Below are positions 1 to 51,403 of a stretch of 51,403 bases of DNA, piece by piece. The stretch is from a virus. Numbering within the stretch: the stretch's first letter is position 1; every line of letters starts with the position of its first letter. The stretch lies in the IMG/VR virus record IMGVR_UViG_3300027971_000065, positions 1 to 51,403 of that record; one strand, 5' to 3'. A program made the position numbers and the translations under genes. The notes under the pieces were generated by a model. The model searched no databases and was not told the origin of the DNA. It worked only from the letters and a program-made list of their open reading frames with translations.

Positions 1-592
1 GCTTGTCCAGAGTTAGCATCTACTGTGCTACGCTTTTGAACGCCGTTGTCACCATGGGTAACGCTAACTTTTTGTAGTTGAACGTTTTCCATCATAGCCT
101 CTTCTTCGTCACGATCTTGTTCCATGTCACGTGTTAAATCTTTGCCTGCTTCTTCAGCATCATCATCAAACTCAGAGTCAGATTCATCATCGCCGCCGCC
201 CATGATATCTTCAAACTCAGCCATTAACTGGTCAAGCTTGTCTTCAATACGGATAACAGCATCTTCAACTTCATCATGATCCTCGTCATCACCTTCGTCT
301 TCAATGTCAATGACTTCTGTTTCTTCGTCATCACTGTCTAACATGTCATCTAAATCATCATCTTCTTCATCTTCGTAAACGCCGCCGGCTTCGTCAACGT
401 TGATTTCGTCTAGTAGATCGCCAACTTGGCCACCCATGTCATCGTCCATGTCATCCATCATTTCTTGTTCCATGATAGATTCGTAGATTTCACGGGATTT
501 TTCTACAACGATATCGTGAAATAATTCACGGGCTTGTTCTTCATTCTCATTGATAATAAGATCAATGAGTTTTTCAAATTTCTTGTGGTCCA
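1..592 (-). CDS. Acidic prohead-core-like protein (gp67-like), 3' end outside window
   Basis: The reading frame begins at the ATG at 590-592 and stays open for 197 codons to the window edge, so the C-terminus is missing. The first 40 residues look helical (MDHKKFEKLIDLIINENEEQ, then a Phe-His / Lys-Ser-Arg-Glu helix). They are followed by about 110 residues dominated by Asp and Glu runs, then a less acidic tail containing KVSV. A short helical head with a very acidic body, placed downstream of the portal gene, is what T4 gp67 (internal prohead core protein) looks like. In T4 the order is 20-67-68-21-22-23. The start is well supported by AGGAGA at 601-606, eight bases upstream. A late-type promoter element lies at 630-638. 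Assignment to the gp67 family rests on composition and position, so another capsid scaffold component is possible. Confidence 0.6.
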
Positions 593-629
593 TTATTTGT
601 TCTCCTGAATAGAAATGGCTTACGTAGAA

Positions 630-638
630 TTATTTAGT
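630..638 (-). promoter_or_regulatory. Late-type promoter element ACTAAATAA
   Basis: On the minus strand this reads ACTAAATAA, sharing the TAAATA core of the T4 late promoter TATAAATA. It lies about 38 bases upstream of the acidic prohead-core gene, just after a terminator, which leaves room for a leader with the AGGAGA ribosome site. TAAATA is common in AT-rich DNA, so the call rests on position and recurrence. Confidence 0.45.
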
Positions 639-699
639 GCATAGCTAAGAAAAGTGCGTTATAAGTACGTATTTTTCACATTTTCACTAGACATAAGCA

Positions 700-723
700 A
701 AAAAGGGGCTTACGCCCCTTTTT
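700..723. terminator. Bidirectional intrinsic terminator
   Basis: A perfect stem GGGGC / GCCCC with loop TTAC is flanked by an A-run on the left and a T-run on the right, so it can end transcription from either side. It lies just past the stop codon of the 77-residue minus-strand gene. It separates that portal-linked transcript from the downstream acidic prohead-core gene, which then has its own promoter element. Confidence 0.85.
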
Positions 724-741
724 AATAGAATTATCTAAGAT

Positions 742-975
742 TTATAATGTTGGTGCTGCGCCTTCAGCACTAGCTTGAGGACCATATTGACTTTGAATTT
801 TTTTCAAATAAGTTCTTTTTTCATAGGATCTTACATCTAACATTCTTCTCAATTTTCTTATTTGTTTTAGTGTAAGCTTAGTTTTCCTAGAGGTACGCCA
901 AACAGGTTTACTATTGTCAGCTTCAATATCCTGAAATCCTTGTACAGCCGGGTCAAATAATTCTAGTAGTATCAT
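742..975 (-). CDS. Small conserved protein downstream of portal, unknown function
   Basis: This 77-residue basic protein starts MILLELFDPAVQGF. Its middle is rich in Arg and Lys (RKTKLTLKQIRKLRRMLDVR), followed by a helix and a short Ala/Pro tail. I recall similar short proteins beside the portal gene in cyanophage-type T4 relatives, where they are usually left as hypothetical; I know no established function. It sits 17 bases after the portal stop codon and directly before a terminator, so it is probably co-expressed with gp20 and may help head assembly. There is no Shine-Dalgarno sequence before the ATG. Instead a GATAAATAG element ends 6 bases upstream (see findings). Confidence 0.75.
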   Translation of the reverse strand: MILLELFDPAVQGFQDIEADNSKPVWRTSRKTKLTLKQIRKLRRMLDVRSYEKRTYLKKIQSQYGPQASAEGAAPTL

Positions 976-980
976 AATAT

Positions 981-989
981 CTATTTATC
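981..989 (-). promoter_or_regulatory. Late-type promoter element GATAAATAG abutting a start codon
   Basis: Read on the minus strand this is GATAAATAG, in the short gap between gp20 and the 77-residue gene. The last A of the TAAATA core is seven bases from the A of the ATG. Transcription initiated from it would begin at or next to the start codon. Confidence 0.4.
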
Positions 990-992
990 TAG

Positions 993-3900
993 TTAACCAG
1001 GTGCAACGCCGCCAGCTTGTGGTGCACCACCTGCTGATTGAACTGGGCCTACTACCTCAGGTGAAGCAGGTGTACCACCTGCGGCTTCTTCAGGTGGTGC
1101 TTCCTCTATATCTGCTGCTGTTTGCTCATCACCTTCCATGTCACCAATTGAAACACCAATATTACGTAAATCATTACCTTTTGGTGTTTCATCTTCTTCT
1201 TTATTATTTTCCTCACGCCACATTTTTTCGTTTCTATTAATTTCTTCTTCACTTAAGCCCAAGAATCTTTCTAAAGCAAAACGTTTTGAAATATATGGTA
1301 GCGCTTCCATTTGAGCAAAAACAGTAACTCTTGCAGTATCTAATTCACTTTGACGATAAGATGCAAAGTTTTGCGGAGGATTAAACTGTAAATTAAATAA
1401 ACCTGAATCAATGTTAAATCCGCGCCATCTTAAGAATAGTTTAAATTCTTGGTCTAGTTTCATTGCAATATAATTTTGCAATCTTTCGCAATATTGATTA
1501 AATCTATATTCTTGAATTAGAGCGGTACCAACACGACCGTCGCTCATTGGTCTATCACTGTCATCAGGACCAGTTGGTAAATATGAACTTGGAACACGTA
1601 GACCACGTGCTAATCTATTGTTAAAGTATTTTAAATCGTCAATTTCACCTAGATTTTGACCACCTTGTAATAAGTCAACCGAAGACCCTCTACCATCTGC
1701 GGTTACAGGAAAGAAGTAATCTTCGTTCATTGAATTCTTGACAAATATACCAGAATCTATGGCAAAAGTATGGAAATCATGCCATTTGTGCAATCCATCA
1801 ATAGTTATAGTACCGGTGTCTCTATTTGCAATTTTACGGATTTTAACTACACGATGATTAAAGTTATTAATTTCTTTTACAAATTGTTTCCAATTTTTAT
1901 AACCAAATTTAGTTAATAAACGATCCATTTTACTATAACCAAATTTGTCAAAGTTTATTTTACATTGGGCATTCTTATAGTCAAGCGGGATAGAATTTGC
2001 TTCTTTAACTAAACTCAATAACTTAGTGTCAGTATCACATTTGGTCAATGCTTCATTCTTAGTAAAACTGCCACTTTTTACAATTTCAGATACTCGTTGC
2101 AACATGTCAAAAGTTAAATTAACAGGTTGATTTTTAATCTTAACTCTGTATTCACAATTAGCTTTAGTTTGTGCTAAAGCCTTTGGATTCTCAGCAAGAT
2201 ATTTTTTTCTTGCCTTTCGCATATGTTCTTTATAATTAGCAGCAACTTGAACATCATTGGTTCGCATCCAAACAGCTTTTTGTTGAGCTTGGCGAATATT
2301 CCAAAGTCCAATTAATCTTTCTTCTTCGGTCAAGTTTTTCCAATTTTCTTTTAAAGTGTTAGAAATCTTAGAAGTTATCTGTTGACGATACTCGTCACTC
2401 ATTGTGATCCAAAAATCTTTCTTTTGTGCTGCATGATACAATATATGATCTTCTTTTTCCATATAAGTAAGATTTATAGGATCGTTATTAAATCTATTAG
2501 AATCTTTATGGTGAATCACAGTCCTAGGCTTCATTGCGTTTTCAGGTAGATAACTGAATTCTTGATGCTTGCCTAACTCTCTAAAAAACTCACCTACCAT
2601 TCTGTGAGTCCAAATCCATTTTTTACTCTCGTGATCAAAAACTTGTTGGTACTCGTTAGTCTTACCACCAGATATAGGAACATTTTTAGTGTTGAATGCT
2701 ATCAAGCTATCATTTTCAGTTAAATCCTTAGCTTCAACAAACCCTTTACCAAATACAGGAATTTTATGATCTGGTGTACAAACAAGAGTTTTTCCATTAT
2801 CAAAAGTTAATTCAATTACTTCGGTATTCTTTCTAGTAATACCTGCCCAATTAATAACACCAGGCACTACTTTACCTGTTTGTGGATCGCAACTATATGC
2901 CCAGTTCTCTTTACCTGCTTCAAATTCATTAATTATCTCTTGTAATTTTAATGTTCGTCCATCCAGTAAAGGTATCTTGGTTTCTAAATCCAAACAAAGA
3001 GGATTGTATGTAGCATCTACAATACTTTGCCCACCATACAAGCTAGGTATTCTACGTTGATGAATTTCATTTTTAATACGTTCAACAAAACTCATAGCCA
3101 TATGACTAGGCATATTACCAACGTCAATTTTAAATACTCTACGCTCAGGTGCTCGCTGTACACGATAGATTAGAACCGCATCTTCTAACAATTCTTTTTG
3201 TTTATAAACTTTAAAGACGTTTTCTAAGATAGATTGACCAAAAGGCCAAAAACGATCTAGACCTTCTGTTAAACTTAAATGTACTATGTGCTTAGCGTCA
3301 ATGGCTGATTCACTTTGCCCTAATGTAAATCTACTGCCAGTAGTATTGTAGGGCATTGCTGGCACTGTATATGGTGTGTTTGTGCCACCGCCTGTTCCAC
3401 CTAGACCAGTTGCTGGATTAGCAGCAAAGTCTGTATTAGTTTTTTGTGCCACTGAAAGATTTTGTAAATTAATGTTAATGTCTTTAAGAACATATTGTTC
3501 AGGTAATTTACCTTCACTTTCATTTACGATTACCTTAATAACCTTAACCATATCTACCCAATATAGTTTAAAGTTTTCAGGATCTCTTACAAATAGTTGA
3601 TCGCCGTATTTGATAGTATTGCGAAATATTTTAAAAACTCTAGTATCAAACTCATTTAATTTACACCATTGTTGTAATTGAGTTTTTAAAATATTAATTT
3701 CATGGGGAGTAGGATCGTCTTTAAATTCAAAGTTAAAAGGCGTTTTGTTGTGTTCGTTTTTCTGTGTACTAAACTCAGAGATAATATCTAAACATGCGTT
3801 AATTTCAGCATCAACGTCCATCATTTCATATTGATTATAGCGTTCTATACGATTTGGGTGGCCAGTGTAGACTTCAGGTAGTCTACTCATGTAGTTTTTA

Positions 3901-4043
3901 TAACCAAATTCAGTATTGTTCCAACCACCAGTCTCACTACCATTTTGACCTGGACTGCCATTCCAAGCGCCTGAGTTACTGTTTACACCGGAAATAGGGC
4001 TAGATATACCACTACGATTTAGAAATTTCTTTTTGTAAGTCAT
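993..4043 (-). CDS. 20: Portal vertex protein gp20, interrupted by an in-frame intein
   Basis: This encodes the head portal that anchors the packaging motor and tail. The 1016-residue product contains an intein at residues 350-770, so the spliced portal would be about 595 residues, against 524 in T4. Family hallmarks are visible: ELLEDAVLIYRVQRAPERRVF and DVGNMP before the insert (about residues 285-310), then MNEDYFFP, LLQGGQNLGEIDDLKYF and an ALRVPSSYLP-like segment after it. The C-terminal 80 residues are acidic then Pro/Gly/Ala-rich. Joining NPL to SMNEDYFFP restores the usual portal sequence, which supports precise splicing. The only Met compatible with the N-terminus is at 4043. It has no Shine-Dalgarno sequence and lies five bases from an ACTAAATAC element. 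The gene follows the tape-measure-like gene by 15 bases. Confidence 0.93.
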   Translation of the reverse strand: MTYKKKFLNRSGISSPISGVNSNSGAWNGSPGQNGSETGGWNNTEFGYKNYMSRLPEVYTGHPNRIERYNQYEMMDVDAEINACLDIISEFSTQKNEHNKTPFNFEFKDDPTPHEINILKTQLQQWCKLNEFDTRVFKIFRNTIKYGDQLFVRDPENFKLYWVDMVKVIKVIVNESEGKLPEQYVLKDININLQNLSVAQKTNTDFAANPATGLGGTGGGTNTPYTVPAMPYNTTGSRFTLGQSESAIDAKHIVHLSLTEGLDRFWPFGQSILENVFKVYKQKELLEDAVLIYRVQRAPERRVFKIDVGNMPSHMAMSFVERIKNEIHQRRIPSLYGGQSIVDATYNPLCLDLETKIPLLDGRTLKLQEIINEFEAGKENWAYSCDPQTGKVVPGVINWAGITRKNTEVIELTFDNGKTLVCTPDHKIPVFGKGFVEAKDLTENDSLIAFNTKNVPISGGKTNEYQQVFDHESKKWIWTHRMVGEFFRELGKHQEFSYLPENAMKPRTVIHHKDSNRFNNDPINLTYMEKEDHILYHAAQKKDFWITMSDEYRQQITSKISNTLKENWKNLTEEERLIGLWNIRQAQQKAVWMRTNDVQVAANYKEHMRKARKKYLAENPKALAQTKANCEYRVKIKNQPVNLTFDMLQRVSEIVKSGSFTKNEALTKCDTDTKLLSLVKEANSIPLDYKNAQCKINFDKFGYSKMDRLLTKFGYKNWKQFVKEINNFNHRVVKIRKIANRDTGTITIDGLHKWHDFHTFAIDSGIFVKNSMNEDYFFPVTADGRGSSVDLLQGGQNLGEIDDLKYFNNRLARGLRVPSSYLPTGPDDSDRPMSDGRVGTALIQEYRFNQYCERLQNYIAMKLDQEFKLFLRWRGFNIDSGLFNLQFNPPQNFASYRQSELDTARVTVFAQMEALPYISKRFALERFLGLSEEEINRNEKMWREENNKEEDETPKGNDLRNIGVSIGDMEGDEQTAADIEEAPPEEAAGGTPASPEVVGPVQSAGGAPQAGGVAPG
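1734..2996 (-). other. Intein with HNH homing endonuclease inside gp20 (421 residues)
   Basis: The insert starts at Cys350 (CLDLETKIPLLDG, intein block A). Block B is TPDHKIPVFGKG, with the conserved Thr and His. The insert ends in a block F-like segment (HDFHTFAIDSGIFVKN) directly followed by Ser as the +1 extein residue. Between the splicing blocks, around residues 507-540, is an HNH nuclease core (VIHHKDSNRFNNDPINL, then EDH and a further His). A Lys/Arg-rich region and a probable DNA-binding helical region follow, around residues 590-740. Codon frame is kept throughout (1263 bases). The penultimate residue is Lys rather than the usual His. The host position is a highly conserved portal segment, typical of homing sites. 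Confidence 0.9.
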
Positions 4044-4046
4044 ATT

Positions 4047-4055
4047 GTATTTAGT
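4047..4055 (-). promoter_or_regulatory. Late-type promoter element ACTAAATAC abutting gp20 start
   Basis: On the minus strand the order is stop codon of the upstream gene, ACTAAATAC, AAT, ATG. The TAAATA core ends five bases from the A of the gp20 ATG, and no ribosome-binding sequence is visible. Expression could come from a leaderless late transcript or by read-through from the upstream gene. Confidence 0.4.
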
Positions 4056-4058
4056 ATA

Positions 4059-6482
4059 TCAAGACGAACGGCGCATTATCTTTTCTAGTATAGAGTTAGA
4101 TTCCGCTACCTTATCAACCATTTCTTGCATTTTAGCGGTAATTGAATTTCTTATGTCAATCATAACTCGAACCATGCTATCATCGGTAGATGATAATGCT
4201 GTGCTAGTTGGAGCTGAGCTTTGTACTGCCGTACCTGATGCTTTAGAAGATCCAGATGCTGCCTCAGTTTTTGGTCCGGCTATTTCAAAGTGAGGTGGAT
4301 CACCGCTTACTGTTTGCATTAATCCTTGCCTTCTTAGTGCTGCTACTGCTTTAGGATCTTGGTAGTTTTCTTCAGCGAGATCGACCGCCATACCCTTTTC
4401 ATGTTTGCTAGATCCGGCCGGAGCTGCCGGAAAACGACTAAGGCCAGCTTTATACTTGTCGTGTAATTCTTTTTGTTTATCACTAGTTCTATGACCGCTA
4501 GTAATAGTTAGAGATTTTCCTGTTTGTGCGGCATAATCTTCTGATGCAGCCTTTAGCCTTTTTAGCAATTCAGGATCTAATCCTGATGTATTTCCTTTTA
4601 GAGACTCTCTACTACCACCTCCTGCACCTGCGCCACCACCTGTACCTGCCCCACCGCCTGTTCCGCTAGATTTGCTAGGTGGATAAAAATAGTCTCGTGC
4701 TGCTTCATATGCACCCCCGGTGGCGTAGCCAACTGCGCCACCAAGTGCGGCGCCTGCCGCGGCACCGAGCACAGGCATACCCACATACGCACCGGCAATG
4801 CCACCGGCAATTCCACCTGCTGCTGCACCAACGCCGGCGCCAACGCCCTTTGGACTATTTATTTTGTCCAATATTCCGCTGAATCCACCTAAAGAGTCAT
4901 ACAATTTCTTTGCTTCAACGGCCAGTTTACCAAGTTCTGTTATTACAAGCCTTGTAACATCCATTAAATTTACACCGAACACTTGTTCAATCCATTTGTT
5001 AGCAGGTTCTAATACATTTTTTTTCAAAGAGTCCCATGAGTCTTGCATGATCTCTTTAGCTTTTTTCATTATGGTTGCCATGTCAGTCGCAAAAGGGTTT
5101 ACACTTAGAACAATTTGATCTCCTTTTACTTGCATGTTCCTTATTGCGGCATCATATACATTTTGTTGAGCTTTTAAGGCATCCTCCACGCCCTTGGCGA
5201 TCTTTTCAGCTAACTCTTTTTGATTCTCTACGGCGTTTGTTCCTCCTTTAAGTGCTCCACTGTAATTTTCCAGGCTAACACCAAAAGCTTCGGCAGCTTC
5301 CTTACTGTATATAAAGCTAGTACCTAAGTCGCCCACACGTTGTTCCATACCCTTAGCCGTCATTTCTATTGCTTTAGCAGCAGCTTGTTGTGGTGTTAGG
5401 GATGCATCTTCAGCCAATGCTACAAACTTACGAACATCTCCCACAGCGTTTTGTAACCCAGCACTTAAACTTGTTACTGATCCTCCTGTTGCAAGTACAT
5501 TTCTTATCGCCGCGGTAGTAGCCGCATCAAAACGAGTAGAAAACCCAGCTATAATAGCTTCCTCTCTTTTAATTTTATCTTCTATTGCTTTTGCCTGATC
5601 CGGATCACTCTCCTTCATCGCATTAGCTTTTTTTTGTAATTGATTATAATGAATTTGGATATCCAAACTGGCTTGGGCTTCTTGCTGTTTTTTCTTAACA
5701 GTCTCTACATCGTTTCCAGTTAAAGCAGATAATTCTAAAATATTTTTAGTATATTCTAGCGAACCTTTTTGAAGTGCTGCTTGTGTTTTCTGAGATGCAT
5801 TTAGTTGAATATTAGTTGATCCCAAATACTTTACATAATCTGCCATGTATACGGCTAATTCTTCTTTTGGTACTCCCAAACTATTGAATTCTGCTAATAC
5901 TTTAGGGCCCACCGCAGCCATTCCAGCAAAAGTCTTTACTCCCTCAGACATATTTTTACTAAAGATCAATAAGTCACCGCCTGCTTTGCCAGCAGCCGAG
6001 TATAACTTATTCATGTTTAAAGAATAATATCCTGCAGCATGGGCCATTTGCACTAGCTTATCGGAAGGAAGGTCAAAAGCTCCACCAAACTTAGCAACTT
6101 GATCTTTTGTTTTTACCATGGCCTCTGCTTGGGCAGCAAAAGCTTGTACTAATTTTCCAGCTGCTTGTACTGCTACCCCTAGTACACCTGCAAATCCGCC
6201 CATTTGTTTAGCCATATCACCAACAGTGTCGGTAACCACGTTTACCCCGGCGGCAACTTGTTTAAAGCTAGATTCGCTACTTATTAGAATTCTAGTGAAA
6301 GACTCTACAGCTTGCATGCTAGCTTGAAACGCCTCTGCACTCTTTTTGCTTAACTCATTCTTGGCTTTTTCTGCTTTATTTTGAGCTTCGCCGAGTAGGG
6401 TACCATCCCTTACTGTTTCGTAATGATTACGATACGCTTCGTTTAATCTGGTAATAACTTCGGGATCTAAATTTTCAGCCAT
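4059..6482 (-). CDS. Tail tape-measure-like protein with C-terminal M15 (VanY/endolysin-type) peptidase
   Basis: This product has 807 residues if it starts at the ATG at 6482; an in-frame TTG at 6494 is less likely. Residues 1-540 are mainly helical and Ala/Lys/Gln-rich, as in tape-measure proteins. About 540-600 is a Gly/Ala zipper (GAAAGGIAGGIAGAYVG and similar) suited to membrane insertion, then a Gly/Ser linker. About 655-735 carries the M15 metallopeptidase pattern: TSGHRTSDKQ, SKHEKGMAVDL and DPPHFEI, whose His, Asp and His would bind zinc. This family cleaves peptide cross-links of peptidoglycan. I infer a protein that sets tail length, then enters the envelope with a muralytic tip, doing the job of T4 gp29 plus the gp5 lysozyme. 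It lies upstream of gp20 on the same strand and diverges from gp26. Confidence 0.75.
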   Translation of the reverse strand: MAENLDPEVITRLNEAYRNHYETVRDGTLLGEAQNKAEKAKNELSKKSAEAFQASMQAVESFTRILISSESSFKQVAAGVNVVTDTVGDMAKQMGGFAGVLGVAVQAAGKLVQAFAAQAEAMVKTKDQVAKFGGAFDLPSDKLVQMAHAAGYYSLNMNKLYSAAGKAGGDLLIFSKNMSEGVKTFAGMAAVGPKVLAEFNSLGVPKEELAVYMADYVKYLGSTNIQLNASQKTQAALQKGSLEYTKNILELSALTGNDVETVKKKQQEAQASLDIQIHYNQLQKKANAMKESDPDQAKAIEDKIKREEAIIAGFSTRFDAATTAAIRNVLATGGSVTSLSAGLQNAVGDVRKFVALAEDASLTPQQAAAKAIEMTAKGMEQRVGDLGTSFIYSKEAAEAFGVSLENYSGALKGGTNAVENQKELAEKIAKGVEDALKAQQNVYDAAIRNMQVKGDQIVLSVNPFATDMATIMKKAKEIMQDSWDSLKKNVLEPANKWIEQVFGVNLMDVTRLVITELGKLAVEAKKLYDSLGGFSGILDKINSPKGVGAGVGAAAGGIAGGIAGAYVGMPVLGAAAGAALGGAVGYATGGAYEAARDYFYPPSKSSGTGGGAGTGGGAGAGGGSRESLKGNTSGLDPELLKRLKAASEDYAAQTGKSLTITSGHRTSDKQKELHDKYKAGLSRFPAAPAGSSKHEKGMAVDLAEENYQDPKAVAALRRQGLMQTVSGDPPHFEIAGPKTEAASGSSKASGTAVQSSAPTSTALSSTDDSMVRVMIDIRNSITAKMQEMVDKVAESNSILEKIMRRSS

Positions 6483-6492
6483 TTTTGTGTCC

Positions 6493-6501
6493 AATAAATA
6501 T
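6493..6501 (+). promoter_or_regulatory. Late-type promoter element AATAAATAT for the gp26 operon
   Basis: This TAAATA-core element lies about 55 bases before gp26, in the 73-base divergent gap shared with the tape-measure gene. The same gap holds a short inverted repeat GGCAA-A-TTGCC at 6521-6531. It is the only late-like element on this strand in the gap. Confidence 0.35.
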
Positions 6502-6508
6502 ACTTATA

Positions 6509-6517
6509 GTATTTAGT
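6509..6517 (-). promoter_or_regulatory. Late-type promoter element ACTAAATAC for the tape-measure gene
   Basis: On the minus strand ACTAAATAC sits about 27 bases before the ATG at 6482, a normal distance for a leadered late transcript. Together with the plus-strand element at 6493-6501 it makes this gap a divergent late promoter region. Confidence 0.45.
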
Positions 6518-6555
6518 ATGGGCAAATTGCCTATTCTTAAACATAAGGAACCCCG

Positions 6556-7386
6556 ATGACTATAAACAATAACCCACTTAGACAGTATTTTCGCAGACCT
6601 GCGGTACATTTAAGACTGCCCAGCAAAGGTAAATATTACGCTGACCATGTAATAGACATGCCACCCACAGGTGAATTGCCAGTTTACCCAATGACTGCTA
6701 TAGATGAAATAACCGCAAAAACCCCCGATGCTCTGTTCAATGGCTCGGCTATTCCTGAGTTGATTAAAAGTTGCATACCTGATATCAAAGATCCATGGTC
6801 TATTAATAACGTTGACTTAGATGCTATATTAATTTCTATTAAAGCAGCCACTGGTAGCGGAGAAATGGACTTAGATACTATATGCCCCGCATGCGAAGAA
6901 GAAAGCAAATACGGTTTAAATTTAGTTGGAATGTTAACTCAGTTAAAAGACGTAGATTACGATGAAGAATTTATTATCAATGACTTGGGTATTAAATTTA
7001 GACCAGTTACATATAAAGAAATGAATTCAGCCAGTGTAAATCAATTTGAAATTCAAAAGGTCTTTAATTCAATAGAACAAATTACCGATGACCGTGAAAA
7101 GTCAGAAAAGATTAAAACATCCATTATGATGATTACTGAACTAACTATGCAATTATTAGCAAATGCCATTGAGTATATTAGTACGCCCACAGCCAGAGTA
7201 GAGGAAACTGAATATATCTTGGATTTTCTAAAAAATTGCGATAAAGAATCTTATAACAAGATTAAAGACCATCATGCAAAACTCAAAGAAAATACTAGTA
7301 TCAAGCCATTACAACTCACTTGTACTAGCTGTAGCCATAATTATGAACAACCCTTTACATTGAATACAGCCGATTTTTTCGGCTGA
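6556..7386 (+). CDS. 26: Baseplate hub assembly protein, gp26-like
   Basis: This 276-residue protein matches the T4 gp26-type baseplate protein family by its N-terminal segment (VHLRLPSKGKYY, DMPPTGELPVYPMTAIDE, then TPDALFNG) and by two Cys pairs. The pairs are CPAC (residues 110-113) and CTSC (residues 256-259), which probably form one zinc-binding site. T4 gp26 has 208 residues, so this form is somewhat longer. The family acts in assembly of the baseplate central hub. AAGGAA about eight bases upstream supports the ATG at 6556. The stop codon overlaps the next start (TGATG), so the two genes are translationally coupled, as expected for the T4 26-51 order. Confidence 0.75.
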   Translation: MTINNNPLRQYFRRPAVHLRLPSKGKYYADHVIDMPPTGELPVYPMTAIDEITAKTPDALFNGSAIPELIKSCIPDIKDPWSINNVDLDAILISIKAATGSGEMDLDTICPACEEESKYGLNLVGMLTQLKDVDYDEEFIINDLGIKFRPVTYKEMNSASVNQFEIQKVFNSIEQITDDREKSEKIKTSIMMITELTMQLLANAIEYISTPTARVEETEYILDFLKNCDKESYNKIKDHHAKLKENTSIKPLQLTCTSCSHNYEQPFTLNTADFFG

Positions 7387-7610
7387 TGCTTCTTCGCCTT
7401 GACCATGAGGGCGTTAAGAAGCTCATAGATAACTATGAAAAAGAATGTAAGGGTATTAAGAAAATGGCGTTAAGCCTATCATGGTATATGAGGGGAGGTG
7501 TGTCATATGAAGATGTTCTCAACATGTCCCCTCAAGAACGATTAGAGATAAAAGAAATTATTGACAGTAATATGGAAATAACCAAGAAAAGTCAACTCCC
7601 ATTTTTCTGA
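7386..7610 (+). CDS. Short gp51-like baseplate hub assembly protein
   Basis: This 74-residue protein has the pattern MALSLSWYMRGGVSYEDVL, a short acidic helix, then a TKKSQLPFF end. I recall this arrangement from small proteins encoded next to gp26 in cyanophage-type T4 relatives. In T4, gene 51, whose product catalyses hub assembly, directly follows gene 26. T4 gp51 is 249 residues, so if this is the counterpart it keeps only a short core. Translation is coupled to gp26 by a one-base overlap. A strong terminator begins 45 bases after the stop codon, closing this two-gene unit. The name is positional; the protein could be a different small hub factor. Confidence 0.6.
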   Translation: MLLRLDHEGVKKLIDNYEKECKGIKKMALSLSWYMRGGVSYEDVLNMSPQERLEIKEIIDSNMEITKKSQLPFF

Positions 7611-7654
7611 TTTTAGCCATAATTATTCATTTATCCAAGTGTTGTTCCATTAGA

Positions 7655-7704
7655 AGATGAGCTATCGCTCATCTAAGACCTCACTTCGTTCGGTCTTTAT
7701 TTTT
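7655..7704 (+). terminator. Double-hairpin intrinsic terminator after the gp26 operon
   Basis: Two adjacent hairpins are seen. The first is AGATGAGC-TATC-GCTCATCT at 7655-7674, a perfect 8-bp stem. The second is AAGACC...GGTCTT at 7675-7697, followed directly by TATTTTT. The second with its T-run is a standard plus-strand terminator. The first may help or may work on the opposite strand. Confidence 0.8.
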
Positions 7705-8147
7705 ACAATCTAATAGGGTTAAGAATTCTAATTTTATTTATTTTCTTAAGAGACTCATCTGCTGTCAGGAGACCATGGTAGTGCTGTTCAGCACCACCAA
7801 TGATTAAGGGAACCTGCTATGCCCATCATCCATTGTTGTCTATTCCCCGTATAATCAGCTATTTGAGCTACTATACGCTACCGGTTGCTCTGTAAAGTTT
7901 GCTGGGACTGTAGTGAAGATGATCTCTTGCAAGAGGTCTTCCGCAACGCATGTTCTATAACCCAAAGACAAAGTAGGCTATAGACTCATTCAGGGTTCGC
8001 ACACATAACGAGAGCCCTGTCGGTATTCCAAGACTAAAATACTAACCAATGGTTAATATAATAATCCTGCATACTCCAGATCTGTCGGCAACGAGCCTTA
8101 CCTCGGCTGACTCAAGGAGGATCGAGGTACCTCGATCAAACGTACTG
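7705..8147. ncRNA. Gene-free structured region, candidate noncoding RNA (strand unclear)
   Basis: No protein-coding frame beyond about 30 codons is apparent in these 440 bases, lying between convergent genes. By hand count 7801-8160 is about 45% G+C, higher than neighbouring genes, and it holds many inverted repeats. They are TGGTAGTGC/GCACCACCA (7776-7799), GAAGA-CTCTTG/CAAGAG-TCTTC (7915-7941), CAGGGT/GCCCTG (7991-8019), TAACC/GGTTA (8043-8055), AGCC/GGCT (8094-8108) and the palindrome GATCGAGGTACCTCGATC (8120-8137). The first stem is better on the minus strand (G-U instead of A-C) and the CAGGGT stem is better on the plus strand, so orientation is undecided. I looked for tRNA, tmRNA, hammerhead and group I intron core sequences and did not find a convincing match. 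Confidence 0.35.
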
Positions 8148-8717
8148 TTAAACTATAGGTATTGTGATTAAATTATCAGAAGATTGTTTTTGCGTTGACT
8201 TGGTGTCTGGTGTACTGGAATAAGCTTTAAGAAGGTCTTTGTTGTTTTTAAAAAAGTGATTGAATTCTATAATAAGCCAATCACCATAATTGCCTGAAGA
8301 ATAATATGTAAAATTATCTGTAACCCAAGTAAGACCGCATTGCACGGCCACGTATCTTCCCTTTCGGGTAAACTTCATGAATAGGATGTTTAAATCCCCA
8401 GCATCAGCAACCGACATGAGTTGATCTAGCCACGTATTTAGTTGCTTGCTTTCACCTGAAAGTACTAAGTGAAAAGGAAAATCAGCATAGTTCTTTGCTT
8501 CAGCATTAAACTTACTCCAAGAGTCAGGGGGAATAATATCTCCCTTAAACCCTTTGATTTGATTTTCACTTAGATTTTGCTTTCTATGTGAATTTGAGCC
8601 ACCAATAAAAGCACCTGAGTTGGGCACTCTTACAAAATGATCATCATAGAGGTCGCTGAGATATTTTGCAACATCTCTTTCCCATGATGAACCTTTTTGC
8701 TTTTGTGGACTAGACAT
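8148..8717 (-). CDS. PD-(D/E)XK family nuclease, possible Holliday-junction resolvase-like
   Basis: This 189-residue protein shows a probable PD-(D/E)XK nuclease core. An N-terminal helix carries Glu13 (GSSWERDVAKYLSDLY), a Gly/Ser-rich strand-turn follows, and then GD at residue 60 and EAK at 73-75 supply Asp60, Glu73 and Lys75. Small proteins with this arrangement include Holliday junction resolvases and other phage structure-specific nucleases. Position supports a role in recombination or genome processing: it is the last gene of the gp47-gp46 transcript, about 40 bases after gp46. The C-terminal 30 residues are Ser/Thr/Gln-rich and probably disordered. The substrate cannot be told from sequence. 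The gene ends at the edge of the structured gene-free region. Confidence 0.65.
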   Translation of the reverse strand: MSSPQKQKGSSWERDVAKYLSDLYDDHFVRVPNSGAFIGGSNSHRKQNLSENQIKGFKGDIIPPDSWSKFNAEAKNYADFPFHLVLSGESKQLNTWLDQLMSVADAGDLNILFMKFTRKGRYVAVQCGLTWVTDNFTYYSSGNYGDWLIIEFNHFFKNNKDLLKAYSSTPDTKSTQKQSSDNLITIPIV

Positions 8718-8756
8718 ACTATTACTTAGTGTTTATCAGGGGGTATGAAAATTTTA

Positions 8757-10514
8757 TCATTTTTCAATACTTACGGAACTCTCATACGTGGTAAATCCAC
8801 TCTCTTTAACAACTTTGAGAACATTTGGAACTCTGTTGATTAATTCTTCTTTATGACTAACTAACCAAATAGATTTTTGCCTACGGCGTGACATCTCTTT
8901 AAGTATACTTAAAGAATTTTCAACACCTATGCTATCAGTACCATTGTCTAATAGTTCATCAATGAATAATACATTGATTGGTGAATATAATGATTCCCAA
9001 ACGTCACGAAAAGCCCAAGACAATGCTAATATAACTCTGTTCATCTCTCCCCTTGACAAATTATAGAAATCCATTTCTCTACCCAACTCAGTAATTTCAA
9101 CCTGAAGATCATTTTGAAATACTACCTGATGGGGTAGACCAATCTTATCCAAATAATGAGTAAGTCTACTATTCAAATATGACAAATTTTGGTCTATAAT
9201 CTTTTTGCGAACAAACGAATCTTTACTGCTCAATAGGTCAAGTAGAAATTTCTGATGTTCTAGTGTTTTAGTCAACCTATTGATATTATCAAAATCAATT
9301 TCTTGTAGAGCTTGACTCTCCATTTCACTAATTTGTTCATCATATGGGTCAACTTCCGCTGCTTTGTTTTCTATTGAAACTAGAGTATTAGCAAGTTGAC
9401 TAGAATGCTTAACCGCTTCCGCTTCAGTTTTATAATGAGTAGTAGGTTTGGCACTGACAAACACTGGATTATCTTCAAGCTCCTTTATAGTGGCTTCGAA
9501 CTCATCAATATGTTTTCTACTCTCTGTCAATGATTCAATCTTTTTATTTAAGACTTCTGAATGAGATTCATCATGGAACTCCTGACCGCAAGCATAACAT
9601 TTATGATCTTTGAGAGTTTTAACTTCGGTATCTAGTTTAGTCCAAGTTTTCTTTTCTTTAGCTAGATCGGTCTTTGCTCTACTAAGATTAGCATCGTGTT
9701 CAGTTTGTAAACGAACCTGATCATTATAAATTACTAAATCTTTATGTGCCTGAAGTTCTTTGTCTATATCAATGGCACTTAGTTTGGTATACTCAATAGC
9801 GAGTTTTTCCAAGTCTTCATCGTGTTTAGTTTGCCAAAGTTTCTGCCTACGCTTTAAGCTTTCAATCTGTTCTTTAACACGCTTATTGGCTTCTTCAATG
9901 GCTTTGACTTTGAATTCTTCAGCCTGGATAGAGTCTTTGCTTTCTTTAATTAGATTTTTAATTACCTCAGCTTTTTCGGAAAGGATAGTAATTCCCAAAA
10001 GCTGTTCAATGATATTTTTTTGTTCGTTGGTTTTAAGAGCAAGAAATGGTTCGCTGTACGTATTCAGCGCAACGATATGTCTAAACATATCAGCCGACAT
10101 GTTGATGATTCGTTCAATGGCGTGCTGAGTTTCTCGGTTCTCACCCTGTGCATCATCGGTTGTTTTTTGCAAATCATCGTTTACATAAAATTTCAGAATA
10201 TTGGGTTTGCGACCACGTTCAATCTTGTATTCAATGCCATTGACACTGAATTCAAGAGTGACCATCATGCCCTTACCATTAGTACGATTAACTAGGTTAT
10301 CCTTGCGAATATTATTAATTGGAACGCCAAAGAGTGCATATGACAGTGCTTGAATCAATGAGGTCTTGCCTGTACCATTTCTAGCGCCATCACCACCTAA
10401 ATCTAGGTTTTCACCTAGGATAAGGGTCAACTCTCTACGATCAAAGTTTACCGCTTGCGTTACTTGCCCGATAGATAAAAAATTCCTAAGAGCAATATTT
10501 TTTAATAAAATCAT
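8757..10514 (-). CDS. 46: Recombination nuclease large subunit gp46 (Rad50/SbcC-like ATPase)
   Basis: This is the ATPase partner of gp47 in the Mre11/Rad50-type complex that resects DNA ends for recombination-dependent replication and helps degrade host DNA in T4. The 585 residues (560 in T4) show Walker A GTGKTS at about 47-52, preceded by a GENLD...GARN loop. Long helical arms flank a zinc-hook CYACGQ at about 305. An ABC signature YNLSRGEMNRV lies near 485, Walker B VLFIDELLD near 515 and a SWLVSHKEE-like switch near 550. The start overlaps the gp47 stop by four bases (ATGA), so the subunits are co-translated. The arms are short compared with cellular Rad50, as usual in phages. Confidence 0.95.
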   Translation of the reverse strand: MILLKNIALRNFLSIGQVTQAVNFDRRELTLILGENLDLGGDGARNGTGKTSLIQALSYALFGVPINNIRKDNLVNRTNGKGMMVTLEFSVNGIEYKIERGRKPNILKFYVNDDLQKTTDDAQGENRETQHAIERIINMSADMFRHIVALNTYSEPFLALKTNEQKNIIEQLLGITILSEKAEVIKNLIKESKDSIQAEEFKVKAIEEANKRVKEQIESLKRRQKLWQTKHDEDLEKLAIEYTKLSAIDIDKELQAHKDLVIYNDQVRLQTEHDANLSRAKTDLAKEKKTWTKLDTEVKTLKDHKCYACGQEFHDESHSEVLNKKIESLTESRKHIDEFEATIKELEDNPVFVSAKPTTHYKTEAEAVKHSSQLANTLVSIENKAAEVDPYDEQISEMESQALQEIDFDNINRLTKTLEHQKFLLDLLSSKDSFVRKKIIDQNLSYLNSRLTHYLDKIGLPHQVVFQNDLQVEITELGREMDFYNLSRGEMNRVILALSWAFRDVWESLYSPINVLFIDELLDNGTDSIGVENSLSILKEMSRRRQKSIWLVSHKEELINRVPNVLKVVKESGFTTYESSVSIEK

Positions 10515-11527
10515 ATGTTGTTATAAATTTCTAACAAAAGGCGTTTATCAAAACTTTCACTTTCAATAGCGTTAATACTTTCTAAAACGATTTGGTCAAC
10601 ACTTTCAAATTTCATTCCATCTGTGTTTTGATATTGTTCTACTTGGTCTACTTTTATGGGTATCAAAGTCATTTCTCTTAGTTTATGCTCGGGAATTAAT
10701 GTTTCACGAATGAAGTTTGCTTCTTCATATGAAATGTCTATATCTAAATGAACTCTAACATGGCTGTCAGGTAATAGCAAACCTTTAGGGTTTTCCAATA
10801 CATCACTTAGCTTATAGACTCTAAATAAAGGTTGATTGGGCCAACTATGAAATTCAGGCTCTTCGCCCCATTCCAATATCATCATGCCACGTTGGTCATC
10901 TCCTGCATCAGCATAGTTATGTGGGAAGGCATTACCAATATACCAAATGTTCTTGCGAGCCTGTCGTTTATGAAAATGCCCTGAGAAAACTTTTTCAAAA
11001 CCCTCTACATGTCCATCATTGATTTCACCGTGATCAGGCATTGCTATTTGAGCATTCATAAAAAAATGAGGCAATTCAAGATGGGCAAAAAGATATTTAC
11101 CTGACAATTTTGCTAACTTTTTGTAATCGTTGCCCACTAACCAAGGGGCGATAACACAGTCACCTGCTTGAAACCAATCATTAACAATAGTGATATTTGG
11201 TAGATGTTTAGCCCATTCTACAGAATGAATATCACGCCTATCCCTATAATATAAATCGTGGTTACCAGGAATAAAATATACCTGTTGAAAGTTTTCACTT
11301 AATAGTTCTAGGCTACGTAAGCCAAACTGAAGCGTTTGAATGTTAATGCTTGCCCTATGATGATTCCAATCACCCAAGAACAAGCAAGTTTCACAATTTT
11401 CTTGTTTGGCTTTCTCTACAAACCAACTGACAAAATTGATACAGTCGGTGTTGTGAACCAAAGAATTGGACTTGTTGCCATAATGTATGTCCGTGAAAAC
11501 TGCTGCTTTTTTAAATAGATTACTCAT
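10511..11527 (-). CDS. 47: Recombination nuclease subunit gp47 (Mre11/SbcD-like phosphoesterase)
   Basis: The 338 residues match T4 gp47 in length (339). Metallophosphoesterase motifs appear in order: FTDIHYG (Asp13, His15), GDWNHH (about 52-57), PGNHD (87-91), FAHLE, and GHFHKRQ (about 182-188). These residues hold two metal ions, normally Mn, in this nuclease family. It works with gp46 in end resection. The only usable start is the ATG at 11527, since the next residues already belong to the fold. No clear ribosome-binding sequence precedes it. A sigma70-type promoter ends seven bases before the ATG, so expression may be early and possibly leaderless. Confidence 0.95.
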   Translation of the reverse strand: MSNLFKKAAVFTDIHYGNKSNSLVHNTDCINFVSWFVEKAKQENCETCLFLGDWNHHRASINIQTLQFGLRSLELLSENFQQVYFIPGNHDLYYRDRRDIHSVEWAKHLPNITIVNDWFQAGDCVIAPWLVGNDYKKLAKLSGKYLFAHLELPHFFMNAQIAMPDHGEINDGHVEGFEKVFSGHFHKRQARKNIWYIGNAFPHNYADAGDDQRGMMILEWGEEPEFHSWPNQPLFRVYKLSDVLENPKGLLLPDSHVRVHLDIDISYEEANFIRETLIPEHKLREMTLIPIKVDQVEQYQNTDGMKFESVDQIVLESINAIESESFDKRLLLEIYNNI

Positions 11528-11533
11528 CCACTG

Positions 11534-11563
11534 ATTATATCTTATTCTTGACTATCTAGTCAA
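11534..11563 (-). promoter_or_regulatory. Sigma70-type promoter for gp47-gp46
   Basis: On the minus strand TTGACT (-35, 11558-11563) and a perfect TATAAT (-10, 11534-11539) are separated by 18 bases. The expected start point falls at the gp47 ATG. The -35 box is part of an inverted repeat TTGACTA-TC-TAGTCAA (11548-11563), which could be an operator. This type of element fits early transcription by unmodified host polymerase. Confidence 0.65.
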
Positions 11564-11576
11564 TTAGATTGGTTGC

Positions 11577-12488
11577 CTATTCTTCGTACACGTTAATCTG
11601 CGGACCATTTGAAATACCTTGGCGAGACCATGAGGGGTTCAACCCATTCATTTCTAGGATATCATCTCTGATATTTTGGCTTCTTTTTTCTGTATTCAAA
11701 ACTCTACAAAAAGAATTTGTAATAGCGGCAGTATAATATGCGAAAGGGTTCGCACTTTTAGATTCGTTAAATCGTAGGCCCACGTAGGTAAGTTGAAGTA
11801 TAGCACTATTTTTCATTTCATCATTATAGGTATATCCGCGCCAATTGTACTTCATGGCATATTTTTCACACATCATAATATACATTCTAGCCAACTTATC
11901 AGTGATTTGACCATGGTCTTTGCTGAAAGATCCAGTTACCAAATCACCTTTCCAATGAGAATGCCCGATACAATAAAATTCATTCTGTTCGTTAATCTTA
12001 TAGTGCTTGAAAGGTGGGAAGTTGACCTTGACATGAACCATGTCATCAACTTCGGCCTGAGTAGTAACATCTTCTAGGTCAGCAAAAATCTCATCAGGAT
12101 CGGTTTCTTCAAAATCAAAAATATCCTTAGCGGTTTTCTTTTTTACCGTTTTTCTAGGTTGTTTCTGAGAAACTGGAATATGATCCCAAGTCATAACTCT
12201 AAAAACCAAGTCAGTAACTGGGATGCTCATTGGATCTACCGAGTCTTTTACTCCTGCTTCAATACTAAGTCTAGTAGCCCTTGTCTCACGGGCAGTTTGA
12301 ATTATATCTTTAATGGTTTCGTGATTAATGATTTCTTCTATTGAAGATTGGGGCATATCTATGATGTAATCATATCTGTGATATTCTTTATTTTGAAAGT
12401 AACAATACGTGTTTTTGCTTTCGTGAATTTCTTTTAAAATATCTTTATTATTTAGGTAGTTAACCGTTTTTTTCGTAGTGATTGACAT
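11577..12488 (-). CDS. 55: Late-transcription sigma factor gp55-like, with N-terminal extension
   Basis: The C-terminal half (about residues 165-290) resembles T4 gp55, the sigma factor that directs RNA polymerase to TATAAATA late promoters. It contains a helix like KLARMYIMMCEKYAMKYNWR, the YTYNDEMKNSAI segment, then SANPFAYYTAAITNSFCRVL and an EKRSQNIRDDIL-type basic helix. T4 gp55 has 185 residues and this protein has 303. The first 150 residues (NKDILKEIHESKNTYC..., later VFRVMTWDHIP and a Lys-rich/Asp-rich stretch) have no counterpart that I know in T4 gp55. AAGGA about five to nine bases upstream supports the ATG at 12488. The gene has its own sigma70-type promoter and is 49 bases ahead of gp47. 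Confidence 0.82.
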   Translation of the reverse strand: MSITTKKTVNYLNNKDILKEIHESKNTYCYFQNKEYHRYDYIIDMPQSSIEEIINHETIKDIIQTARETRATRLSIEAGVKDSVDPMSIPVTDLVFRVMTWDHIPVSQKQPRKTVKKKTAKDIFDFEETDPDEIFADLEDVTTQAEVDDMVHVKVNFPPFKHYKINEQNEFYCIGHSHWKGDLVTGSFSKDHGQITDKLARMYIMMCEKYAMKYNWRGYTYNDEMKNSAILQLTYVGLRFNESKSANPFAYYTAAITNSFCRVLNTEKRSQNIRDDILEMNGLNPSWSRQGISNGPQINVYEE

Positions 12489-12515
12489 AGGGTCCTTGTT
12501 ATTTTGCTATCGTAG

Positions 12516-12544
12516 AGTATAGCATACGTGTTGCAGAATTGCAA
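12516..12544 (-). promoter_or_regulatory. Sigma70-type promoter for gp55, overlapped by an inverted repeat
   Basis: On the minus strand TTGCAA (12539-12544) and TATACT (12516-12521) are spaced by 17 bases, and the start point would leave a leader of about 20 bases with an AAGGA ribosome site. The -35 hexamer is embedded in a perfect inverted repeat GTTGCA-GAAT-TGCAAC (12530-12545), a likely operator that a repressor or activator could use. Confidence 0.65.
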
Positions 12545-12577
12545 CACCGAGTGGATCAAAAGGTAAAAGCAATATTA

Positions 12578-12586
12578 TTATTTATC
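12578..12586 (-). promoter_or_regulatory. Late-type element GATAAATAA upstream of gp55
   Basis: On the minus strand GATAAATAA lies about 90 bases before gp55, beyond its sigma70-type promoter. If active it would let gp55 be transcribed again late from a promoter that needs gp55 itself. The distance makes this uncertain. Confidence 0.3.
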
Positions 12587-12610
12587 TTCTAAAAGTCAAT
12601 GTTTTTTGAT

Positions 12611-12619
12611 ACTAAATAG
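12611..12619 (+). promoter_or_regulatory. Late-type element ACTAAATAG at the head of the baseplate operon
   Basis: ACTAAATAG lies 20 bases before the ATG at 12639, with AAGGA between them at about 12624-12628. It is the first late-like element before the block of baseplate genes that runs to 21372 with only short gaps. Confidence 0.5.
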
Positions 12620-12638
12620 TAATAAGGATAATAATATT

Positions 12639-14390
12639 ATGGCGAACCCTACTACAGCAGAAGAATGGCAACAAGTTGTTGCTCAATATAAAGAGCAAAA
12701 TGCGGAGTTAGCTAAGACAGATGTTGAGTTAACTGCCGAAGCACAAAGTCTGTTCAAACAAAGAACGCAGCTTACAAATCAAATTAACGCACTTAAATTT
12801 AATAGGCCTCCGTTTAATACAAATATATCCGAGAATGAGTACAGGCTTCAACTAACCGCACTTGAACAGCAGCAAAGACAAGTAAATATACAACGAGAGA
12901 ACGTTCTGAATGAAAAGGCGCAGATTGCTAAACAAATTAGTGAAAATAACGCTGCAATCGCAAAAGCTAATACTAGTGCAGGTACCGCGGAACAGGGTCC
13001 TGCAAATGCAGAAACTATTACACCACCTGCGTCACCAGCACCAGGCGACGGGGCTATAGTTCCACCTCCTCCTCCGTTGATACAAACTTCAAGTCAACCA
13101 CAAGCTATATCTTCGGCAGAAAATCCTAGTATTGTAGAAACAGCCGCAGTAGCCACTCCTCAGATAGCCACTACTAGTCTGGTAGTACCAACAGATCAAA
13201 ATGATACTACGGGACTAAACGCCGGTGATCAGATTCCAGGAACTCCAATTGCTAAAATCACTATAGTGAATGATGATCGGGGTGAGCGTTTAGTACTAAC
13301 TCAACCGGCAGATGTAATTGAACCACAGAAAACAGCAGATGCATACCCAAATGAATTTCAGGGTGTAGATGAAGCTATAGAATTGCAGAAAAAAATAGCT
13401 ATTAATACTTCAGGCATACCGATACTAGCTGAAGATGCTGAGGGAGTAACAGTAGAGGGCGCAATTAATCCTGAAACAGGAGAAACTTATTTTCCATTCC
13501 CAATTGGTTCTGCTAAAGGATTACAAGGGGCTAGGGCAAATACTCAGTCTGAATCTACCGCACAGGCTCAAGCTAATTTTGCTCTTAAAAAAGATTGGCG
13601 TGTTAGATTAAGCTTAGCACCTAATTCTACTTATCTTTATAACGCAGCGAACGTTCAAGGTATATTACAACCTTTGATTGATACCGACGGAGTAGTTTTT
13701 CCATATACACCAAGTATACAGATTCAATATAACGCACACTATGATAATTATGATCTAACGCATAGTAATTATAAAATATACCAATATAAAAATAGCTCAG
13801 TAGATACTATTCAGATTTCTTGTGATTTTACTGCACAAGATACGGCTGAGGCAAACTATTTACTTGCTGTTATACACTTTTTTAAATCAGTTACTAAAAT
13901 GTTTTATGGAAAAGATTCTATTCCTAAAATTGGAACACCCCCTCCCTTATGCTTCTTATCAGGTTTAGGATCTTTTCAATTTGATAATCATCCATTAGTT
14001 ATAACAAGTTTTGCCTATAACTTACCTACTGATGTAGATTATATAAGAGCATCTGCTAGTGCGACAACAAGTGCAGGTGTAAATAAAGCACCTGCTCAAT
14101 CACCGAATAATACTTCAAATCCAATAAGCAATGCCAGATTAAATAGCAGCAACACACCAATAGCTACCGGTGGTGTCACTCCTGCAACTGTTTTTGGTCA
14201 ACAAACTTTAATTCAGTCTCCTTCTGCTTCATCAAGAAGACCAACTTACGTTCCTACAAAAATGAATATATCAATAACTGCAAACCCAATTGTAACAAGA
14301 AATGATATTAGTAATAGATTTAGTGTACGAGATTATGCAACTGGTAAATTGCTGCAAGGTAGTAAAAATTCAACCGTAGGTATTTGGTAA
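12639..14390 (+). CDS. Putative tail-tube/baseplate initiator structural protein
   Basis: I choose the ATG at 12639 (MANPTTAEEW) because AAGGA lies about ten bases upstream. A TTG at 12606 would give 11 more residues. The 583-residue product has a coiled-coil N-terminus (about 5-110, Gln/Glu/Leu-rich) and a Pro/Ala/Thr-rich disordered middle. A conserved domain spans about 310-475: DWRVRLSLAP, TDGVVFPYTPSIQ, LTHSNYK, then FTAQDTAEANYLLAVIHFFKS and MFYGKD. A short C-terminal motif reads SNRFSVRDYATGKLL...GIW. I recall this domain in structural proteins encoded just before gp53 in T4-like marine phages. Position suggests a gp48/gp54-type role where the tube starts on the baseplate, but I see no direct similarity to T4 gp48 or gp54. 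Its stop codon overlaps the gp53 start (TAATG). Confidence 0.55.
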   Translation: MANPTTAEEWQQVVAQYKEQNAELAKTDVELTAEAQSLFKQRTQLTNQINALKFNRPPFNTNISENEYRLQLTALEQQQRQVNIQRENVLNEKAQIAKQISENNAAIAKANTSAGTAEQGPANAETITPPASPAPGDGAIVPPPPPLIQTSSQPQAISSAENPSIVETAAVATPQIATTSLVVPTDQNDTTGLNAGDQIPGTPIAKITIVNDDRGERLVLTQPADVIEPQKTADAYPNEFQGVDEAIELQKKIAINTSGIPILAEDAEGVTVEGAINPETGETYFPFPIGSAKGLQGARANTQSESTAQAQANFALKKDWRVRLSLAPNSTYLYNAANVQGILQPLIDTDGVVFPYTPSIQIQYNAHYDNYDLTHSNYKIYQYKNSSVDTIQISCDFTAQDTAEANYLLAVIHFFKSVTKMFYGKDSIPKIGTPPPLCFLSGLGSFQFDNHPLVITSFAYNLPTDVDYIRASASATTSAGVNKAPAQSPNNTSNPISNARLNSSNTPIATGGVTPATVFGQQTLIQSPSASSRRPTYVPTKMNISITANPIVTRNDISNRFSVRDYATGKLLQGSKNSTVGIW

Positions 14391-14701
14391 TGGCTGTTAA
14401 TAGTTTATACCCCGCAACTAGTCCTTACAATGTTACCGACATTGTTAATAGTAATTATTTGGATATTATGATTAATATCCCTATTCCAATGGTTCCTAGT
14501 GATATATATTTTGAAATTACACAAGTATATCAGTATAGACCTGATATGTTGGCATATGATTTATATGCAGACTCTAGATTGTGGTGGGTTTTCGCACAAA
14601 GAAATCCAAATAGATTAAAAGATCCTTATTTTGATTTTGTCGCAGGAGTGAGCATTTATATACCTAAATTAGAATTGTTGAAACAAGTATTGGGAATTTA
14701 A
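14390..14701 (+). CDS. 53: Baseplate wedge protein gp53-like
   Basis: This 103-residue protein begins at the ATG at 14390, which shares its A with the previous stop codon. It carries the gp53 signature: a YQYRPDMLAYDLYADSRLWW helix, FAQRNPNRLKDPYFDF, then AGVSIYIP. T4 gp53 has 196 residues with an extra C-terminal domain, so this is the short core version. gp53 completes the wedge in the T4 baseplate before wedges join the hub. The gene is sandwiched with a one-base overlap upstream and no gap downstream, so translation is coupled across three genes. Confidence 0.82.
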   Translation: MAVNSLYPATSPYNVTDIVNSNYLDIMINIPIPMVPSDIYFEITQVYQYRPDMLAYDLYADSRLWWVFAQRNPNRLKDPYFDFVAGVSIYIPKLELLKQVLGI

Positions 14702-17227
14702 ATGTCTAATGCAGATCCAAGCGTAAAGAGTACATCTACTAATACGGTACAACAAAACAAACAATATGTAGCATCAGGCGGTGCCAATGATGAGTCAGGT
14801 ACACAAAGCTCAGGATCAGGTAATAGAGCAAACACTGTACAAGGATCTTCAGGCGCAAATGCTAGTGGTACAACACAAGCAGGTAAAGCTGAAACACCAA
14901 CTGCTGTTCCATACCAAGAAGAGCCTAACAAAAGAAGACATAACCCTTTAGGGGAATTTTCTAGTTATACATATCAAATTACTCTTTACATGATTACACC
15001 TGATGCATATGACAGATTCGTAGATTCAGGTCGTCAACAAATAGATGTGTTAAATCAAGCATCGGCTAAAGGTAACGGTGGAGCATTAATAATTTGTCAA
15101 AGTGGAGGAATTAATAATTCTAGTGCTAAAAGAGCAGCCGGATTTGTATATGATTATTATATAGATGATCTAAAAATTGATTCTTATATAAATGGAAAAA
15201 GTACTCAAAGTGCAACCAATGTAACTGATATTACTTTTAATATTATTGAACCATTAGGGTTTTCTTTTATTACGAATTTAAAAAGAGCAGCAGACCAATT
15301 ACAAGCATATAGTAAAACTAAAAATTATAAAGATTTACAAAATCCCACTAGACAATTCTATATTTTAGGTCTTAGATTTCAAGGTTATGATGAAAAAGGA
15401 AACCTCATGACCGGTACTCAAAAAGGCATAGATCGAACCTTAGATCCAAAAGATTCTAATAACTCTAGTGGAATTTTTGAAAGATATTATGATATTATTA
15501 TTCGTGGTATTAAATTTAAAGTCAATGGTCAAGCCACGGTATATAATATATCTGCTAATTCACTGCCTCCAGGTATAGCTATGGGGCTAAAGCATGGATT
15601 TTCTACTAAAGATATACAAGTTACTTCTGATACTGTGCGAGGTGCCGTAACTCAATTTCTAGATATACTATCTAGAGAGCAACAAGAAAGGTTGAATAAA
15701 AATCAGATTGAGGTTAAAAATACATATCTTGTAGAATTTCAGGATCCAGAAATAGGTGATGCTTCTATAGTTAATAAAGCTGATTTAACCAAATTTTCTT
15801 ATAGAATGCCGGTACAAAAGACATCCCAATCAACTGAGGCTGCTGCGGTTAATAAAAATGCTCCTGCGAATCCAACTGAAAAACAATTGAAATTTCGTAA
15901 TAGTACACCTATTCTTCAAGCTATTGAAAATATTATTTCTAATAGTTCTTATATGAGAAATGCTGTTGCAGCAGTATATTCTAATAATCCAAATAAATCT
16001 GATAAACTTTTACCAAACGGTGCTACACGTGAAATAAGTTGGTATAATATTAGTGTAAAAGTAACTAATGCACAATGGGATCCCCAAGTAGGCGATCATG
16101 CATACACCTTTACATATTATATTAAAAAATACATAACTCCTATATACTTAAGTGCTTATGCTAAAATTGCACCTAAGTATTATGGCCCCCATAAAGTATA
16201 TGAATATTGGTATACTGGAGAAAATAGAGAAGTATTAAGTTACGAACAATCATTGGATAATGCATATTTTAATGTGGCAGTAGTTCCTTCTGGTACAGGT
16301 CAATCACAAGGTGGTCCAGCTGATGTGACTACCGTACCGGGTTATCGTACTGACCAATCTAAACTATCTGCCGTAGACAAAGAATTGGAGACGATAAACA
16401 CTTATGTAACTTCGTTATATGATCCAGGATCATATGCTAAAGTAAAAATTACTATAATAGGTGATCCTGATTTCTTAATGCAAGATTCTCCGGGTAGTAT
16501 CAAAGCGGTATACGATAGATTTTACGGGGATGATGGATTTACTATCAATCCCAATGGTGGACAAGTTTTTATAGAAATAAATTTTAAAGAAGCGGATGAT
16601 TATGATACTAATACAGGTGTACTGACCATAAACGAGAGTATTAGGTTTTGGGCATATCCTAGAGAAATACAAAATAAAGTCAAAGGTGTAAGTTATATGG
16701 TTTTAAAAGTTACCAGTAACTTCAGGGGAGGTAAATTCACCCAAGATTTAGAATGTGTGATTAACACATTCCCTGATGCCTCGGTCGTTGATTCAAACGC
16801 TAGATCAGCCAATCCCAATGCTAATGAATATGAAATAAGTGGATCCCAAGCTATTTCACCTTACGCATCACTAGGAAATGTTACTACCCAAACTACTGGA
16901 TTAAAAGTAGTAAATGATGTCTTGGAATCTGCGCTTTCTCGGGTAGAATCTACAGAAATAGTATCTGTAACTACTACTCCTAACTCAGCTTCTAGTATTA
17001 CTTCACCGACAGGCGGCCCCCCTAATACTGGATTAATAATATTAGATGAGGATGCTCACGGCCCTACACCTACGCCTATTCCTGAACAGGGTAGAGAAGT
17101 TAATAGTAATAATGTTCAAACCCGAGATCCTCCTCCTAGGTTTGATGTAATACGAACAGAGACTGCACAACGAAGGGCAGAGACTCTATCTGTTATTGAG
17201 AGACTTAGAAGAGACTCGGGACTATAA
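14702..17227 (+). CDS. Putative baseplate hub structural protein, unassigned family
   Basis: I do not recognise a T4 homologue for this 841-residue protein. Residues 1-80 are Ser/Gly/Asn/Thr/Gln-rich and likely disordered. About 82-115 is a strand-rich start (SSYTYQITLYMITPDAYDRF) that I expect to be the folded core. Later segments include TNLKRAADQLQ, QFYILGLRFQGYDEKGN, HAYTFTYYIKKYITPIY, KYYGPHKVYEYWYTGEN, and FRGGKFTQDLECVINTFPD near 680. The last 100 residues are again low complexity. The gene lies between gp53 and the gp5-like spike, and the last segment resembles tail-tube/hub folds in style. I infer a hub component, perhaps replacing gp27, which is otherwise missing in this window. It starts directly at the gp53 stop codon. 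Confidence 0.5.
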   Translation: MSNADPSVKSTSTNTVQQNKQYVASGGANDESGTQSSGSGNRANTVQGSSGANASGTTQAGKAETPTAVPYQEEPNKRRHNPLGEFSSYTYQITLYMITPDAYDRFVDSGRQQIDVLNQASAKGNGGALIICQSGGINNSSAKRAAGFVYDYYIDDLKIDSYINGKSTQSATNVTDITFNIIEPLGFSFITNLKRAADQLQAYSKTKNYKDLQNPTRQFYILGLRFQGYDEKGNLMTGTQKGIDRTLDPKDSNNSSGIFERYYDIIIRGIKFKVNGQATVYNISANSLPPGIAMGLKHGFSTKDIQVTSDTVRGAVTQFLDILSREQQERLNKNQIEVKNTYLVEFQDPEIGDASIVNKADLTKFSYRMPVQKTSQSTEAAAVNKNAPANPTEKQLKFRNSTPILQAIENIISNSSYMRNAVAAVYSNNPNKSDKLLPNGATREISWYNISVKVTNAQWDPQVGDHAYTFTYYIKKYITPIYLSAYAKIAPKYYGPHKVYEYWYTGENREVLSYEQSLDNAYFNVAVVPSGTGQSQGGPADVTTVPGYRTDQSKLSAVDKELETINTYVTSLYDPGSYAKVKITIIGDPDFLMQDSPGSIKAVYDRFYGDDGFTINPNGGQVFIEINFKEADDYDTNTGVLTINESIRFWAYPREIQNKVKGVSYMVLKVTSNFRGGKFTQDLECVINTFPDASVVDSNARSANPNANEYEISGSQAISPYASLGNVTTQTTGLKVVNDVLESALSRVESTEIVSVTTTPNSASSITSPTGGPPNTGLIILDEDAHGPTPTPIPEQGREVNSNNVQTRDPPPRFDVIRTETAQRRAETLSVIERLRRDSGL

Positions 17228-17279
17228 TAAATTAAATGTTAGGTATTATACCACCACTATACAACGGAGTTAAAAAATA

Positions 17280-20200
17280 ATGTACGATTACTTCAAGCCA
17301 AGAGGACCTATAAAGTCAAGCGAACCTGATGCAGGTAATGCTAATATAAGATCGGTTCCTGTTTTTGGCGTAGTTAAAGATAACGTTGACCCAGTTAGAA
17401 TGGGTAGAATTCAGGTATACTTACTTGACTTGAACGGTCAAGATCAGGATAATGCTGATAGTTGGATAACTGTTGGACAACTTCCTAACTTTTATGGGTA
17501 TACTCAACCTCGGGCCGGTAAGGAAAAGGATGATTTTGGTACATATGAAAGAAACCCTCATTCATATGGCGCATGGCAAAGCCCTCCTGAAATAGGAACT
17601 GTAGTAATATGTATGTTTGTAAACGGTGATCCTAACTTTGGTTACTATATAGGATGCGTTCCTAATCCAGATGCACTACAAATGGTCCCTGCTATAGGTG
17701 CTACAAGTAATGTAGTTTTAAATAATACAGAAGCCTCTAGCTACGGTGGCGCCACTAGATTACCTGTAACTAATATTAATCCTAATAATCCTAAATCAAA
17801 TGATCCGGATTATTTTACTATGGCGAAGCCAGTTCATTCGTATACTGCTGCGATTATGAACCAACAAGGTATTATTAGAGATCCTATTAGGGGACCTATT
17901 AGTACTAGTGCCCAGCGTGAATCACCTAGTAGAGTTGGCTGGGGAGTAAGTACTCCAGGTAGACCTATCTATGAAGGTAATTATACTGATGATTCAGTAC
18001 TACAGGCAGCTTTGGCTGATAATCCAAATGTAAAGGTTGTAGGTAGAAAAGGTGGTCACTCAATAGTTATGGATGATGGCGATGTTGTTGGAAATGATCA
18101 ACTTATTCGTATAAGAACAGCATTGGGTCATCAAATTTTAATGAGTGATAATGGTCAAACTCTAATGATACTACACTCAAATGGGCAAAGCTACATTGAA
18201 CTAGGCAAAGAGGGTACTATTGACATGTTCTCTACTAACAGTGTTAATATTAGAACCCAAGGCGATTTAAATTTACATGCAGACAATGATGTTAATATTA
18301 ATGCTGCTAAAAAATTAAACATTCAAGCTGATTCTATTACCGTAAGTTCGGAGAAAGATTATAAACAACGGGTAGGTGGAGACAACATAATACAGACCTT
18401 AGGTAAGTTTACGCATAAAGTCGGTGGCGCTATGAGTATGGCTGCTAGTGGAGTAGCTTCATATTCTAGTAGTTTAGTAACTTTTATTAATGGTTTGTTT
18501 GTAAATTTAAACACTGGACAAACTTACGTAATTCCAAAAGAAGTTCCTATTCCTACTAACGTTGCACACACTGATACACTATATGATAAGGCAAAGGGCT
18601 TTTTAGCGGCACCTGGTAAATTGATAAGCATAGTATCTAGAGCACCTGCACATGCACCATGGGCTAACGCAGGACAAGGGGTTAACATACCCACTACTTT
18701 AAATGCAGATGCACAACTTTCGTCTGCACCTAGTTCGCCTCTTTCTCTGCTTAATAAATTTGCAGAGGGAACTCCTATTGCTCAAGTTACTAATGCTGTA
18801 GCTTCTACTGTACCAGCTATAGGTCCTATTAGTTCACTGATAGGATATGGCGAAACAAGCGCCTTACTAGGAGCGATATCTACTAACGTAGGAAGTAGTG
18901 CAGCCAATTTCGCTGCGTCTGTGGGGGGAGGTATAGTGCAAACGGCACAAGGTGCTGTTCCAGTGTTAGGTAAATTAGGATTAACTCCGCAACAACTACA
19001 AGACTCCAGCTGTATTAAACCAGGATCTGCGCCATTGGTAATGTCATTGGCACAAAATCCCGGGGCAACACTAGCTAAAGTATTACCTAAGAATCTTTTT
19101 ACCGGTAATAAACCGGGCGGTGAAAGTGCGGCTCAGCTTGCTGATAATATTGATGCACAAGCTAAAATAGCGGTTGAAGGCTTACAACGAGGTCAAATTG
19201 CTCTAACTCAAGTAGGAGTAATGACTGGTAAAGAAGCACCCGCAGATGTTGCAGGGGTAATATTAGCTGGTGCTACCGCTGGAGTAGCCCCGGTTATAGA
19301 CGCTTACAATGAAGCTGCTACTACTGTTAATAAAGCAGTTACAACTGCTCAAGGTGTAGTTGCTACAGGTCAAAATTTAGTTAATACTGCTCAAGGGGCA
19401 ATAGGTACTGTACAAAATATAGGTAGGAGTTTAACTACAATAACTAATTTTACAGCTAAAGTACCTGCATTAGGTGGACTCACCGATTCATTTGCCGGTC
19501 TTTCGTCAAATTTTTCTTCTATTACATCAACTATTGGCTCTGGAAATTTTGCAGCTAGTCTAGGCGCTGTGGGCGGCGCATTTAGTGCAATATCAGGATT
19601 CTTGGGTAAGTTAGGAGGTGGTATTAGTAATATAATCAACCGAGCTAAAGGAATAGCAGCCGATGCGTTTAATTCAATTAAGAATGCATTACCAACTTTA
19701 AAACCTGGGGTTCCTCAGAATTTAGAAGCAATTAACGCATCCGCAAAAGCGGCCGAATCGGCAGCGGCTGCAACAAGTAATACCTCAGCGGCAGCAACAG
19801 ACACCGTTGCAGGTGTCACTGGAATAGCAGCAGCCGGTGCCGCGGTAGCTGGAGCAGTAGCCGGTGCTACTAGATCTAGTAATTCATTGCTATCTTCAGT
19901 TAGCGGTGCTCTTGATACTATAAAAACCACAGTAACCACAGCTATAAATTCAGCTGGATCAGTAGTTACAAATGCCGCTAATAAACTAGCTGGGGCGTTC
20001 ACAACTACAAATACTACTAGTGGGGCAAACTCAGCTATCGCTAGTGGAGTCGATATGATACCCGGTGGTCAAAATGCAATTTCTTCTATAACAGACTACT
20101 CAAATAACGAAGCGGCTACCGCTATACTGGGTACAGGATCTATTAAGGCAGTTGTTGATAGTGCTAGTACTGCGGCTATTAATGGAATTTCTTTATCAGG

Positions 20201-20903
20201 CGCTATATCAAGCGCCATAAACTCAGTAAGCAGTTTAACTACAATAGGAAAATCAATAAGCAGTATAGCAAGTTCGGTTACTGGATTTCTTTCAAGTGGG
20301 CTAGATAAACTAAAATCATTAGGTTTATCGGCATTAGTTCAAGCAGGATTGCCGGCTGTAGCGGCTGCAAAATTAAATTCTGCAATTTCAGGATTAAGCT
20401 CAAGTTTTGTTAAGATTGTTACTCCTCAAGTAGGCGTAAATACTACAGACCGATCACAAATAAATGATCAAACTAAAGCGTTATTAGGAAATGTTCCCGC
20501 ACCAAACTTAACAGGAACGGTTTCGGATTCAGCTACTGCTGCATTGAATACAATAGAGGAAAAAAATAATAAAATAAATGCTGTGATAAAACAAATCGAT
20601 GACCTAATTATTGAGAGAGATAACGTTGAGATCAATTTTAATTTGCTTCAGAGGCAATATAGAGACTTAGCAAATTCTAGTCCACAGGGAGATCCAAGAG
20701 TAGCTAGTGCTAGAAAGACTGCTGAAAATTCTTTAGAAGAAGTTGAGTCTTTAAATAAAAAAATATTAGCTTTAAGAAAGCAGCAGTATGCATTACAAGG
20801 AATAACTAGACCTATTAATACTGGCAATCCTGAACGTGATCAGACTAGAGAACTACTAAGCGGTACTGCTTCAGTACTTACCACACTTAGAAATAATTTA
20901 TAA
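17280..20903 (+). CDS. 5: Baseplate central spike protein gp5-like, without lysozyme domain
   Basis: The 1207-residue product begins with a gp5-type OB-fold at about 25-140 (VFGVVKDNVDPVRMGRIQVYL, SWITVGQLPNFYGY, GAWQSPPEIGTVVICMFVNG, GYYIGCVP). About 255-360 is a VgrG/gp5-like beta-helix region (GGHSIVMDDGD, RIRTALGHQILMSDNG, SYIELGKEGTIDMFS, then LNLHADNDVNINA). T4 gp5 (575 residues) has a lysozyme domain between these parts, and none is present here. The remaining 850 residues are Ala/Ser/Thr/Gly-rich and probably helical, ending in a coiled coil (about 1090-1165). That makes the protein twice the usual size. GGAG about ten bases upstream supports the start. gp5 forms the membrane-piercing needle under the hub. 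Confidence 0.82.
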   Translation: MYDYFKPRGPIKSSEPDAGNANIRSVPVFGVVKDNVDPVRMGRIQVYLLDLNGQDQDNADSWITVGQLPNFYGYTQPRAGKEKDDFGTYERNPHSYGAWQSPPEIGTVVICMFVNGDPNFGYYIGCVPNPDALQMVPAIGATSNVVLNNTEASSYGGATRLPVTNINPNNPKSNDPDYFTMAKPVHSYTAAIMNQQGIIRDPIRGPISTSAQRESPSRVGWGVSTPGRPIYEGNYTDDSVLQAALADNPNVKVVGRKGGHSIVMDDGDVVGNDQLIRIRTALGHQILMSDNGQTLMILHSNGQSYIELGKEGTIDMFSTNSVNIRTQGDLNLHADNDVNINAAKKLNIQADSITVSSEKDYKQRVGGDNIIQTLGKFTHKVGGAMSMAASGVASYSSSLVTFINGLFVNLNTGQTYVIPKEVPIPTNVAHTDTLYDKAKGFLAAPGKLISIVSRAPAHAPWANAGQGVNIPTTLNADAQLSSAPSSPLSLLNKFAEGTPIAQVTNAVASTVPAIGPISSLIGYGETSALLGAISTNVGSSAANFAASVGGGIVQTAQGAVPVLGKLGLTPQQLQDSSCIKPGSAPLVMSLAQNPGATLAKVLPKNLFTGNKPGGESAAQLADNIDAQAKIAVEGLQRGQIALTQVGVMTGKEAPADVAGVILAGATAGVAPVIDAYNEAATTVNKAVTTAQGVVATGQNLVNTAQGAIGTVQNIGRSLTTITNFTAKVPALGGLTDSFAGLSSNFSSITSTIGSGNFAASLGAVGGAFSAISGFLGKLGGGISNIINRAKGIAADAFNSIKNALPTLKPGVPQNLEAINASAKAAESAAAATSNTSAAATDTVAGVTGIAAAGAAVAGAVAGATRSSNSLLSSVSGALDTIKTTVTTAINSAGSVVTNAANKLAGAFTTTNTTSGANSAIASGVDMIPGGQNAISSITDYSNNEAATAILGTGSIKAVVDSASTAAINGISLSGAISSAINSVSSLTTIGKSISSIASSVTGFLSSGLDKLKSLGLSALVQAGLPAVAAAKLNSAISGLSSSFVKIVTPQVGVNTTDRSQINDQTKALLGNVPAPNLTGTVSDSATAALNTIEEKNNKINAVIKQIDDLIIERDNVEINFNLLQRQYRDLANSSPQGDPRVASARKTAENSLEEVESLNKKILALRKQQYALQGITRPINTGNPERDQTRELLSGTASVLTTLRNNL

Positions 20904-20922
20904 GAGTAAGGAGCAATAAATT

Positions 20923-21372
20923 ATGCCATCATACATTGGATTCAGTACAATTGGAGCAAATCAACCAAAAACCACTAATGCCGTCAATGGTACTGATGGG
21001 GGTGTAGGTGGAATTGTCAGACCTGTTAACACAGGTAAAAAATATACTCTAGTAGACGTTCCTCTTGTAATTCAAGATTTTATCAATGCATTAAATATAA
21101 CACAAGGACAAAAAGTAGGTCAACCTGCATATGGCACGACTATTTGGTCTTTTGTATTTGAGCCAAATACGGCTGATGTTCAGTTTCAACTAGAAAATGA
21201 AATCAGAAGAGTTGCTAGTCTAGATCCTAGACTAATTTTAAATACGGTAGCTGCTTTCCCACAAGAGCTTGGTATTTTAATAGAACTAGAAATAGCTATT
21301 GCCCCTTTTAATAATCCATTGGTATTGAGTGTATTTTTTGACTCTAATACTAGTAGAGCGACTATTCAGTAA
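20923..21372 (+). CDS. 25: Baseplate wedge protein gp25
   Basis: The 149-residue protein has the gp25/GPW family core: DVPLVIQDFINALNITQGQK, GQPAYGTTIWSFVFEPNTAD, then ENEIRRVASLDPRL and a C-terminal strand pair. T4 gp25 has 132 residues; the extra length is a Gly/Thr/Asn-rich N-terminus. In T4 gp25 links wedge to sheath and acts with gp6 and gp53 in the inner baseplate. An AAGGAG ribosome site sits about ten bases before the ATG. A late-type promoter follows in the gap before gp6. Confidence 0.93.
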   Translation: MPSYIGFSTIGANQPKTTNAVNGTDGGVGGIVRPVNTGKKYTLVDVPLVIQDFINALNITQGQKVGQPAYGTTIWSFVFEPNTADVQFQLENEIRRVASLDPRLILNTVAAFPQELGILIELEIAIAPFNNPLVLSVFFDSNTSRATIQ

Positions 21373-21401
21373 TTTACTTAAAAACCATGGTTTACAGGTT
21401 T

Positions 21402-21410
21402 GATAAATAC
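21402..21410 (+). promoter_or_regulatory. Late-type promoter element GATAAATAC before gp6
   Basis: GATAAATAC lies 17 bases before the gp6 ATG in the 54-base gap after gp25, at normal distance for a short leader containing the purine-rich AAAAGAGAAAA. It would give gp6 and the 18.8-kb gene behind it a transcript of their own. Confidence 0.5.
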
Positions 21411-21426
21411 TTAAAAGAGAAAACGT

Positions 21427-24400
21427 ATGGCAACCAGCAGCAGACAATCGGCCTTATTTGGTGTTAATGATTGGAAATCTATATACCAAACCTTTAGAGA
21501 AGCAGATTTTCGGTCTTATGATTATGAAACACTACGCAAGAGTTTTGTAGATTACCTACGTACCTATTATCCTGAGACATTTAATGATTATATAGAAAGC
21601 AGTGAATTTATAGCATTACTAGACGTTATGGCTTTTATGGGCCAAGGTCTGGCTTTCCGAAATGATTTAAATACTAGAGAAAATTTCATTGATACTGCTG
21701 AACGCAGAGATTCAGTAGTCAAGCTTGCTAACTTAGTAAGCTATACACCTAAAAGAAATCTAGCTGCACAAGGGTTTTTAAAGATAACAAGTATTAACAC
21801 TACTGAAAATATCACTGATTTGAATGGTGTTAACTTAGGTAATTTAACTATACTTTGGAATGACCCAGCTAACCCAAATTGGTTAGAGCAGTACAATACA
21901 ATTGTCAATTCTACCCTAATTAACACGCAAAAAGTTGGCCGTCCGGGTAATACCGCAGACTTATTAGGTATTACTACTAGCGAATATGCTATAAATATTC
22001 CTCAAGGAACTTTACCAATAGCACCATTTTCTTCTACAGTAAATGGTTTAACTATGAATTTTGAACTTGTTAGTGTAACAAGTTTAGATGAAGATTATTT
22101 GTATGAAATTCCACCTGCTCCAACAGGTAGATTCAACATGTTATATAGAAACGATAAATTGGGATATGGTAGTCCAAATACAGGTTATTTTTTCTATTTT
22201 AAACAAGGTATTTTACAAAATTACGATTTTACACTACAGCAACAAATTTCAAATCAAGTAGTCAACATTGACATTCAAGGTGTTAATAATACAGATACTT
22301 GGTTATATCAAATAAGTGCAGCTAATGGCGGACTAAGTCCATGGGTTAAAGTTGAAAATGTATATGCTAATGCATACCTACAAACAGCTTCTAGTGAGAA
22401 AAGAATCTTTTCGGTAGGATCAGGTTTTAATGACGTAGTTAACTACAATTTTGGTGATGGAATATTCTCAGCCATACCAGTTGGTAATTTCAGAGCATAT
22501 GTTCGTTCTTCTAATGGATTGACATATACCATTGATCCTTCAGAAATGCAGGGTATAACTGTTGCATTTTCTTATTTAAGTAGATTGAACAGAATTGAAA
22601 CTCTAACCATTGGTTTACAATTACCAACTCCTGTTTCTAATGCTCAGTCTAGAGAGACTTTACCACAAATCAAACTACGTGCTCCTACTCGCTACTATAC
22701 ACAGAATCGTATGGTAAACGGGGAAGATTATAATAACTTTCCTTATACTCTATACAGTTCTATAATTAAAAGTAAAGCGATTAATAGAAGTTCAATTGGT
22801 GTTTCTAAAAATTTAGATTTATTAGATCCAACAGGAAAATACAGTAGTTTAAATTCTTTCGCTAGTGATGGTGGATTATATTTAGATGATGCAGATGGTA
22901 ATTTGATTCTTACTGTGAATGATACTAGTAACATCATTACTTTTTTAACGGACACTTTGGCATCTGAATTATTATTAAATAAAACAACTCAATATTATCT
23001 ACAAAATTATACTAGATACAATGTAAATACATCTACTGGCGATGGCACAGTATATTGGCAAACTAGTACAGTTGATGCTAATTCTTTAACTGGTTATTAT
23101 TATAATATTATTAATGGTACTAATGCACCTATTCCAGTTGGATCTTTTTCAGGATACAATGTAAAGTATATAACACCCGGTGCTCTAGTTAAATTTGTTG
23201 CACCATCAGGTTATTACTTTGATTCAAATAATAGATTGGTATCGGGCATTGCTGGCCCGTCTAATGCAACTTATTTTTGGACTAGTGTTTTAAATGTAAT
23301 TGGAGATGGATTTAATCAAGGTGATGGATCTTTCTCAAACGGAACAGGCCCTGTCGCATTAAATGGTTATGTCCCAACAGGCGCCATTTTAACTCAAGTG
23401 ATTCCAGCTTTTAGTAATACATTTAGTAATGAAATTATTCAAGAATGTATTATCAGAATAGAATTACAGCAAAGCTTTTCTCTAGTGTTTAATAATGGGT
23501 TGACTATTGTTGAAGACAGATGGTCTATTGCTGATTATAATGATCCTAGCTACTTTATCAATTTTTTAAGTTTAGGTAATAATAGATACTCAGTATCTTA
23601 TAAATCTTTAATATATTATTTTGGTAGTGTATATGATACCAGATTTTCTTTTGAAAGAGATAAACTAGTTTATGACCCATTTACTGGTAAAATTCTACAA
23701 GATTTTATAAATGTTTTAGCTACTAATACACAACCTAATTCAAATTATCCGTTAGCTTCAAATGTTCAAGTAAATATTGTGGGTCAAACAGTGTTAGCTG
23801 ATGGATATATAGATGATTATGAAGTTCAGGTATCTGCAACTGATGTTAATAACAGACTTATTATTACTGATCCTGATTTCTTTAATACAGTAACAGGTTA
23901 TGTAACAGGTGCTCAGAATTTTGGTATATACGCTTTCTTTGAACTTGTTCAAGATCCAATAAATTTAGCTAGATATCAACTTATTACTACAACAGATGTT
24001 GTTTATCAATATCCTACGATGAATTCAATTGAAGTTATTAAGTATGATTATCCATTAGGTCAAATATTTTACGCTTATACAGATAATCTATTTTATACTA
24101 CTGTTCAGAGTACTACAGTAACTACCCCGTACTATACTTTAGTAGCACAACCTCAGTATTCAATGAAGCCGGGTCGTCAAGGATTACAATTCCAATATAG
24201 ACACAATTCTAATAATACAACTAGAATTGATCCAGCTACCACAAATATTATAGACTTATATGTTGTAACTCAAGCTTACTATACAGCATATACTAATTAT
24301 ATAGTAGACACTACTAATACTATACCTGAGCCTGATAGACCAACTATCAATGAGTTAAGTCAAGCATATGGTCAAGTAAATGATTATAAGATGATTAGTG

Positions 24401-24798
24401 ATTCTGTTATTTTAAACAGTGTTATTTTTCAACCCTTGTTTGGACCAAAAGCACCAGCACAGTTAAGGGCAACTATTAAAGTAATTAAAACTTCTAATAC
24501 TAATGCTAGTGACAGTGAAATTCGTAGCGCAGTGTTAACCACAATGAATAATTATTTTAATATAAATAATTGGAATTTCGGCGATACTTTCTATTTTTCA
24601 GAGTTAAGTGCCTACTTACATTCTGAAATAGGTGCCCTTATTAGTTCAGCCGTCTTAGTTCCTAATGACCCTACGTTGACATTTGGAAATTTGTATGAGA
24701 TAAAATGTGCCCCTTATCAAATTTTTGTCAACGCAGCAACATCAAATGATGTACTAGTAATACCAGCCCTGACGCAAGTCCAATTACAGGCAAGATAA
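21427..24798 (+). CDS. 6: Baseplate wedge protein gp6 (enlarged)
   Basis: The N-terminus is clearly gp6: DFRSYDYETLRKSFVDYLRT, SSEFIALLDVMAFMGQGLAF, then LNTRENFIDTAERRDSVVKL and SYTPKR. The C-terminus also matches the baseplate J/gp6 type (ATIKVIKTSN, LTTMNNYFNINNWNFGDTFYFSELSAYLH in part, and SSAVLVPNDP). T4 gp6 has 660 residues and this has 1123. The added material lies in the middle, about 430-900, and is strand-rich with Asn/Thr/Tyr, as if domains were inserted between the wedge dimerisation regions. gp6 forms the inner iris-like ring of the baseplate and reorganises on contraction. The gap to the next gene is five bases. Confidence 0.92.
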   Translation: MATSSRQSALFGVNDWKSIYQTFREADFRSYDYETLRKSFVDYLRTYYPETFNDYIESSEFIALLDVMAFMGQGLAFRNDLNTRENFIDTAERRDSVVKLANLVSYTPKRNLAAQGFLKITSINTTENITDLNGVNLGNLTILWNDPANPNWLEQYNTIVNSTLINTQKVGRPGNTADLLGITTSEYAINIPQGTLPIAPFSSTVNGLTMNFELVSVTSLDEDYLYEIPPAPTGRFNMLYRNDKLGYGSPNTGYFFYFKQGILQNYDFTLQQQISNQVVNIDIQGVNNTDTWLYQISAANGGLSPWVKVENVYANAYLQTASSEKRIFSVGSGFNDVVNYNFGDGIFSAIPVGNFRAYVRSSNGLTYTIDPSEMQGITVAFSYLSRLNRIETLTIGLQLPTPVSNAQSRETLPQIKLRAPTRYYTQNRMVNGEDYNNFPYTLYSSIIKSKAINRSSIGVSKNLDLLDPTGKYSSLNSFASDGGLYLDDADGNLILTVNDTSNIITFLTDTLASELLLNKTTQYYLQNYTRYNVNTSTGDGTVYWQTSTVDANSLTGYYYNIINGTNAPIPVGSFSGYNVKYITPGALVKFVAPSGYYFDSNNRLVSGIAGPSNATYFWTSVLNVIGDGFNQGDGSFSNGTGPVALNGYVPTGAILTQVIPAFSNTFSNEIIQECIIRIELQQSFSLVFNNGLTIVEDRWSIADYNDPSYFINFLSLGNNRYSVSYKSLIYYFGSVYDTRFSFERDKLVYDPFTGKILQDFINVLATNTQPNSNYPLASNVQVNIVGQTVLADGYIDDYEVQVSATDVNNRLIITDPDFFNTVTGYVTGAQNFGIYAFFELVQDPINLARYQLITTTDVVYQYPTMNSIEVIKYDYPLGQIFYAYTDNLFYTTVQSTTVTTPYYTLVAQPQYSMKPGRQGLQFQYRHNSNNTTRIDPATTNIIDLYVVTQAYYTAYTNYIVDTTNTIPEPDRPTINELSQAYGQVNDYKMISDSVILNSVIFQPLFGPKAPAQLRATIKVIKTSNTNASDSEIRSAVLTTMNNYFNINNWNFGDTFYFSELSAYLHSEIGALISSAVLVPNDPTLTFGNLYEIKCAPYQIFVNAATSNDVLVIPALTQVQLQAR

Positions 24799-24803
24799 TA
24801 ATT

Positions 24804-27800
24804 ATGGCCACAAAAATAAGAACTTTAGATTTTCTCCCAGAGATATTTCAAACTCCGACTAACGCTCAATTCTTAGCAGCAACATTAGACCAACTAGTTG
24901 CACAACCTTCTGTTGAAAGAATTCAGGGATATATTGGTACTAGAGTTGGATATGGAATTAATGCTAAAGATTATTATGTAACTGAACCAACAAAAGTTAG
25001 AACAGATTACCAACTTGATCCAGGTGTTGTGTTTAGAAAAACCGATCAAGATGTTGCACAAGATTTCATAAGCTATCCTGGAATATTAGATGCTCTTAAA
25101 TTAGAAGGTGGGATAACAAATAATAATAACCGACTTTTTAATAGCGAATTTTATTCTTGGGATTCATTTACTAATTTAGATACAAATGTTAACTTTCATC
25201 AGTATTACTGGTTGCCTGAAGGTCTTCCTCCAGTAGTAGTAACATCTGCTATTGCATATTCGTCAGAACAATATTATGTGATCGACGGCGCAAACTCTTA
25301 TGAAATTGCTACAGAACCTGCAGGAACTTCATTAGGAAACCCAACTTTAACTTTATTACGCGGCGGTACTTATACCTTTACTGTAGATCAACCAACTCAG
25401 TTTTGGATTCAGGGTCAACCGGGTATTACAGGTTATAGTATTACTCAACCAAATGTACAAACCAGAGATGTATTAGGAGTTGTTAACAACGGTGCTACTA
25501 CAGGTGTTGTGACTTTTACTGTGCCTGCTAAAAATGCACAAGACGAATATAATTTACCAGGTAATAATACTGTTAGTGTAGTAAGTATACTTCCTTTCTC
25601 TCAAGTAAATGGAAGTTATCTAAACACTCTAAATGATATTGATGGAGTAACTTCACTAAATGGATTAACTGTTATGTTTTACAATACAGGTGATCCAAAT
25701 GAAATGGCTTATGGTCAACTAGTAAGCGCACAATTTTTCACAATTACTTATATTGGATCTACTTCTAATCCACAATTACAACTTACGCCTGCTACCAGTA
25801 TTCCAACTAATCAAAAGATTACCGCGCAATATGGTACTGATTATTCAGGTAGACAGTTTTTTAGAAATACAGCAACGATTATTACATTAATACCTTACTT
25901 AAGTGCTGAGTTAGACACGCTTTATTATCAAGATGGTACTTCAAGCGATAAAGTAGGGATGATTAGACTTATTGACAGTAATACGACTGATACCATTAAT
26001 GTTGTGACTGAAATATTAGGTAAAACTACATATACTTCTTCCAATGGTGTTACGTTTACCAATGGATTAAAAGTACAATTTCAAGGTAATATCGTCCCTG
26101 AAGCATACACAGTTGAAGATTTTTATGTTGAAGGTGTAGGTACAGCAATAGAACTTATTCCTGTATCAAGTCTTATAGTTCCTGAATCATTTTCAACATC
26201 GGTCTATTTGCCATATGACTCTACCCCATGGGACATAGGTGGTTGGTCAGGTATACCTTATATACCCACAGATCCTGATTATATTACTATAGCTAGAAAT
26301 GCATTAAGCAAAAATGCTTGGTCTAGAAGCAATAGATGGTTTCATATTGATGTTATTAGAGCGACTGCTGAATACAACAATGATCCTACAATATTATTAT
26401 ATGCTTCTCAATATAATAAAGCTAAAAGACCTATCATTGAATTTTATCCAAACTTAAGATTATTTGATTCAGGTACTGAAGGCAAAGCTCCTCTCAATTT
26501 TATAGATTTTCGCACTACCGATCCTTTGCTATTAGTATCGGGCGAAGAGAATTATTACCCTGATGTTCAGGTATATACAGACTATACCGCTACAATTGCT
26601 ACAACTACATATACAAGTTCACGCACTGCCACATCTACTAATGGCACGACTGACGAAATTACATGCAGCAGTACTTCAGGATTTAGAGTTAACGATTTAG
26701 TAAGATTTACTATTAGCTCAGGAGCAGTGTTTGGTAATATTGTTGCGGGTGAATATTACTATGTTTCAGAAGTAGTTAGCAGTACTAAATTTACAATTTC
26801 AGAAACTAAAGGTGGAGGTGTATTTGACCTTTCTACTGGCACTGGAACAATGCAGTTTTATTGGACTCCACAAAGCACTGTAATAACTATCGATGGTGCT
26901 GACGTAACAGGTACTTTCAAAGTAGGTCAGTACATAACAGATTCAACAAATTTATTACCACCTGAAACACAAATATCTTCTGTTTCAGGGACAACTACTT
27001 TGACTTTAGAAGTAGTATGGGATACTATCTCATATAGTTTTTTTACAGGAACTACTACCGCATCTTTAATAGCTGTTCCCGATCCAGTTAATAACTATTC
27101 ATTATTCAATGGGGCTAGAGTAGTATTTGCAGCAGCAACTGATCCTGCTGTTAGAACAAAAATATATATTGCTAGATATTCTGTTATATCAGGGACAACA
27201 CCTGTTCTTACATTAAGCGAAGCACCAAATGGTGAGATTCTAGTCGGTGATCAAGCTGTTGTGATTAATGGTTACAATTATGCAGGAAAAAGTGTTTGGT
27301 ATGATGGTTTAGAATGGCTTCAAGCGCAACAAAAAAATACAGTAAATCAGCCACCTTTGTTTGATGTATTTGACGAAAATGGTATTAGCTTTGGTGATAA
27401 AGCAGTATATGTTGGAAGCTCGTTTATTGGTAGTAAATTATTTGCATATGGCATTGGAACAGGAACAAAAGATCAAGTTTTAGGTTTTCCAATTAGATAT
27501 AGCACAGTGGCTAATATCGGCGATATTAGTTTTGACGTATCTATTAATACCGATACTTTTGATTATGTAAGCAATTTTCAACCTATAACTCAAAATGTCA
27601 ATACTGGTTATGTTTATAACTATGAAACTAGAAGTCTTTATAATAGAGAATTAGGTTGGCAAACCGCTGTATCACCCAGTATTCAATATCAAGTATTTGA
27701 ATTTGATTATAATATAACAGATCCGCAAGTATTTTTTACATGTGATGTTGCAGTAAATAATACTTCTGCTACTAATTGGCCTGTTATCAAAGTTTTAATA

Positions 27801-30800
27801 AACAATGTACTATTGCCTAGCACCGATTATGAATATACTGTAAATAATAATTCTACAGTAGTTCATATATTAGTTGATATTCTAGTTGACACTGTTGTAC
27901 AAATATTATTGTTTAGTAATCAAGTAAGTACCACCGCATATTATAGCATTCCTATTAATTTAAGTAATAATCCACTTAATGCTAACTTGGAAATTGCTAA
28001 TGTAGGTGATATTAAAAATCAATATCAAACTATATTTTATAATAATCCAAACACAACCGGTCAAGTATTTGGATCAAACAATTACAGAGATTTGGGTAAT
28101 TTAGTTCCATGGGGCGACAGAATAATACAAAATAGTGCATCATTAGTATTACCTGGTGCATTCTTAAGAAAACCAAATCAAAATATATTCAATGCGTTAA
28201 TGTTTAATAGCAGAGAATATATTAAATTTAAAACTCTGTTAGTAGACACTGTTAATAATACAGACTATACACAAAGATTTAATCCATCTACTATATTAGA
28301 TGATGCATTAACTCAGATTAATCAAGTTAAGATTCAATCTCAGCCATTCTTTTGGAGTGACATGATTCCATCAAAGTCACCCTATATTATTAATAGTTAT
28401 ACATATACTACACCATCTATCGCCCCGACTTACCCATTAAGTCAAGTTTATAACTTCTCTACTGCTAATTATTCAGGTGTATTAGTTTATCTTTCTACTA
28501 CTATATCTAACGTAACTATAACCAAACAATTGGTTACTAATCAAGATTATATTATTAGTACCACTACCCCTTCACTAACAATTATATCTTCTTTACAAAA
28601 TGGTGCTGTAATTACAATTAAAGAATACAATCAAACATATGGTAGTTATATTCCAAATACTCCTACTAAATTGGGATTATATCCTGCATTTATTCCCGAA
28701 GTTGTATTAGATTCAGATTATGCTCAGCCCACATATTTTATTAAGGGCCATGATGGTTCATATAACAAGCTATATGGTACCTACAATACTAATTTAGGGG
28801 TATTAGTAGACTTCAGAGACCAAGCTTTACTTGAATTTGAACTTAGAGTTTACAACAACTTGAAATTAAGCACTAGTGTTCCTATATCGCAATACGACAT
28901 TATACCTGGATTTTTTAGAGAAACTGCATTTACTAATGGTGAAATTTTAGAAATCTATAGTAAAATGTTTTTGAATTGGGTCGGGCAAAATAGAATTGAT
29001 TATAAGAAGCAGTTATACAACAAAAACGATCAATTTACATTTAACTATTATCAAAGTGGAAACAAGATAAATCAAGAACCTATCTATCAGGGTTATTGGC
29101 GTGGTGTGTATCAGTGGTATTATGATACTACTACACCTAATTTAACTCCATGGCAGATGTTAGGATTCCAAGAGCAACCAAGTTGGTGGGAAACTAGATA
29201 TGGTCCAGCACCCTATACCAGTAATAACTTGATTCTTTGGAATGATTTAGCAGCGGGTATTGATTGGAATGATGGTAATCCAGTAGTATTAGAACAATTT
29301 GTAAGACCTCAATTATTACAAGTAATACCTGTTAATAGTGCAGGTGAGTTGTTATCTCCGTTTGACGCAATTGTTGGTAACTATACCGCTTCTACATTTC
29401 AACATGATTGGAAAGTTGGAGATGAGGGTCCTGCTGAATTAAGTTATCGCAGAAGCAGTTCTTGGCCCTTTGATTTAATGAGAATATATGCTCTAACCGA
29501 GCCTACACAATTCTTTAATTTATGTGCTGACCTAGACAATTATAAATTCAACACAGAGTTTAATCAATACTTAGTTAATAATCGTAGCCACTTAGTACCT
29601 GCAAACATTCAAGTTTATGGTACTGGTACGCCCAAAACAAGTTACATGAACTGGGTAGTTGATTATGAAAAACAATTAGGGGTAGATGCTACTCAAAATA
29701 TTATTGACTTATTAAACAATTTAGATGTTAGATTAGTTTATAGAGTAGCAGGGTTTACTGATAAGAATTTAATTAATTTTTATATAGAAAAAGCTACTCC
29801 TAATAGTACCAATGCTTCACTATTAATTCCTGATGCAAGTTATCAAGTTCTATTATATGATAATCAACCTTTTGATAGAATCATTTATAGTTCTGTTATT
29901 GTTCAGATAACAAGTGAAGGATATTTAGTATTTGGTAATTCTCAAACACAAGCATATTTTACTACTCTTAAACCAAAATTCACAGGAATAAATGAAGTAG
30001 TTAATGTAGAAACTCTAACGGTTAAACTTGCTACTGATTATTATGATGAAGAAGTAATAGTACCGTATGGCACATTATTCTATACTGTACAAGAAGTTGC
30101 TCAGTTTTTAACTAGTTATGGCGCATATTTACGTGCCCATGGTATGGTATTTGATGAGATTCAATCTGGTATAGAAGTTAGTTGGAATCAAATGGTATCT
30201 GAATTCCTTTATTGGGTTCAGTTAGGTTGGGAAAATGGTAGCTTAGAAACTATTAATCCAGCAGCTGGATATTTAAAAATTAATAGAGATGGATATATAG
30301 TACAACCTCTTACTATACGTCAAGAAAATTTCATTTTAAATCAGAATTTATATCCTATTCAAGCTACCGATTTAAATGTTCTTAGAGATGGTACTTTGTT
30401 CCTCGCTAGACCAGTTAATAATGGCGATTCACTAGCATATGGACAATTTAATATTGGTAATCTAGAGGACGGTATTGTCTTTAATAATGTTACTTTATTT
30501 GATGATGTTATATATGACTTAGTAACTGGTTCTAGACAACTTAGAATTTATGTTAGAGGTAGTAAAACCGCTGCTTGGGACGGTACTCTTACTGCATCAG
30601 GTTTTATTCTTAACCAAGACAATATATTGCAGTGGAACAAAGATATAACTTACACTAAAGGTTCTATTGTACTTTACAAGAATAAGTATTGGGTAGCATT
30701 AAGAATAGTTCAACCAAGTGCTACCTTCAATGAACAGAATTGGAGAAAGACTGAATATGATCAAATTCAAAAAGGATTATTGCCAAATTCTAGTACTAGA

Positions 30801-33800
30801 TCCTATGAAAGCACCCTATATTATGATAGCAACAAAGCTAATATAGAAGAAGATGCTGATTTATTAAGCTTTTCTTTAATTGGTTATCGTCCAAGAGATT
30901 ATCTAACAACAGTAGATTTAACTGAAATTACACAGATTAATGTCTATAAAAATTTAATTAAAAACAAAGGTACTCTAAACGCAGCTAGTGCATTTAAAGG
31001 TGCAACTCTACCACAGGGCGGAATAGATTATGACATTTATGAAAATTGGGCTATTAAAGCAGGCGAGTTTGGTGGAGTATTAAACACTAATTTTGTAGAA
31101 TTTAAGATTAGTGAAAGCTTAATGACTGGTAATCCAAGTATTGTTGCTCTTACTAACGGTGCCCCAACTGTAGGTGCCGAACAAGAAATTCCGTTATACT
31201 CGCTATTTAATTATGGTCGTTCAATCAATGATCCTGATATCCTAGCGGTTACTCCTATCAACCAACCATCTACTTTATATCCTGATGCAGGATATGTAAA
31301 TTATAATGACGTTAGAATGTCATCTTATTTTTATGCTAATTTACCAACTGCTGTAAATCAAAATGGTACGGTAATTCCTTTATCTGACTTCTATGTAAGA
31401 GAATATGTTTGGCTAGCAAGTTATTTAGGTACTTGGCAAGTGTATACTCCTGCATCAATTGGACCAATAACTCAAGCTTTAAATAATTTAAATGGTACGG
31501 TTACGATTACTTTTGCTAATCAACATAATTTATCACAATACAATATCTTTGCAATTATTAATCTTAATGCTGCTATTAATGGTTACTATATTGCAACTCA
31601 GATTGTTGATCCATTTAGAGTAATAATCAATCTAAATCTAGATCCTAACATCAGACTTGCTACAGGTTTGGGTGTGGGATTAAGTTTTCAAACTCAACGT
31701 GTTGCTACTCCTGCGGATATTAATAACTTAAACTTATTGAATGCAGAGTTCATTAAGAATACAGTATGGGTAGATACATATTCAACTGGTGATTGGGCAG
31801 TCTTAAGAAAGAGTATTAACTATCAATATGAACAAGAATTTAATAAATTAAATAGTTCAACTTATGGTAGTGCAGTTGCAACCGGTACAAAATTAGGTTA
31901 TTTAGTAGGAGATAGTGGAGTAGGAGAAGTATATAGATATACTTACAATGAAGTTTTACAAACTTATCAATTAGTACAGACTATTACTGGCAATAGATCA
32001 TTTGGTACTACTATTAGTCACGCGGGTGATTTATATGTAATATCAGAGCCAACTACTAATTATAGCTTTTCGGTAGATCCAACTTATTGGGCTTGGGATA
32101 TATCGGCAGAAGGTGGAACACATAGCTTTACAGTAACACCAAGTACTTGGACTTGGAATACATCAGTGGCAAGTGGACCAATTACTACGCCTACTTTAAC
32201 ACCTACTTTAACCTCTACTTTAACCTCTACTTTAACATCTACAACAAATTCTACGCCTGCAGTTTACCTATACATACTAGAAAATAATGTATTATCGGAT
32301 GACTTAATATTATATCAAAATCCAATTACCGGTCCGGCTAATACAACAAGTTGGGGAGCTGCTACTGCGATATCAGGTGATAAGAATTGGCTTTATATTT
32401 CCGACTATGACAATAATTCTGTATATGTTTACAGAAGAAACAATTTTTCAACACCAGCCGGATTCTTTATAGTAGGGAAAACTTATACTATTACTGACTT
32501 AGGCACTACAGATTTTACCCTAGTAGGTGCTACTAATAACATTGTAGGGTTATCTTTTATAGCAACTGGAGTTGGATCAGGTACTGGTTCAGCAACAAAT
32601 ACAACATATAGATATATAACAGTTATTGACGGTAACGAATTATCGTTGACTACTGTAGGAGATAACTTTGGTTATTCAATCTCTACCGATTATTATGGTC
32701 AAACAGTAACAATTGGCGCACCAAATCAAACAGTAAATTCAATTACCAATGCAGGCGCCGCTTATCTTTTTAGTAGGTCTGTTCAAAACGTAGAAGTGCA
32801 AGTAAATACCACTCCAGGTTTACCTCAAGTATTTAGATTGGGCTGGAACCACGTAACTGCTAGAACTGCTGTTTTTCAAACATCTAGTTCCAACAATACT
32901 ATTACATGCGCTGCTAGCACTAGGAGATTTAATGTTAATGATCCTGTTATATTCTACGGTACAGTTTACCCTAATAGTAATATATCATTTAACCAAATTT
33001 ACTATATTCATAGCATAGTAAATGATACTACATTTAGGATTAAAGTTAGCAAAGAACAACTTAATCCGTATCAATTGACTAATTCAAATGGTAATGGAAT
33101 GATTGCTAGTGTGCAAACTGTTCCTATTTACGTTTCCTTAAATGGGACTATAGTTGCTGATAATCAATATGGTATTGCAGGAAGCTCATTATATTATGTA
33201 GGTACATTAACAGCAGGTGACATTATTAATATTAGTGGAAATAAGTTTACTTACTTCCAACAATTAACCAATCCAAATAATTATACAATTGGTTCACAAT
33301 TTGGATTAGCCAGTGCTAATAATTTACAATCAACTGAAATTTTAGTAAGTGCTCCGTTTCAGATTAATAATCAAGTAGAAGAAGGTGGTATATTTAGATA
33401 TACCAATGGTGGTACTAGTTATGGTCAAATATTTGGTACGGCAATTTGCAATGTTACTGCAACTATTCCTATTTTATTAAATGGTTATTTGGTCCTAATA
33501 CCTGAAGGTAATGCTACGGTAGCAGCTAATGCAATTAATTCTAATAAAGTTACTAACATAACTGCTACTACTTCAGGTAGTAATAATGAATATTTGGTTA
33601 TCTCTCTAATTAATCAAGACTTGGCAATACCCAATGCAAGTCTTAGTCTTACTGTCTTTGATATTAATACTCTAACTGAATTAGGAATAACAGTTTATAC
33701 AAAAACACAAACTGTTAGTTGTCCGCATTTAGGTGAACGTAATCAGTTTGGTACTACTATCAAATTTAATGAGCAAAATTCTTTTGTAGCCAGTGCTCCG

Positions 33801-36800
33801 GTTGGTTCACGCTATAGCAGTACTACTTTTGATTTTACAGATGATGAAAACTTTACTAACGACACTGTATTTGATAATAATGCAACTCAGTGGGTAGATA
33901 TATTTGTCAATGCCGGTGCAGTATATATGTTTGACTACTTGTCAGTATATAATGAAAATATTAATAATACTGGCGACTATGTGCTTGCACAAAATGCCAA
34001 TGCTAGAAATATTGATTATGGTAAGCAACCATATTATGGAACGGCACTTGATTTTAATAATTATTCAGTAATAGTGGGAGCCCCTCTGTTCAGACCTGAT
34101 TATGTAAATGGACAAGTTGTCACTTTCTTAAATACGAGTGGAGAAAAAGATTGGTCTCTTTATAGAAGCTCCTCACCAATAGTTGACATAAATCGTATAC
34201 AAAATTCTCAATTGTTTAGCGCACTTACCAACGAAACGCTAATAAATTTAGACTACATTGATCCTCTTCAAGGTAAATTGCTTGGTGCTGTAAGTGAAAA
34301 TATAGATTATGTTTCTAACGTTGATCCGGCTAATTACAATAATCAAAACAATTTGAAATGGGGAGTTACCAACGTTGGGCAGTTATGGTTTGATACCAGC
34401 AATGTTAGATTTGTAAATTATCATCAAAATGATTTAGTTTATAATAGTCAATATTGGGGCACTGTGTTCCCTGGAAGTGACGTTGCAGTATATTCTTGGA
34501 TTTCAAGCATTGATTTACCTATAAATTACCAAGGACCAGGTACACCATATGATGTTACTTTATATTGTACTCAGTTTGATTTAAATGCCAATAATGTTCT
34601 AGCACCTGTGTATTTTTACTGGGTTAGAAACACAAATATAATATTCACTAAATTAGGTAATACACTATCAGATTCAATTATTGAAACGTATATTAGATCT
34701 CCTAAAAATTCAGGGATTAGTTATTTTGCACCTCTGTTACCAAACACATTTGGCTTATATAATTCCGGTGATTATATTAACGTTAATGACTCGGTATTTC
34801 ATATTGGATATTCAACTGGTACGAATGATGATGTTGGTCATACATCATATGATCTAATTAGAGCAGACTATGCTGATGACTTTTTATCTGGATTACCTCG
34901 ATATGGCGCTAACGTAGAGCCTCAATACTTATACAGAAGATTCTTAGCTAGTATGTCAGGTGTAGATGATTCAGGACAAGTTGTACCTGATCCATTCTTA
35001 CCAATAGCAGTTCGTTCAGGTGTTCAAGTAAGACCTAGGCAAAGCTTCTTCTTATTCAGATTATTAGCTGTAAAAAATTATTTGACTTATGCTAATGAAA
35101 TTTTAGCTCAGTTCCCTATTATAGAACTTAGCCCGCAAGCAACATTCTTGTATAAATCAGGTCCCTTCTACAATACAGCAGATTATTGGGAATATGTAAA
35201 TTGGTGGGCGACTGGATATGATAATAATACTAAAGCATCAGTTCAAGTGCCTTTGTATTCTGATTTATCTACCCTTTCTGTAGCATTTGGTACAATTGCT
35301 GAAGTAACTACAAATGGTAATGGTAATTCTGAAACTTACATTTATACGGTAGATGGCGTTTGGGTTAGAATTGGTTTGACTAATGGTACAATTGCATTTA
35401 AGTCATCTCTATGGGATTATGCAGGAGCTAATACTGGATTTGGTGGCAATTATTTTGATACAACTCCATATGATCAGTATCCGTCAACAGAAACTTATTA
35501 TATTCTTAGAGCATTAAACGAACAGATTTATATTGATGATTTTGCAATTTACAGAAACAAGAGTTTGATTCTTATATTTGAATACATTGTTGCGGAAACT
35601 TCCGAAACACAAAACTATCTACCTTGGCTTAATAAAACTTCATTGGTTGACGTAACTCATACTCTCAGAGAATTAAAGCCATATGAAGTGTTTAGTTCAG
35701 ATAATCAAGATTTCTTGTATGGTTATTTAAACGAAGTTAAGCCCTATCATGTAGTGTTTAAAGAATTCTTGTTCAAGTACACTAAGACAGAACCATACTT
35801 AATGAATGTCACTGACTTTGACTTACCTGCTCAATATGTTGCTAGTGACGCTCAATTTATTTCTCCTGAATTGGTTTATAGTAATCCAAGTAGTGATAGT
35901 CAATTCTTACCTGAGAATCCAATTTGGAATCAACAGGAATATACTCAGTGGTATCAGAATTATGGATTATCTATTACTGGTCATCCTGATTTCAATATCG
36001 CTACGTTGGAATCTTATATTTCAATTAATACAACTGAAATTGCAGTATCTAACATTAATGGATTCCCTGTAGCAGGTACAGTTAAAATAGGTACTGAGTT
36101 AATTTCTTATGAAACTGTAAATCGTGAAACATACACCTTAGGTGGATTGTCAAGAGGACTAAATGGTACTCCTATTAATAATCATTTACCTGGAGAATTA
36201 ATTTATACTGACTTACCACCGGTTCTAGTAGTTTATGGATCACATAGTTACACAGAACCACCTAGAGTCACTGCATATATTGATACTTCAATTTACCCAG
36301 CTCCTCGTGTACCTGCTGTATTTGCAGCGGTGATGAACGTAGACTCGGTGCTAGAAATTGAAGTAATCAATCCTGGCTCAGGGTATGCTGTACTACCAAC
36401 AATCGTAGTTGATCCCGCCGAAACATATACTTTTGGTAGTGGTTCAGTTAATGTTATCTTAAACACTATTACATTCGAGGCTCCAAACTTAGTTACTGGT
36501 GATCAAGTACAATATGAAGTTGGCGTAGCTACAACTGCAATTGGACCTTTAGTAGACGGGGAATGGTATTATGTGAATGTATTATCCAGTACACCAGTAA
36601 CTACTATTGCACTGTATACAAGCTATGATGATGCCATCAATGACAACTTTAGAATTAATTTTAATTCTACAGGTACTGGTTCTAGCCAATCTCTCAATTT
36701 AGGTGCTAGAGCATTTGCAATTACAAATTCAACACCTGTAAGAGAAAATATCATTACTATGCGTTTTGATAGAACTTCTTATGAACCTCAAGTAGTTGAG

Positions 36801-39800
36801 TGGTTGCCTGAGCAGTTCTATGGTGCTAGCTATGCTGGAAATTACAATCAGATTTCTAGTTCGGCTATTCAACTAGAAAGTACCAGTCCTCCAATAGGTT
36901 CAGTTCTTGCCAGTGGACAAGGAATTGGATTAGAAATAGACCAAGTTGAAAATCAAGTTATATATTCTTGGTCAGGATTCCCTCGTAGAGTAACAAACAC
37001 CTATTCAGGTTCTAACACTATTAGGCTTAATCCTTACGACGGCGGTGTTGGTGAACCTACAGCATCAGGTTCTACAATAGGTTTTTACGTAGGTATGCCA
37101 ATTAAAATTGATGGAGCATCAATTGGTGGCATTATTACTGATGTAACGTATTATGTCCAAAGCATTGTTAGTGACGTATTGTTTACTATTTCACAAACAG
37201 AATCAGGTTCGGTGTACCCGTTAACTACAGCAACCGCTGCTGCTGATACTGTTACACTCTACACTGCTCAGGTTATCAATCAAGCTATACTAACTGTTAA
37301 CTATCCAGGCATACTTGAAGTAACTTCTATTGAAGATTCAAATATTATAACAGTTCCTCTTAATCCTACTGGAACAGGCGGAACCAATGGTTTTTATGTT
37401 AATATGCCTATATTCTTTACTGGTGATGTATTTGGAAACATCATTGCCAATGAAGTATATTATGTCCATACAATTTGTAGCTCACAGACATTTACAATCT
37501 CTACACAAACAGATCCAGTTGTATATACCCTGGCTAATACTGTTGCAACAGGCAATCTAGTAACACTAACAAATCAAACTATGGATTTGGCTGTAAATGA
37601 TACTATAATCTTTACTAACTTTGTGTTTACTAGCGGGAACTTCATTGTTGGACAAACTTATACTATCGTTAGTCTTGGCACTACTGACTATACTTTAATT
37701 GGCGCCCCATTCAATGCAATAGGTATTACGTTTACTGCAACTGGAGTTGGTACTGGCACTGGTACAGCATCATCTACTGTGTTTGGTAACATTGTATCTG
37801 GTCAACTTTACTACGTGGCTGGTGTATCAGGAGCTAATAGCTTTAGTGTAAAAGAACAAATAAATTCATCAGTATTCACATTAATTAATTCTCAAGGTAC
37901 AGGCTTAGTTACTGCTCAGGCTGATGCGGTTGACTTGGCCGTTAGTACTGGTACAATGACTGTTAATTGTAACTTGCCAATAAGTCCGGGTCAGATAACT
38001 GGTCAACAGTTTTCAATGTATACAACGTCAGGTCAGTATCCAAATATAAGTGGATCTGTCAGTAATTTAATTACCAGAACATTACCTGCTACCCTTGCTG
38101 GTTCAAACAGAATACCAATGACATATACTAGTGGTGGAGCAACAAATATCTATGTAAATATGCCATTAAAATTTGCAAGAGCAATTGGTGGTTTAAGTGC
38201 AGGGCCTACAGTATATTACGTAAAAGAGGTTGGTACAACTACTTTCCCTGTAACAAATACTAACGCACCAAGCACTGTTGGCGTTGTAACAGGTTCCATA
38301 GCTGGTTATGTATTGACAGTAACCTCAGTAACCTCAGGACTAATAGTAAATGGGGCAACTATTACAGGAACAGGGGTCGTAGCAGGTACTACTATTATTT
38401 CACAACTATCAGGGTTACCTAATAGCACAGGAACTTATCAAGTAAGTTCTTCTCAAACAGTATCATCAACCTCAATCACCGCAACTATAAGTTACTTGAC
38501 TATTCCAAGCACATACTCAACTAATGTGTTGTATCCAGGCATGCCTGTTGTATTTGACGCATTAAGCATAGGTGGCGTAGATTTGAATACAGAGTATTTT
38601 GTATTGTCAATTATAAGTGCAACTCGATTTTCTATATCGCTTGCACCAGGTGGCGAGGCTGTTATTATGTCTACTGGTACAGGCAATTATATGCGTTGTA
38701 CCGGCCAAGATTATATAACAGTAAGTGCTACACAGGGTGGATCAGTAATACCGTTGATTGGTTCAACCACATCATCTAACTCATTCACCTTCACTCAGTA
38801 TCCTATACTATCCCCCGTATTTGATGTAAGTTGGATATTAGGTGGCTATAATGTTGTCATAACCAATCCAGGATTAGGTTATGCAGTATCTAATACTATC
38901 ACAATCCCCGGTACTCTAATTGGTGGAACTACTAATAACAACTTAACGATAACGGTTAACAAGCTTCAAGAATATGCTCCTAATCAAAGTTATGGGGCCG
39001 TAGCTGATGTTATTACTGCAGGTGTAGTGCCAACTCAGGCTACTAAGTATTTCTTAAAAGCGGTTGCTCCAAATCAATTAGCAGTTTACAGTAATTCTCA
39101 ATTAACTGTTCCTGTTAGTGGTATAAATTTTCCATATTATGGTACAACACAAACAACAGTAACGGGCACAATAGGTACATCTGTCTTTTCTGTAGATCCA
39201 ACTACTTGGACTTGGAATGTATTAGCACAAGGTGGAACATATAGCTTTACCGCAGCGCCAAGTAGTTGGACTTGGAATATATCAGCACCAAGTGGATCTG
39301 GGAAAGCTATATTTGGATTTGGTGTGGCCGGCAGTATTACCAACGTAACCAATCTAGTAAATGAGGCTGGTGTTGTGGCTATTGATACACTCAGTGTTGG
39401 TACTGCAAGATATGGACTAGCAGCAGCAGGATATGGCGGTGATAAAGCTATATTTGGATTTGGGTTGACTAGCTCTGCTGTTTCAATAACCAATCTAGTA
39501 TCTAACACCGGTGTTGTTGCTGCTGATCAAACTGCATTAACTGGTACTCCTAGATATTATCTAGCAGCAGCAGGATACGGGACTGATAAAGCTATATTTG
39601 GATTTGGTGCAACAGATATTGCTGCAATATCAATAACCAATCTAGTATCTAATACCGGTGTTGTTGCTGTTGACCAAACCGCATTAACTGGTACTGCAAG
39701 ACGAAATCTAGCAGCAGCAGGATACGGGACTGATAAAGCTATATTTGGATTTGGTTTTACTGGTACTATTGGCGGTGTGGTATCAACAACTAATCTAGTA

Positions 39801-42800
39801 AATAATCTTGGTGTTGTTGCTGCTGATCAAACCGCATTAACTGGTACTGCACGAGTTGGACTAGCAGCAGCAGGATATGGCGGTGATAAAGCTATATTTG
39901 GATTTGGGTTGACTAGCACTGCTGTTTCAATAACCAATCTAGTATCTAATACCGGTGTTGTTGCTACAGATACCATCGGAGTAGGTACTCCTAGATATTA
40001 TCTAGCAGCAGCAGGATATGGCGGTGATAAAGCTATATTTGGATTTGGCCAAGACGGTAGTCCTATTAACATAACCAATCTAGTATCTAATACCGGTGTT
40101 GTTGCTGCTGATCAAACTGCATTAACTGGTACTGCAAGAGTTAATTTAGCAGCAGCAGGATATGGTGGTGTGATCACACCACCCACAACGACTACAACAA
40201 CTGCGGCACCAACTACTACGACGACAACAGCAGCACCAAATCCAAGTAATATTATAGTTGTAACAAGTACTACTGGATTTAACTTAAACGATCCAGTAGT
40301 ATTTACAGGTAATGTAGGTGGAGGATTAATATTAGGTAAAGTATACTATATACTTACAGTAACACCTAATTTGACAGTAAGCTTAAAACCGGGTGATCCT
40401 TCAACTATAGTAACAGTATCAACAGCCCCATTTCTGAATTTTACAATGGCTAAGCTAGGTGATTTTGCGTTCTTGCCCGAGCCAATACCATTCAATCAAA
40501 GCATAGTTAAATTTAATAATCAAGTTTACGCTTGTGTAGTGAGTAATAATGATGCTGAATTTGTTTTAGGTAAGTGGGCATTACTTAATTCAGATGACCG
40601 TAGGTTAAATGCACTAGACAGAATCATAGGCTATTATGCTCCTACTGTTAATATGCCAGGAGCAATAACTAAGTTAGGGCAAACCTTATCATATGATATA
40701 ATCACATATGATAGCTATCCGTATAATGAATTTATGTCATTGAATATAGATTTGTCACAATTATTAACTGGGACAACTTATCCAAATAGCACTTACTTAG
40801 GTAATAATTTTAATCCTGATTTAGATTTTGTATTAGATACTGAATTAAGCAGCCCTTCATTTACTAGTACTGAATCAACAGTGTATGACGTAGAAGGAAC
40901 TCCGTTTACATATGGATATGCTCCTGAAGAATTAGTAGCAGGACTAGTCACAGATAATTTAACATTTGTGGCTTCAACTAGGCCAGGCGTAGATTGGCCT
41001 GTTACTGAATATCAAAATAATGGATTTAATGTATTAAGCGTAGAAATACCGCAAAGTTCTCCTACACAAACTGTATATAGTTTTGCTAATTTAGTTCAAG
41101 TTCCAGCCCAACTTAAAGTATTTGCAATAAACCCTACTACAATGGTAAGTGTATCTAAATATGTTGTTCAAGATTATACGGTTAATTGGGTTAATAGCAC
41201 CGTTACATTAAACAGTCCTCTATCATCAGGTAATATACTAAGAATTGATATATATGAAACTGGCAATGGATATCAATTAGATAGGTCTAACACTGTCTTT
41301 ACACCGTTACGTGACAATGACGTAACAGGGTTACAAGAAATATATTTAGATTCTAAATACGCAGGTACTATTAACGATGGTAATGGTCTAGTAGTTCCAT
41401 ACACCCAATCTCAAATGGTAGAAGTGATTGCTACCGAAAGTGATGTAAATCTTATATATTGTGCAGATGTTGCTCAATTTATTCTGAATAATCCTATCAT
41501 GTTCCAAGGGAATGTATTCGGTAATATACAAGCAAATACGACTTACTATGTAAAAACTATTAATTTAGCCACACTATCTATAACTGTTTCTTTATATTAT
41601 GATATAATTAATGGTGTTGCAGGGCCAGAATTTGTAGTATCAACTGCAACTGGATCAATGGAAGCAGTAATAAACGTGGGCTCTGATGAGCTTTATACTC
41701 CACCTTTAGTAATGGTAAATGGAAATGAACTAACGTTAGGAGCATATGGTCAAGTTACTCAACTTAATGGCGACCCCATATTAGCAGGTAACTTTATTGT
41801 TGGTAAAACTTATATTATTGTATCGGTTGGTACTACTAACTTTGTTGCATCAGGTGCTGCTTCTAATCTAGTTGGTATACCTTTCGTAGCAACTAATGCA
41901 GGGTCAGGTACTGGGACTGTAGCTAAGTATACTATAACTTGCAACAATACTGGTACATTAAATATTAATGATACTATATTATTTTCTAATGAAATATTTG
42001 GTTCAGTGATTCAACCATTGACAACATATTATGTTAAAACAATTTGGGATGCTAATGAGTTTACAATTGCCGCAACTCTCGGTGGAGCAGCTATTGTGTT
42101 AACTTCTGCTACTGGGTTAGCAACATTTGTTACTAATGAATATACAGTTGGTAGAGTTGATGATAGTAATCTAGCTAAACTAGTATTTGCTAACCAATAT
42201 GATACTGCTACAGATTATATTTCGTACACTGTGTTAGGAGAAACAGCTCCAACTCAGTATGGATACAGTATACCTGAAACTCAGTTGCTAACAGGAACTG
42301 GTTCTGCTTCTACTTTTAGTTTAACTAATTATGTTGGTGAAGATAATGTTACTAATGCAATTGTAGAAATCAATGGAATAAGACAGACTAGTAGTTCATA
42401 TACTATTAATCCTAGCACCAATCAGATTATATTTACTTCTTCTCCTACAGGAGGAAGTACAATTGCAGTTACCACATACAACTTAACAGATAATCAGTAT
42501 TTGCATACCCAATATGGTATTACAAACACTTCTACCAATGTAGTAACTGCTATTTCAAATATTAATAGAAATATTACTAATAGTATCTTTACTACTTCAA
42601 GTGCTACCCAAGCAGGGACTAATTATATAACGTGTTTATCTACTACAGGGTTTGCAATAGGTGCTACAGTTTTCTTTACAGGAACCGGTAGTTATGGTAA
42701 TCTTAGCGTATCAGGTGTCGTTTATTTTGTTGACGCTATAATAAGCCCAACTCAATTTACAATTAAAGATCAATTTGGGACAATTATATCATTAACTACT

Positions 42801-43586
42801 GCAAGTAGTTTCTCATTAGGTACCTACGTAGGTGGTCAACCAGCGGTGCGTGTTACAACCAGTACCAATCACGGATTTGCTAACAATAATATTATTAGAA
42901 TTGCCGATACTTTAGGTAGCGTTGGCCTTAATAATGAATTATTCTATGCAAGAGTTATTAGTAACACGGTATTTGATTTATATACTAACCCGTATAATTT
43001 TTCAGTAGGCGCAACTAATTATCCAGTAACTGCAACTCAGGCGTATATCAGTGGAGGTTATACTTGGATTAATGGAACATTTATTTTAACTACTACCCTA
43101 GCTAGTGCAACATCTGCCTCAACTAATATTATCACTGTAGCATCTACAAGTGATTTGATTGTAGATACTCCGGTATTATTCAGACAAGCAGGAATACCAA
43201 TTGGGGATATTTCTAATGGTGGTATGGTAATTGGCGCTATATACTATGTAAAACAAATTGTAAGTCCAACTGAATTTACTGTATCTGCTTCGTTAGGTGG
43301 TGATGTATTTGGGTTGACTACTAGCGCAGTTACAATTAATGTAACTGAATTCCAACAAATTGACGTTGACAGACTTTGGGTAACAGTAGATGGATATAGA
43401 ATAGCATCTTCAGCTTTATATTTGAATCCAGGAAATGAACTAAGTATTCTTACTACAGTTGCAGCAAATCAAGAAGTGATAATTACTAATATGATACCGA
43501 ATTCTACTCCTAATAAATTGAAGTATTTGTTAAATGTAAATCAGGTAAATTACGGATCTGTTTATAGAGGCACTACACAATCATGA
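24804..43586 (+). CDS. Giant gp7-type baseplate/adhesion protein, 6260 residues
   Basis: The first 130 residues (TLDFLPEIFQTPTNAQFLAA, VERIQGYIGTRVGYG, YQLDPGVVFRK, RLFNSEFYSWDSF, NFHQYYWLPEGLP) are the start of large wedge/structural proteins that follow gp6 in marine T4-like phages, where T4 has gp7 (1032 residues). Along the chain come a cupredoxin-like segment (about 155-260), a Trp/Tyr-rich conserved region (about 1290-1500), and an FG-GAP-like propeller region (about 2350-3110: FGTTISHAGDLY, FGYSISTDYYG, FGLASANN, FGTTIKFNEQN). Many modules of the kind VFGNIVAGEYYYV...FTIS occur, along with three IVGKTYT cassettes, two Trp cassettes and six Kelch-like repeats (4833-5120). It ends like the C-terminus of the same family (VDRLWVTVDGYRI, LSILTTVAANQEVIITNM). 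No transmembrane segment or protease is evident. It overlaps the next gene by ATGA. Confidence 0.75.
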   Translation: MATKIRTLDFLPEIFQTPTNAQFLAATLDQLVAQPSVERIQGYIGTRVGYGINAKDYYVTEPTKVRTDYQLDPGVVFRKTDQDVAQDFISYPGILDALKLEGGITNNNNRLFNSEFYSWDSFTNLDTNVNFHQYYWLPEGLPPVVVTSAIAYSSEQYYVIDGANSYEIATEPAGTSLGNPTLTLLRGGTYTFTVDQPTQFWIQGQPGITGYSITQPNVQTRDVLGVVNNGATTGVVTFTVPAKNAQDEYNLPGNNTVSVVSILPFSQVNGSYLNTLNDIDGVTSLNGLTVMFYNTGDPNEMAYGQLVSAQFFTITYIGSTSNPQLQLTPATSIPTNQKITAQYGTDYSGRQFFRNTATIITLIPYLSAELDTLYYQDGTSSDKVGMIRLIDSNTTDTINVVTEILGKTTYTSSNGVTFTNGLKVQFQGNIVPEAYTVEDFYVEGVGTAIELIPVSSLIVPESFSTSVYLPYDSTPWDIGGWSGIPYIPTDPDYITIARNALSKNAWSRSNRWFHIDVIRATAEYNNDPTILLYASQYNKAKRPIIEFYPNLRLFDSGTEGKAPLNFIDFRTTDPLLLVSGEENYYPDVQVYTDYTATIATTTYTSSRTATSTNGTTDEITCSSTSGFRVNDLVRFTISSGAVFGNIVAGEYYYVSEVVSSTKFTISETKGGGVFDLSTGTGTMQFYWTPQSTVITIDGADVTGTFKVGQYITDSTNLLPPETQISSVSGTTTLTLEVVWDTISYSFFTGTTTASLIAVPDPVNNYSLFNGARVVFAAATDPAVRTKIYIARYSVISGTTPVLTLSEAPNGEILVGDQAVVINGYNYAGKSVWYDGLEWLQAQQKNTVNQPPLFDVFDENGISFGDKAVYVGSSFIGSKLFAYGIGTGTKDQVLGFPIRYSTVANIGDISFDVSINTDTFDYVSNFQPITQNVNTGYVYNYETRSLYNRELGWQTAVSPSIQYQVFEFDYNITDPQVFFTCDVAVNNTSATNWPVIKVLINNVLLPSTDYEYTVNNNSTVVHILVDILVDTVVQILLFSNQVSTTAYYSIPINLSNNPLNANLEIANVGDIKNQYQTIFYNNPNTTGQVFGSNNYRDLGNLVPWGDRIIQNSASLVLPGAFLRKPNQNIFNALMFNSREYIKFKTLLVDTVNNTDYTQRFNPSTILDDALTQINQVKIQSQPFFWSDMIPSKSPYIINSYTYTTPSIAPTYPLSQVYNFSTANYSGVLVYLSTTISNVTITKQLVTNQDYIISTTTPSLTIISSLQNGAVITIKEYNQTYGSYIPNTPTKLGLYPAFIPEVVLDSDYAQPTYFIKGHDGSYNKLYGTYNTNLGVLVDFRDQALLEFELRVYNNLKLSTSVPISQYDIIPGFFRETAFTNGEILEIYSKMFLNWVGQNRIDYKKQLYNKNDQFTFNYYQSGNKINQEPIYQGYWRGVYQWYYDTTTPNLTPWQMLGFQEQPSWWETRYGPAPYTSNNLILWNDLAAGIDWNDGNPVVLEQFVRPQLLQVIPVNSAGELLSPFDAIVGNYTASTFQHDWKVGDEGPAELSYRRSSSWPFDLMRIYALTEPTQFFNLCADLDNYKFNTEFNQYLVNNRSHLVPANIQVYGTGTPKTSYMNWVVDYEKQLGVDATQNIIDLLNNLDVRLVYRVAGFTDKNLINFYIEKATPNSTNASLLIPDASYQVLLYDNQPFDRIIYSSVIVQITSEGYLVFGNSQTQAYFTTLKPKFTGINEVVNVETLTVKLATDYYDEEVIVPYGTLFYTVQEVAQFLTSYGAYLRAHGMVFDEIQSGIEVSWNQMVSEFLYWVQLGWENGSLETINPAAGYLKINRDGYIVQPLTIRQENFILNQNLYPIQATDLNVLRDGTLFLARPVNNGDSLAYGQFNIGNLEDGIVFNNVTLFDDVIYDLVTGSRQLRIYVRGSKTAAWDGTLTASGFILNQDNILQWNKDITYTKGSIVLYKNKYWVALRIVQPSATFNEQNWRKTEYDQIQKGLLPNSSTRSYESTLYYDSNKANIEEDADLLSFSLIGYRPRDYLTTVDLTEITQINVYKNLIKNKGTLNAASAFKGATLPQGGIDYDIYENWAIKAGEFGGVLNTNFVEFKISESLMTGNPSIVALTNGAPTVGAEQEIPLYSLFNYGRSINDPDILAVTPINQPSTLYPDAGYVNYNDVRMSSYFYANLPTAVNQNGTVIPLSDFYVREYVWLASYLGTWQVYTPASIGPITQALNNLNGTVTITFANQHNLSQYNIFAIINLNAAINGYYIATQIVDPFRVIINLNLDPNIRLATGLGVGLSFQTQRVATPADINNLNLLNAEFIKNTVWVDTYSTGDWAVLRKSINYQYEQEFNKLNSSTYGSAVATGTKLGYLVGDSGVGEVYRYTYNEVLQTYQLVQTITGNRSFGTTISHAGDLYVISEPTTNYSFSVDPTYWAWDISAEGGTHSFTVTPSTWTWNTSVASGPITTPTLTPTLTSTLTSTLTSTTNSTPAVYLYILENNVLSDDLILYQNPITGPANTTSWGAATAISGDKNWLYISDYDNNSVYVYRRNNFSTPAGFFIVGKTYTITDLGTTDFTLVGATNNIVGLSFIATGVGSGTGSATNTTYRYITVIDGNELSLTTVGDNFGYSISTDYYGQTVTIGAPNQTVNSITNAGAAYLFSRSVQNVEVQVNTTPGLPQVFRLGWNHVTARTAVFQTSSSNNTITCAASTRRFNVNDPVIFYGTVYPNSNISFNQIYYIHSIVNDTTFRIKVSKEQLNPYQLTNSNGNGMIASVQTVPIYVSLNGTIVADNQYGIAGSSLYYVGTLTAGDIINISGNKFTYFQQLTNPNNYTIGSQFGLASANNLQSTEILVSAPFQINNQVEEGGIFRYTNGGTSYGQIFGTAICNVTATIPILLNGYLVLIPEGNATVAANAINSNKVTNITATTSGSNNEYLVISLINQDLAIPNASLSLTVFDINTLTELGITVYTKTQTVSCPHLGERNQFGTTIKFNEQNSFVASAPVGSRYSSTTFDFTDDENFTNDTVFDNNATQWVDIFVNAGAVYMFDYLSVYNENINNTGDYVLAQNANARNIDYGKQPYYGTALDFNNYSVIVGAPLFRPDYVNGQVVTFLNTSGEKDWSLYRSSSPIVDINRIQNSQLFSALTNETLINLDYIDPLQGKLLGAVSENIDYVSNVDPANYNNQNNLKWGVTNVGQLWFDTSNVRFVNYHQNDLVYNSQYWGTVFPGSDVAVYSWISSIDLPINYQGPGTPYDVTLYCTQFDLNANNVLAPVYFYWVRNTNIIFTKLGNTLSDSIIETYIRSPKNSGISYFAPLLPNTFGLYNSGDYINVNDSVFHIGYSTGTNDDVGHTSYDLIRADYADDFLSGLPRYGANVEPQYLYRRFLASMSGVDDSGQVVPDPFLPIAVRSGVQVRPRQSFFLFRLLAVKNYLTYANEILAQFPIIELSPQATFLYKSGPFYNTADYWEYVNWWATGYDNNTKASVQVPLYSDLSTLSVAFGTIAEVTTNGNGNSETYIYTVDGVWVRIGLTNGTIAFKSSLWDYAGANTGFGGNYFDTTPYDQYPSTETYYILRALNEQIYIDDFAIYRNKSLILIFEYIVAETSETQNYLPWLNKTSLVDVTHTLRELKPYEVFSSDNQDFLYGYLNEVKPYHVVFKEFLFKYTKTEPYLMNVTDFDLPAQYVASDAQFISPELVYSNPSSDSQFLPENPIWNQQEYTQWYQNYGLSITGHPDFNIATLESYISINTTEIAVSNINGFPVAGTVKIGTELISYETVNRETYTLGGLSRGLNGTPINNHLPGELIYTDLPPVLVVYGSHSYTEPPRVTAYIDTSIYPAPRVPAVFAAVMNVDSVLEIEVINPGSGYAVLPTIVVDPAETYTFGSGSVNVILNTITFEAPNLVTGDQVQYEVGVATTAIGPLVDGEWYYVNVLSSTPVTTIALYTSYDDAINDNFRINFNSTGTGSSQSLNLGARAFAITNSTPVRENIITMRFDRTSYEPQVVEWLPEQFYGASYAGNYNQISSSAIQLESTSPPIGSVLASGQGIGLEIDQVENQVIYSWSGFPRRVTNTYSGSNTIRLNPYDGGVGEPTASGSTIGFYVGMPIKIDGASIGGIITDVTYYVQSIVSDVLFTISQTESGSVYPLTTATAAADTVTLYTAQVINQAILTVNYPGILEVTSIEDSNIITVPLNPTGTGGTNGFYVNMPIFFTGDVFGNIIANEVYYVHTICSSQTFTISTQTDPVVYTLANTVATGNLVTLTNQTMDLAVNDTIIFTNFVFTSGNFIVGQTYTIVSLGTTDYTLIGAPFNAIGITFTATGVGTGTGTASSTVFGNIVSGQLYYVAGVSGANSFSVKEQINSSVFTLINSQGTGLVTAQADAVDLAVSTGTMTVNCNLPISPGQITGQQFSMYTTSGQYPNISGSVSNLITRTLPATLAGSNRIPMTYTSGGATNIYVNMPLKFARAIGGLSAGPTVYYVKEVGTTTFPVTNTNAPSTVGVVTGSIAGYVLTVTSVTSGLIVNGATITGTGVVAGTTIISQLSGLPNSTGTYQVSSSQTVSSTSITATISYLTIPSTYSTNVLYPGMPVVFDALSIGGVDLNTEYFVLSIISATRFSISLAPGGEAVIMSTGTGNYMRCTGQDYITVSATQGGSVIPLIGSTTSSNSFTFTQYPILSPVFDVSWILGGYNVVITNPGLGYAVSNTITIPGTLIGGTTNNNLTITVNKLQEYAPNQSYGAVADVITAGVVPTQATKYFLKAVAPNQLAVYSNSQLTVPVSGINFPYYGTTQTTVTGTIGTSVFSVDPTTWTWNVLAQGGTYSFTAAPSSWTWNISAPSGSGKAIFGFGVAGSITNVTNLVNEAGVVAIDTLSVGTARYGLAAAGYGGDKAIFGFGLTSSAVSITNLVSNTGVVAADQTALTGTPRYYLAAAGYGTDKAIFGFGATDIAAISITNLVSNTGVVAVDQTALTGTARRNLAAAGYGTDKAIFGFGFTGTIGGVVSTTNLVNNLGVVAADQTALTGTARVGLAAAGYGGDKAIFGFGLTSTAVSITNLVSNTGVVATDTIGVGTPRYYLAAAGYGGDKAIFGFGQDGSPINITNLVSNTGVVAADQTALTGTARVNLAAAGYGGVITPPTTTTTTAAPTTTTTTAAPNPSNIIVVTSTTGFNLNDPVVFTGNVGGGLILGKVYYILTVTPNLTVSLKPGDPSTIVTVSTAPFLNFTMAKLGDFAFLPEPIPFNQSIVKFNNQVYACVVSNNDAEFVLGKWALLNSDDRRLNALDRIIGYYAPTVNMPGAITKLGQTLSYDIITYDSYPYNEFMSLNIDLSQLLTGTTYPNSTYLGNNFNPDLDFVLDTELSSPSFTSTESTVYDVEGTPFTYGYAPEELVAGLVTDNLTFVASTRPGVDWPVTEYQNNGFNVLSVEIPQSSPTQTVYSFANLVQVPAQLKVFAINPTTMVSVSKYVVQDYTVNWVNSTVTLNSPLSSGNILRIDIYETGNGYQLDRSNTVFTPLRDNDVTGLQEIYLDSKYAGTINDGNGLVVPYTQSQMVEVIATESDVNLIYCADVAQFILNNPIMFQGNVFGNIQANTTYYVKTINLATLSITVSLYYDIINGVAGPEFVVSTATGSMEAVINVGSDELYTPPLVMVNGNELTLGAYGQVTQLNGDPILAGNFIVGKTYIIVSVGTTNFVASGAASNLVGIPFVATNAGSGTGTVAKYTITCNNTGTLNINDTILFSNEIFGSVIQPLTTYYVKTIWDANEFTIAATLGGAAIVLTSATGLATFVTNEYTVGRVDDSNLAKLVFANQYDTATDYISYTVLGETAPTQYGYSIPETQLLTGTGSASTFSLTNYVGEDNVTNAIVEINGIRQTSSSYTINPSTNQIIFTSSPTGGSTIAVTTYNLTDNQYLHTQYGITNTSTNVVTAISNINRNITNSIFTTSSATQAGTNYITCLSTTGFAIGATVFFTGTGSYGNLSVSGVVYFVDAIISPTQFTIKDQFGTIISLTTASSFSLGTYVGGQPAVRVTTSTNHGFANNNIIRIADTLGSVGLNNELFYARVISNTVFDLYTNPYNFSVGATNYPVTATQAYISGGYTWINGTFILTTTLASATSASTNIITVASTSDLIVDTPVLFRQAGIPIGDISNGGMVIGAIYYVKQIVSPTEFTVSASLGGDVFGLTTSAVTINVTEFQQIDVDRLWVTVDGYRIASSALYLNPGNELSILTTVAANQEVIITNMIPNSTPNKLKYLLNVNQVNYGSVYRGTTQS
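32063..32181 (+). repeat. Trp-rich cassette copy 1 inside the giant gene
   Basis: Two tandem half-units encode PTYWAWDISAEGG and PSTWTWNTSVASG. A closely similar DNA segment lies at 39184-39300 in the same gene. Copy 1 interrupts an FG-GAP-like propeller region, which suggests insertion of a mobile domain-sized cassette. Confidence 0.7.
32188..32248 (+). repeat. 12-bp tandem repeat (TLTP/TLTS)
   Basis: About five copies of a unit like ACTTTAACCTCT encode TLTPTLTSTLTSTLTST, directly after the first Trp-rich cassette. The unit is in frame and likely to change length by slippage. Confidence 0.75.
32463..32600 (+). repeat. IVGKTYT-type cassette copy 1
   Basis: Encodes IVGKTYTITDLGTTDFTLVG, then a GLSFIATGVGSGTGSA end. 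Two further copies lie in the same gene at about 37635-37765 and 41786-41925. This roughly 45-residue module recurs in phage structural proteins. Confidence 0.7.
37635..37765 (+). repeat. IVGKTYT-type cassette copy 2
   Basis: Encodes FIVGQTYTIVSLGTTDYTLI, then GITFTATGVGTGTGTA. It is inserted between a TNQTMDLAVNDTIIFTN strand and the VFGNIVSGQLYYV strand of one VFGN-type module, so the cassette splits another repeat unit. Confidence 0.7.
39184..39300 (+). repeat. Trp-rich cassette copy 2 before the Kelch-like array
   Basis: Encodes PTTWTWNVLAQGGTYSF and PSSWTWNISAPSG. It leads straight into the Kelch-like array. A degenerate half-copy (VAPTSWVV) precedes the Thr-rich linker and Kelch array of the next gene, near 44244-44270. 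Confidence 0.7.
39301..40170 (+). repeat. Six-unit Kelch-like repeat array (giant gene)
   Basis: Six units begin with KAIFGFG at about 39301, 39441, 39585, 39732, 39885 and 40026, a period of 140-153 bases (47-51 residues). Each runs KAIFGFG, a variable loop, TNLVSNTGVVA, a GTAR motif, LAAAGYGG. Six such strand-rich units would suit a six-bladed propeller. DNA between units is nearly identical outside the loops. Confidence 0.85.
40177..40243 (+). repeat. Short Thr-rich TTTTTTAAP linker in the giant gene
   Basis: Two units of TTTTTTAAP follow the Kelch-like array in frame, the shortest example of the linker found in four later genes. It is followed by a return to VFTGNVGGGLILGKVYYI-type modules. 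Confidence 0.85.
41786..41925 (+). repeat. IVGKTYT-type cassette copy 3
   Basis: Encodes FIVGKTYIIVSVGTTNFVAS, then GIPFVATNAGSGTGTV. It is the third copy in the giant gene and again sits beside a VFGN-type module. Confidence 0.7.
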
Positions 43587-45409
43587 GTCAAATTTTAGTT
43601 TCTCCATCTACAACTTGGCTAACTGAACCATTGATTATTACTGATGGTACAATTTATGTAAACTCTGTTAGTAATATCACTAATACTGTAATTCAAACAG
43701 TGACCGCACCAACAGCGGTTTTAGGAATAATGAGAATTGGTTTAGACGCAGACAAAAATTCAATTGTTAACATTGTTGTGTATAACAATACTACCAGTGC
43801 AGTAATTTCAAGTTCTAATTATTCTATAGTAATAGAAAACACAGCGCCAGTGCTAAAAATAACTACTGGAGCATGGATAACAACAGGAAATTCGTTAACT
43901 ATTACTACGATTGATGGTAATTTAATTTATATTAATGGAGAACAAATTAAATTTAGTTCAGTTAATACATCTACTAATACCTTAAGCGGATTGTTTCGTG
44001 GTCAAAATGGTACTTCGGCACAGGATTTAATCTTACAATATACTGAGGTTTGGGGGTTATTACCAGAAAACAAGATGAATAATGCGGGTTATGTAAAAAC
44101 ATGGAACTCTTATAATTATAATGCTGTAATTGGAGATCCATTACAAATTAGTTGTACCTCGGAAGCTCGCTTTTTAACTGGTAACAAATGTATAAACCCT
44201 TTTCCTATAATATCACCTATACCGTCGAGTGTAATTTATAGCATTGCTGTAGCACCAACTAGTTGGGTAGTTACGTTACTGAGAATAAATACTACAACTA
44301 CAACAACTACAGCAGCACCAACTTCAACTACTACTACAACATTAGCACCAACTTCAACTACAACAACTACAGCAGCACCAACCACGACAACAACAACGGT
44401 AGCACCAACCACGACAACAACAACATTAGCACCAACCACGACAACTACAACGGTAGCACCAACGACCACTACAACGACAGCCGCCCCACCGGCCGGCCCT
44501 ACAAACGCTATATTTGGATTTGGTACTCTCGACGACCTTAGTAGTTCTTCGTTTACCAATATAGTATCTAATACTGGTGTTGTTGCTGCTGATGTTACAA
44601 ATATTAGTGTTACTGGAAGATCAACTTTAGCAGCAGCAAGGTACGGTGGCGATAAAGCTATATTTGGATATGGTATTAGTGGCTTTGGTCCTGAGACTTT
44701 TTACTCATTAACTAACTTAGTAAATAATCTTGGTGTTGTTGCTACTAATACTACAGGTGTTGGTACTGCAAGAGCTAATTTGGCAGCAGCAGGATATGGC
44801 GGTGATAAAGCTATATTTGGATTTGGTAATACTGCTGATGGTAGCGCATCTCCTGTTTCGATTACCAATCTAGTATCTGATACTGGTGTTGTTGCTGCCG
44901 ATGTTACAAACGCTAGTGCTACTGTAAGGTCTTCTTTAGCAGCAGCCGGATATGGTTTTGATAAAGCTATATTTGGATTTGGTTCTGATGCACTTGCTAT
45001 TAATTTTTACTCATTAACTAACTTAGTAAATAATCTTGGTGTTGTTGCTACTGACACTACCGGTGTAGGTACTGCAAGAAACAATCTAGCAGGAGCAACA
45101 TATGACGGTGATAAAGCTATATTTGGATTTGGTCAGGCATCAGGAGGTTTTGTTTCGTTAACTAATCTAGTATCTAATGCTGGTGTTGTTGCTACTGACA
45201 CTACCGGTGTTGGTACTGCAAGGTCTTCACCGGGAGCATCAGGCTATGGCGGTGATAAAGCTATATTTGGATTTGGTCTTGATGGAATTACTTTCTCTGC
45301 TACTAATATAACTAACTTAGTATCTAATACAGGTGTTGTTGCTAATGACCAAGCCACATTAACTGGCACTGCAAGGTGGGAAGTAGCAGCAGCAGGATTT
45401 GGCACCTAA
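43583..45409 (+). CDS. Fibre-like adhesion protein with Thr-rich linker and six Kelch-like repeats
   Basis: The start codon overlaps the stop of the giant gene (ATGA), so translation is coupled. The 608 residues divide into a strand-rich N-terminal domain (1-225: TTWLTEPLIITDGTIYVN, GNLIYINGEQIKFSSVN, LSGLFRGQNGT, TWNSYNYNAVIGDPLQI), a Thr-rich linker (about 237-302) and a Kelch-like array of six units to the C-terminus. From memory, in related phages the N-terminal segment is the continuation of the giant structural protein, so this may be a split-off tail end that gained a propeller head. The likely role is surface or host binding at the distal baseplate or fibre. No catalytic motif is visible. 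It is the last gene before a late-type promoter. Confidence 0.65.
   Translation: MSQILVSPSTTWLTEPLIITDGTIYVNSVSNITNTVIQTVTAPTAVLGIMRIGLDADKNSIVNIVVYNNTTSAVISSSNYSIVIENTAPVLKITTGAWITTGNSLTITTIDGNLIYINGEQIKFSSVNTSTNTLSGLFRGQNGTSAQDLILQYTEVWGLLPENKMNNAGYVKTWNSYNYNAVIGDPLQISCTSEARFLTGNKCINPFPIISPIPSSVIYSIAVAPTSWVVTLLRINTTTTTTTAAPTSTTTTTLAPTSTTTTTAAPTTTTTTVAPTTTTTTLAPTTTTTTVAPTTTTTTAAPPAGPTNAIFGFGTLDDLSSSSFTNIVSNTGVVAADVTNISVTGRSTLAAARYGGDKAIFGYGISGFGPETFYSLTNLVNNLGVVATNTTGVGTARANLAAAGYGGDKAIFGFGNTADGSASPVSITNLVSDTGVVAADVTNASATVRSSLAAAGYGFDKAIFGFGSDALAINFYSLTNLVNNLGVVATDTTGVGTARNNLAGATYDGDKAIFGFGQASGGFVSLTNLVSNAGVVATDTTGVGTARSSPGASGYGGDKAIFGFGLDGITFSATNITNLVSNTGVVANDQATLTGTARWEVAAAGFGT
44291..44487 (+). 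repeat. Thr-rich TTTTTT(A/V/L)AP minisatellite linker
   Basis: About seven in-frame units of 24-30 bases encode stretches of six Thr followed by AAP, LAP or VAP, with two units starting TSTTTT. It separates the N-terminal domain from the Kelch-like array. The opposite strand reads as poly-Val frames that are not genes. Confidence 0.9.
44504..45406 (+). repeat. Six-unit Kelch-like repeat array (second gene)
   Basis: Units begin at about 44504, 44651, 44804, 44960, 45110 and 45254, a period of 144-156 bases. The unit plan (K)AIFGFG, TNLVSNTGVVA, GTAR, AAAGYGG is the same as in the giant gene. Long stretches of the DNA match that array, pointing to duplication or gene conversion. Confidence 0.85.
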
Positions 45410-45496
45410 CTATCTTTATTCACATTGAATCATTATTAAAATTTTACGATAGAGATAGTAGCTAATATTATTGAAAAAATAGATTGAATTAGTTAT

Positions 45497-45505
45497 TATA
45501 AATAC
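45497..45505 (+). promoter_or_regulatory. T4-consensus late promoter TATAAATAC
   Basis: An exact TATAAATA lies 27 bases before the ATG at 45533, in a 123-base gap that holds no gene. From here through the start codon the sequence is nearly repeated at 46614-46652, so promoter, leader and N-terminal coding region were duplicated together. Confidence 0.65.
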
Positions 45506-45532
45506 TCACAGAATATATTTTAGGCATATCTA

Positions 45533-46582
45533 ATGGCTGCAGAACAATTTACATTAACAAATACAGGAACAGGCAACGTAACTATTAAATCAGTTACCTT
45601 TAATAATCCAGTAGGTATAGGTCATACCGCTAATTTGACAAATTTAGGTGGTTCTAGTACAGAAACAGGTAATGCTATCTTATTTTACCCTTTCTCGCCA
45701 AATTCGGTAAGAACCTTTACGGTAGAATATAATATAGCAGGGATTGCCGACGGAACATATGCCGGTAATATAGTAGTTGGTGGTAGTAATGATGTTATGG
45801 CCACTGTAAATAGTACCATTACGGTTGTAGGAGGTACTACCACAACAACAACAGCGGCACCAGGTACTACTACAACAACCACACTAGCACCAGGTACTAC
45901 CACAACAACCACACTAGCACCAACTACGACAACTACAACACTAGCACCAACAACTACTACAACTACTGCGGCACCAACTACGACAACAACTACTGCGGCA
46001 CCAACTACGACAACAACTACCGAAGCACCAACAACTACAACTACTACCGAAGCACCAACAACTACAACTACAACATCAGCACCAACAACTACAACAACAA
46101 CCACACTTGCACCAACTACTACAACTACAACCGTCTCGCCGGGCACACTATTGGTTACAAATCAAAGTTCAAGCTCGGGCAATCCAGTAGGAATAGATAG
46201 TTGTTCATCTGGTGCGGCTATAAACTATTACGCAAATGGAGTATTAAATCTATATTCATTTACTAATTCGGATAGTGGAGGATTTGGTGAAAGCAATGTT
46301 TATCCAACTGGTCAATGGCTAACCAGTGGTGATCCTAGTCAATATTATATGTACGTAACAGAGATAAGTGGTTATGGTACATATTCAGGTCAAGCAACGG
46401 GTACTTGGTTGCAAATGAATGTTGATAGGGAATTTGGCTGTTCTGCTTCTGCACCAAGTCCCTCACCTAACAGTGCATCTTCGGGTGCAGTTTGGACAGT
46501 AGCTTTCAGATTAGGCACTGGACCAACTTTAGCGACTGTGACAATTGATGTATCTTCTGATGCCAGTACTTCTGGTCCATAA
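45533..46582 (+). CDS. Fibre-like protein A: anchor domain, Thr-rich linker, distinct head
   Basis: The 349-residue product has three parts. Residues 1-101 form an immunoglobulin-like sandwich (QFTLTNTGTGNVTIKSVTF, GGSSTETGNAILFYPFSP, YAGNIVVGGSN), similar in style to the choice-of-anchor/ASPM-SPD2-Hydin type. About 102-200 is the TTTTTT(A/L/E)AP linker. About 201-349 is a strand-rich domain with few Cys (SCSSGAAINYYANGVL, TGQWLTSGDPSQYYMYVTEI, DREFGCSASAP). The N-terminal domain is paralogous to that of the next gene, but the C-terminal domains differ. I infer a virion surface decoration or receptor-binding fibre in which the head module is exchangeable. A weak TTAGG is the only ribosome-site-like sequence before the ATG. 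Confidence 0.7.
   Translation: MAAEQFTLTNTGTGNVTIKSVTFNNPVGIGHTANLTNLGGSSTETGNAILFYPFSPNSVRTFTVEYNIAGIADGTYAGNIVVGGSNDVMATVNSTITVVGGTTTTTTAAPGTTTTTTLAPGTTTTTTLAPTTTTTTLAPTTTTTTAAPTTTTTTAAPTTTTTTEAPTTTTTTEAPTTTTTTSAPTTTTTTTLAPTTTTTTVSPGTLLVTNQSSSSGNPVGIDSCSSGAAINYYANGVLNLYSFTNSDSGGFGESNVYPTGQWLTSGDPSQYYMYVTEISGYGTYSGQATGTWLQMNVDREFGCSASAPSPSPNSASSGAVWTVAFRLGTGPTLATVTIDVSSDASTSGP
45836..46131 (+). repeat. Thr-rich TTTTTT(A/L/E/S)AP minisatellite linker
   Basis: About eleven in-frame units of 24-30 bases, mostly PTTTTTT followed by AAP, LAP, EAP or SAP. Bases 45926-45987 are identical to 50891-50952 in the last gene of the window, a 62-base match. Confidence 0.9.
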
Positions 46583-46613
46583 TTTGATAAATGATTAATT
46601 CCATAATTGATTT

Positions 46614-46622
46614 GATAAATAC
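46614..46622 (+). promoter_or_regulatory. Late-type promoter GATAAATAC, duplicate of the one at 45497
   Basis: GATAAATACTCACAGAATA is followed by a leader almost identical to that of the preceding gene, ending in the ATG at 46650. It lies in the 67-base gap between the two paralogous fibre genes. Confidence 0.6.
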
Positions 46623-46649
46623 TCACAGAATACATCTTAGGAATATCTA

Positions 46650-47855
46650 ATGGCCGCCAAACAATTTACATTAACAAATACTGGAACAAGTAATTTAGTT
46701 ATACAGTCAATGACCTTTAATGGTCCTGTAGGTGTTGGACATACGGCTAATTTGTCAAATTTAGGTGGTTCAAGCACTGAGACTGGGAATGCATCATTGG
46801 CATATAGTTTCGCTCCAAATGCAGTACAAACTTTTACAGTAGATTACTACGACACAGGCGCGGGCCCCGGAACATATACCGGCAATGTAGTAATCAGCGG
46901 TAGTAATAGCACTAGTCAAACTATAGCCAGCACAATTGTAATTAGTGCACCAGGTACCACAACGACAACAACAGCGGCACCAGGTACTACCACAACTACT
47001 ACGGCAGCACCAGGTACTACCACGACAACAACAGCGGCACCAGGTACTACCACAACAACCACACTAGCACCAGGTACTACCACAACTACTACGGCAGCAC
47101 CAGGAACAACCACAACTACAACAGCGGCACCAGGTACTACCACGACAACAACAGCAGCACCGGGTACTACCACGACAACAACAGCAGCACCAGGTACCAC
47201 AACGACAACAACAGCAGCACCGGGTACTACCACGACAACAACAGCAGCACCTACTACAACGACAACAACGGCAGCACCTACTACAACGACAACAACAGCA
47301 GCACCTACTACAACGACAACAACAGCAGCACCTACTACAACGACAACAACCTCTTCAGGTACAGCCGGATTTACAGGTTCTCCGTTTAGTGCCCCTTATT
47401 ACTATGAAAATTCAACTGGAAACGATCCTCCTCTAGCGAGTACAAGCCTTAATCTAACTTTCACTAATCAGGGAGTTGTAAGTATTCTTGATACAACCGG
47501 CGATCCAGGTATTGCAGTCAGTAATTTACCGACTCAATGGTTTACACCAACAGGCGGTGGTATTGGAGGTAGTTATGATATACGAATAACATCCATATCA
47601 GGCACTTGTACTGGTGGTACTAGAGCGAATTATACGGTATTTGGTACCGGTCCAACTGGTCAAGATCCAAATACTTTCACTACCCCTACAACATGGTATG
47701 CATTATCTGCAAGTCAAACCGTAAGTGTTGGTATAGGTAGTGCGCCTATTGTAGGATGTGGTACTAATATTACTTTCACTGTAGAGATAGCACCTAGTGG
47801 AGATCATGGCAGTGCTATTACAGGGGTCTTTACTTTGAATATAGGTACACTTTGA
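46650..47855 (+). CDS. Fibre-like protein B: paralogous anchor, long linker, different head
   Basis: The 401-residue product begins with an anchor domain closely related to that of the previous gene (QFTLTNTGTSNLVIQSMTF, GGSSTETGNASLAYSF, YTGNVVISGSN; residues 1-99). Its linker is the longest complete one in the window (about 103-234), built mostly of PGTTTTTTAA units then PTTTTTTAA. The C-terminal domain (about 235-401) is unrelated to that of protein A (SAPYYYENSTGNDPPLAST, NLPTQWFTPTGGG, SYDIRITSISGTCTGG, GCGTNITFTVEIAPSG) and contains three Cys. The shared promoter, leader and anchor with different heads indicate tandem duplication followed by head replacement. No enzyme motif is seen. 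Confidence 0.7.
   Translation: MAAKQFTLTNTGTSNLVIQSMTFNGPVGVGHTANLSNLGGSSTETGNASLAYSFAPNAVQTFTVDYYDTGAGPGTYTGNVVISGSNSTSQTIASTIVISAPGTTTTTTAAPGTTTTTTAAPGTTTTTTAAPGTTTTTTLAPGTTTTTTAAPGTTTTTTAAPGTTTTTTAAPGTTTTTTAAPGTTTTTTAAPGTTTTTTAAPTTTTTTAAPTTTTTTAAPTTTTTTAAPTTTTTTSSGTAGFTGSPFSAPYYYENSTGNDPPLASTSLNLTFTNQGVVSILDTTGDPGIAVSNLPTQWFTPTGGGIGGSYDIRITSISGTCTGGTRANYTVFGTGPTGQDPNTFTTPTTWYALSASQTVSVGIGSAPIVGCGTNITFTVEIAPSGDHGSAITGVFTLNIGTL
46947..47355 (+). repeat. Long PGTTTTTTAA minisatellite linker
   Basis: About ten 27-30-base units of GTTTTTTAAP type, then four of PTTTTTTAA type, many identical at DNA level. Adjacent perfect units make this the most slippage-prone tract with both ends inside the window. 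Confidence 0.9.
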
Positions 47856-47873
47856 TGATCTTTAATTTGCTAA

Positions 47874-48053
47874 ATGGATACTAGTACAATGATAAATAAT
47901 GATATGAATAATACGAAGCAACAGAATCAAAAACCTGCTGAAGATAAGACTGAAAAACGCCCTAATGAATTGGGAGGATTTTATTTTTCCTCTCACTTAA
48001 AAATTCACGATCCCAATACTAAAGAAGTTTTGGTAAAAATGAGGGGCGATTAA
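47874..48053 (+). CDS. Small structural-type protein, 59 residues
   Basis: An ATG at 47874 opens a 59-residue frame ending two bases before the next gene. The first 33 residues are Asn/Gln/Lys-rich and polar. The C-terminal 26 (GGFYFSSHLKIHDPNTKEVL and a short basic end) match the first strand pair of the following protein (EGFLKIYDPNNGEVFVDKK). I recall short proteins of this kind before the same gene in related phages. Tight spacing, the shared motif and lack of other coding potential support a real gene. The true start could be Met6 or Met11, since no ribosome-binding sequence precedes the first ATG. A GATAAATAA element (47891-47899) lies within its 5' end. It may be a companion or capping subunit of the next protein. 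Confidence 0.65.
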   Translation: MDTSTMINNDMNNTKQQNQKPAEDKTEKRPNELGGFYFSSHLKIHDPNTKEVLVKMRGD

Positions 48054-48055
48054 TA

Positions 48056-48676
48056 ATGTCTGTTATTAACTTATCTTATAAAATTGAGGGTTTCCTAAAG
48101 ATTTATGACCCTAATAATGGCGAAGTATTTGTAGACAAGAAAAATGCCGTGAATTACGAAAACATTTCTGATGCAATTGCACTAACATTAAGCGACCGTG
48201 GCTATGGACAAATTTACCAAATGGCATTTGGCAATGGTGGTGCTACAGTAGATAACACCGGTGTGATTATATATCTACCTCCAAATACCACTGGTATTAC
48301 TGCATCTCTTTATAATCAAACCTATGCTAAAATTGTTGATGACAATAGTGTGTTCAATCTAGACCCAACTAGAAATAAAATGTCTGTATTCCATACCGCA
48401 GGCAGTGTTTATTCAGATATTCTTGTGCAGTGTTTATTAGATTATGGCGAGCCCTCAGGTCAAGCAGCATTTGATAATAGTACTCAAACAGATGGTGAAT
48501 ATGTTTTTGATGAGTTAGGATTATTAGCTAATTATGGTACTGAAGATAATGGTACTGTTATAACAAGATTATTAACTCATGTTATTTTTCACCCTGTCCA
48601 AAAAAGTTTAAATAGACAAATTCAGATAGATTACACTGTGCGGATACAATCCCTCACTAATCAAGTCACAATTTAA
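48056..48676 (+). CDS. Conserved virion structural protein, fibre/baseplate-associated
   Basis: The 206-residue protein has a pattern familiar from virion proteins of T4-like marine phages: KIEGFLKIYDPNNGEV, KKNAVNYENISDAIA, YQMAFGNGGATVDNTG, then LYNQTYAKIVDD, DPTRNKMSV, LLDYGEPSGQ and YVFDELGLLANYG. Such proteins are usually annotated only as structural. I infer a distal baseplate or fibre component. No signal peptide or enzyme motif is present. It begins two bases after the 59-residue gene whose C-terminus repeats its opening motif. A late-type promoter begins at its stop codon for the next gene. Confidence 0.75.
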   Translation: MSVINLSYKIEGFLKIYDPNNGEVFVDKKNAVNYENISDAIALTLSDRGYGQIYQMAFGNGGATVDNTGVIIYLPPNTTGITASLYNQTYAKIVDDNSVFNLDPTRNKMSVFHTAGSVYSDILVQCLLDYGEPSGQAAFDNSTQTDGEYVFDELGLLANYGTEDNGTVITRLLTHVIFHPVQKSLNRQIQIDYTVRIQSLTNQVTI

Positions 48677-48685
48677 GATAAATAT
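48677..48685 (+). promoter_or_regulatory. Late-type promoter element GATAAATAT
   Basis: GATAAATAT starts at the stop codon of the preceding gene and lies 21 bases before the ATG at 48707, with GGAG at 48694-48697 in between. Promoter, ribosome site and start have standard spacing here, which helps to calibrate the other elements. Confidence 0.55.
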
Positions 48686-48706
48686 AGAATACCGGAGTAA
48701 TTGAAA

Positions 48707-49930
48707 ATGGCATATACGATTTTGAAAAGTGATGGAACTGTATTAACTACCATTGCAGATGGGACGATTAATACTACTAGCACCTCACTTGGCTTACCAG
48801 GTAAAAATTATGCTGGTTATGGACAGCCAATGGACACTAACATGGTGCATCAGCTAGAAAGCTATGCAAATACTAGTCCACCAGCTAACCCACTACGCGG
48901 TCAACTATGGTACAACATTAGTAATGGTATACTATATATTTGCCCAACCGACGGTGAAACAAATGGTTCTAATTGGGCGGCTCTTACTATTACAGCAGCA
49001 GGCGGTGTAACTACTTTTGGTAATATTTCAGTTACAGGAAATATAACTGCTAACAACATTGTTGCTACAAACAATTCTAACGCCAACGCAATTACAGTAT
49101 CATATCTAACAGTTACTTCTAATGCTAACATAGCAACTGGTAATATTACTTTAGCTAATATAACAACTCTAAGAACAACCGCTATCACTACAGGTGCAAA
49201 TGCAAATGCTGGCACACTGACAGGTACATTTACTATTAATGGTACAGGTGGTAATAACGGTGATGCTCTGATATTCCAAACCGGTGGCATTAACATTCCA
49301 AACACCAGTGGTTCTAATTTATTCGGTATTAAATGCGACAAGTATATGTACGCAAATGGTACTCCTATTAACTTTGGTGGTTCATACAGTAATAGTAACG
49401 TAGCAGCTTTTTTACCTACATATGGTGGAAATATTTTAGCCAGCACTGTTCAATTAGCAACACTATCAACTGGATCAAATGTAACAGCAGGCACAATGAC
49501 TGGTAATTTTACACTTAGTGCAGGATCTAAATTAAATGCCACATACGCTGACTTAGCTGAGCGTTTTGAAGCAGATACAGCATATGATTCAGGCACAGTA
49601 GTAGAGTTAGGTGGCGATAAAGAAATTACTGCGGTTAAGTACGAATTAAGTGAAGATGTGTTTGGTGTTATTTCTGATTCAGCAGCATATCTAATGAATT
49701 CAGGTGCGGGCCCAGACTCTACTCACCCACCTGTTGCAGTATCAGGCAGAGTTCCTGTTAAGGTAGTTGGTCGAGTTAAAAAAGGTGAACGTCTAGTTAG
49801 TGCTGGTTCAGGTATCGCAAGGGCTGCTAGGCCAGGCGAAGCAACAGCATTTAATACAATAGGCAGAGCATTAGCTGATAAAGATACTACAGGTGAAGGC
49901 ACGGTCGAGGCAGTGGTTATAATTAGATAG
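48707..49930 (+). CDS. Tail-fibre-like protein with C-terminal DLAERF-type domain
   Basis: I take the ATG at 48707 (MAYTILKSDG), with GGAG nine bases upstream, rather than the TTG two codons earlier. The 407 residues start with a conserved head (DGTVLTTIADGTINTTSTSL, GLPGKNYAGYGQPMD, NPLRGQLWYN) common in marine T4-like structural proteins. A repetitive Asn/Thr/Ala beta-rich shaft follows (about 105-285: NISVTGNITANNIV, GNITLANITT), suited to a trimeric fibre. About 286-407 is a domain beginning YADLAERFEADTAYDSGTVV, with ELSEDVFGVISDSAAYLMN and VSGRVPVKVVGRVKKGERL. This end resembles the Peptidase_G2/autocleaving chaperone-type domains at fibre C-termini; I cannot confirm that it cleaves. 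The next gene starts nine bases later. Confidence 0.7.
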   Translation: MAYTILKSDGTVLTTIADGTINTTSTSLGLPGKNYAGYGQPMDTNMVHQLESYANTSPPANPLRGQLWYNISNGILYICPTDGETNGSNWAALTITAAGGVTTFGNISVTGNITANNIVATNNSNANAITVSYLTVTSNANIATGNITLANITTLRTTAITTGANANAGTLTGTFTINGTGGNNGDALIFQTGGINIPNTSGSNLFGIKCDKYMYANGTPINFGGSYSNSNVAAFLPTYGGNILASTVQLATLSTGSNVTAGTMTGNFTLSAGSKLNATYADLAERFEADTAYDSGTVVELGGDKEITAVKYELSEDVFGVISDSAAYLMNSGAGPDSTHPPVAVSGRVPVKVVGRVKKGERLVSAGSGIARAARPGEATAFNTIGRALADKDTTGEGTVEAVVIIR

Positions 49931-49939
49931 GGCTAACCT

Positions 49940-51403
49940 ATGACCTATGCACAGTATGGAAAAATTGAAGCCACTGATTATAATGTTACCTTAGTTGGCG
50001 CAAATATAAGCAATGTTGCGAATAGGTTAAATACTGTATGGTCAGTAGGTAACAATAATGCCGGGTATGGGCAACCTGATGTCGGTAATGTTACTGTAGG
50101 AAATAGGGTTAATCATACTGAGTGGGGTAATTTAATTAATACCACTGCAAACGTAGCTATTCATCAAAGTTCTAGTATTACTACTGTTACACCTCCCGTA
50201 GCAGGAGACAAAATATTATATACTGCTGCTATCCCTACGAATTTAACAACTATTTACACAAACAGGTTAAATGCAGCTAGTCAAGGAACTACTGATTCTT
50301 TAGATACTATATACAGTGGCACTTGGAATAATGGATTAGCATATACACAAACCGCAACTTTTGCTAATGGTGATGCGGCTAGATACTTTTTTAATGCAGG
50401 TGGACAACTTAGTATCTCATGTTCACACCCAACAGGTCCAAATGCTAATGCAACGATAAGCACACTAGCTAGTCAAGTTGGTAACATTTTTCTAAGCTCT
50501 CCTACATCAGGTACTGCGACAATTGCAGGTACATCATACACCGGAGTTACACAAGTAGGCGGAGGAGGGTCTTCTTCCGTGTCAACCGGTACTGGTTATT
50601 ATGCATTAACTACAGGTAATGTTACAATTTTGACACAAACATCAACGATTGACAGTAGCACAATTGTAATTGTAACAAAATCTAATGGAACTCAGGGCTC
50701 ACGTAATGATGCAGGAAGTGTTATAACATTTTATACTACATGGCAAGAATCTCCAAATGGGATCGAGGCTACTGCAGGAACAACTACACGTATAACAGCT
50801 AAATATCCATCTACCTCAATCCTTTCTAATAGTTGGGGACTTGTGACATTGGCTGGTTCAGTGATTTCATTCCCGCCACCGCCAACGACCACGACAACTA
50901 CAACACTAGCACCAACAACTACTACAACTACTGCGGCACCAACTACGACAACTACAACACTAGCACCAACTACGACAACTACAACACTAGCACCAACAAC
51001 TACTACAACTACTGCGGCACCAACTACGACAACAACTACCGAAGCACCAACTACGACAACAACTACCGAAGCACCAACTACGACAACAACTACCGAAGCA
51101 CCAACTACGACAACAACTACAGAAGCACCAACAACTACAACAACTACAGAAGCACCAACAACTACAACAACTACCGAAGCACCAACAACTACAACAACTA
51201 CCGAAGCACCAACAACTACAACAACTACCGAAGCACCAACTACTACCACTACAACAGAAGCACCAACTACGACAACAACTACCGAAGCACCAACTACTAC
51301 CACTACAACAGAAGCACCAACTACTACTACGACTACCGAAGCACCAACAACTACAACTACTACCGAAGCACCTACTACTACAACTACTACCGAAGCACCA
51401 ACT
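49940..51403 (+). CDS. Fibre-like structural protein with Thr-rich linker, 3' end outside window
   Basis: The frame opens at the ATG at 49940 (MTYAQYGKIEATDYN) and has no stop before the window edge, giving 488 codons. Residues 1-310 form a structural head seen in marine phage fibres: GYGQPDVGNVTVGNRV, HTEWGNLINTTANVAIHQ, then ARYFFNAGGQLSISCSH and GTGYYALTTGNV. From about residue 316 it becomes a TTTTTT(L/A/E)AP repeat that continues past the edge, by then mostly with EAP. By analogy with the earlier genes, a distinct C-terminal head probably follows outside the window. Start choice is supported by the conserved N-terminus; the ribosome site is weak. Confidence 0.75.
   Translation, partial: MTYAQYGKIEATDYNVTLVGANISNVANRLNTVWSVGNNNAGYGQPDVGNVTVGNRVNHTEWGNLINTTANVAIHQSSSITTVTPPVAGDKILYTAAIPTNLTTIYTNRLNAASQGTTDSLDTIYSGTWNNGLAYTQTATFANGDAARYFFNAGGQLSISCSHPTGPNANATISTLASQVGNIFLSSPTSGTATIAGTSYTGVTQVGGGGSSSVSTGTGYYALTTGNVTILTQTSTIDSSTIVIVTKSNGTQGSRNDAGSVITFYTTWQESPNGIEATAGTTTRITAKYPSTSILSNSWGLVTLAGSVISFPPPPTTTTTTTLAPTTTTTTAAPTTTTTTLAPTTTTTTLAPTTTTTTAAPTTTTTTEAPTTTTTTEAPTTTTTTEAPTTTTTTEAPTTTTTTEAPTTTTTTEAPTTTTTTEAPTTTTTTEAPTTTTTTEAPTTTTTTEAPTTTTTTEAPTTTTTTEAPTTTTTTEAPTTTTTTEAPT
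50885..51403 (+). repeat. Thr-rich TTTTTT(L/A/E)AP minisatellite, continues past window edge
   Basis: At least twenty in-frame units of about 24 bases, changing from LAP/AAP to nearly uniform EAP units. Bases 50891-50952 are identical to 45926-45987. It is the longest repeat tract visible in the window. Confidence 0.9.

Follow-up and report, generated by a model that had tools for sequence, protein, structure and literature searches.

The question raised by this locus is what occupies the largest gap between genes in the window, by which we mean the whole stretch of DNA analysed (51,403 nucleotides, positions 1 to 51,403 of IMG/VR virus record IMGVR_UViG_3300027971_000065). An earlier note, made from the letters alone, had proposed a structured noncoding RNA at 7705-8147, with a decayed group I intron or a replication or packaging site as alternatives. 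Its starting point was sound: no ORF reaches 60 aa in the 537 nt from 7611 to 8147, which is the largest internal gap, and the raised G+C content was also confirmed (43% for 7705-8147 and 46% for 7756-8138 vs 36% for the whole window). The analyses below support the presence of an undescribed structured RNA, whose conserved span is narrower than had been proposed (about 7756-8138), although it lies within the proposed stretch.

Gene content around the gap

The gap is flanked by the convergent gp26 operon on the plus strand and a gene for a resolvase-like nuclease on the minus strand. The latter gene is preceded, in its minus-strand neighbourhood, by genes for a gp55-type sigma, gp47 and gp46. 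The features of the locus are as follows, with the RNA described below referred to as class A:

6556-7386, plus strand: gp26 baseplate hub gene (phrog_150), convergent with the RNA
7386-7610, plus strand: 74-aa ORF, convergent with the RNA, part of 6556..7610
7655-7704, plus strand: terminator-like hairpins of the gp26 operon, seen by eye (AGATGAGC/GCTCATCT, then AAGACC/GGTCTT and a T-rich tail)
7756-8138, minus strand: conserved span of the structured ncRNA class A, from alignments A2/A3, covariation and strand asymmetry (about 350-400 nt, transcript ends not defined)
8139-8150, minus strand: site of an AT-rich box 5' of helix P1 (homologue consensus TAAAAATTnGTT), weak in the window
8148-8717, minus strand: resolvase-like nuclease gene (Holliday-junction resolvase; phrog_244, E 1e-21; PDDEXK_15; conserved synteny), directly upstream of the RNA on the same strand

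The hairpins at about 7655-7704 were missing from a simple inverted-repeat scan, which was restricted to loops of 8 nt. The earlier note had the stretch begin right after the gp26 terminator, but the RNA is on the minus strand and its location is instead downstream of the resolvase gene. Helix P1 starts about 10 nt past the resolvase stop codon in the window. In most homologues the AT-rich box TAAAAATTnGTT is found just upstream of P1, where it might serve as a promoter or mark a processing site. A T4-type late promoter at this position was not supported, as the box before the RNA differs from the TAAATAC-type boxes, such as TATAAATAC, that precede several structural genes in the window. Boxes of the T4 late promoter type (TATAAATA, GATAAATACTCACAG) were noted at 21990, 24561 and 45497 (plus strand) and at about 46620, upstream of structural genes.

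ARAGORN found no tRNA or tmRNA in the window, tmRNA Rfam models were also negative there, and no tRNA gene was found in either the window or the 264-kb relative G003. At a site apart from the RNA, the G003 phage contig carries a genuine betaproteobacterial-type tmRNA gene (L347:1468-1860; RF01850, 112 bits; tag ANDELFALAA), which also matched the permuted tmRNA model RF04321 (129 bits).

Two other genes of the window deserve mention. The T4-like portal gene (993-4043, minus strand) is interrupted by an intein (residues 357-599 match PF14890, Intein_splicing), inside which HNH-like matches lie; the portal ORFs of most relatives are about 600 aa, and that of L161 is also long. The ORF at 24804-43586 (plus strand) encodes 6260 aa, of which the first 3000 residues had no Pfam family match. 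Similarly giant ORFs seem to be present in G003 and G004, and the apparent several-kb ORF gaps in those two contigs are probably artefacts of giant ORFs passing the slice edges.

Homologues, covariation and fold

Single-sequence folding of the region was only mildly unusual (z -1.2 for the plus strand and -2.45 for the minus strand), and therefore a structure could not be proven from the window alone and comparison was needed. A first set of 42 loci was obtained by an IMG/VR search with the resolvase, and in about half of these the gap found a match at the DNA level, invariably on the strand of the resolvase. The motif TTTACAGNNYAACCGGTRG, derived from the alignment, was then scanned over IMG/VR and returned at least 120 stretches; all 120 of those listed were homologues, aligning over at least 230 nt to known copies. 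Among the matches listed, the resolvase was just upstream on the same strand in 101 of the 102 loci whose upstream sequence was long enough, and gp26 was downstream and convergent in 109 loci. Some homologues are from giant phages, with contigs of up to 524 kb, and each of six contigs tested (155-524 kb) had one convincing copy of the RNA.

RNAalifold of 14 sequences predicted 65 pairs, of which 24 had compensatory changes, and the same helices reappeared with 80 non-redundant sequences. They were also recovered by an APC-corrected G-test across all column pairs, for which no structure was assumed, together with two extra sets of pairs: PK1, joining the loop of P5 to a downstream strand, and PK2, joining the bulge of P6 to GGGA. 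Across 63 diverse sequences the resulting 75-pair structure, including both pseudoknots, had 95.7% of cells paired, with two-sided changes at 55 of 75 pairs (748 cells). None of 500 shuffles reached these covariation values. When the partner was slid by 1-3 columns pairing fell to 30-41%; since the structure was derived from related sequences, the true register is somewhat favoured over the slid versions, but not by the margin seen. The elements of the fold, given in the 5' to 3' order of the RNA, are:

8120-8137, minus strand: helix P1, 5' hairpin GATCGAG/CTCGATC (a hairpin of at least 5 bp, of changing sequence, in 97 of 101 homologues; poorly aligned)
8074-8119, minus strand: helix P2 (8116-8119 with 8074-8077, CUCC/GGAG; covariation), enclosing hairpin P2a (about 8088-8107)
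8029-8069, minus strand: hairpin P2b (two-sided changes at 6/6 pairs; sequence variable, pairing kept)
7879-8025, minus strand: helix P3 (8021-8025 with 7879-7883; covariation), closing the multi-branched core
7991-8019, minus strand: helix P4/P4b (8015-8019 with 7991-7995; 8009-8011 with 7997-7999; covariation)
7950-7989, minus strand: helix P5 (7976-7989 with 7950-7961; 11 pairs, 10 two-sided)
7884-7947, minus strand: helix P6 (7942-7947 with 7884-7889; covariation), with a large conserved 3' bulge ACUACAG..UUUACAG (invariant columns)
7836-7971, minus strand: pseudoknot PK1, P5 loop 7966-7971 (UUGUCU) with 7836-7841 (AGACAA), 97.6% paired
7844-7907, minus strand: pseudoknot PK2, P6 bulge 7904-7907 (UCCC) with 7844-7847 (GGGA), 97.4% paired
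7849-7876, minus strand: helix P7 (7867-7876 with 7849-7859; two-sided changes at 10/10 pairs)
7777-7798, minus strand: helix P8, 3' hairpin GGUGGUGCUG/CAGCACUACC (sequence nearly invariant)

The fold shown by these alignments has three parts: a variable 5' domain (P1, P2, P2a and P2b), a compact core in which the two pseudoknots hold P3-P7 together, and P8, the invariant hairpin at the 3' end. The two repeats singled out in the earlier note, a stem-loop at 7776-7799 and an 18-base palindrome at 8120-8137, both exist and correspond to P8 and P1, respectively. Many of the 15 inverted-repeat pairs found by the scan are attributable to chance.

In the alignment, G-U outnumbered A-C (200 vs 43 cells), an asymmetry that places the RNA on the minus strand of the window. 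The region is not coding: none of the frames stays open throughout the set, and the median longest open stretch was 36-47 codons in every frame, although a quarter of the sequences had more than 80 open codons in some frame. The near-perfect palindromes P1 and P8 might suggest a packaging or recombination site acting at the DNA level and merely resembling RNA. We consider the chance of this to be close to negligible, as long-range compensatory pairs and pseudoknots are expected of RNA rather than DNA and the fivefold excess of G-U over A-C cells is an RNA-type pattern. The earlier alternative of a replication or packaging site, if a pure DNA site is meant, likewise leaves the compensatory pairs and the asymmetry unexplained.

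The covariance-model search that had been advised returned no Rfam match in 7600-8250 even at E<=10, including the models of GOLLD, ROOL, OLE and the intron and ribozyme families. A ribozyme or a decayed group I/II intron would be compatible with the size and the pseudoknotted core of the RNA, and tmRNA and group I/II introns do have pseudoknotted folds of similar size. Yet none of their models matched in the window, the RNA has a conserved position between genes and not inside one, and the strong purifying selection on pairing argues against decay. We therefore regard this explanation as very improbable, and the idea of a decayed group I intron is not upheld.

Two resemblances to ribosomal RNA were also considered. 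The conserved CCUCCUU in P2 could be read as an anti-Shine-Dalgarno sequence; this was rejected because, by inspection, P2 alters to CCCA/UGGG in locus L025 and to UGCC/GGCA in L027. A mimic of the 16S helix 23 region that acts on the ribosome was raised by GATCTGGAG (37/63 sequences) and GGAATACCG (27/63), which are neighbours in E. coli 16S at 705-721. However, with shuffled 16S the best shared 9-mers were about as frequent in 6-10% of trials, and the GGAG part is the strand of P2 that is altered in those same two loci. Being marginal relative to shuffles and not conserved across the classes described below, 16S mimicry was set aside, and we give it hardly any weight. Complementarity of the RNA to 16S or 23S rRNA was not above shuffle frequency.

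Distribution and relation to Polynucleobacter-1

Scanning the motif TTTACAGNNYAACCGGTRG over 84,980 GTDB species gave 45 hits without a true copy, the matches being short and mostly around the motif itself. The class A model detected nothing convincing in phages PA5oct, SCTP-2, Phosso and F336 and no copy in 401 genomes of one bacterial family, an empty answer that proves little by itself. When the RNAs of classes A, B and C were used as blastn queries, no homologue was found in isolated phages; one match, of 53 nt in Salicola phage SCTP-2 (E 4e-3), is inside an annotated gene. Class A is apparently restricted to phages. In three loci (L146, L160, L091) a GIY-YIG/homing-endonuclease-like ORF, and in two others (L127, L135) an unrelated ORF of about 247 aa, is inserted exactly beside the RNA, in the interval between the RNA and gp26 (identities by eye).

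Four of the first loci (L023, L025, L026 and L027) had a diverged RNA at the same place. The motif derived from them, GTACAGGCYAACCGCC, is shorter and less specific; 89 of the 120 IMG/VR stretches listed for it passed a loose similarity filter and the rest look like chance matches. The passing stretches split into class B, which is few and diverse, and class C, which is many. The order P4-P5-P6-P8 is common to the folds of these two classes, and a model made from class C only picked out class B where it should lie (L023, E 1.6e-6; L024, 4e-4; L278, 7e-4), while decoys scored E 2-3.

Detection failed in both directions between class A and the others: the core model of class A missed B and C, and the class C model missed class A. 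The link of class A to the others therefore rests on a bridging sequence, a shared locus and PK1. The bridge is L025, which matches class A in its 5' part (84% identity over 43 nt) and looks like class B in its core. Most members of all three classes have the arrangement gp46, RNA and convergent gp26. Most of the class B and C sequences tested have PK1 at a distance that hardly varies, with wholly different letters (e.g., CUGAUAU/AUAUCAG, UAUGGUUG/CAACCAUA, UUAGCAA/UUGCUAA and UUAGYGU/ACRCUAA), although it was not significant singly in L026, L027, L281 and L283. On these three grounds class A is related to the broader classes B and C.

An orphan RNA motif in Rfam does match class C. Polynucleobacter-1 (RF01718) matched the 5' 133-150 nt of class C with 83-115 bits, relative to a gathering score of 37, and the match ended about 100 nt before a shared GTACAGG motif. 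RF01718 was positive in 7 of 10 sources tested, with scores of 90-113 bits and the three negatives being class B, and in 6 of 8 records tested by family. No RF01718 match was found in the window RNA (7600-8250, E<=10) or in the class B loci tested; the window RNA shares the architecture of the RF01718-bearing RNA in having PK1 and, in most, the same locus. Polynucleobacter-1 appears in Weinberg et al. 2010 (PMC2864571) as a probably cis-regulatory motif of Burkholderiales and fresh water and not as a piece of a phage RNA, and the accession RF01718 was cited by no other paper in the literature searched. The 141-nt Rfam model excludes the core, the pseudoknots and P8 of the larger RNA. It thus appears, from these matches, that the Polynucleobacter-1 motif is one end, the 5' domain, of a larger phage RNA in class C.

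RF01718 was detected once in the 401 genomes of one bacterial family, in a 4.8-kb contig of a bacterial assembly (L394:1306-1443), where by inspection it is followed by the motif AACCGCCC and a P8-like hairpin. This contig may be a phage contig in a bacterial bin. The betaproteobacterial-type tmRNA of G003 hints that the hosts are betaproteobacteria, which would fit the habitat of Polynucleobacter-1.

Possible role of the RNA

Homologues occupy the same site in over 100 phage contigs, compensatory change is massive and Rfam has no match; the homologue search and covariation analysis that the earlier note recommended thus bear out its suggestion of an undescribed phage RNA. Of the refuting conditions it had set, a lack of homologues, a lack of covariation and a match to an intron or a decayed gene did not apply. 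The RNA has the properties of a large structured phage ncRNA (conserved, intergenic, noncoding and with compensatory changes across phages). RNAs of this kind, with no function assigned, are already known, and it is the family itself that is new, being absent from Rfam 15 and not found in the literature searched. GOLLD is likewise a large, ornate phage RNA of unknown function, often longer than 800 nt and often near tRNA islands (PMC12286853), whereas the window has no tRNA gene. ROOL is also a large phage RNA with several pseudoknots, for which neither a function nor a protein partner has been identified (PMC12286853), and it differs from the window RNA in its locus.

We propose that the locus is a gene for a stable structural ncRNA on the minus strand after the resolvase, acting in trans in a manner like GOLLD and ROOL. 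We assign this reading a probability of roughly 0.65; there are no expression, partner, oligomer or catalysis data. An RNA of about 350-400 nt would be read from the minus strand after the resolvase gene, either from its own promoter or cut from the resolvase-operon transcript, and would work in trans in the infected cell, as a scaffold on which a ribonucleoprotein or an RNA complex is assembled. When a fold covaries, those of its elements that keep their sequence are usually binding sites; here P8 and the unpaired ACUACAG and UUUACAG segments are invariant, and they might hold protein or RNA partners. The scaffold inference is based on these elements and on the analogy with GOLLD and ROOL.

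The most serious rival is that the RNA is not free but acts in cis, as a 3' untranslated structure that belongs to the gp46/47-resolvase operon and protects the mRNA end or regulates the resolvase. With few exceptions the RNA comes right after the resolvase gene, on its strand, and the two are likely, or at least could be, co-transcribed in most members of class A. The gap of about 10 nt between the resolvase stop codon and P1 in the window leaves little room for a promoter, and thus a 3'-UTR role stays possible. However, the RNA is far more elaborate than such a role would need. In L163 the RNA is intact, and some 200-900 bases upstream of its motif an unrelated small ORF replaces the resolvase; many class C loci have gp46, 0.9-2 kb away, as the first upstream gene that was recognised; and in L280, L321 and L334 (class B) the flanking genes are rearranged so that the resolvase is after the RNA instead of before it. 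These loci favour an element of its own, and we consider the cis-acting explanation unlikely, without dismissing it.

A structured primer transcribed at a replication origin, like ColE1 RNA II or the T4 origin R-loop RNA, was also considered, as the neighbours of the RNA are recombination genes and the cumulative GC-skew minimum is 4-6 kb from the RNA in G003 (L343) and G004 (L359). That minimum coincides with the main gene-strand switch and is therefore confounded by gene orientation, and the signal was not seen in G002. The assignment of an origin from GC skew was rejected for these reasons, and an origin transcript seems improbable.

More broadly, the proposed ncRNA could belong to an unrecognised superfamily with a pseudoknotted core, conserved as a single copy in a large clade of T4-like phages (contigs to 524 kb) and carrying exchangeable 5' domains that include Polynucleobacter-1, which would perform a core infection step that no known phage RNA performs. 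This idea is tentative, and we would put its chances somewhat below even.

To our knowledge, phages have yielded very few structured RNAs this large. The family described here comprises hundreds of natural variants with a covariation-defined fold containing two pseudoknots, present in one copy per contig where tested, and its alignment provides a basis for new Rfam families, probing and cryo-EM. Polynucleobacter-1, unexplained since 2010, gains a context as what appears to be the 5' end of a larger phage RNA. The fixed position of the RNA among core replication and tail genes suggests that it has a basic role in infection.

Follow-up and report, generated by a model that had tools for sequence, protein, structure and literature searches.

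A predicted 6,260-residue phrog_10938-family virion protein, interrupted by in-frame cassettes, encoded next to gp6 in an uncultured phage

Virion structural proteins of the family phrog_10938 (3,324 profile positions; PHROGs category 'head and packaging', a generic label) are encoded directly after gp6 in the cultured jumbo phages Phosso (294; 4,555 aa), Atu_ph07 (gp180; 4,449 aa), PA5oct (gp355; 3,857 aa), PHA46 (3,342 aa) and RaK2 (gp465/ORF070w; 3,326 aa), and the homologue of Salicola phage SCTP-2 has 3,807 aa. The PA5oct homologue is annotated as a virion protein detected by ESI-MS/MS. CBB_236 was detected in CBB virions (21 peptides) and was listed beside the gp6 gene CBB_237 (PMC5259590); judged by its gene position, it is likely a phrog_10938 homologue. 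In SCTP-2, a second giant gene of 9.3 kb (L008:10609-19899) lies directly upstream of the homologue, at the place expected for gp6.

Mosaicism of phage protein domains was described by Smug et al. 2023 (PMC10684548), and promiscuous Ig-like domains in phage structural proteins by Fraser et al. 2006 (cited in PMC10684548). A literature search on the largest phage protein or on in-frame domain insertion found nothing relevant. The cryo-EM paper on phiKp24, a phage of another proposed family, contains no baseplate model of the giant protein described here (PMC9700779).

A giant gene directly 3' of gp6

The DNA analysed (IMG/VR record IMGVR_UViG_3300027971_000065, positions 1 to 51,403; 51,403 nucleotides, hereafter the window) contained a giant ORF of 6,260 aa, running from ATG to TGA (24804..43586). 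It was immediately preceded by a gp6-type baseplate wedge gene (21427..24798; phrog_10646, E 5.5e-251), with a gene for a small wedge subunit also upstream. The gp6-type gene, the giant ORF with all its parts and the ORF that overlaps its end are on the + strand. The gp6 of the window was 33-35% identical to those of jumbo phages Phosso, Munch, 121Q and GAP32, and IMG/VR records holding near relatives of the giant gene reached 303-335 kb. The source of the window, judged by these similarities, is therefore most likely an uncultured jumbo phage.

An initial annotation of this DNA had described one uninterrupted gene of 18,783 bases, which was borne out. The five other frames of 24804-43586 had 383-757 stops apiece, so the openness of the giant frame is not due to chance. 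Residues 1-1200 matched 79 loci in viral contigs, each open across the fetched DNA, and in 40 whole IMG/VR records both gene ends lay within one open frame (5,798-6,890 codons, stop to stop). Ten relatives that could be read to the end encoded 6,057-6,886 aa, the longest exceeding the window protein.

Repeats within the protein were located by self-BLAST in 110-aa chunks. The presence of tandem arrays in a metagenome fragment could point to a frame created by mis-assembly or repeat collapse, but frame and repeats recurred in separate records. G003 was 99.9% identical to the window over 22.5 kb, including the complete array of DKAIFGFG repeats, and G001 was 100% identical over 15.2 kb, with part of the array. 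These two, though deposited separately, may rest partly on the same reads as the window. The longest exact repeats inside the giant gene were 60-69 bases, which makes short-read mis-assembly unlikely. With the 40 records that hold both ends in one frame, an artefact has a negligible probability and is refuted where the entire frame is concerned, the copy number of the DKAIFGFG array being less certain.

The phrog_10938 profile matched the protein over three pieces (E 8.8e-87, 2.6e-113 and 1.2e-34), the best matches covering residues 7-565, 1236-1942 and 3029-3357. By this profile match in the N-terminal and central core, and by the position of its gene directly 3' of gp6, the window protein is assigned to phrog_10938, whose cultured jumbo-phage members occupy the same place. 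A recognisable family N-terminus had been proposed and was found: residues 1-120 were among the most conserved.

The same map place is that of T4 gp7, with 1,032 aa as the initial annotation had stated, and the giant protein could be an expanded form of gp7, which lies at the periphery of the baseplate wedge, and could link wedges as gp7 does; its relatives being virion proteins is consistent with that. The gene order after gp6 is indeed shared, but no sequence or profile similarity was detected. With hhalign, T4 gp7 alone gave no signal, nor did an alignment of seven gp7s against three parts of the clade alignment (best probability 0.2%). Of 1,432 records of T4 gp7 relatives, 40 were listed, and no phage of the giant protein's group was among these. 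The gp6 control in this comparison did give a colinear signal, though a weak one, so that distance may hide gp7 homology. We consider gp7 identity doubtful.

Conserved core, propeller and split C-terminal domain

When the window protein was aligned with those of 32 relatives (33 clade members in all), a core of ~5,650 residues had an occupancy of ~1, and lineage-specific cassettes made up ~600 aa, or ~10% of the window protein. Low occupancy was seen at residues 601-690 (0.6), 2413-2486 (0-0.04), 2552-2600 (0.47), 4277-4325 (0.11), 4486-4563 (0.07), 4796-5145 (0.00), 5281-5310 (0.3) and 5661-5711 (0.29). The modules named in the initial annotation were found. There was an FG-GAP-like region, the Trp-rich segments numbered two, the IVGKTYT cassettes three and the Kelch-like DKAIFGFG units six. 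Nesting was found as well, an IVGQTYT cassette interrupting a beta-module. The added mass had been ascribed to such modules; they are present, but ~5,650 aa are conserved in the 32 relatives and the cassettes amount to only ~600 aa. By sequence comparison, the giant protein is a known family grown larger, with a size of 6-7 kaa throughout the uncultured clade.

Segment profiles and the clade alignment divided the protein into regions. Core I (residues 1-2250; 24804..31553) and core II (residues ~3000-3750; 33801..36053, segment profiles) were common to cultured jumbo phages. The propeller (2330-3000) and nearly all of 3750-6260 were not. The clade-specific C-terminal half (3751-6260; 36054..43583), a beta-module array with cassettes, resembled the homologues of cultured phages slightly or not at all. 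The window protein thus resembles the cultured members of phrog_10938 in its place after gp6 and in its two core regions, but is ~1,700-2,900 aa longer and differs from them in the predicted integrin-alpha-type propeller, the array of 68-aa beta-modules, the inserted cassettes and a C-terminal domain that is split off in the window lineage.

The clade-specific propeller with its inserts (residues ~2338-3122; 31815..34169) was predicted to be of the integrin-alpha/FG-GAP type. Its model (residues 2338-3122) was of good confidence (pLDDT 81, pTM 0.83). In PDB it was closest to headpieces of integrin alpha, with Z 36.8 over 351 residues at 3.3 A and 18% identity, in keeping with the FG-GAP propeller proposed earlier. 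In its overall fold, the model is thus of the integrin-alpha propeller type. In sequence, the Pfam FG-GAP_2 match to the window protein scored 18.7 bits, below the 23-bit cut-off, and a strict FG..GAP motif occurred once. Unlike integrin alpha/FG-GAP propellers, that of the window is embedded in a predicted phage virion protein and has cassettes in its loops. An IVGKTYT cassette was predicted to be ordered (pLDDT ~93) and a Trp-rich/TLTS insert disordered. The N-terminal model was poor (pLDDT 61, pTM 0.36); Foldseek with it gave no match below 1e-3, and a sequence search of PDB with residues 1-1165, allowing E values up to 1, found nothing.

A 68-aa beta-module (consensus TNTITVGSTTGFYVNDPIVFTGTVFGGIVAGTTYYVKSIVSSTTFTISETPGG...) gave 13 HMM matches, corresponding to 12 modules in the window protein, of which one is interrupted by a cassette. 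Other clade members had 7-16 matches, and none of the cultured homologues was matched. One module was inserted in core I (616-684; 26649..26855; clade occupancy ~0.6) and one lay inside the propeller region (2698-2767; 32895..33104). The others were in the C-terminal half, at residues 4087-4147 (37062..37244), 4187-4252 (37362..37559), 4256-4369 (37569..37910, interrupted by a 46-aa cassette), 4441-4499 (38124..38300), 4571-4629 (38514..38690), 5149-5208 (40248..40427), 5549-5621 (41448..41666), 5710-5775 (41931..42128), 5939-6002 (42618..42809) and 6107-6181 (43122..43346).

A family C-terminus had also been claimed inside the giant ORF. Ten relatives read through ...VYRANTQTRTWLTQPL... and continued ~190 aa to ...GDPLQIS... 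(for one, the fetched DNA ended too early). In the window and in G003, the giant protein stopped at VYRGTTQS* and the next ORF started with MSQILVSPSTTWLTEPL.... This ORF (43583..45409; 608 aa) overlaps the giant ORF by ATGA, and its residues 1-205 were the family C-terminal domain that is fused to the giant protein in relatives (match to G022, E 3e-65). The claim was therefore wrong here, since the remaining domain starts the ORF 43583-45409. The split is a lineage variation, with phrog_10938 membership kept. A programmed frameshift joining the two ORFs was considered and rejected: no slippery heptamer was seen in the stretch that runs from the final stop in the second frame to the TGA, and a restart at ATGA is simpler.

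After the domain, the 608-aa ORF had TTTTTTAAP linkers together with a second DKAIFGFG array, a repeat type thus added to two neighbouring genes, the giant ORF and 43583-45409. Further downstream, two paralogous lineage-specific ORFs (45533-46582 and 46650-47855; MAA[EK]QFTLTNTGT...) with TTTTTTAAP arrays lay between the giant locus and a conserved 206-aa gene, and none was found at the equivalent place in complete relatives. A 409-aa ORF (48701-49930) matched the Pfam domain Peptidase_G2 (IMC autoproteolytic chaperone) with 25.4 bits, the cut-off being 25, and its product is likely a self-cleaving protein of the tail-fibre type. The record terminated within a 27-base TTTTTTEAP repeat array (50908-51403), which probably broke the assembly.

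Filled and empty insertion sites and a 46-residue cassette

Two inserts were delimited by comparison with close relatives. Insert 1 (32053..32253; 201 bp), a Trp-rich cassette with a TLTS linker, was missing from L010 (86.6% DNA identity), which had 9 bp instead and kept the frame. Insert 2 (39171..40242; 1,072 bp), a Trp-rich cassette followed by six DKAIFGFG units (array at 39398-40170) and a PTTTTTTAAP linker, was exactly missing from G002 (88.6% DNA identity), which had 7 bp there, again with the frame kept. G002 aligned across insert 1 without a large gap, so the two were probably gained at different times; near-zero occupancy of both in the other relatives is consistent with gain. The same Trp-rich cassette opened both inserts (83% identity over 112 bases). 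At these Trp-led inserts no target-site duplication was seen; instead, 7-9 bp were replaced.

The 39-aa Trp cassette had no match in phage records. DKAIFGFG arrays were common in IMG/VR (509 confirmed stretches), but a search of 50,697 phage records found none with E of 1e-3 or lower. A phrog_21413-like cassette (residues 4490-4561; 38271..38486; GSIAG..LTVTSVTSG..TGTGV..) had a clade occupancy of ~0.07; phrog_21413 also matched L188, a phrog_3287 virion protein, and this cassette is perhaps a second promiscuous insert.

The IVGKTYT cassettes were copies of a 46-aa unit, AGSFVVGxTYTIxxxGTTDFTxIGAxSNTVGxxFxATGxGxGTGTA. Copy 1 (2552-2597; 32457..32594; pLDDT ~93, occupancy 0.47) was in a propeller loop, copy 2 (4277-4322; 37632..37769; clade occupancy 0.11) was nested in a beta-module and copy 3 was at 5661-5705 (41784..41918; occupancy 0.29). 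Leaving aside the twin G003, the giant proteins of 28 of the 33 clade members were matched by the cassette, at many sites and with up to seven matches in one protein. An empty counterpart was found for 57 of the 62 copies examined, some of the alignments being weak. At residues ~5541-5690 of G034, three left halves were followed by three right halves, a three-level nesting of cassettes, and further nested copies were found in G032, L179 and L181.

Scanning viral contigs with the cassette gave at least 545 confirmed loci. Among 120 well-bounded copies (from the best 80 of these loci and from the clade), 76 flank contexts were distinguished. When host proteins were scanned, 14 of 20 matched a PHROG family, nearly all of them structural, including tail sheath, tail fibre J, tail spike and virion structural proteins. 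The cassette had no convincing counterpart in Pfam, PHROGs or PDB. It also occurred in 39 GTDB bacterial and archaeal contigs from many phyla, which are perhaps prophages or mis-binned phage contigs.

Between contexts, the mean protein identity of the cassette was 69%. Identity at four-fold degenerate sites (V, T, A, G) was 0.337, and 0.32-0.36 was expected from base composition; since agreement at these sites does not exceed this expectation, it is the protein that is conserved and not the DNA, and a mobile element acting at the DNA level was rejected. Like the promiscuous Ig-like domains, the cassette is a small domain found across unrelated virion proteins (tail sheath, fibre and spike). 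Unlike them, it is internal, with host sequence on both sides, sharp ends and self-nesting. We tentatively propose, at somewhat less than even confidence, that the cassette is an undescribed, self-nesting 'mobile domain' that repeatedly enters surface loops of the virion proteins of many phages in frame, that the giant protein offers it many landing sites and that cassettes and Trp-led blocks together represent a general route by which virion proteins grow. The main novelty lies in the behaviour of the cassette more than in the length of the protein.

Proposed role and significance

The reading we favour, with reasonable though incomplete confidence, is that the giant protein, a member of the phrog_10938 family of jumbo T4-related myophages, sits on the baseplate wedge beside gp6 and serves as a modular adhesin or scaffold. 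Gene order points to the baseplate location, and an adhesive role is suggested by analogy of fold and repeats, an integrin-type propeller fold being by itself no demonstration of adhesion.

Whisker-like appendages had been proposed as another role. Hair-like whiskers are known in CBB and Atu_ph07, jumbo phages of the wider group, and the C-terminal array of the giant protein is long and repetitive. The hairs of CBB (119 nm) are, however, along the tail shaft (PMC5259590) and those of Atu_ph07 mainly on the capsid (PMC6102473), and the giant gene sits among baseplate genes. The CBB authors, who did not assign a gene to the hairs, look to genes absent from GAP32, if GAP32 is truly hairless (PMC5259590). 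Formation of long whiskers by the giant protein is thus improbable.

For a modular adhesin or scaffold on the wedge, gene order and conservation suggest that the very conserved N-terminal part would fix the giant protein on the wedge close to gp6. To judge from fold and repeats, the arm made up of the propeller and the beta-modules would reach out and touch the host surface or join tail-fibre components. Exposed loops would tolerate cassettes, and the changed surface would diversify adhesion. The split-off 608-aa protein may be translated by a restart at the ATGA overlap and would probably re-enter the same assembly as the giant protein.

The filled and empty pairs of 86-89% identity allow in-frame insertion of cassettes into a predicted virion gene to be read base by base. 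With small cassettes inserted in frame, even within one another, phage protein mosaicism becomes directly visible. If the 46-aa cassette moves as a unit, the gain of internal domains by phage structural proteins would be directly testable. Predicted virion proteins of 6-7 kaa are stably maintained throughout an uncultured clade and not a curiosity of one contig.
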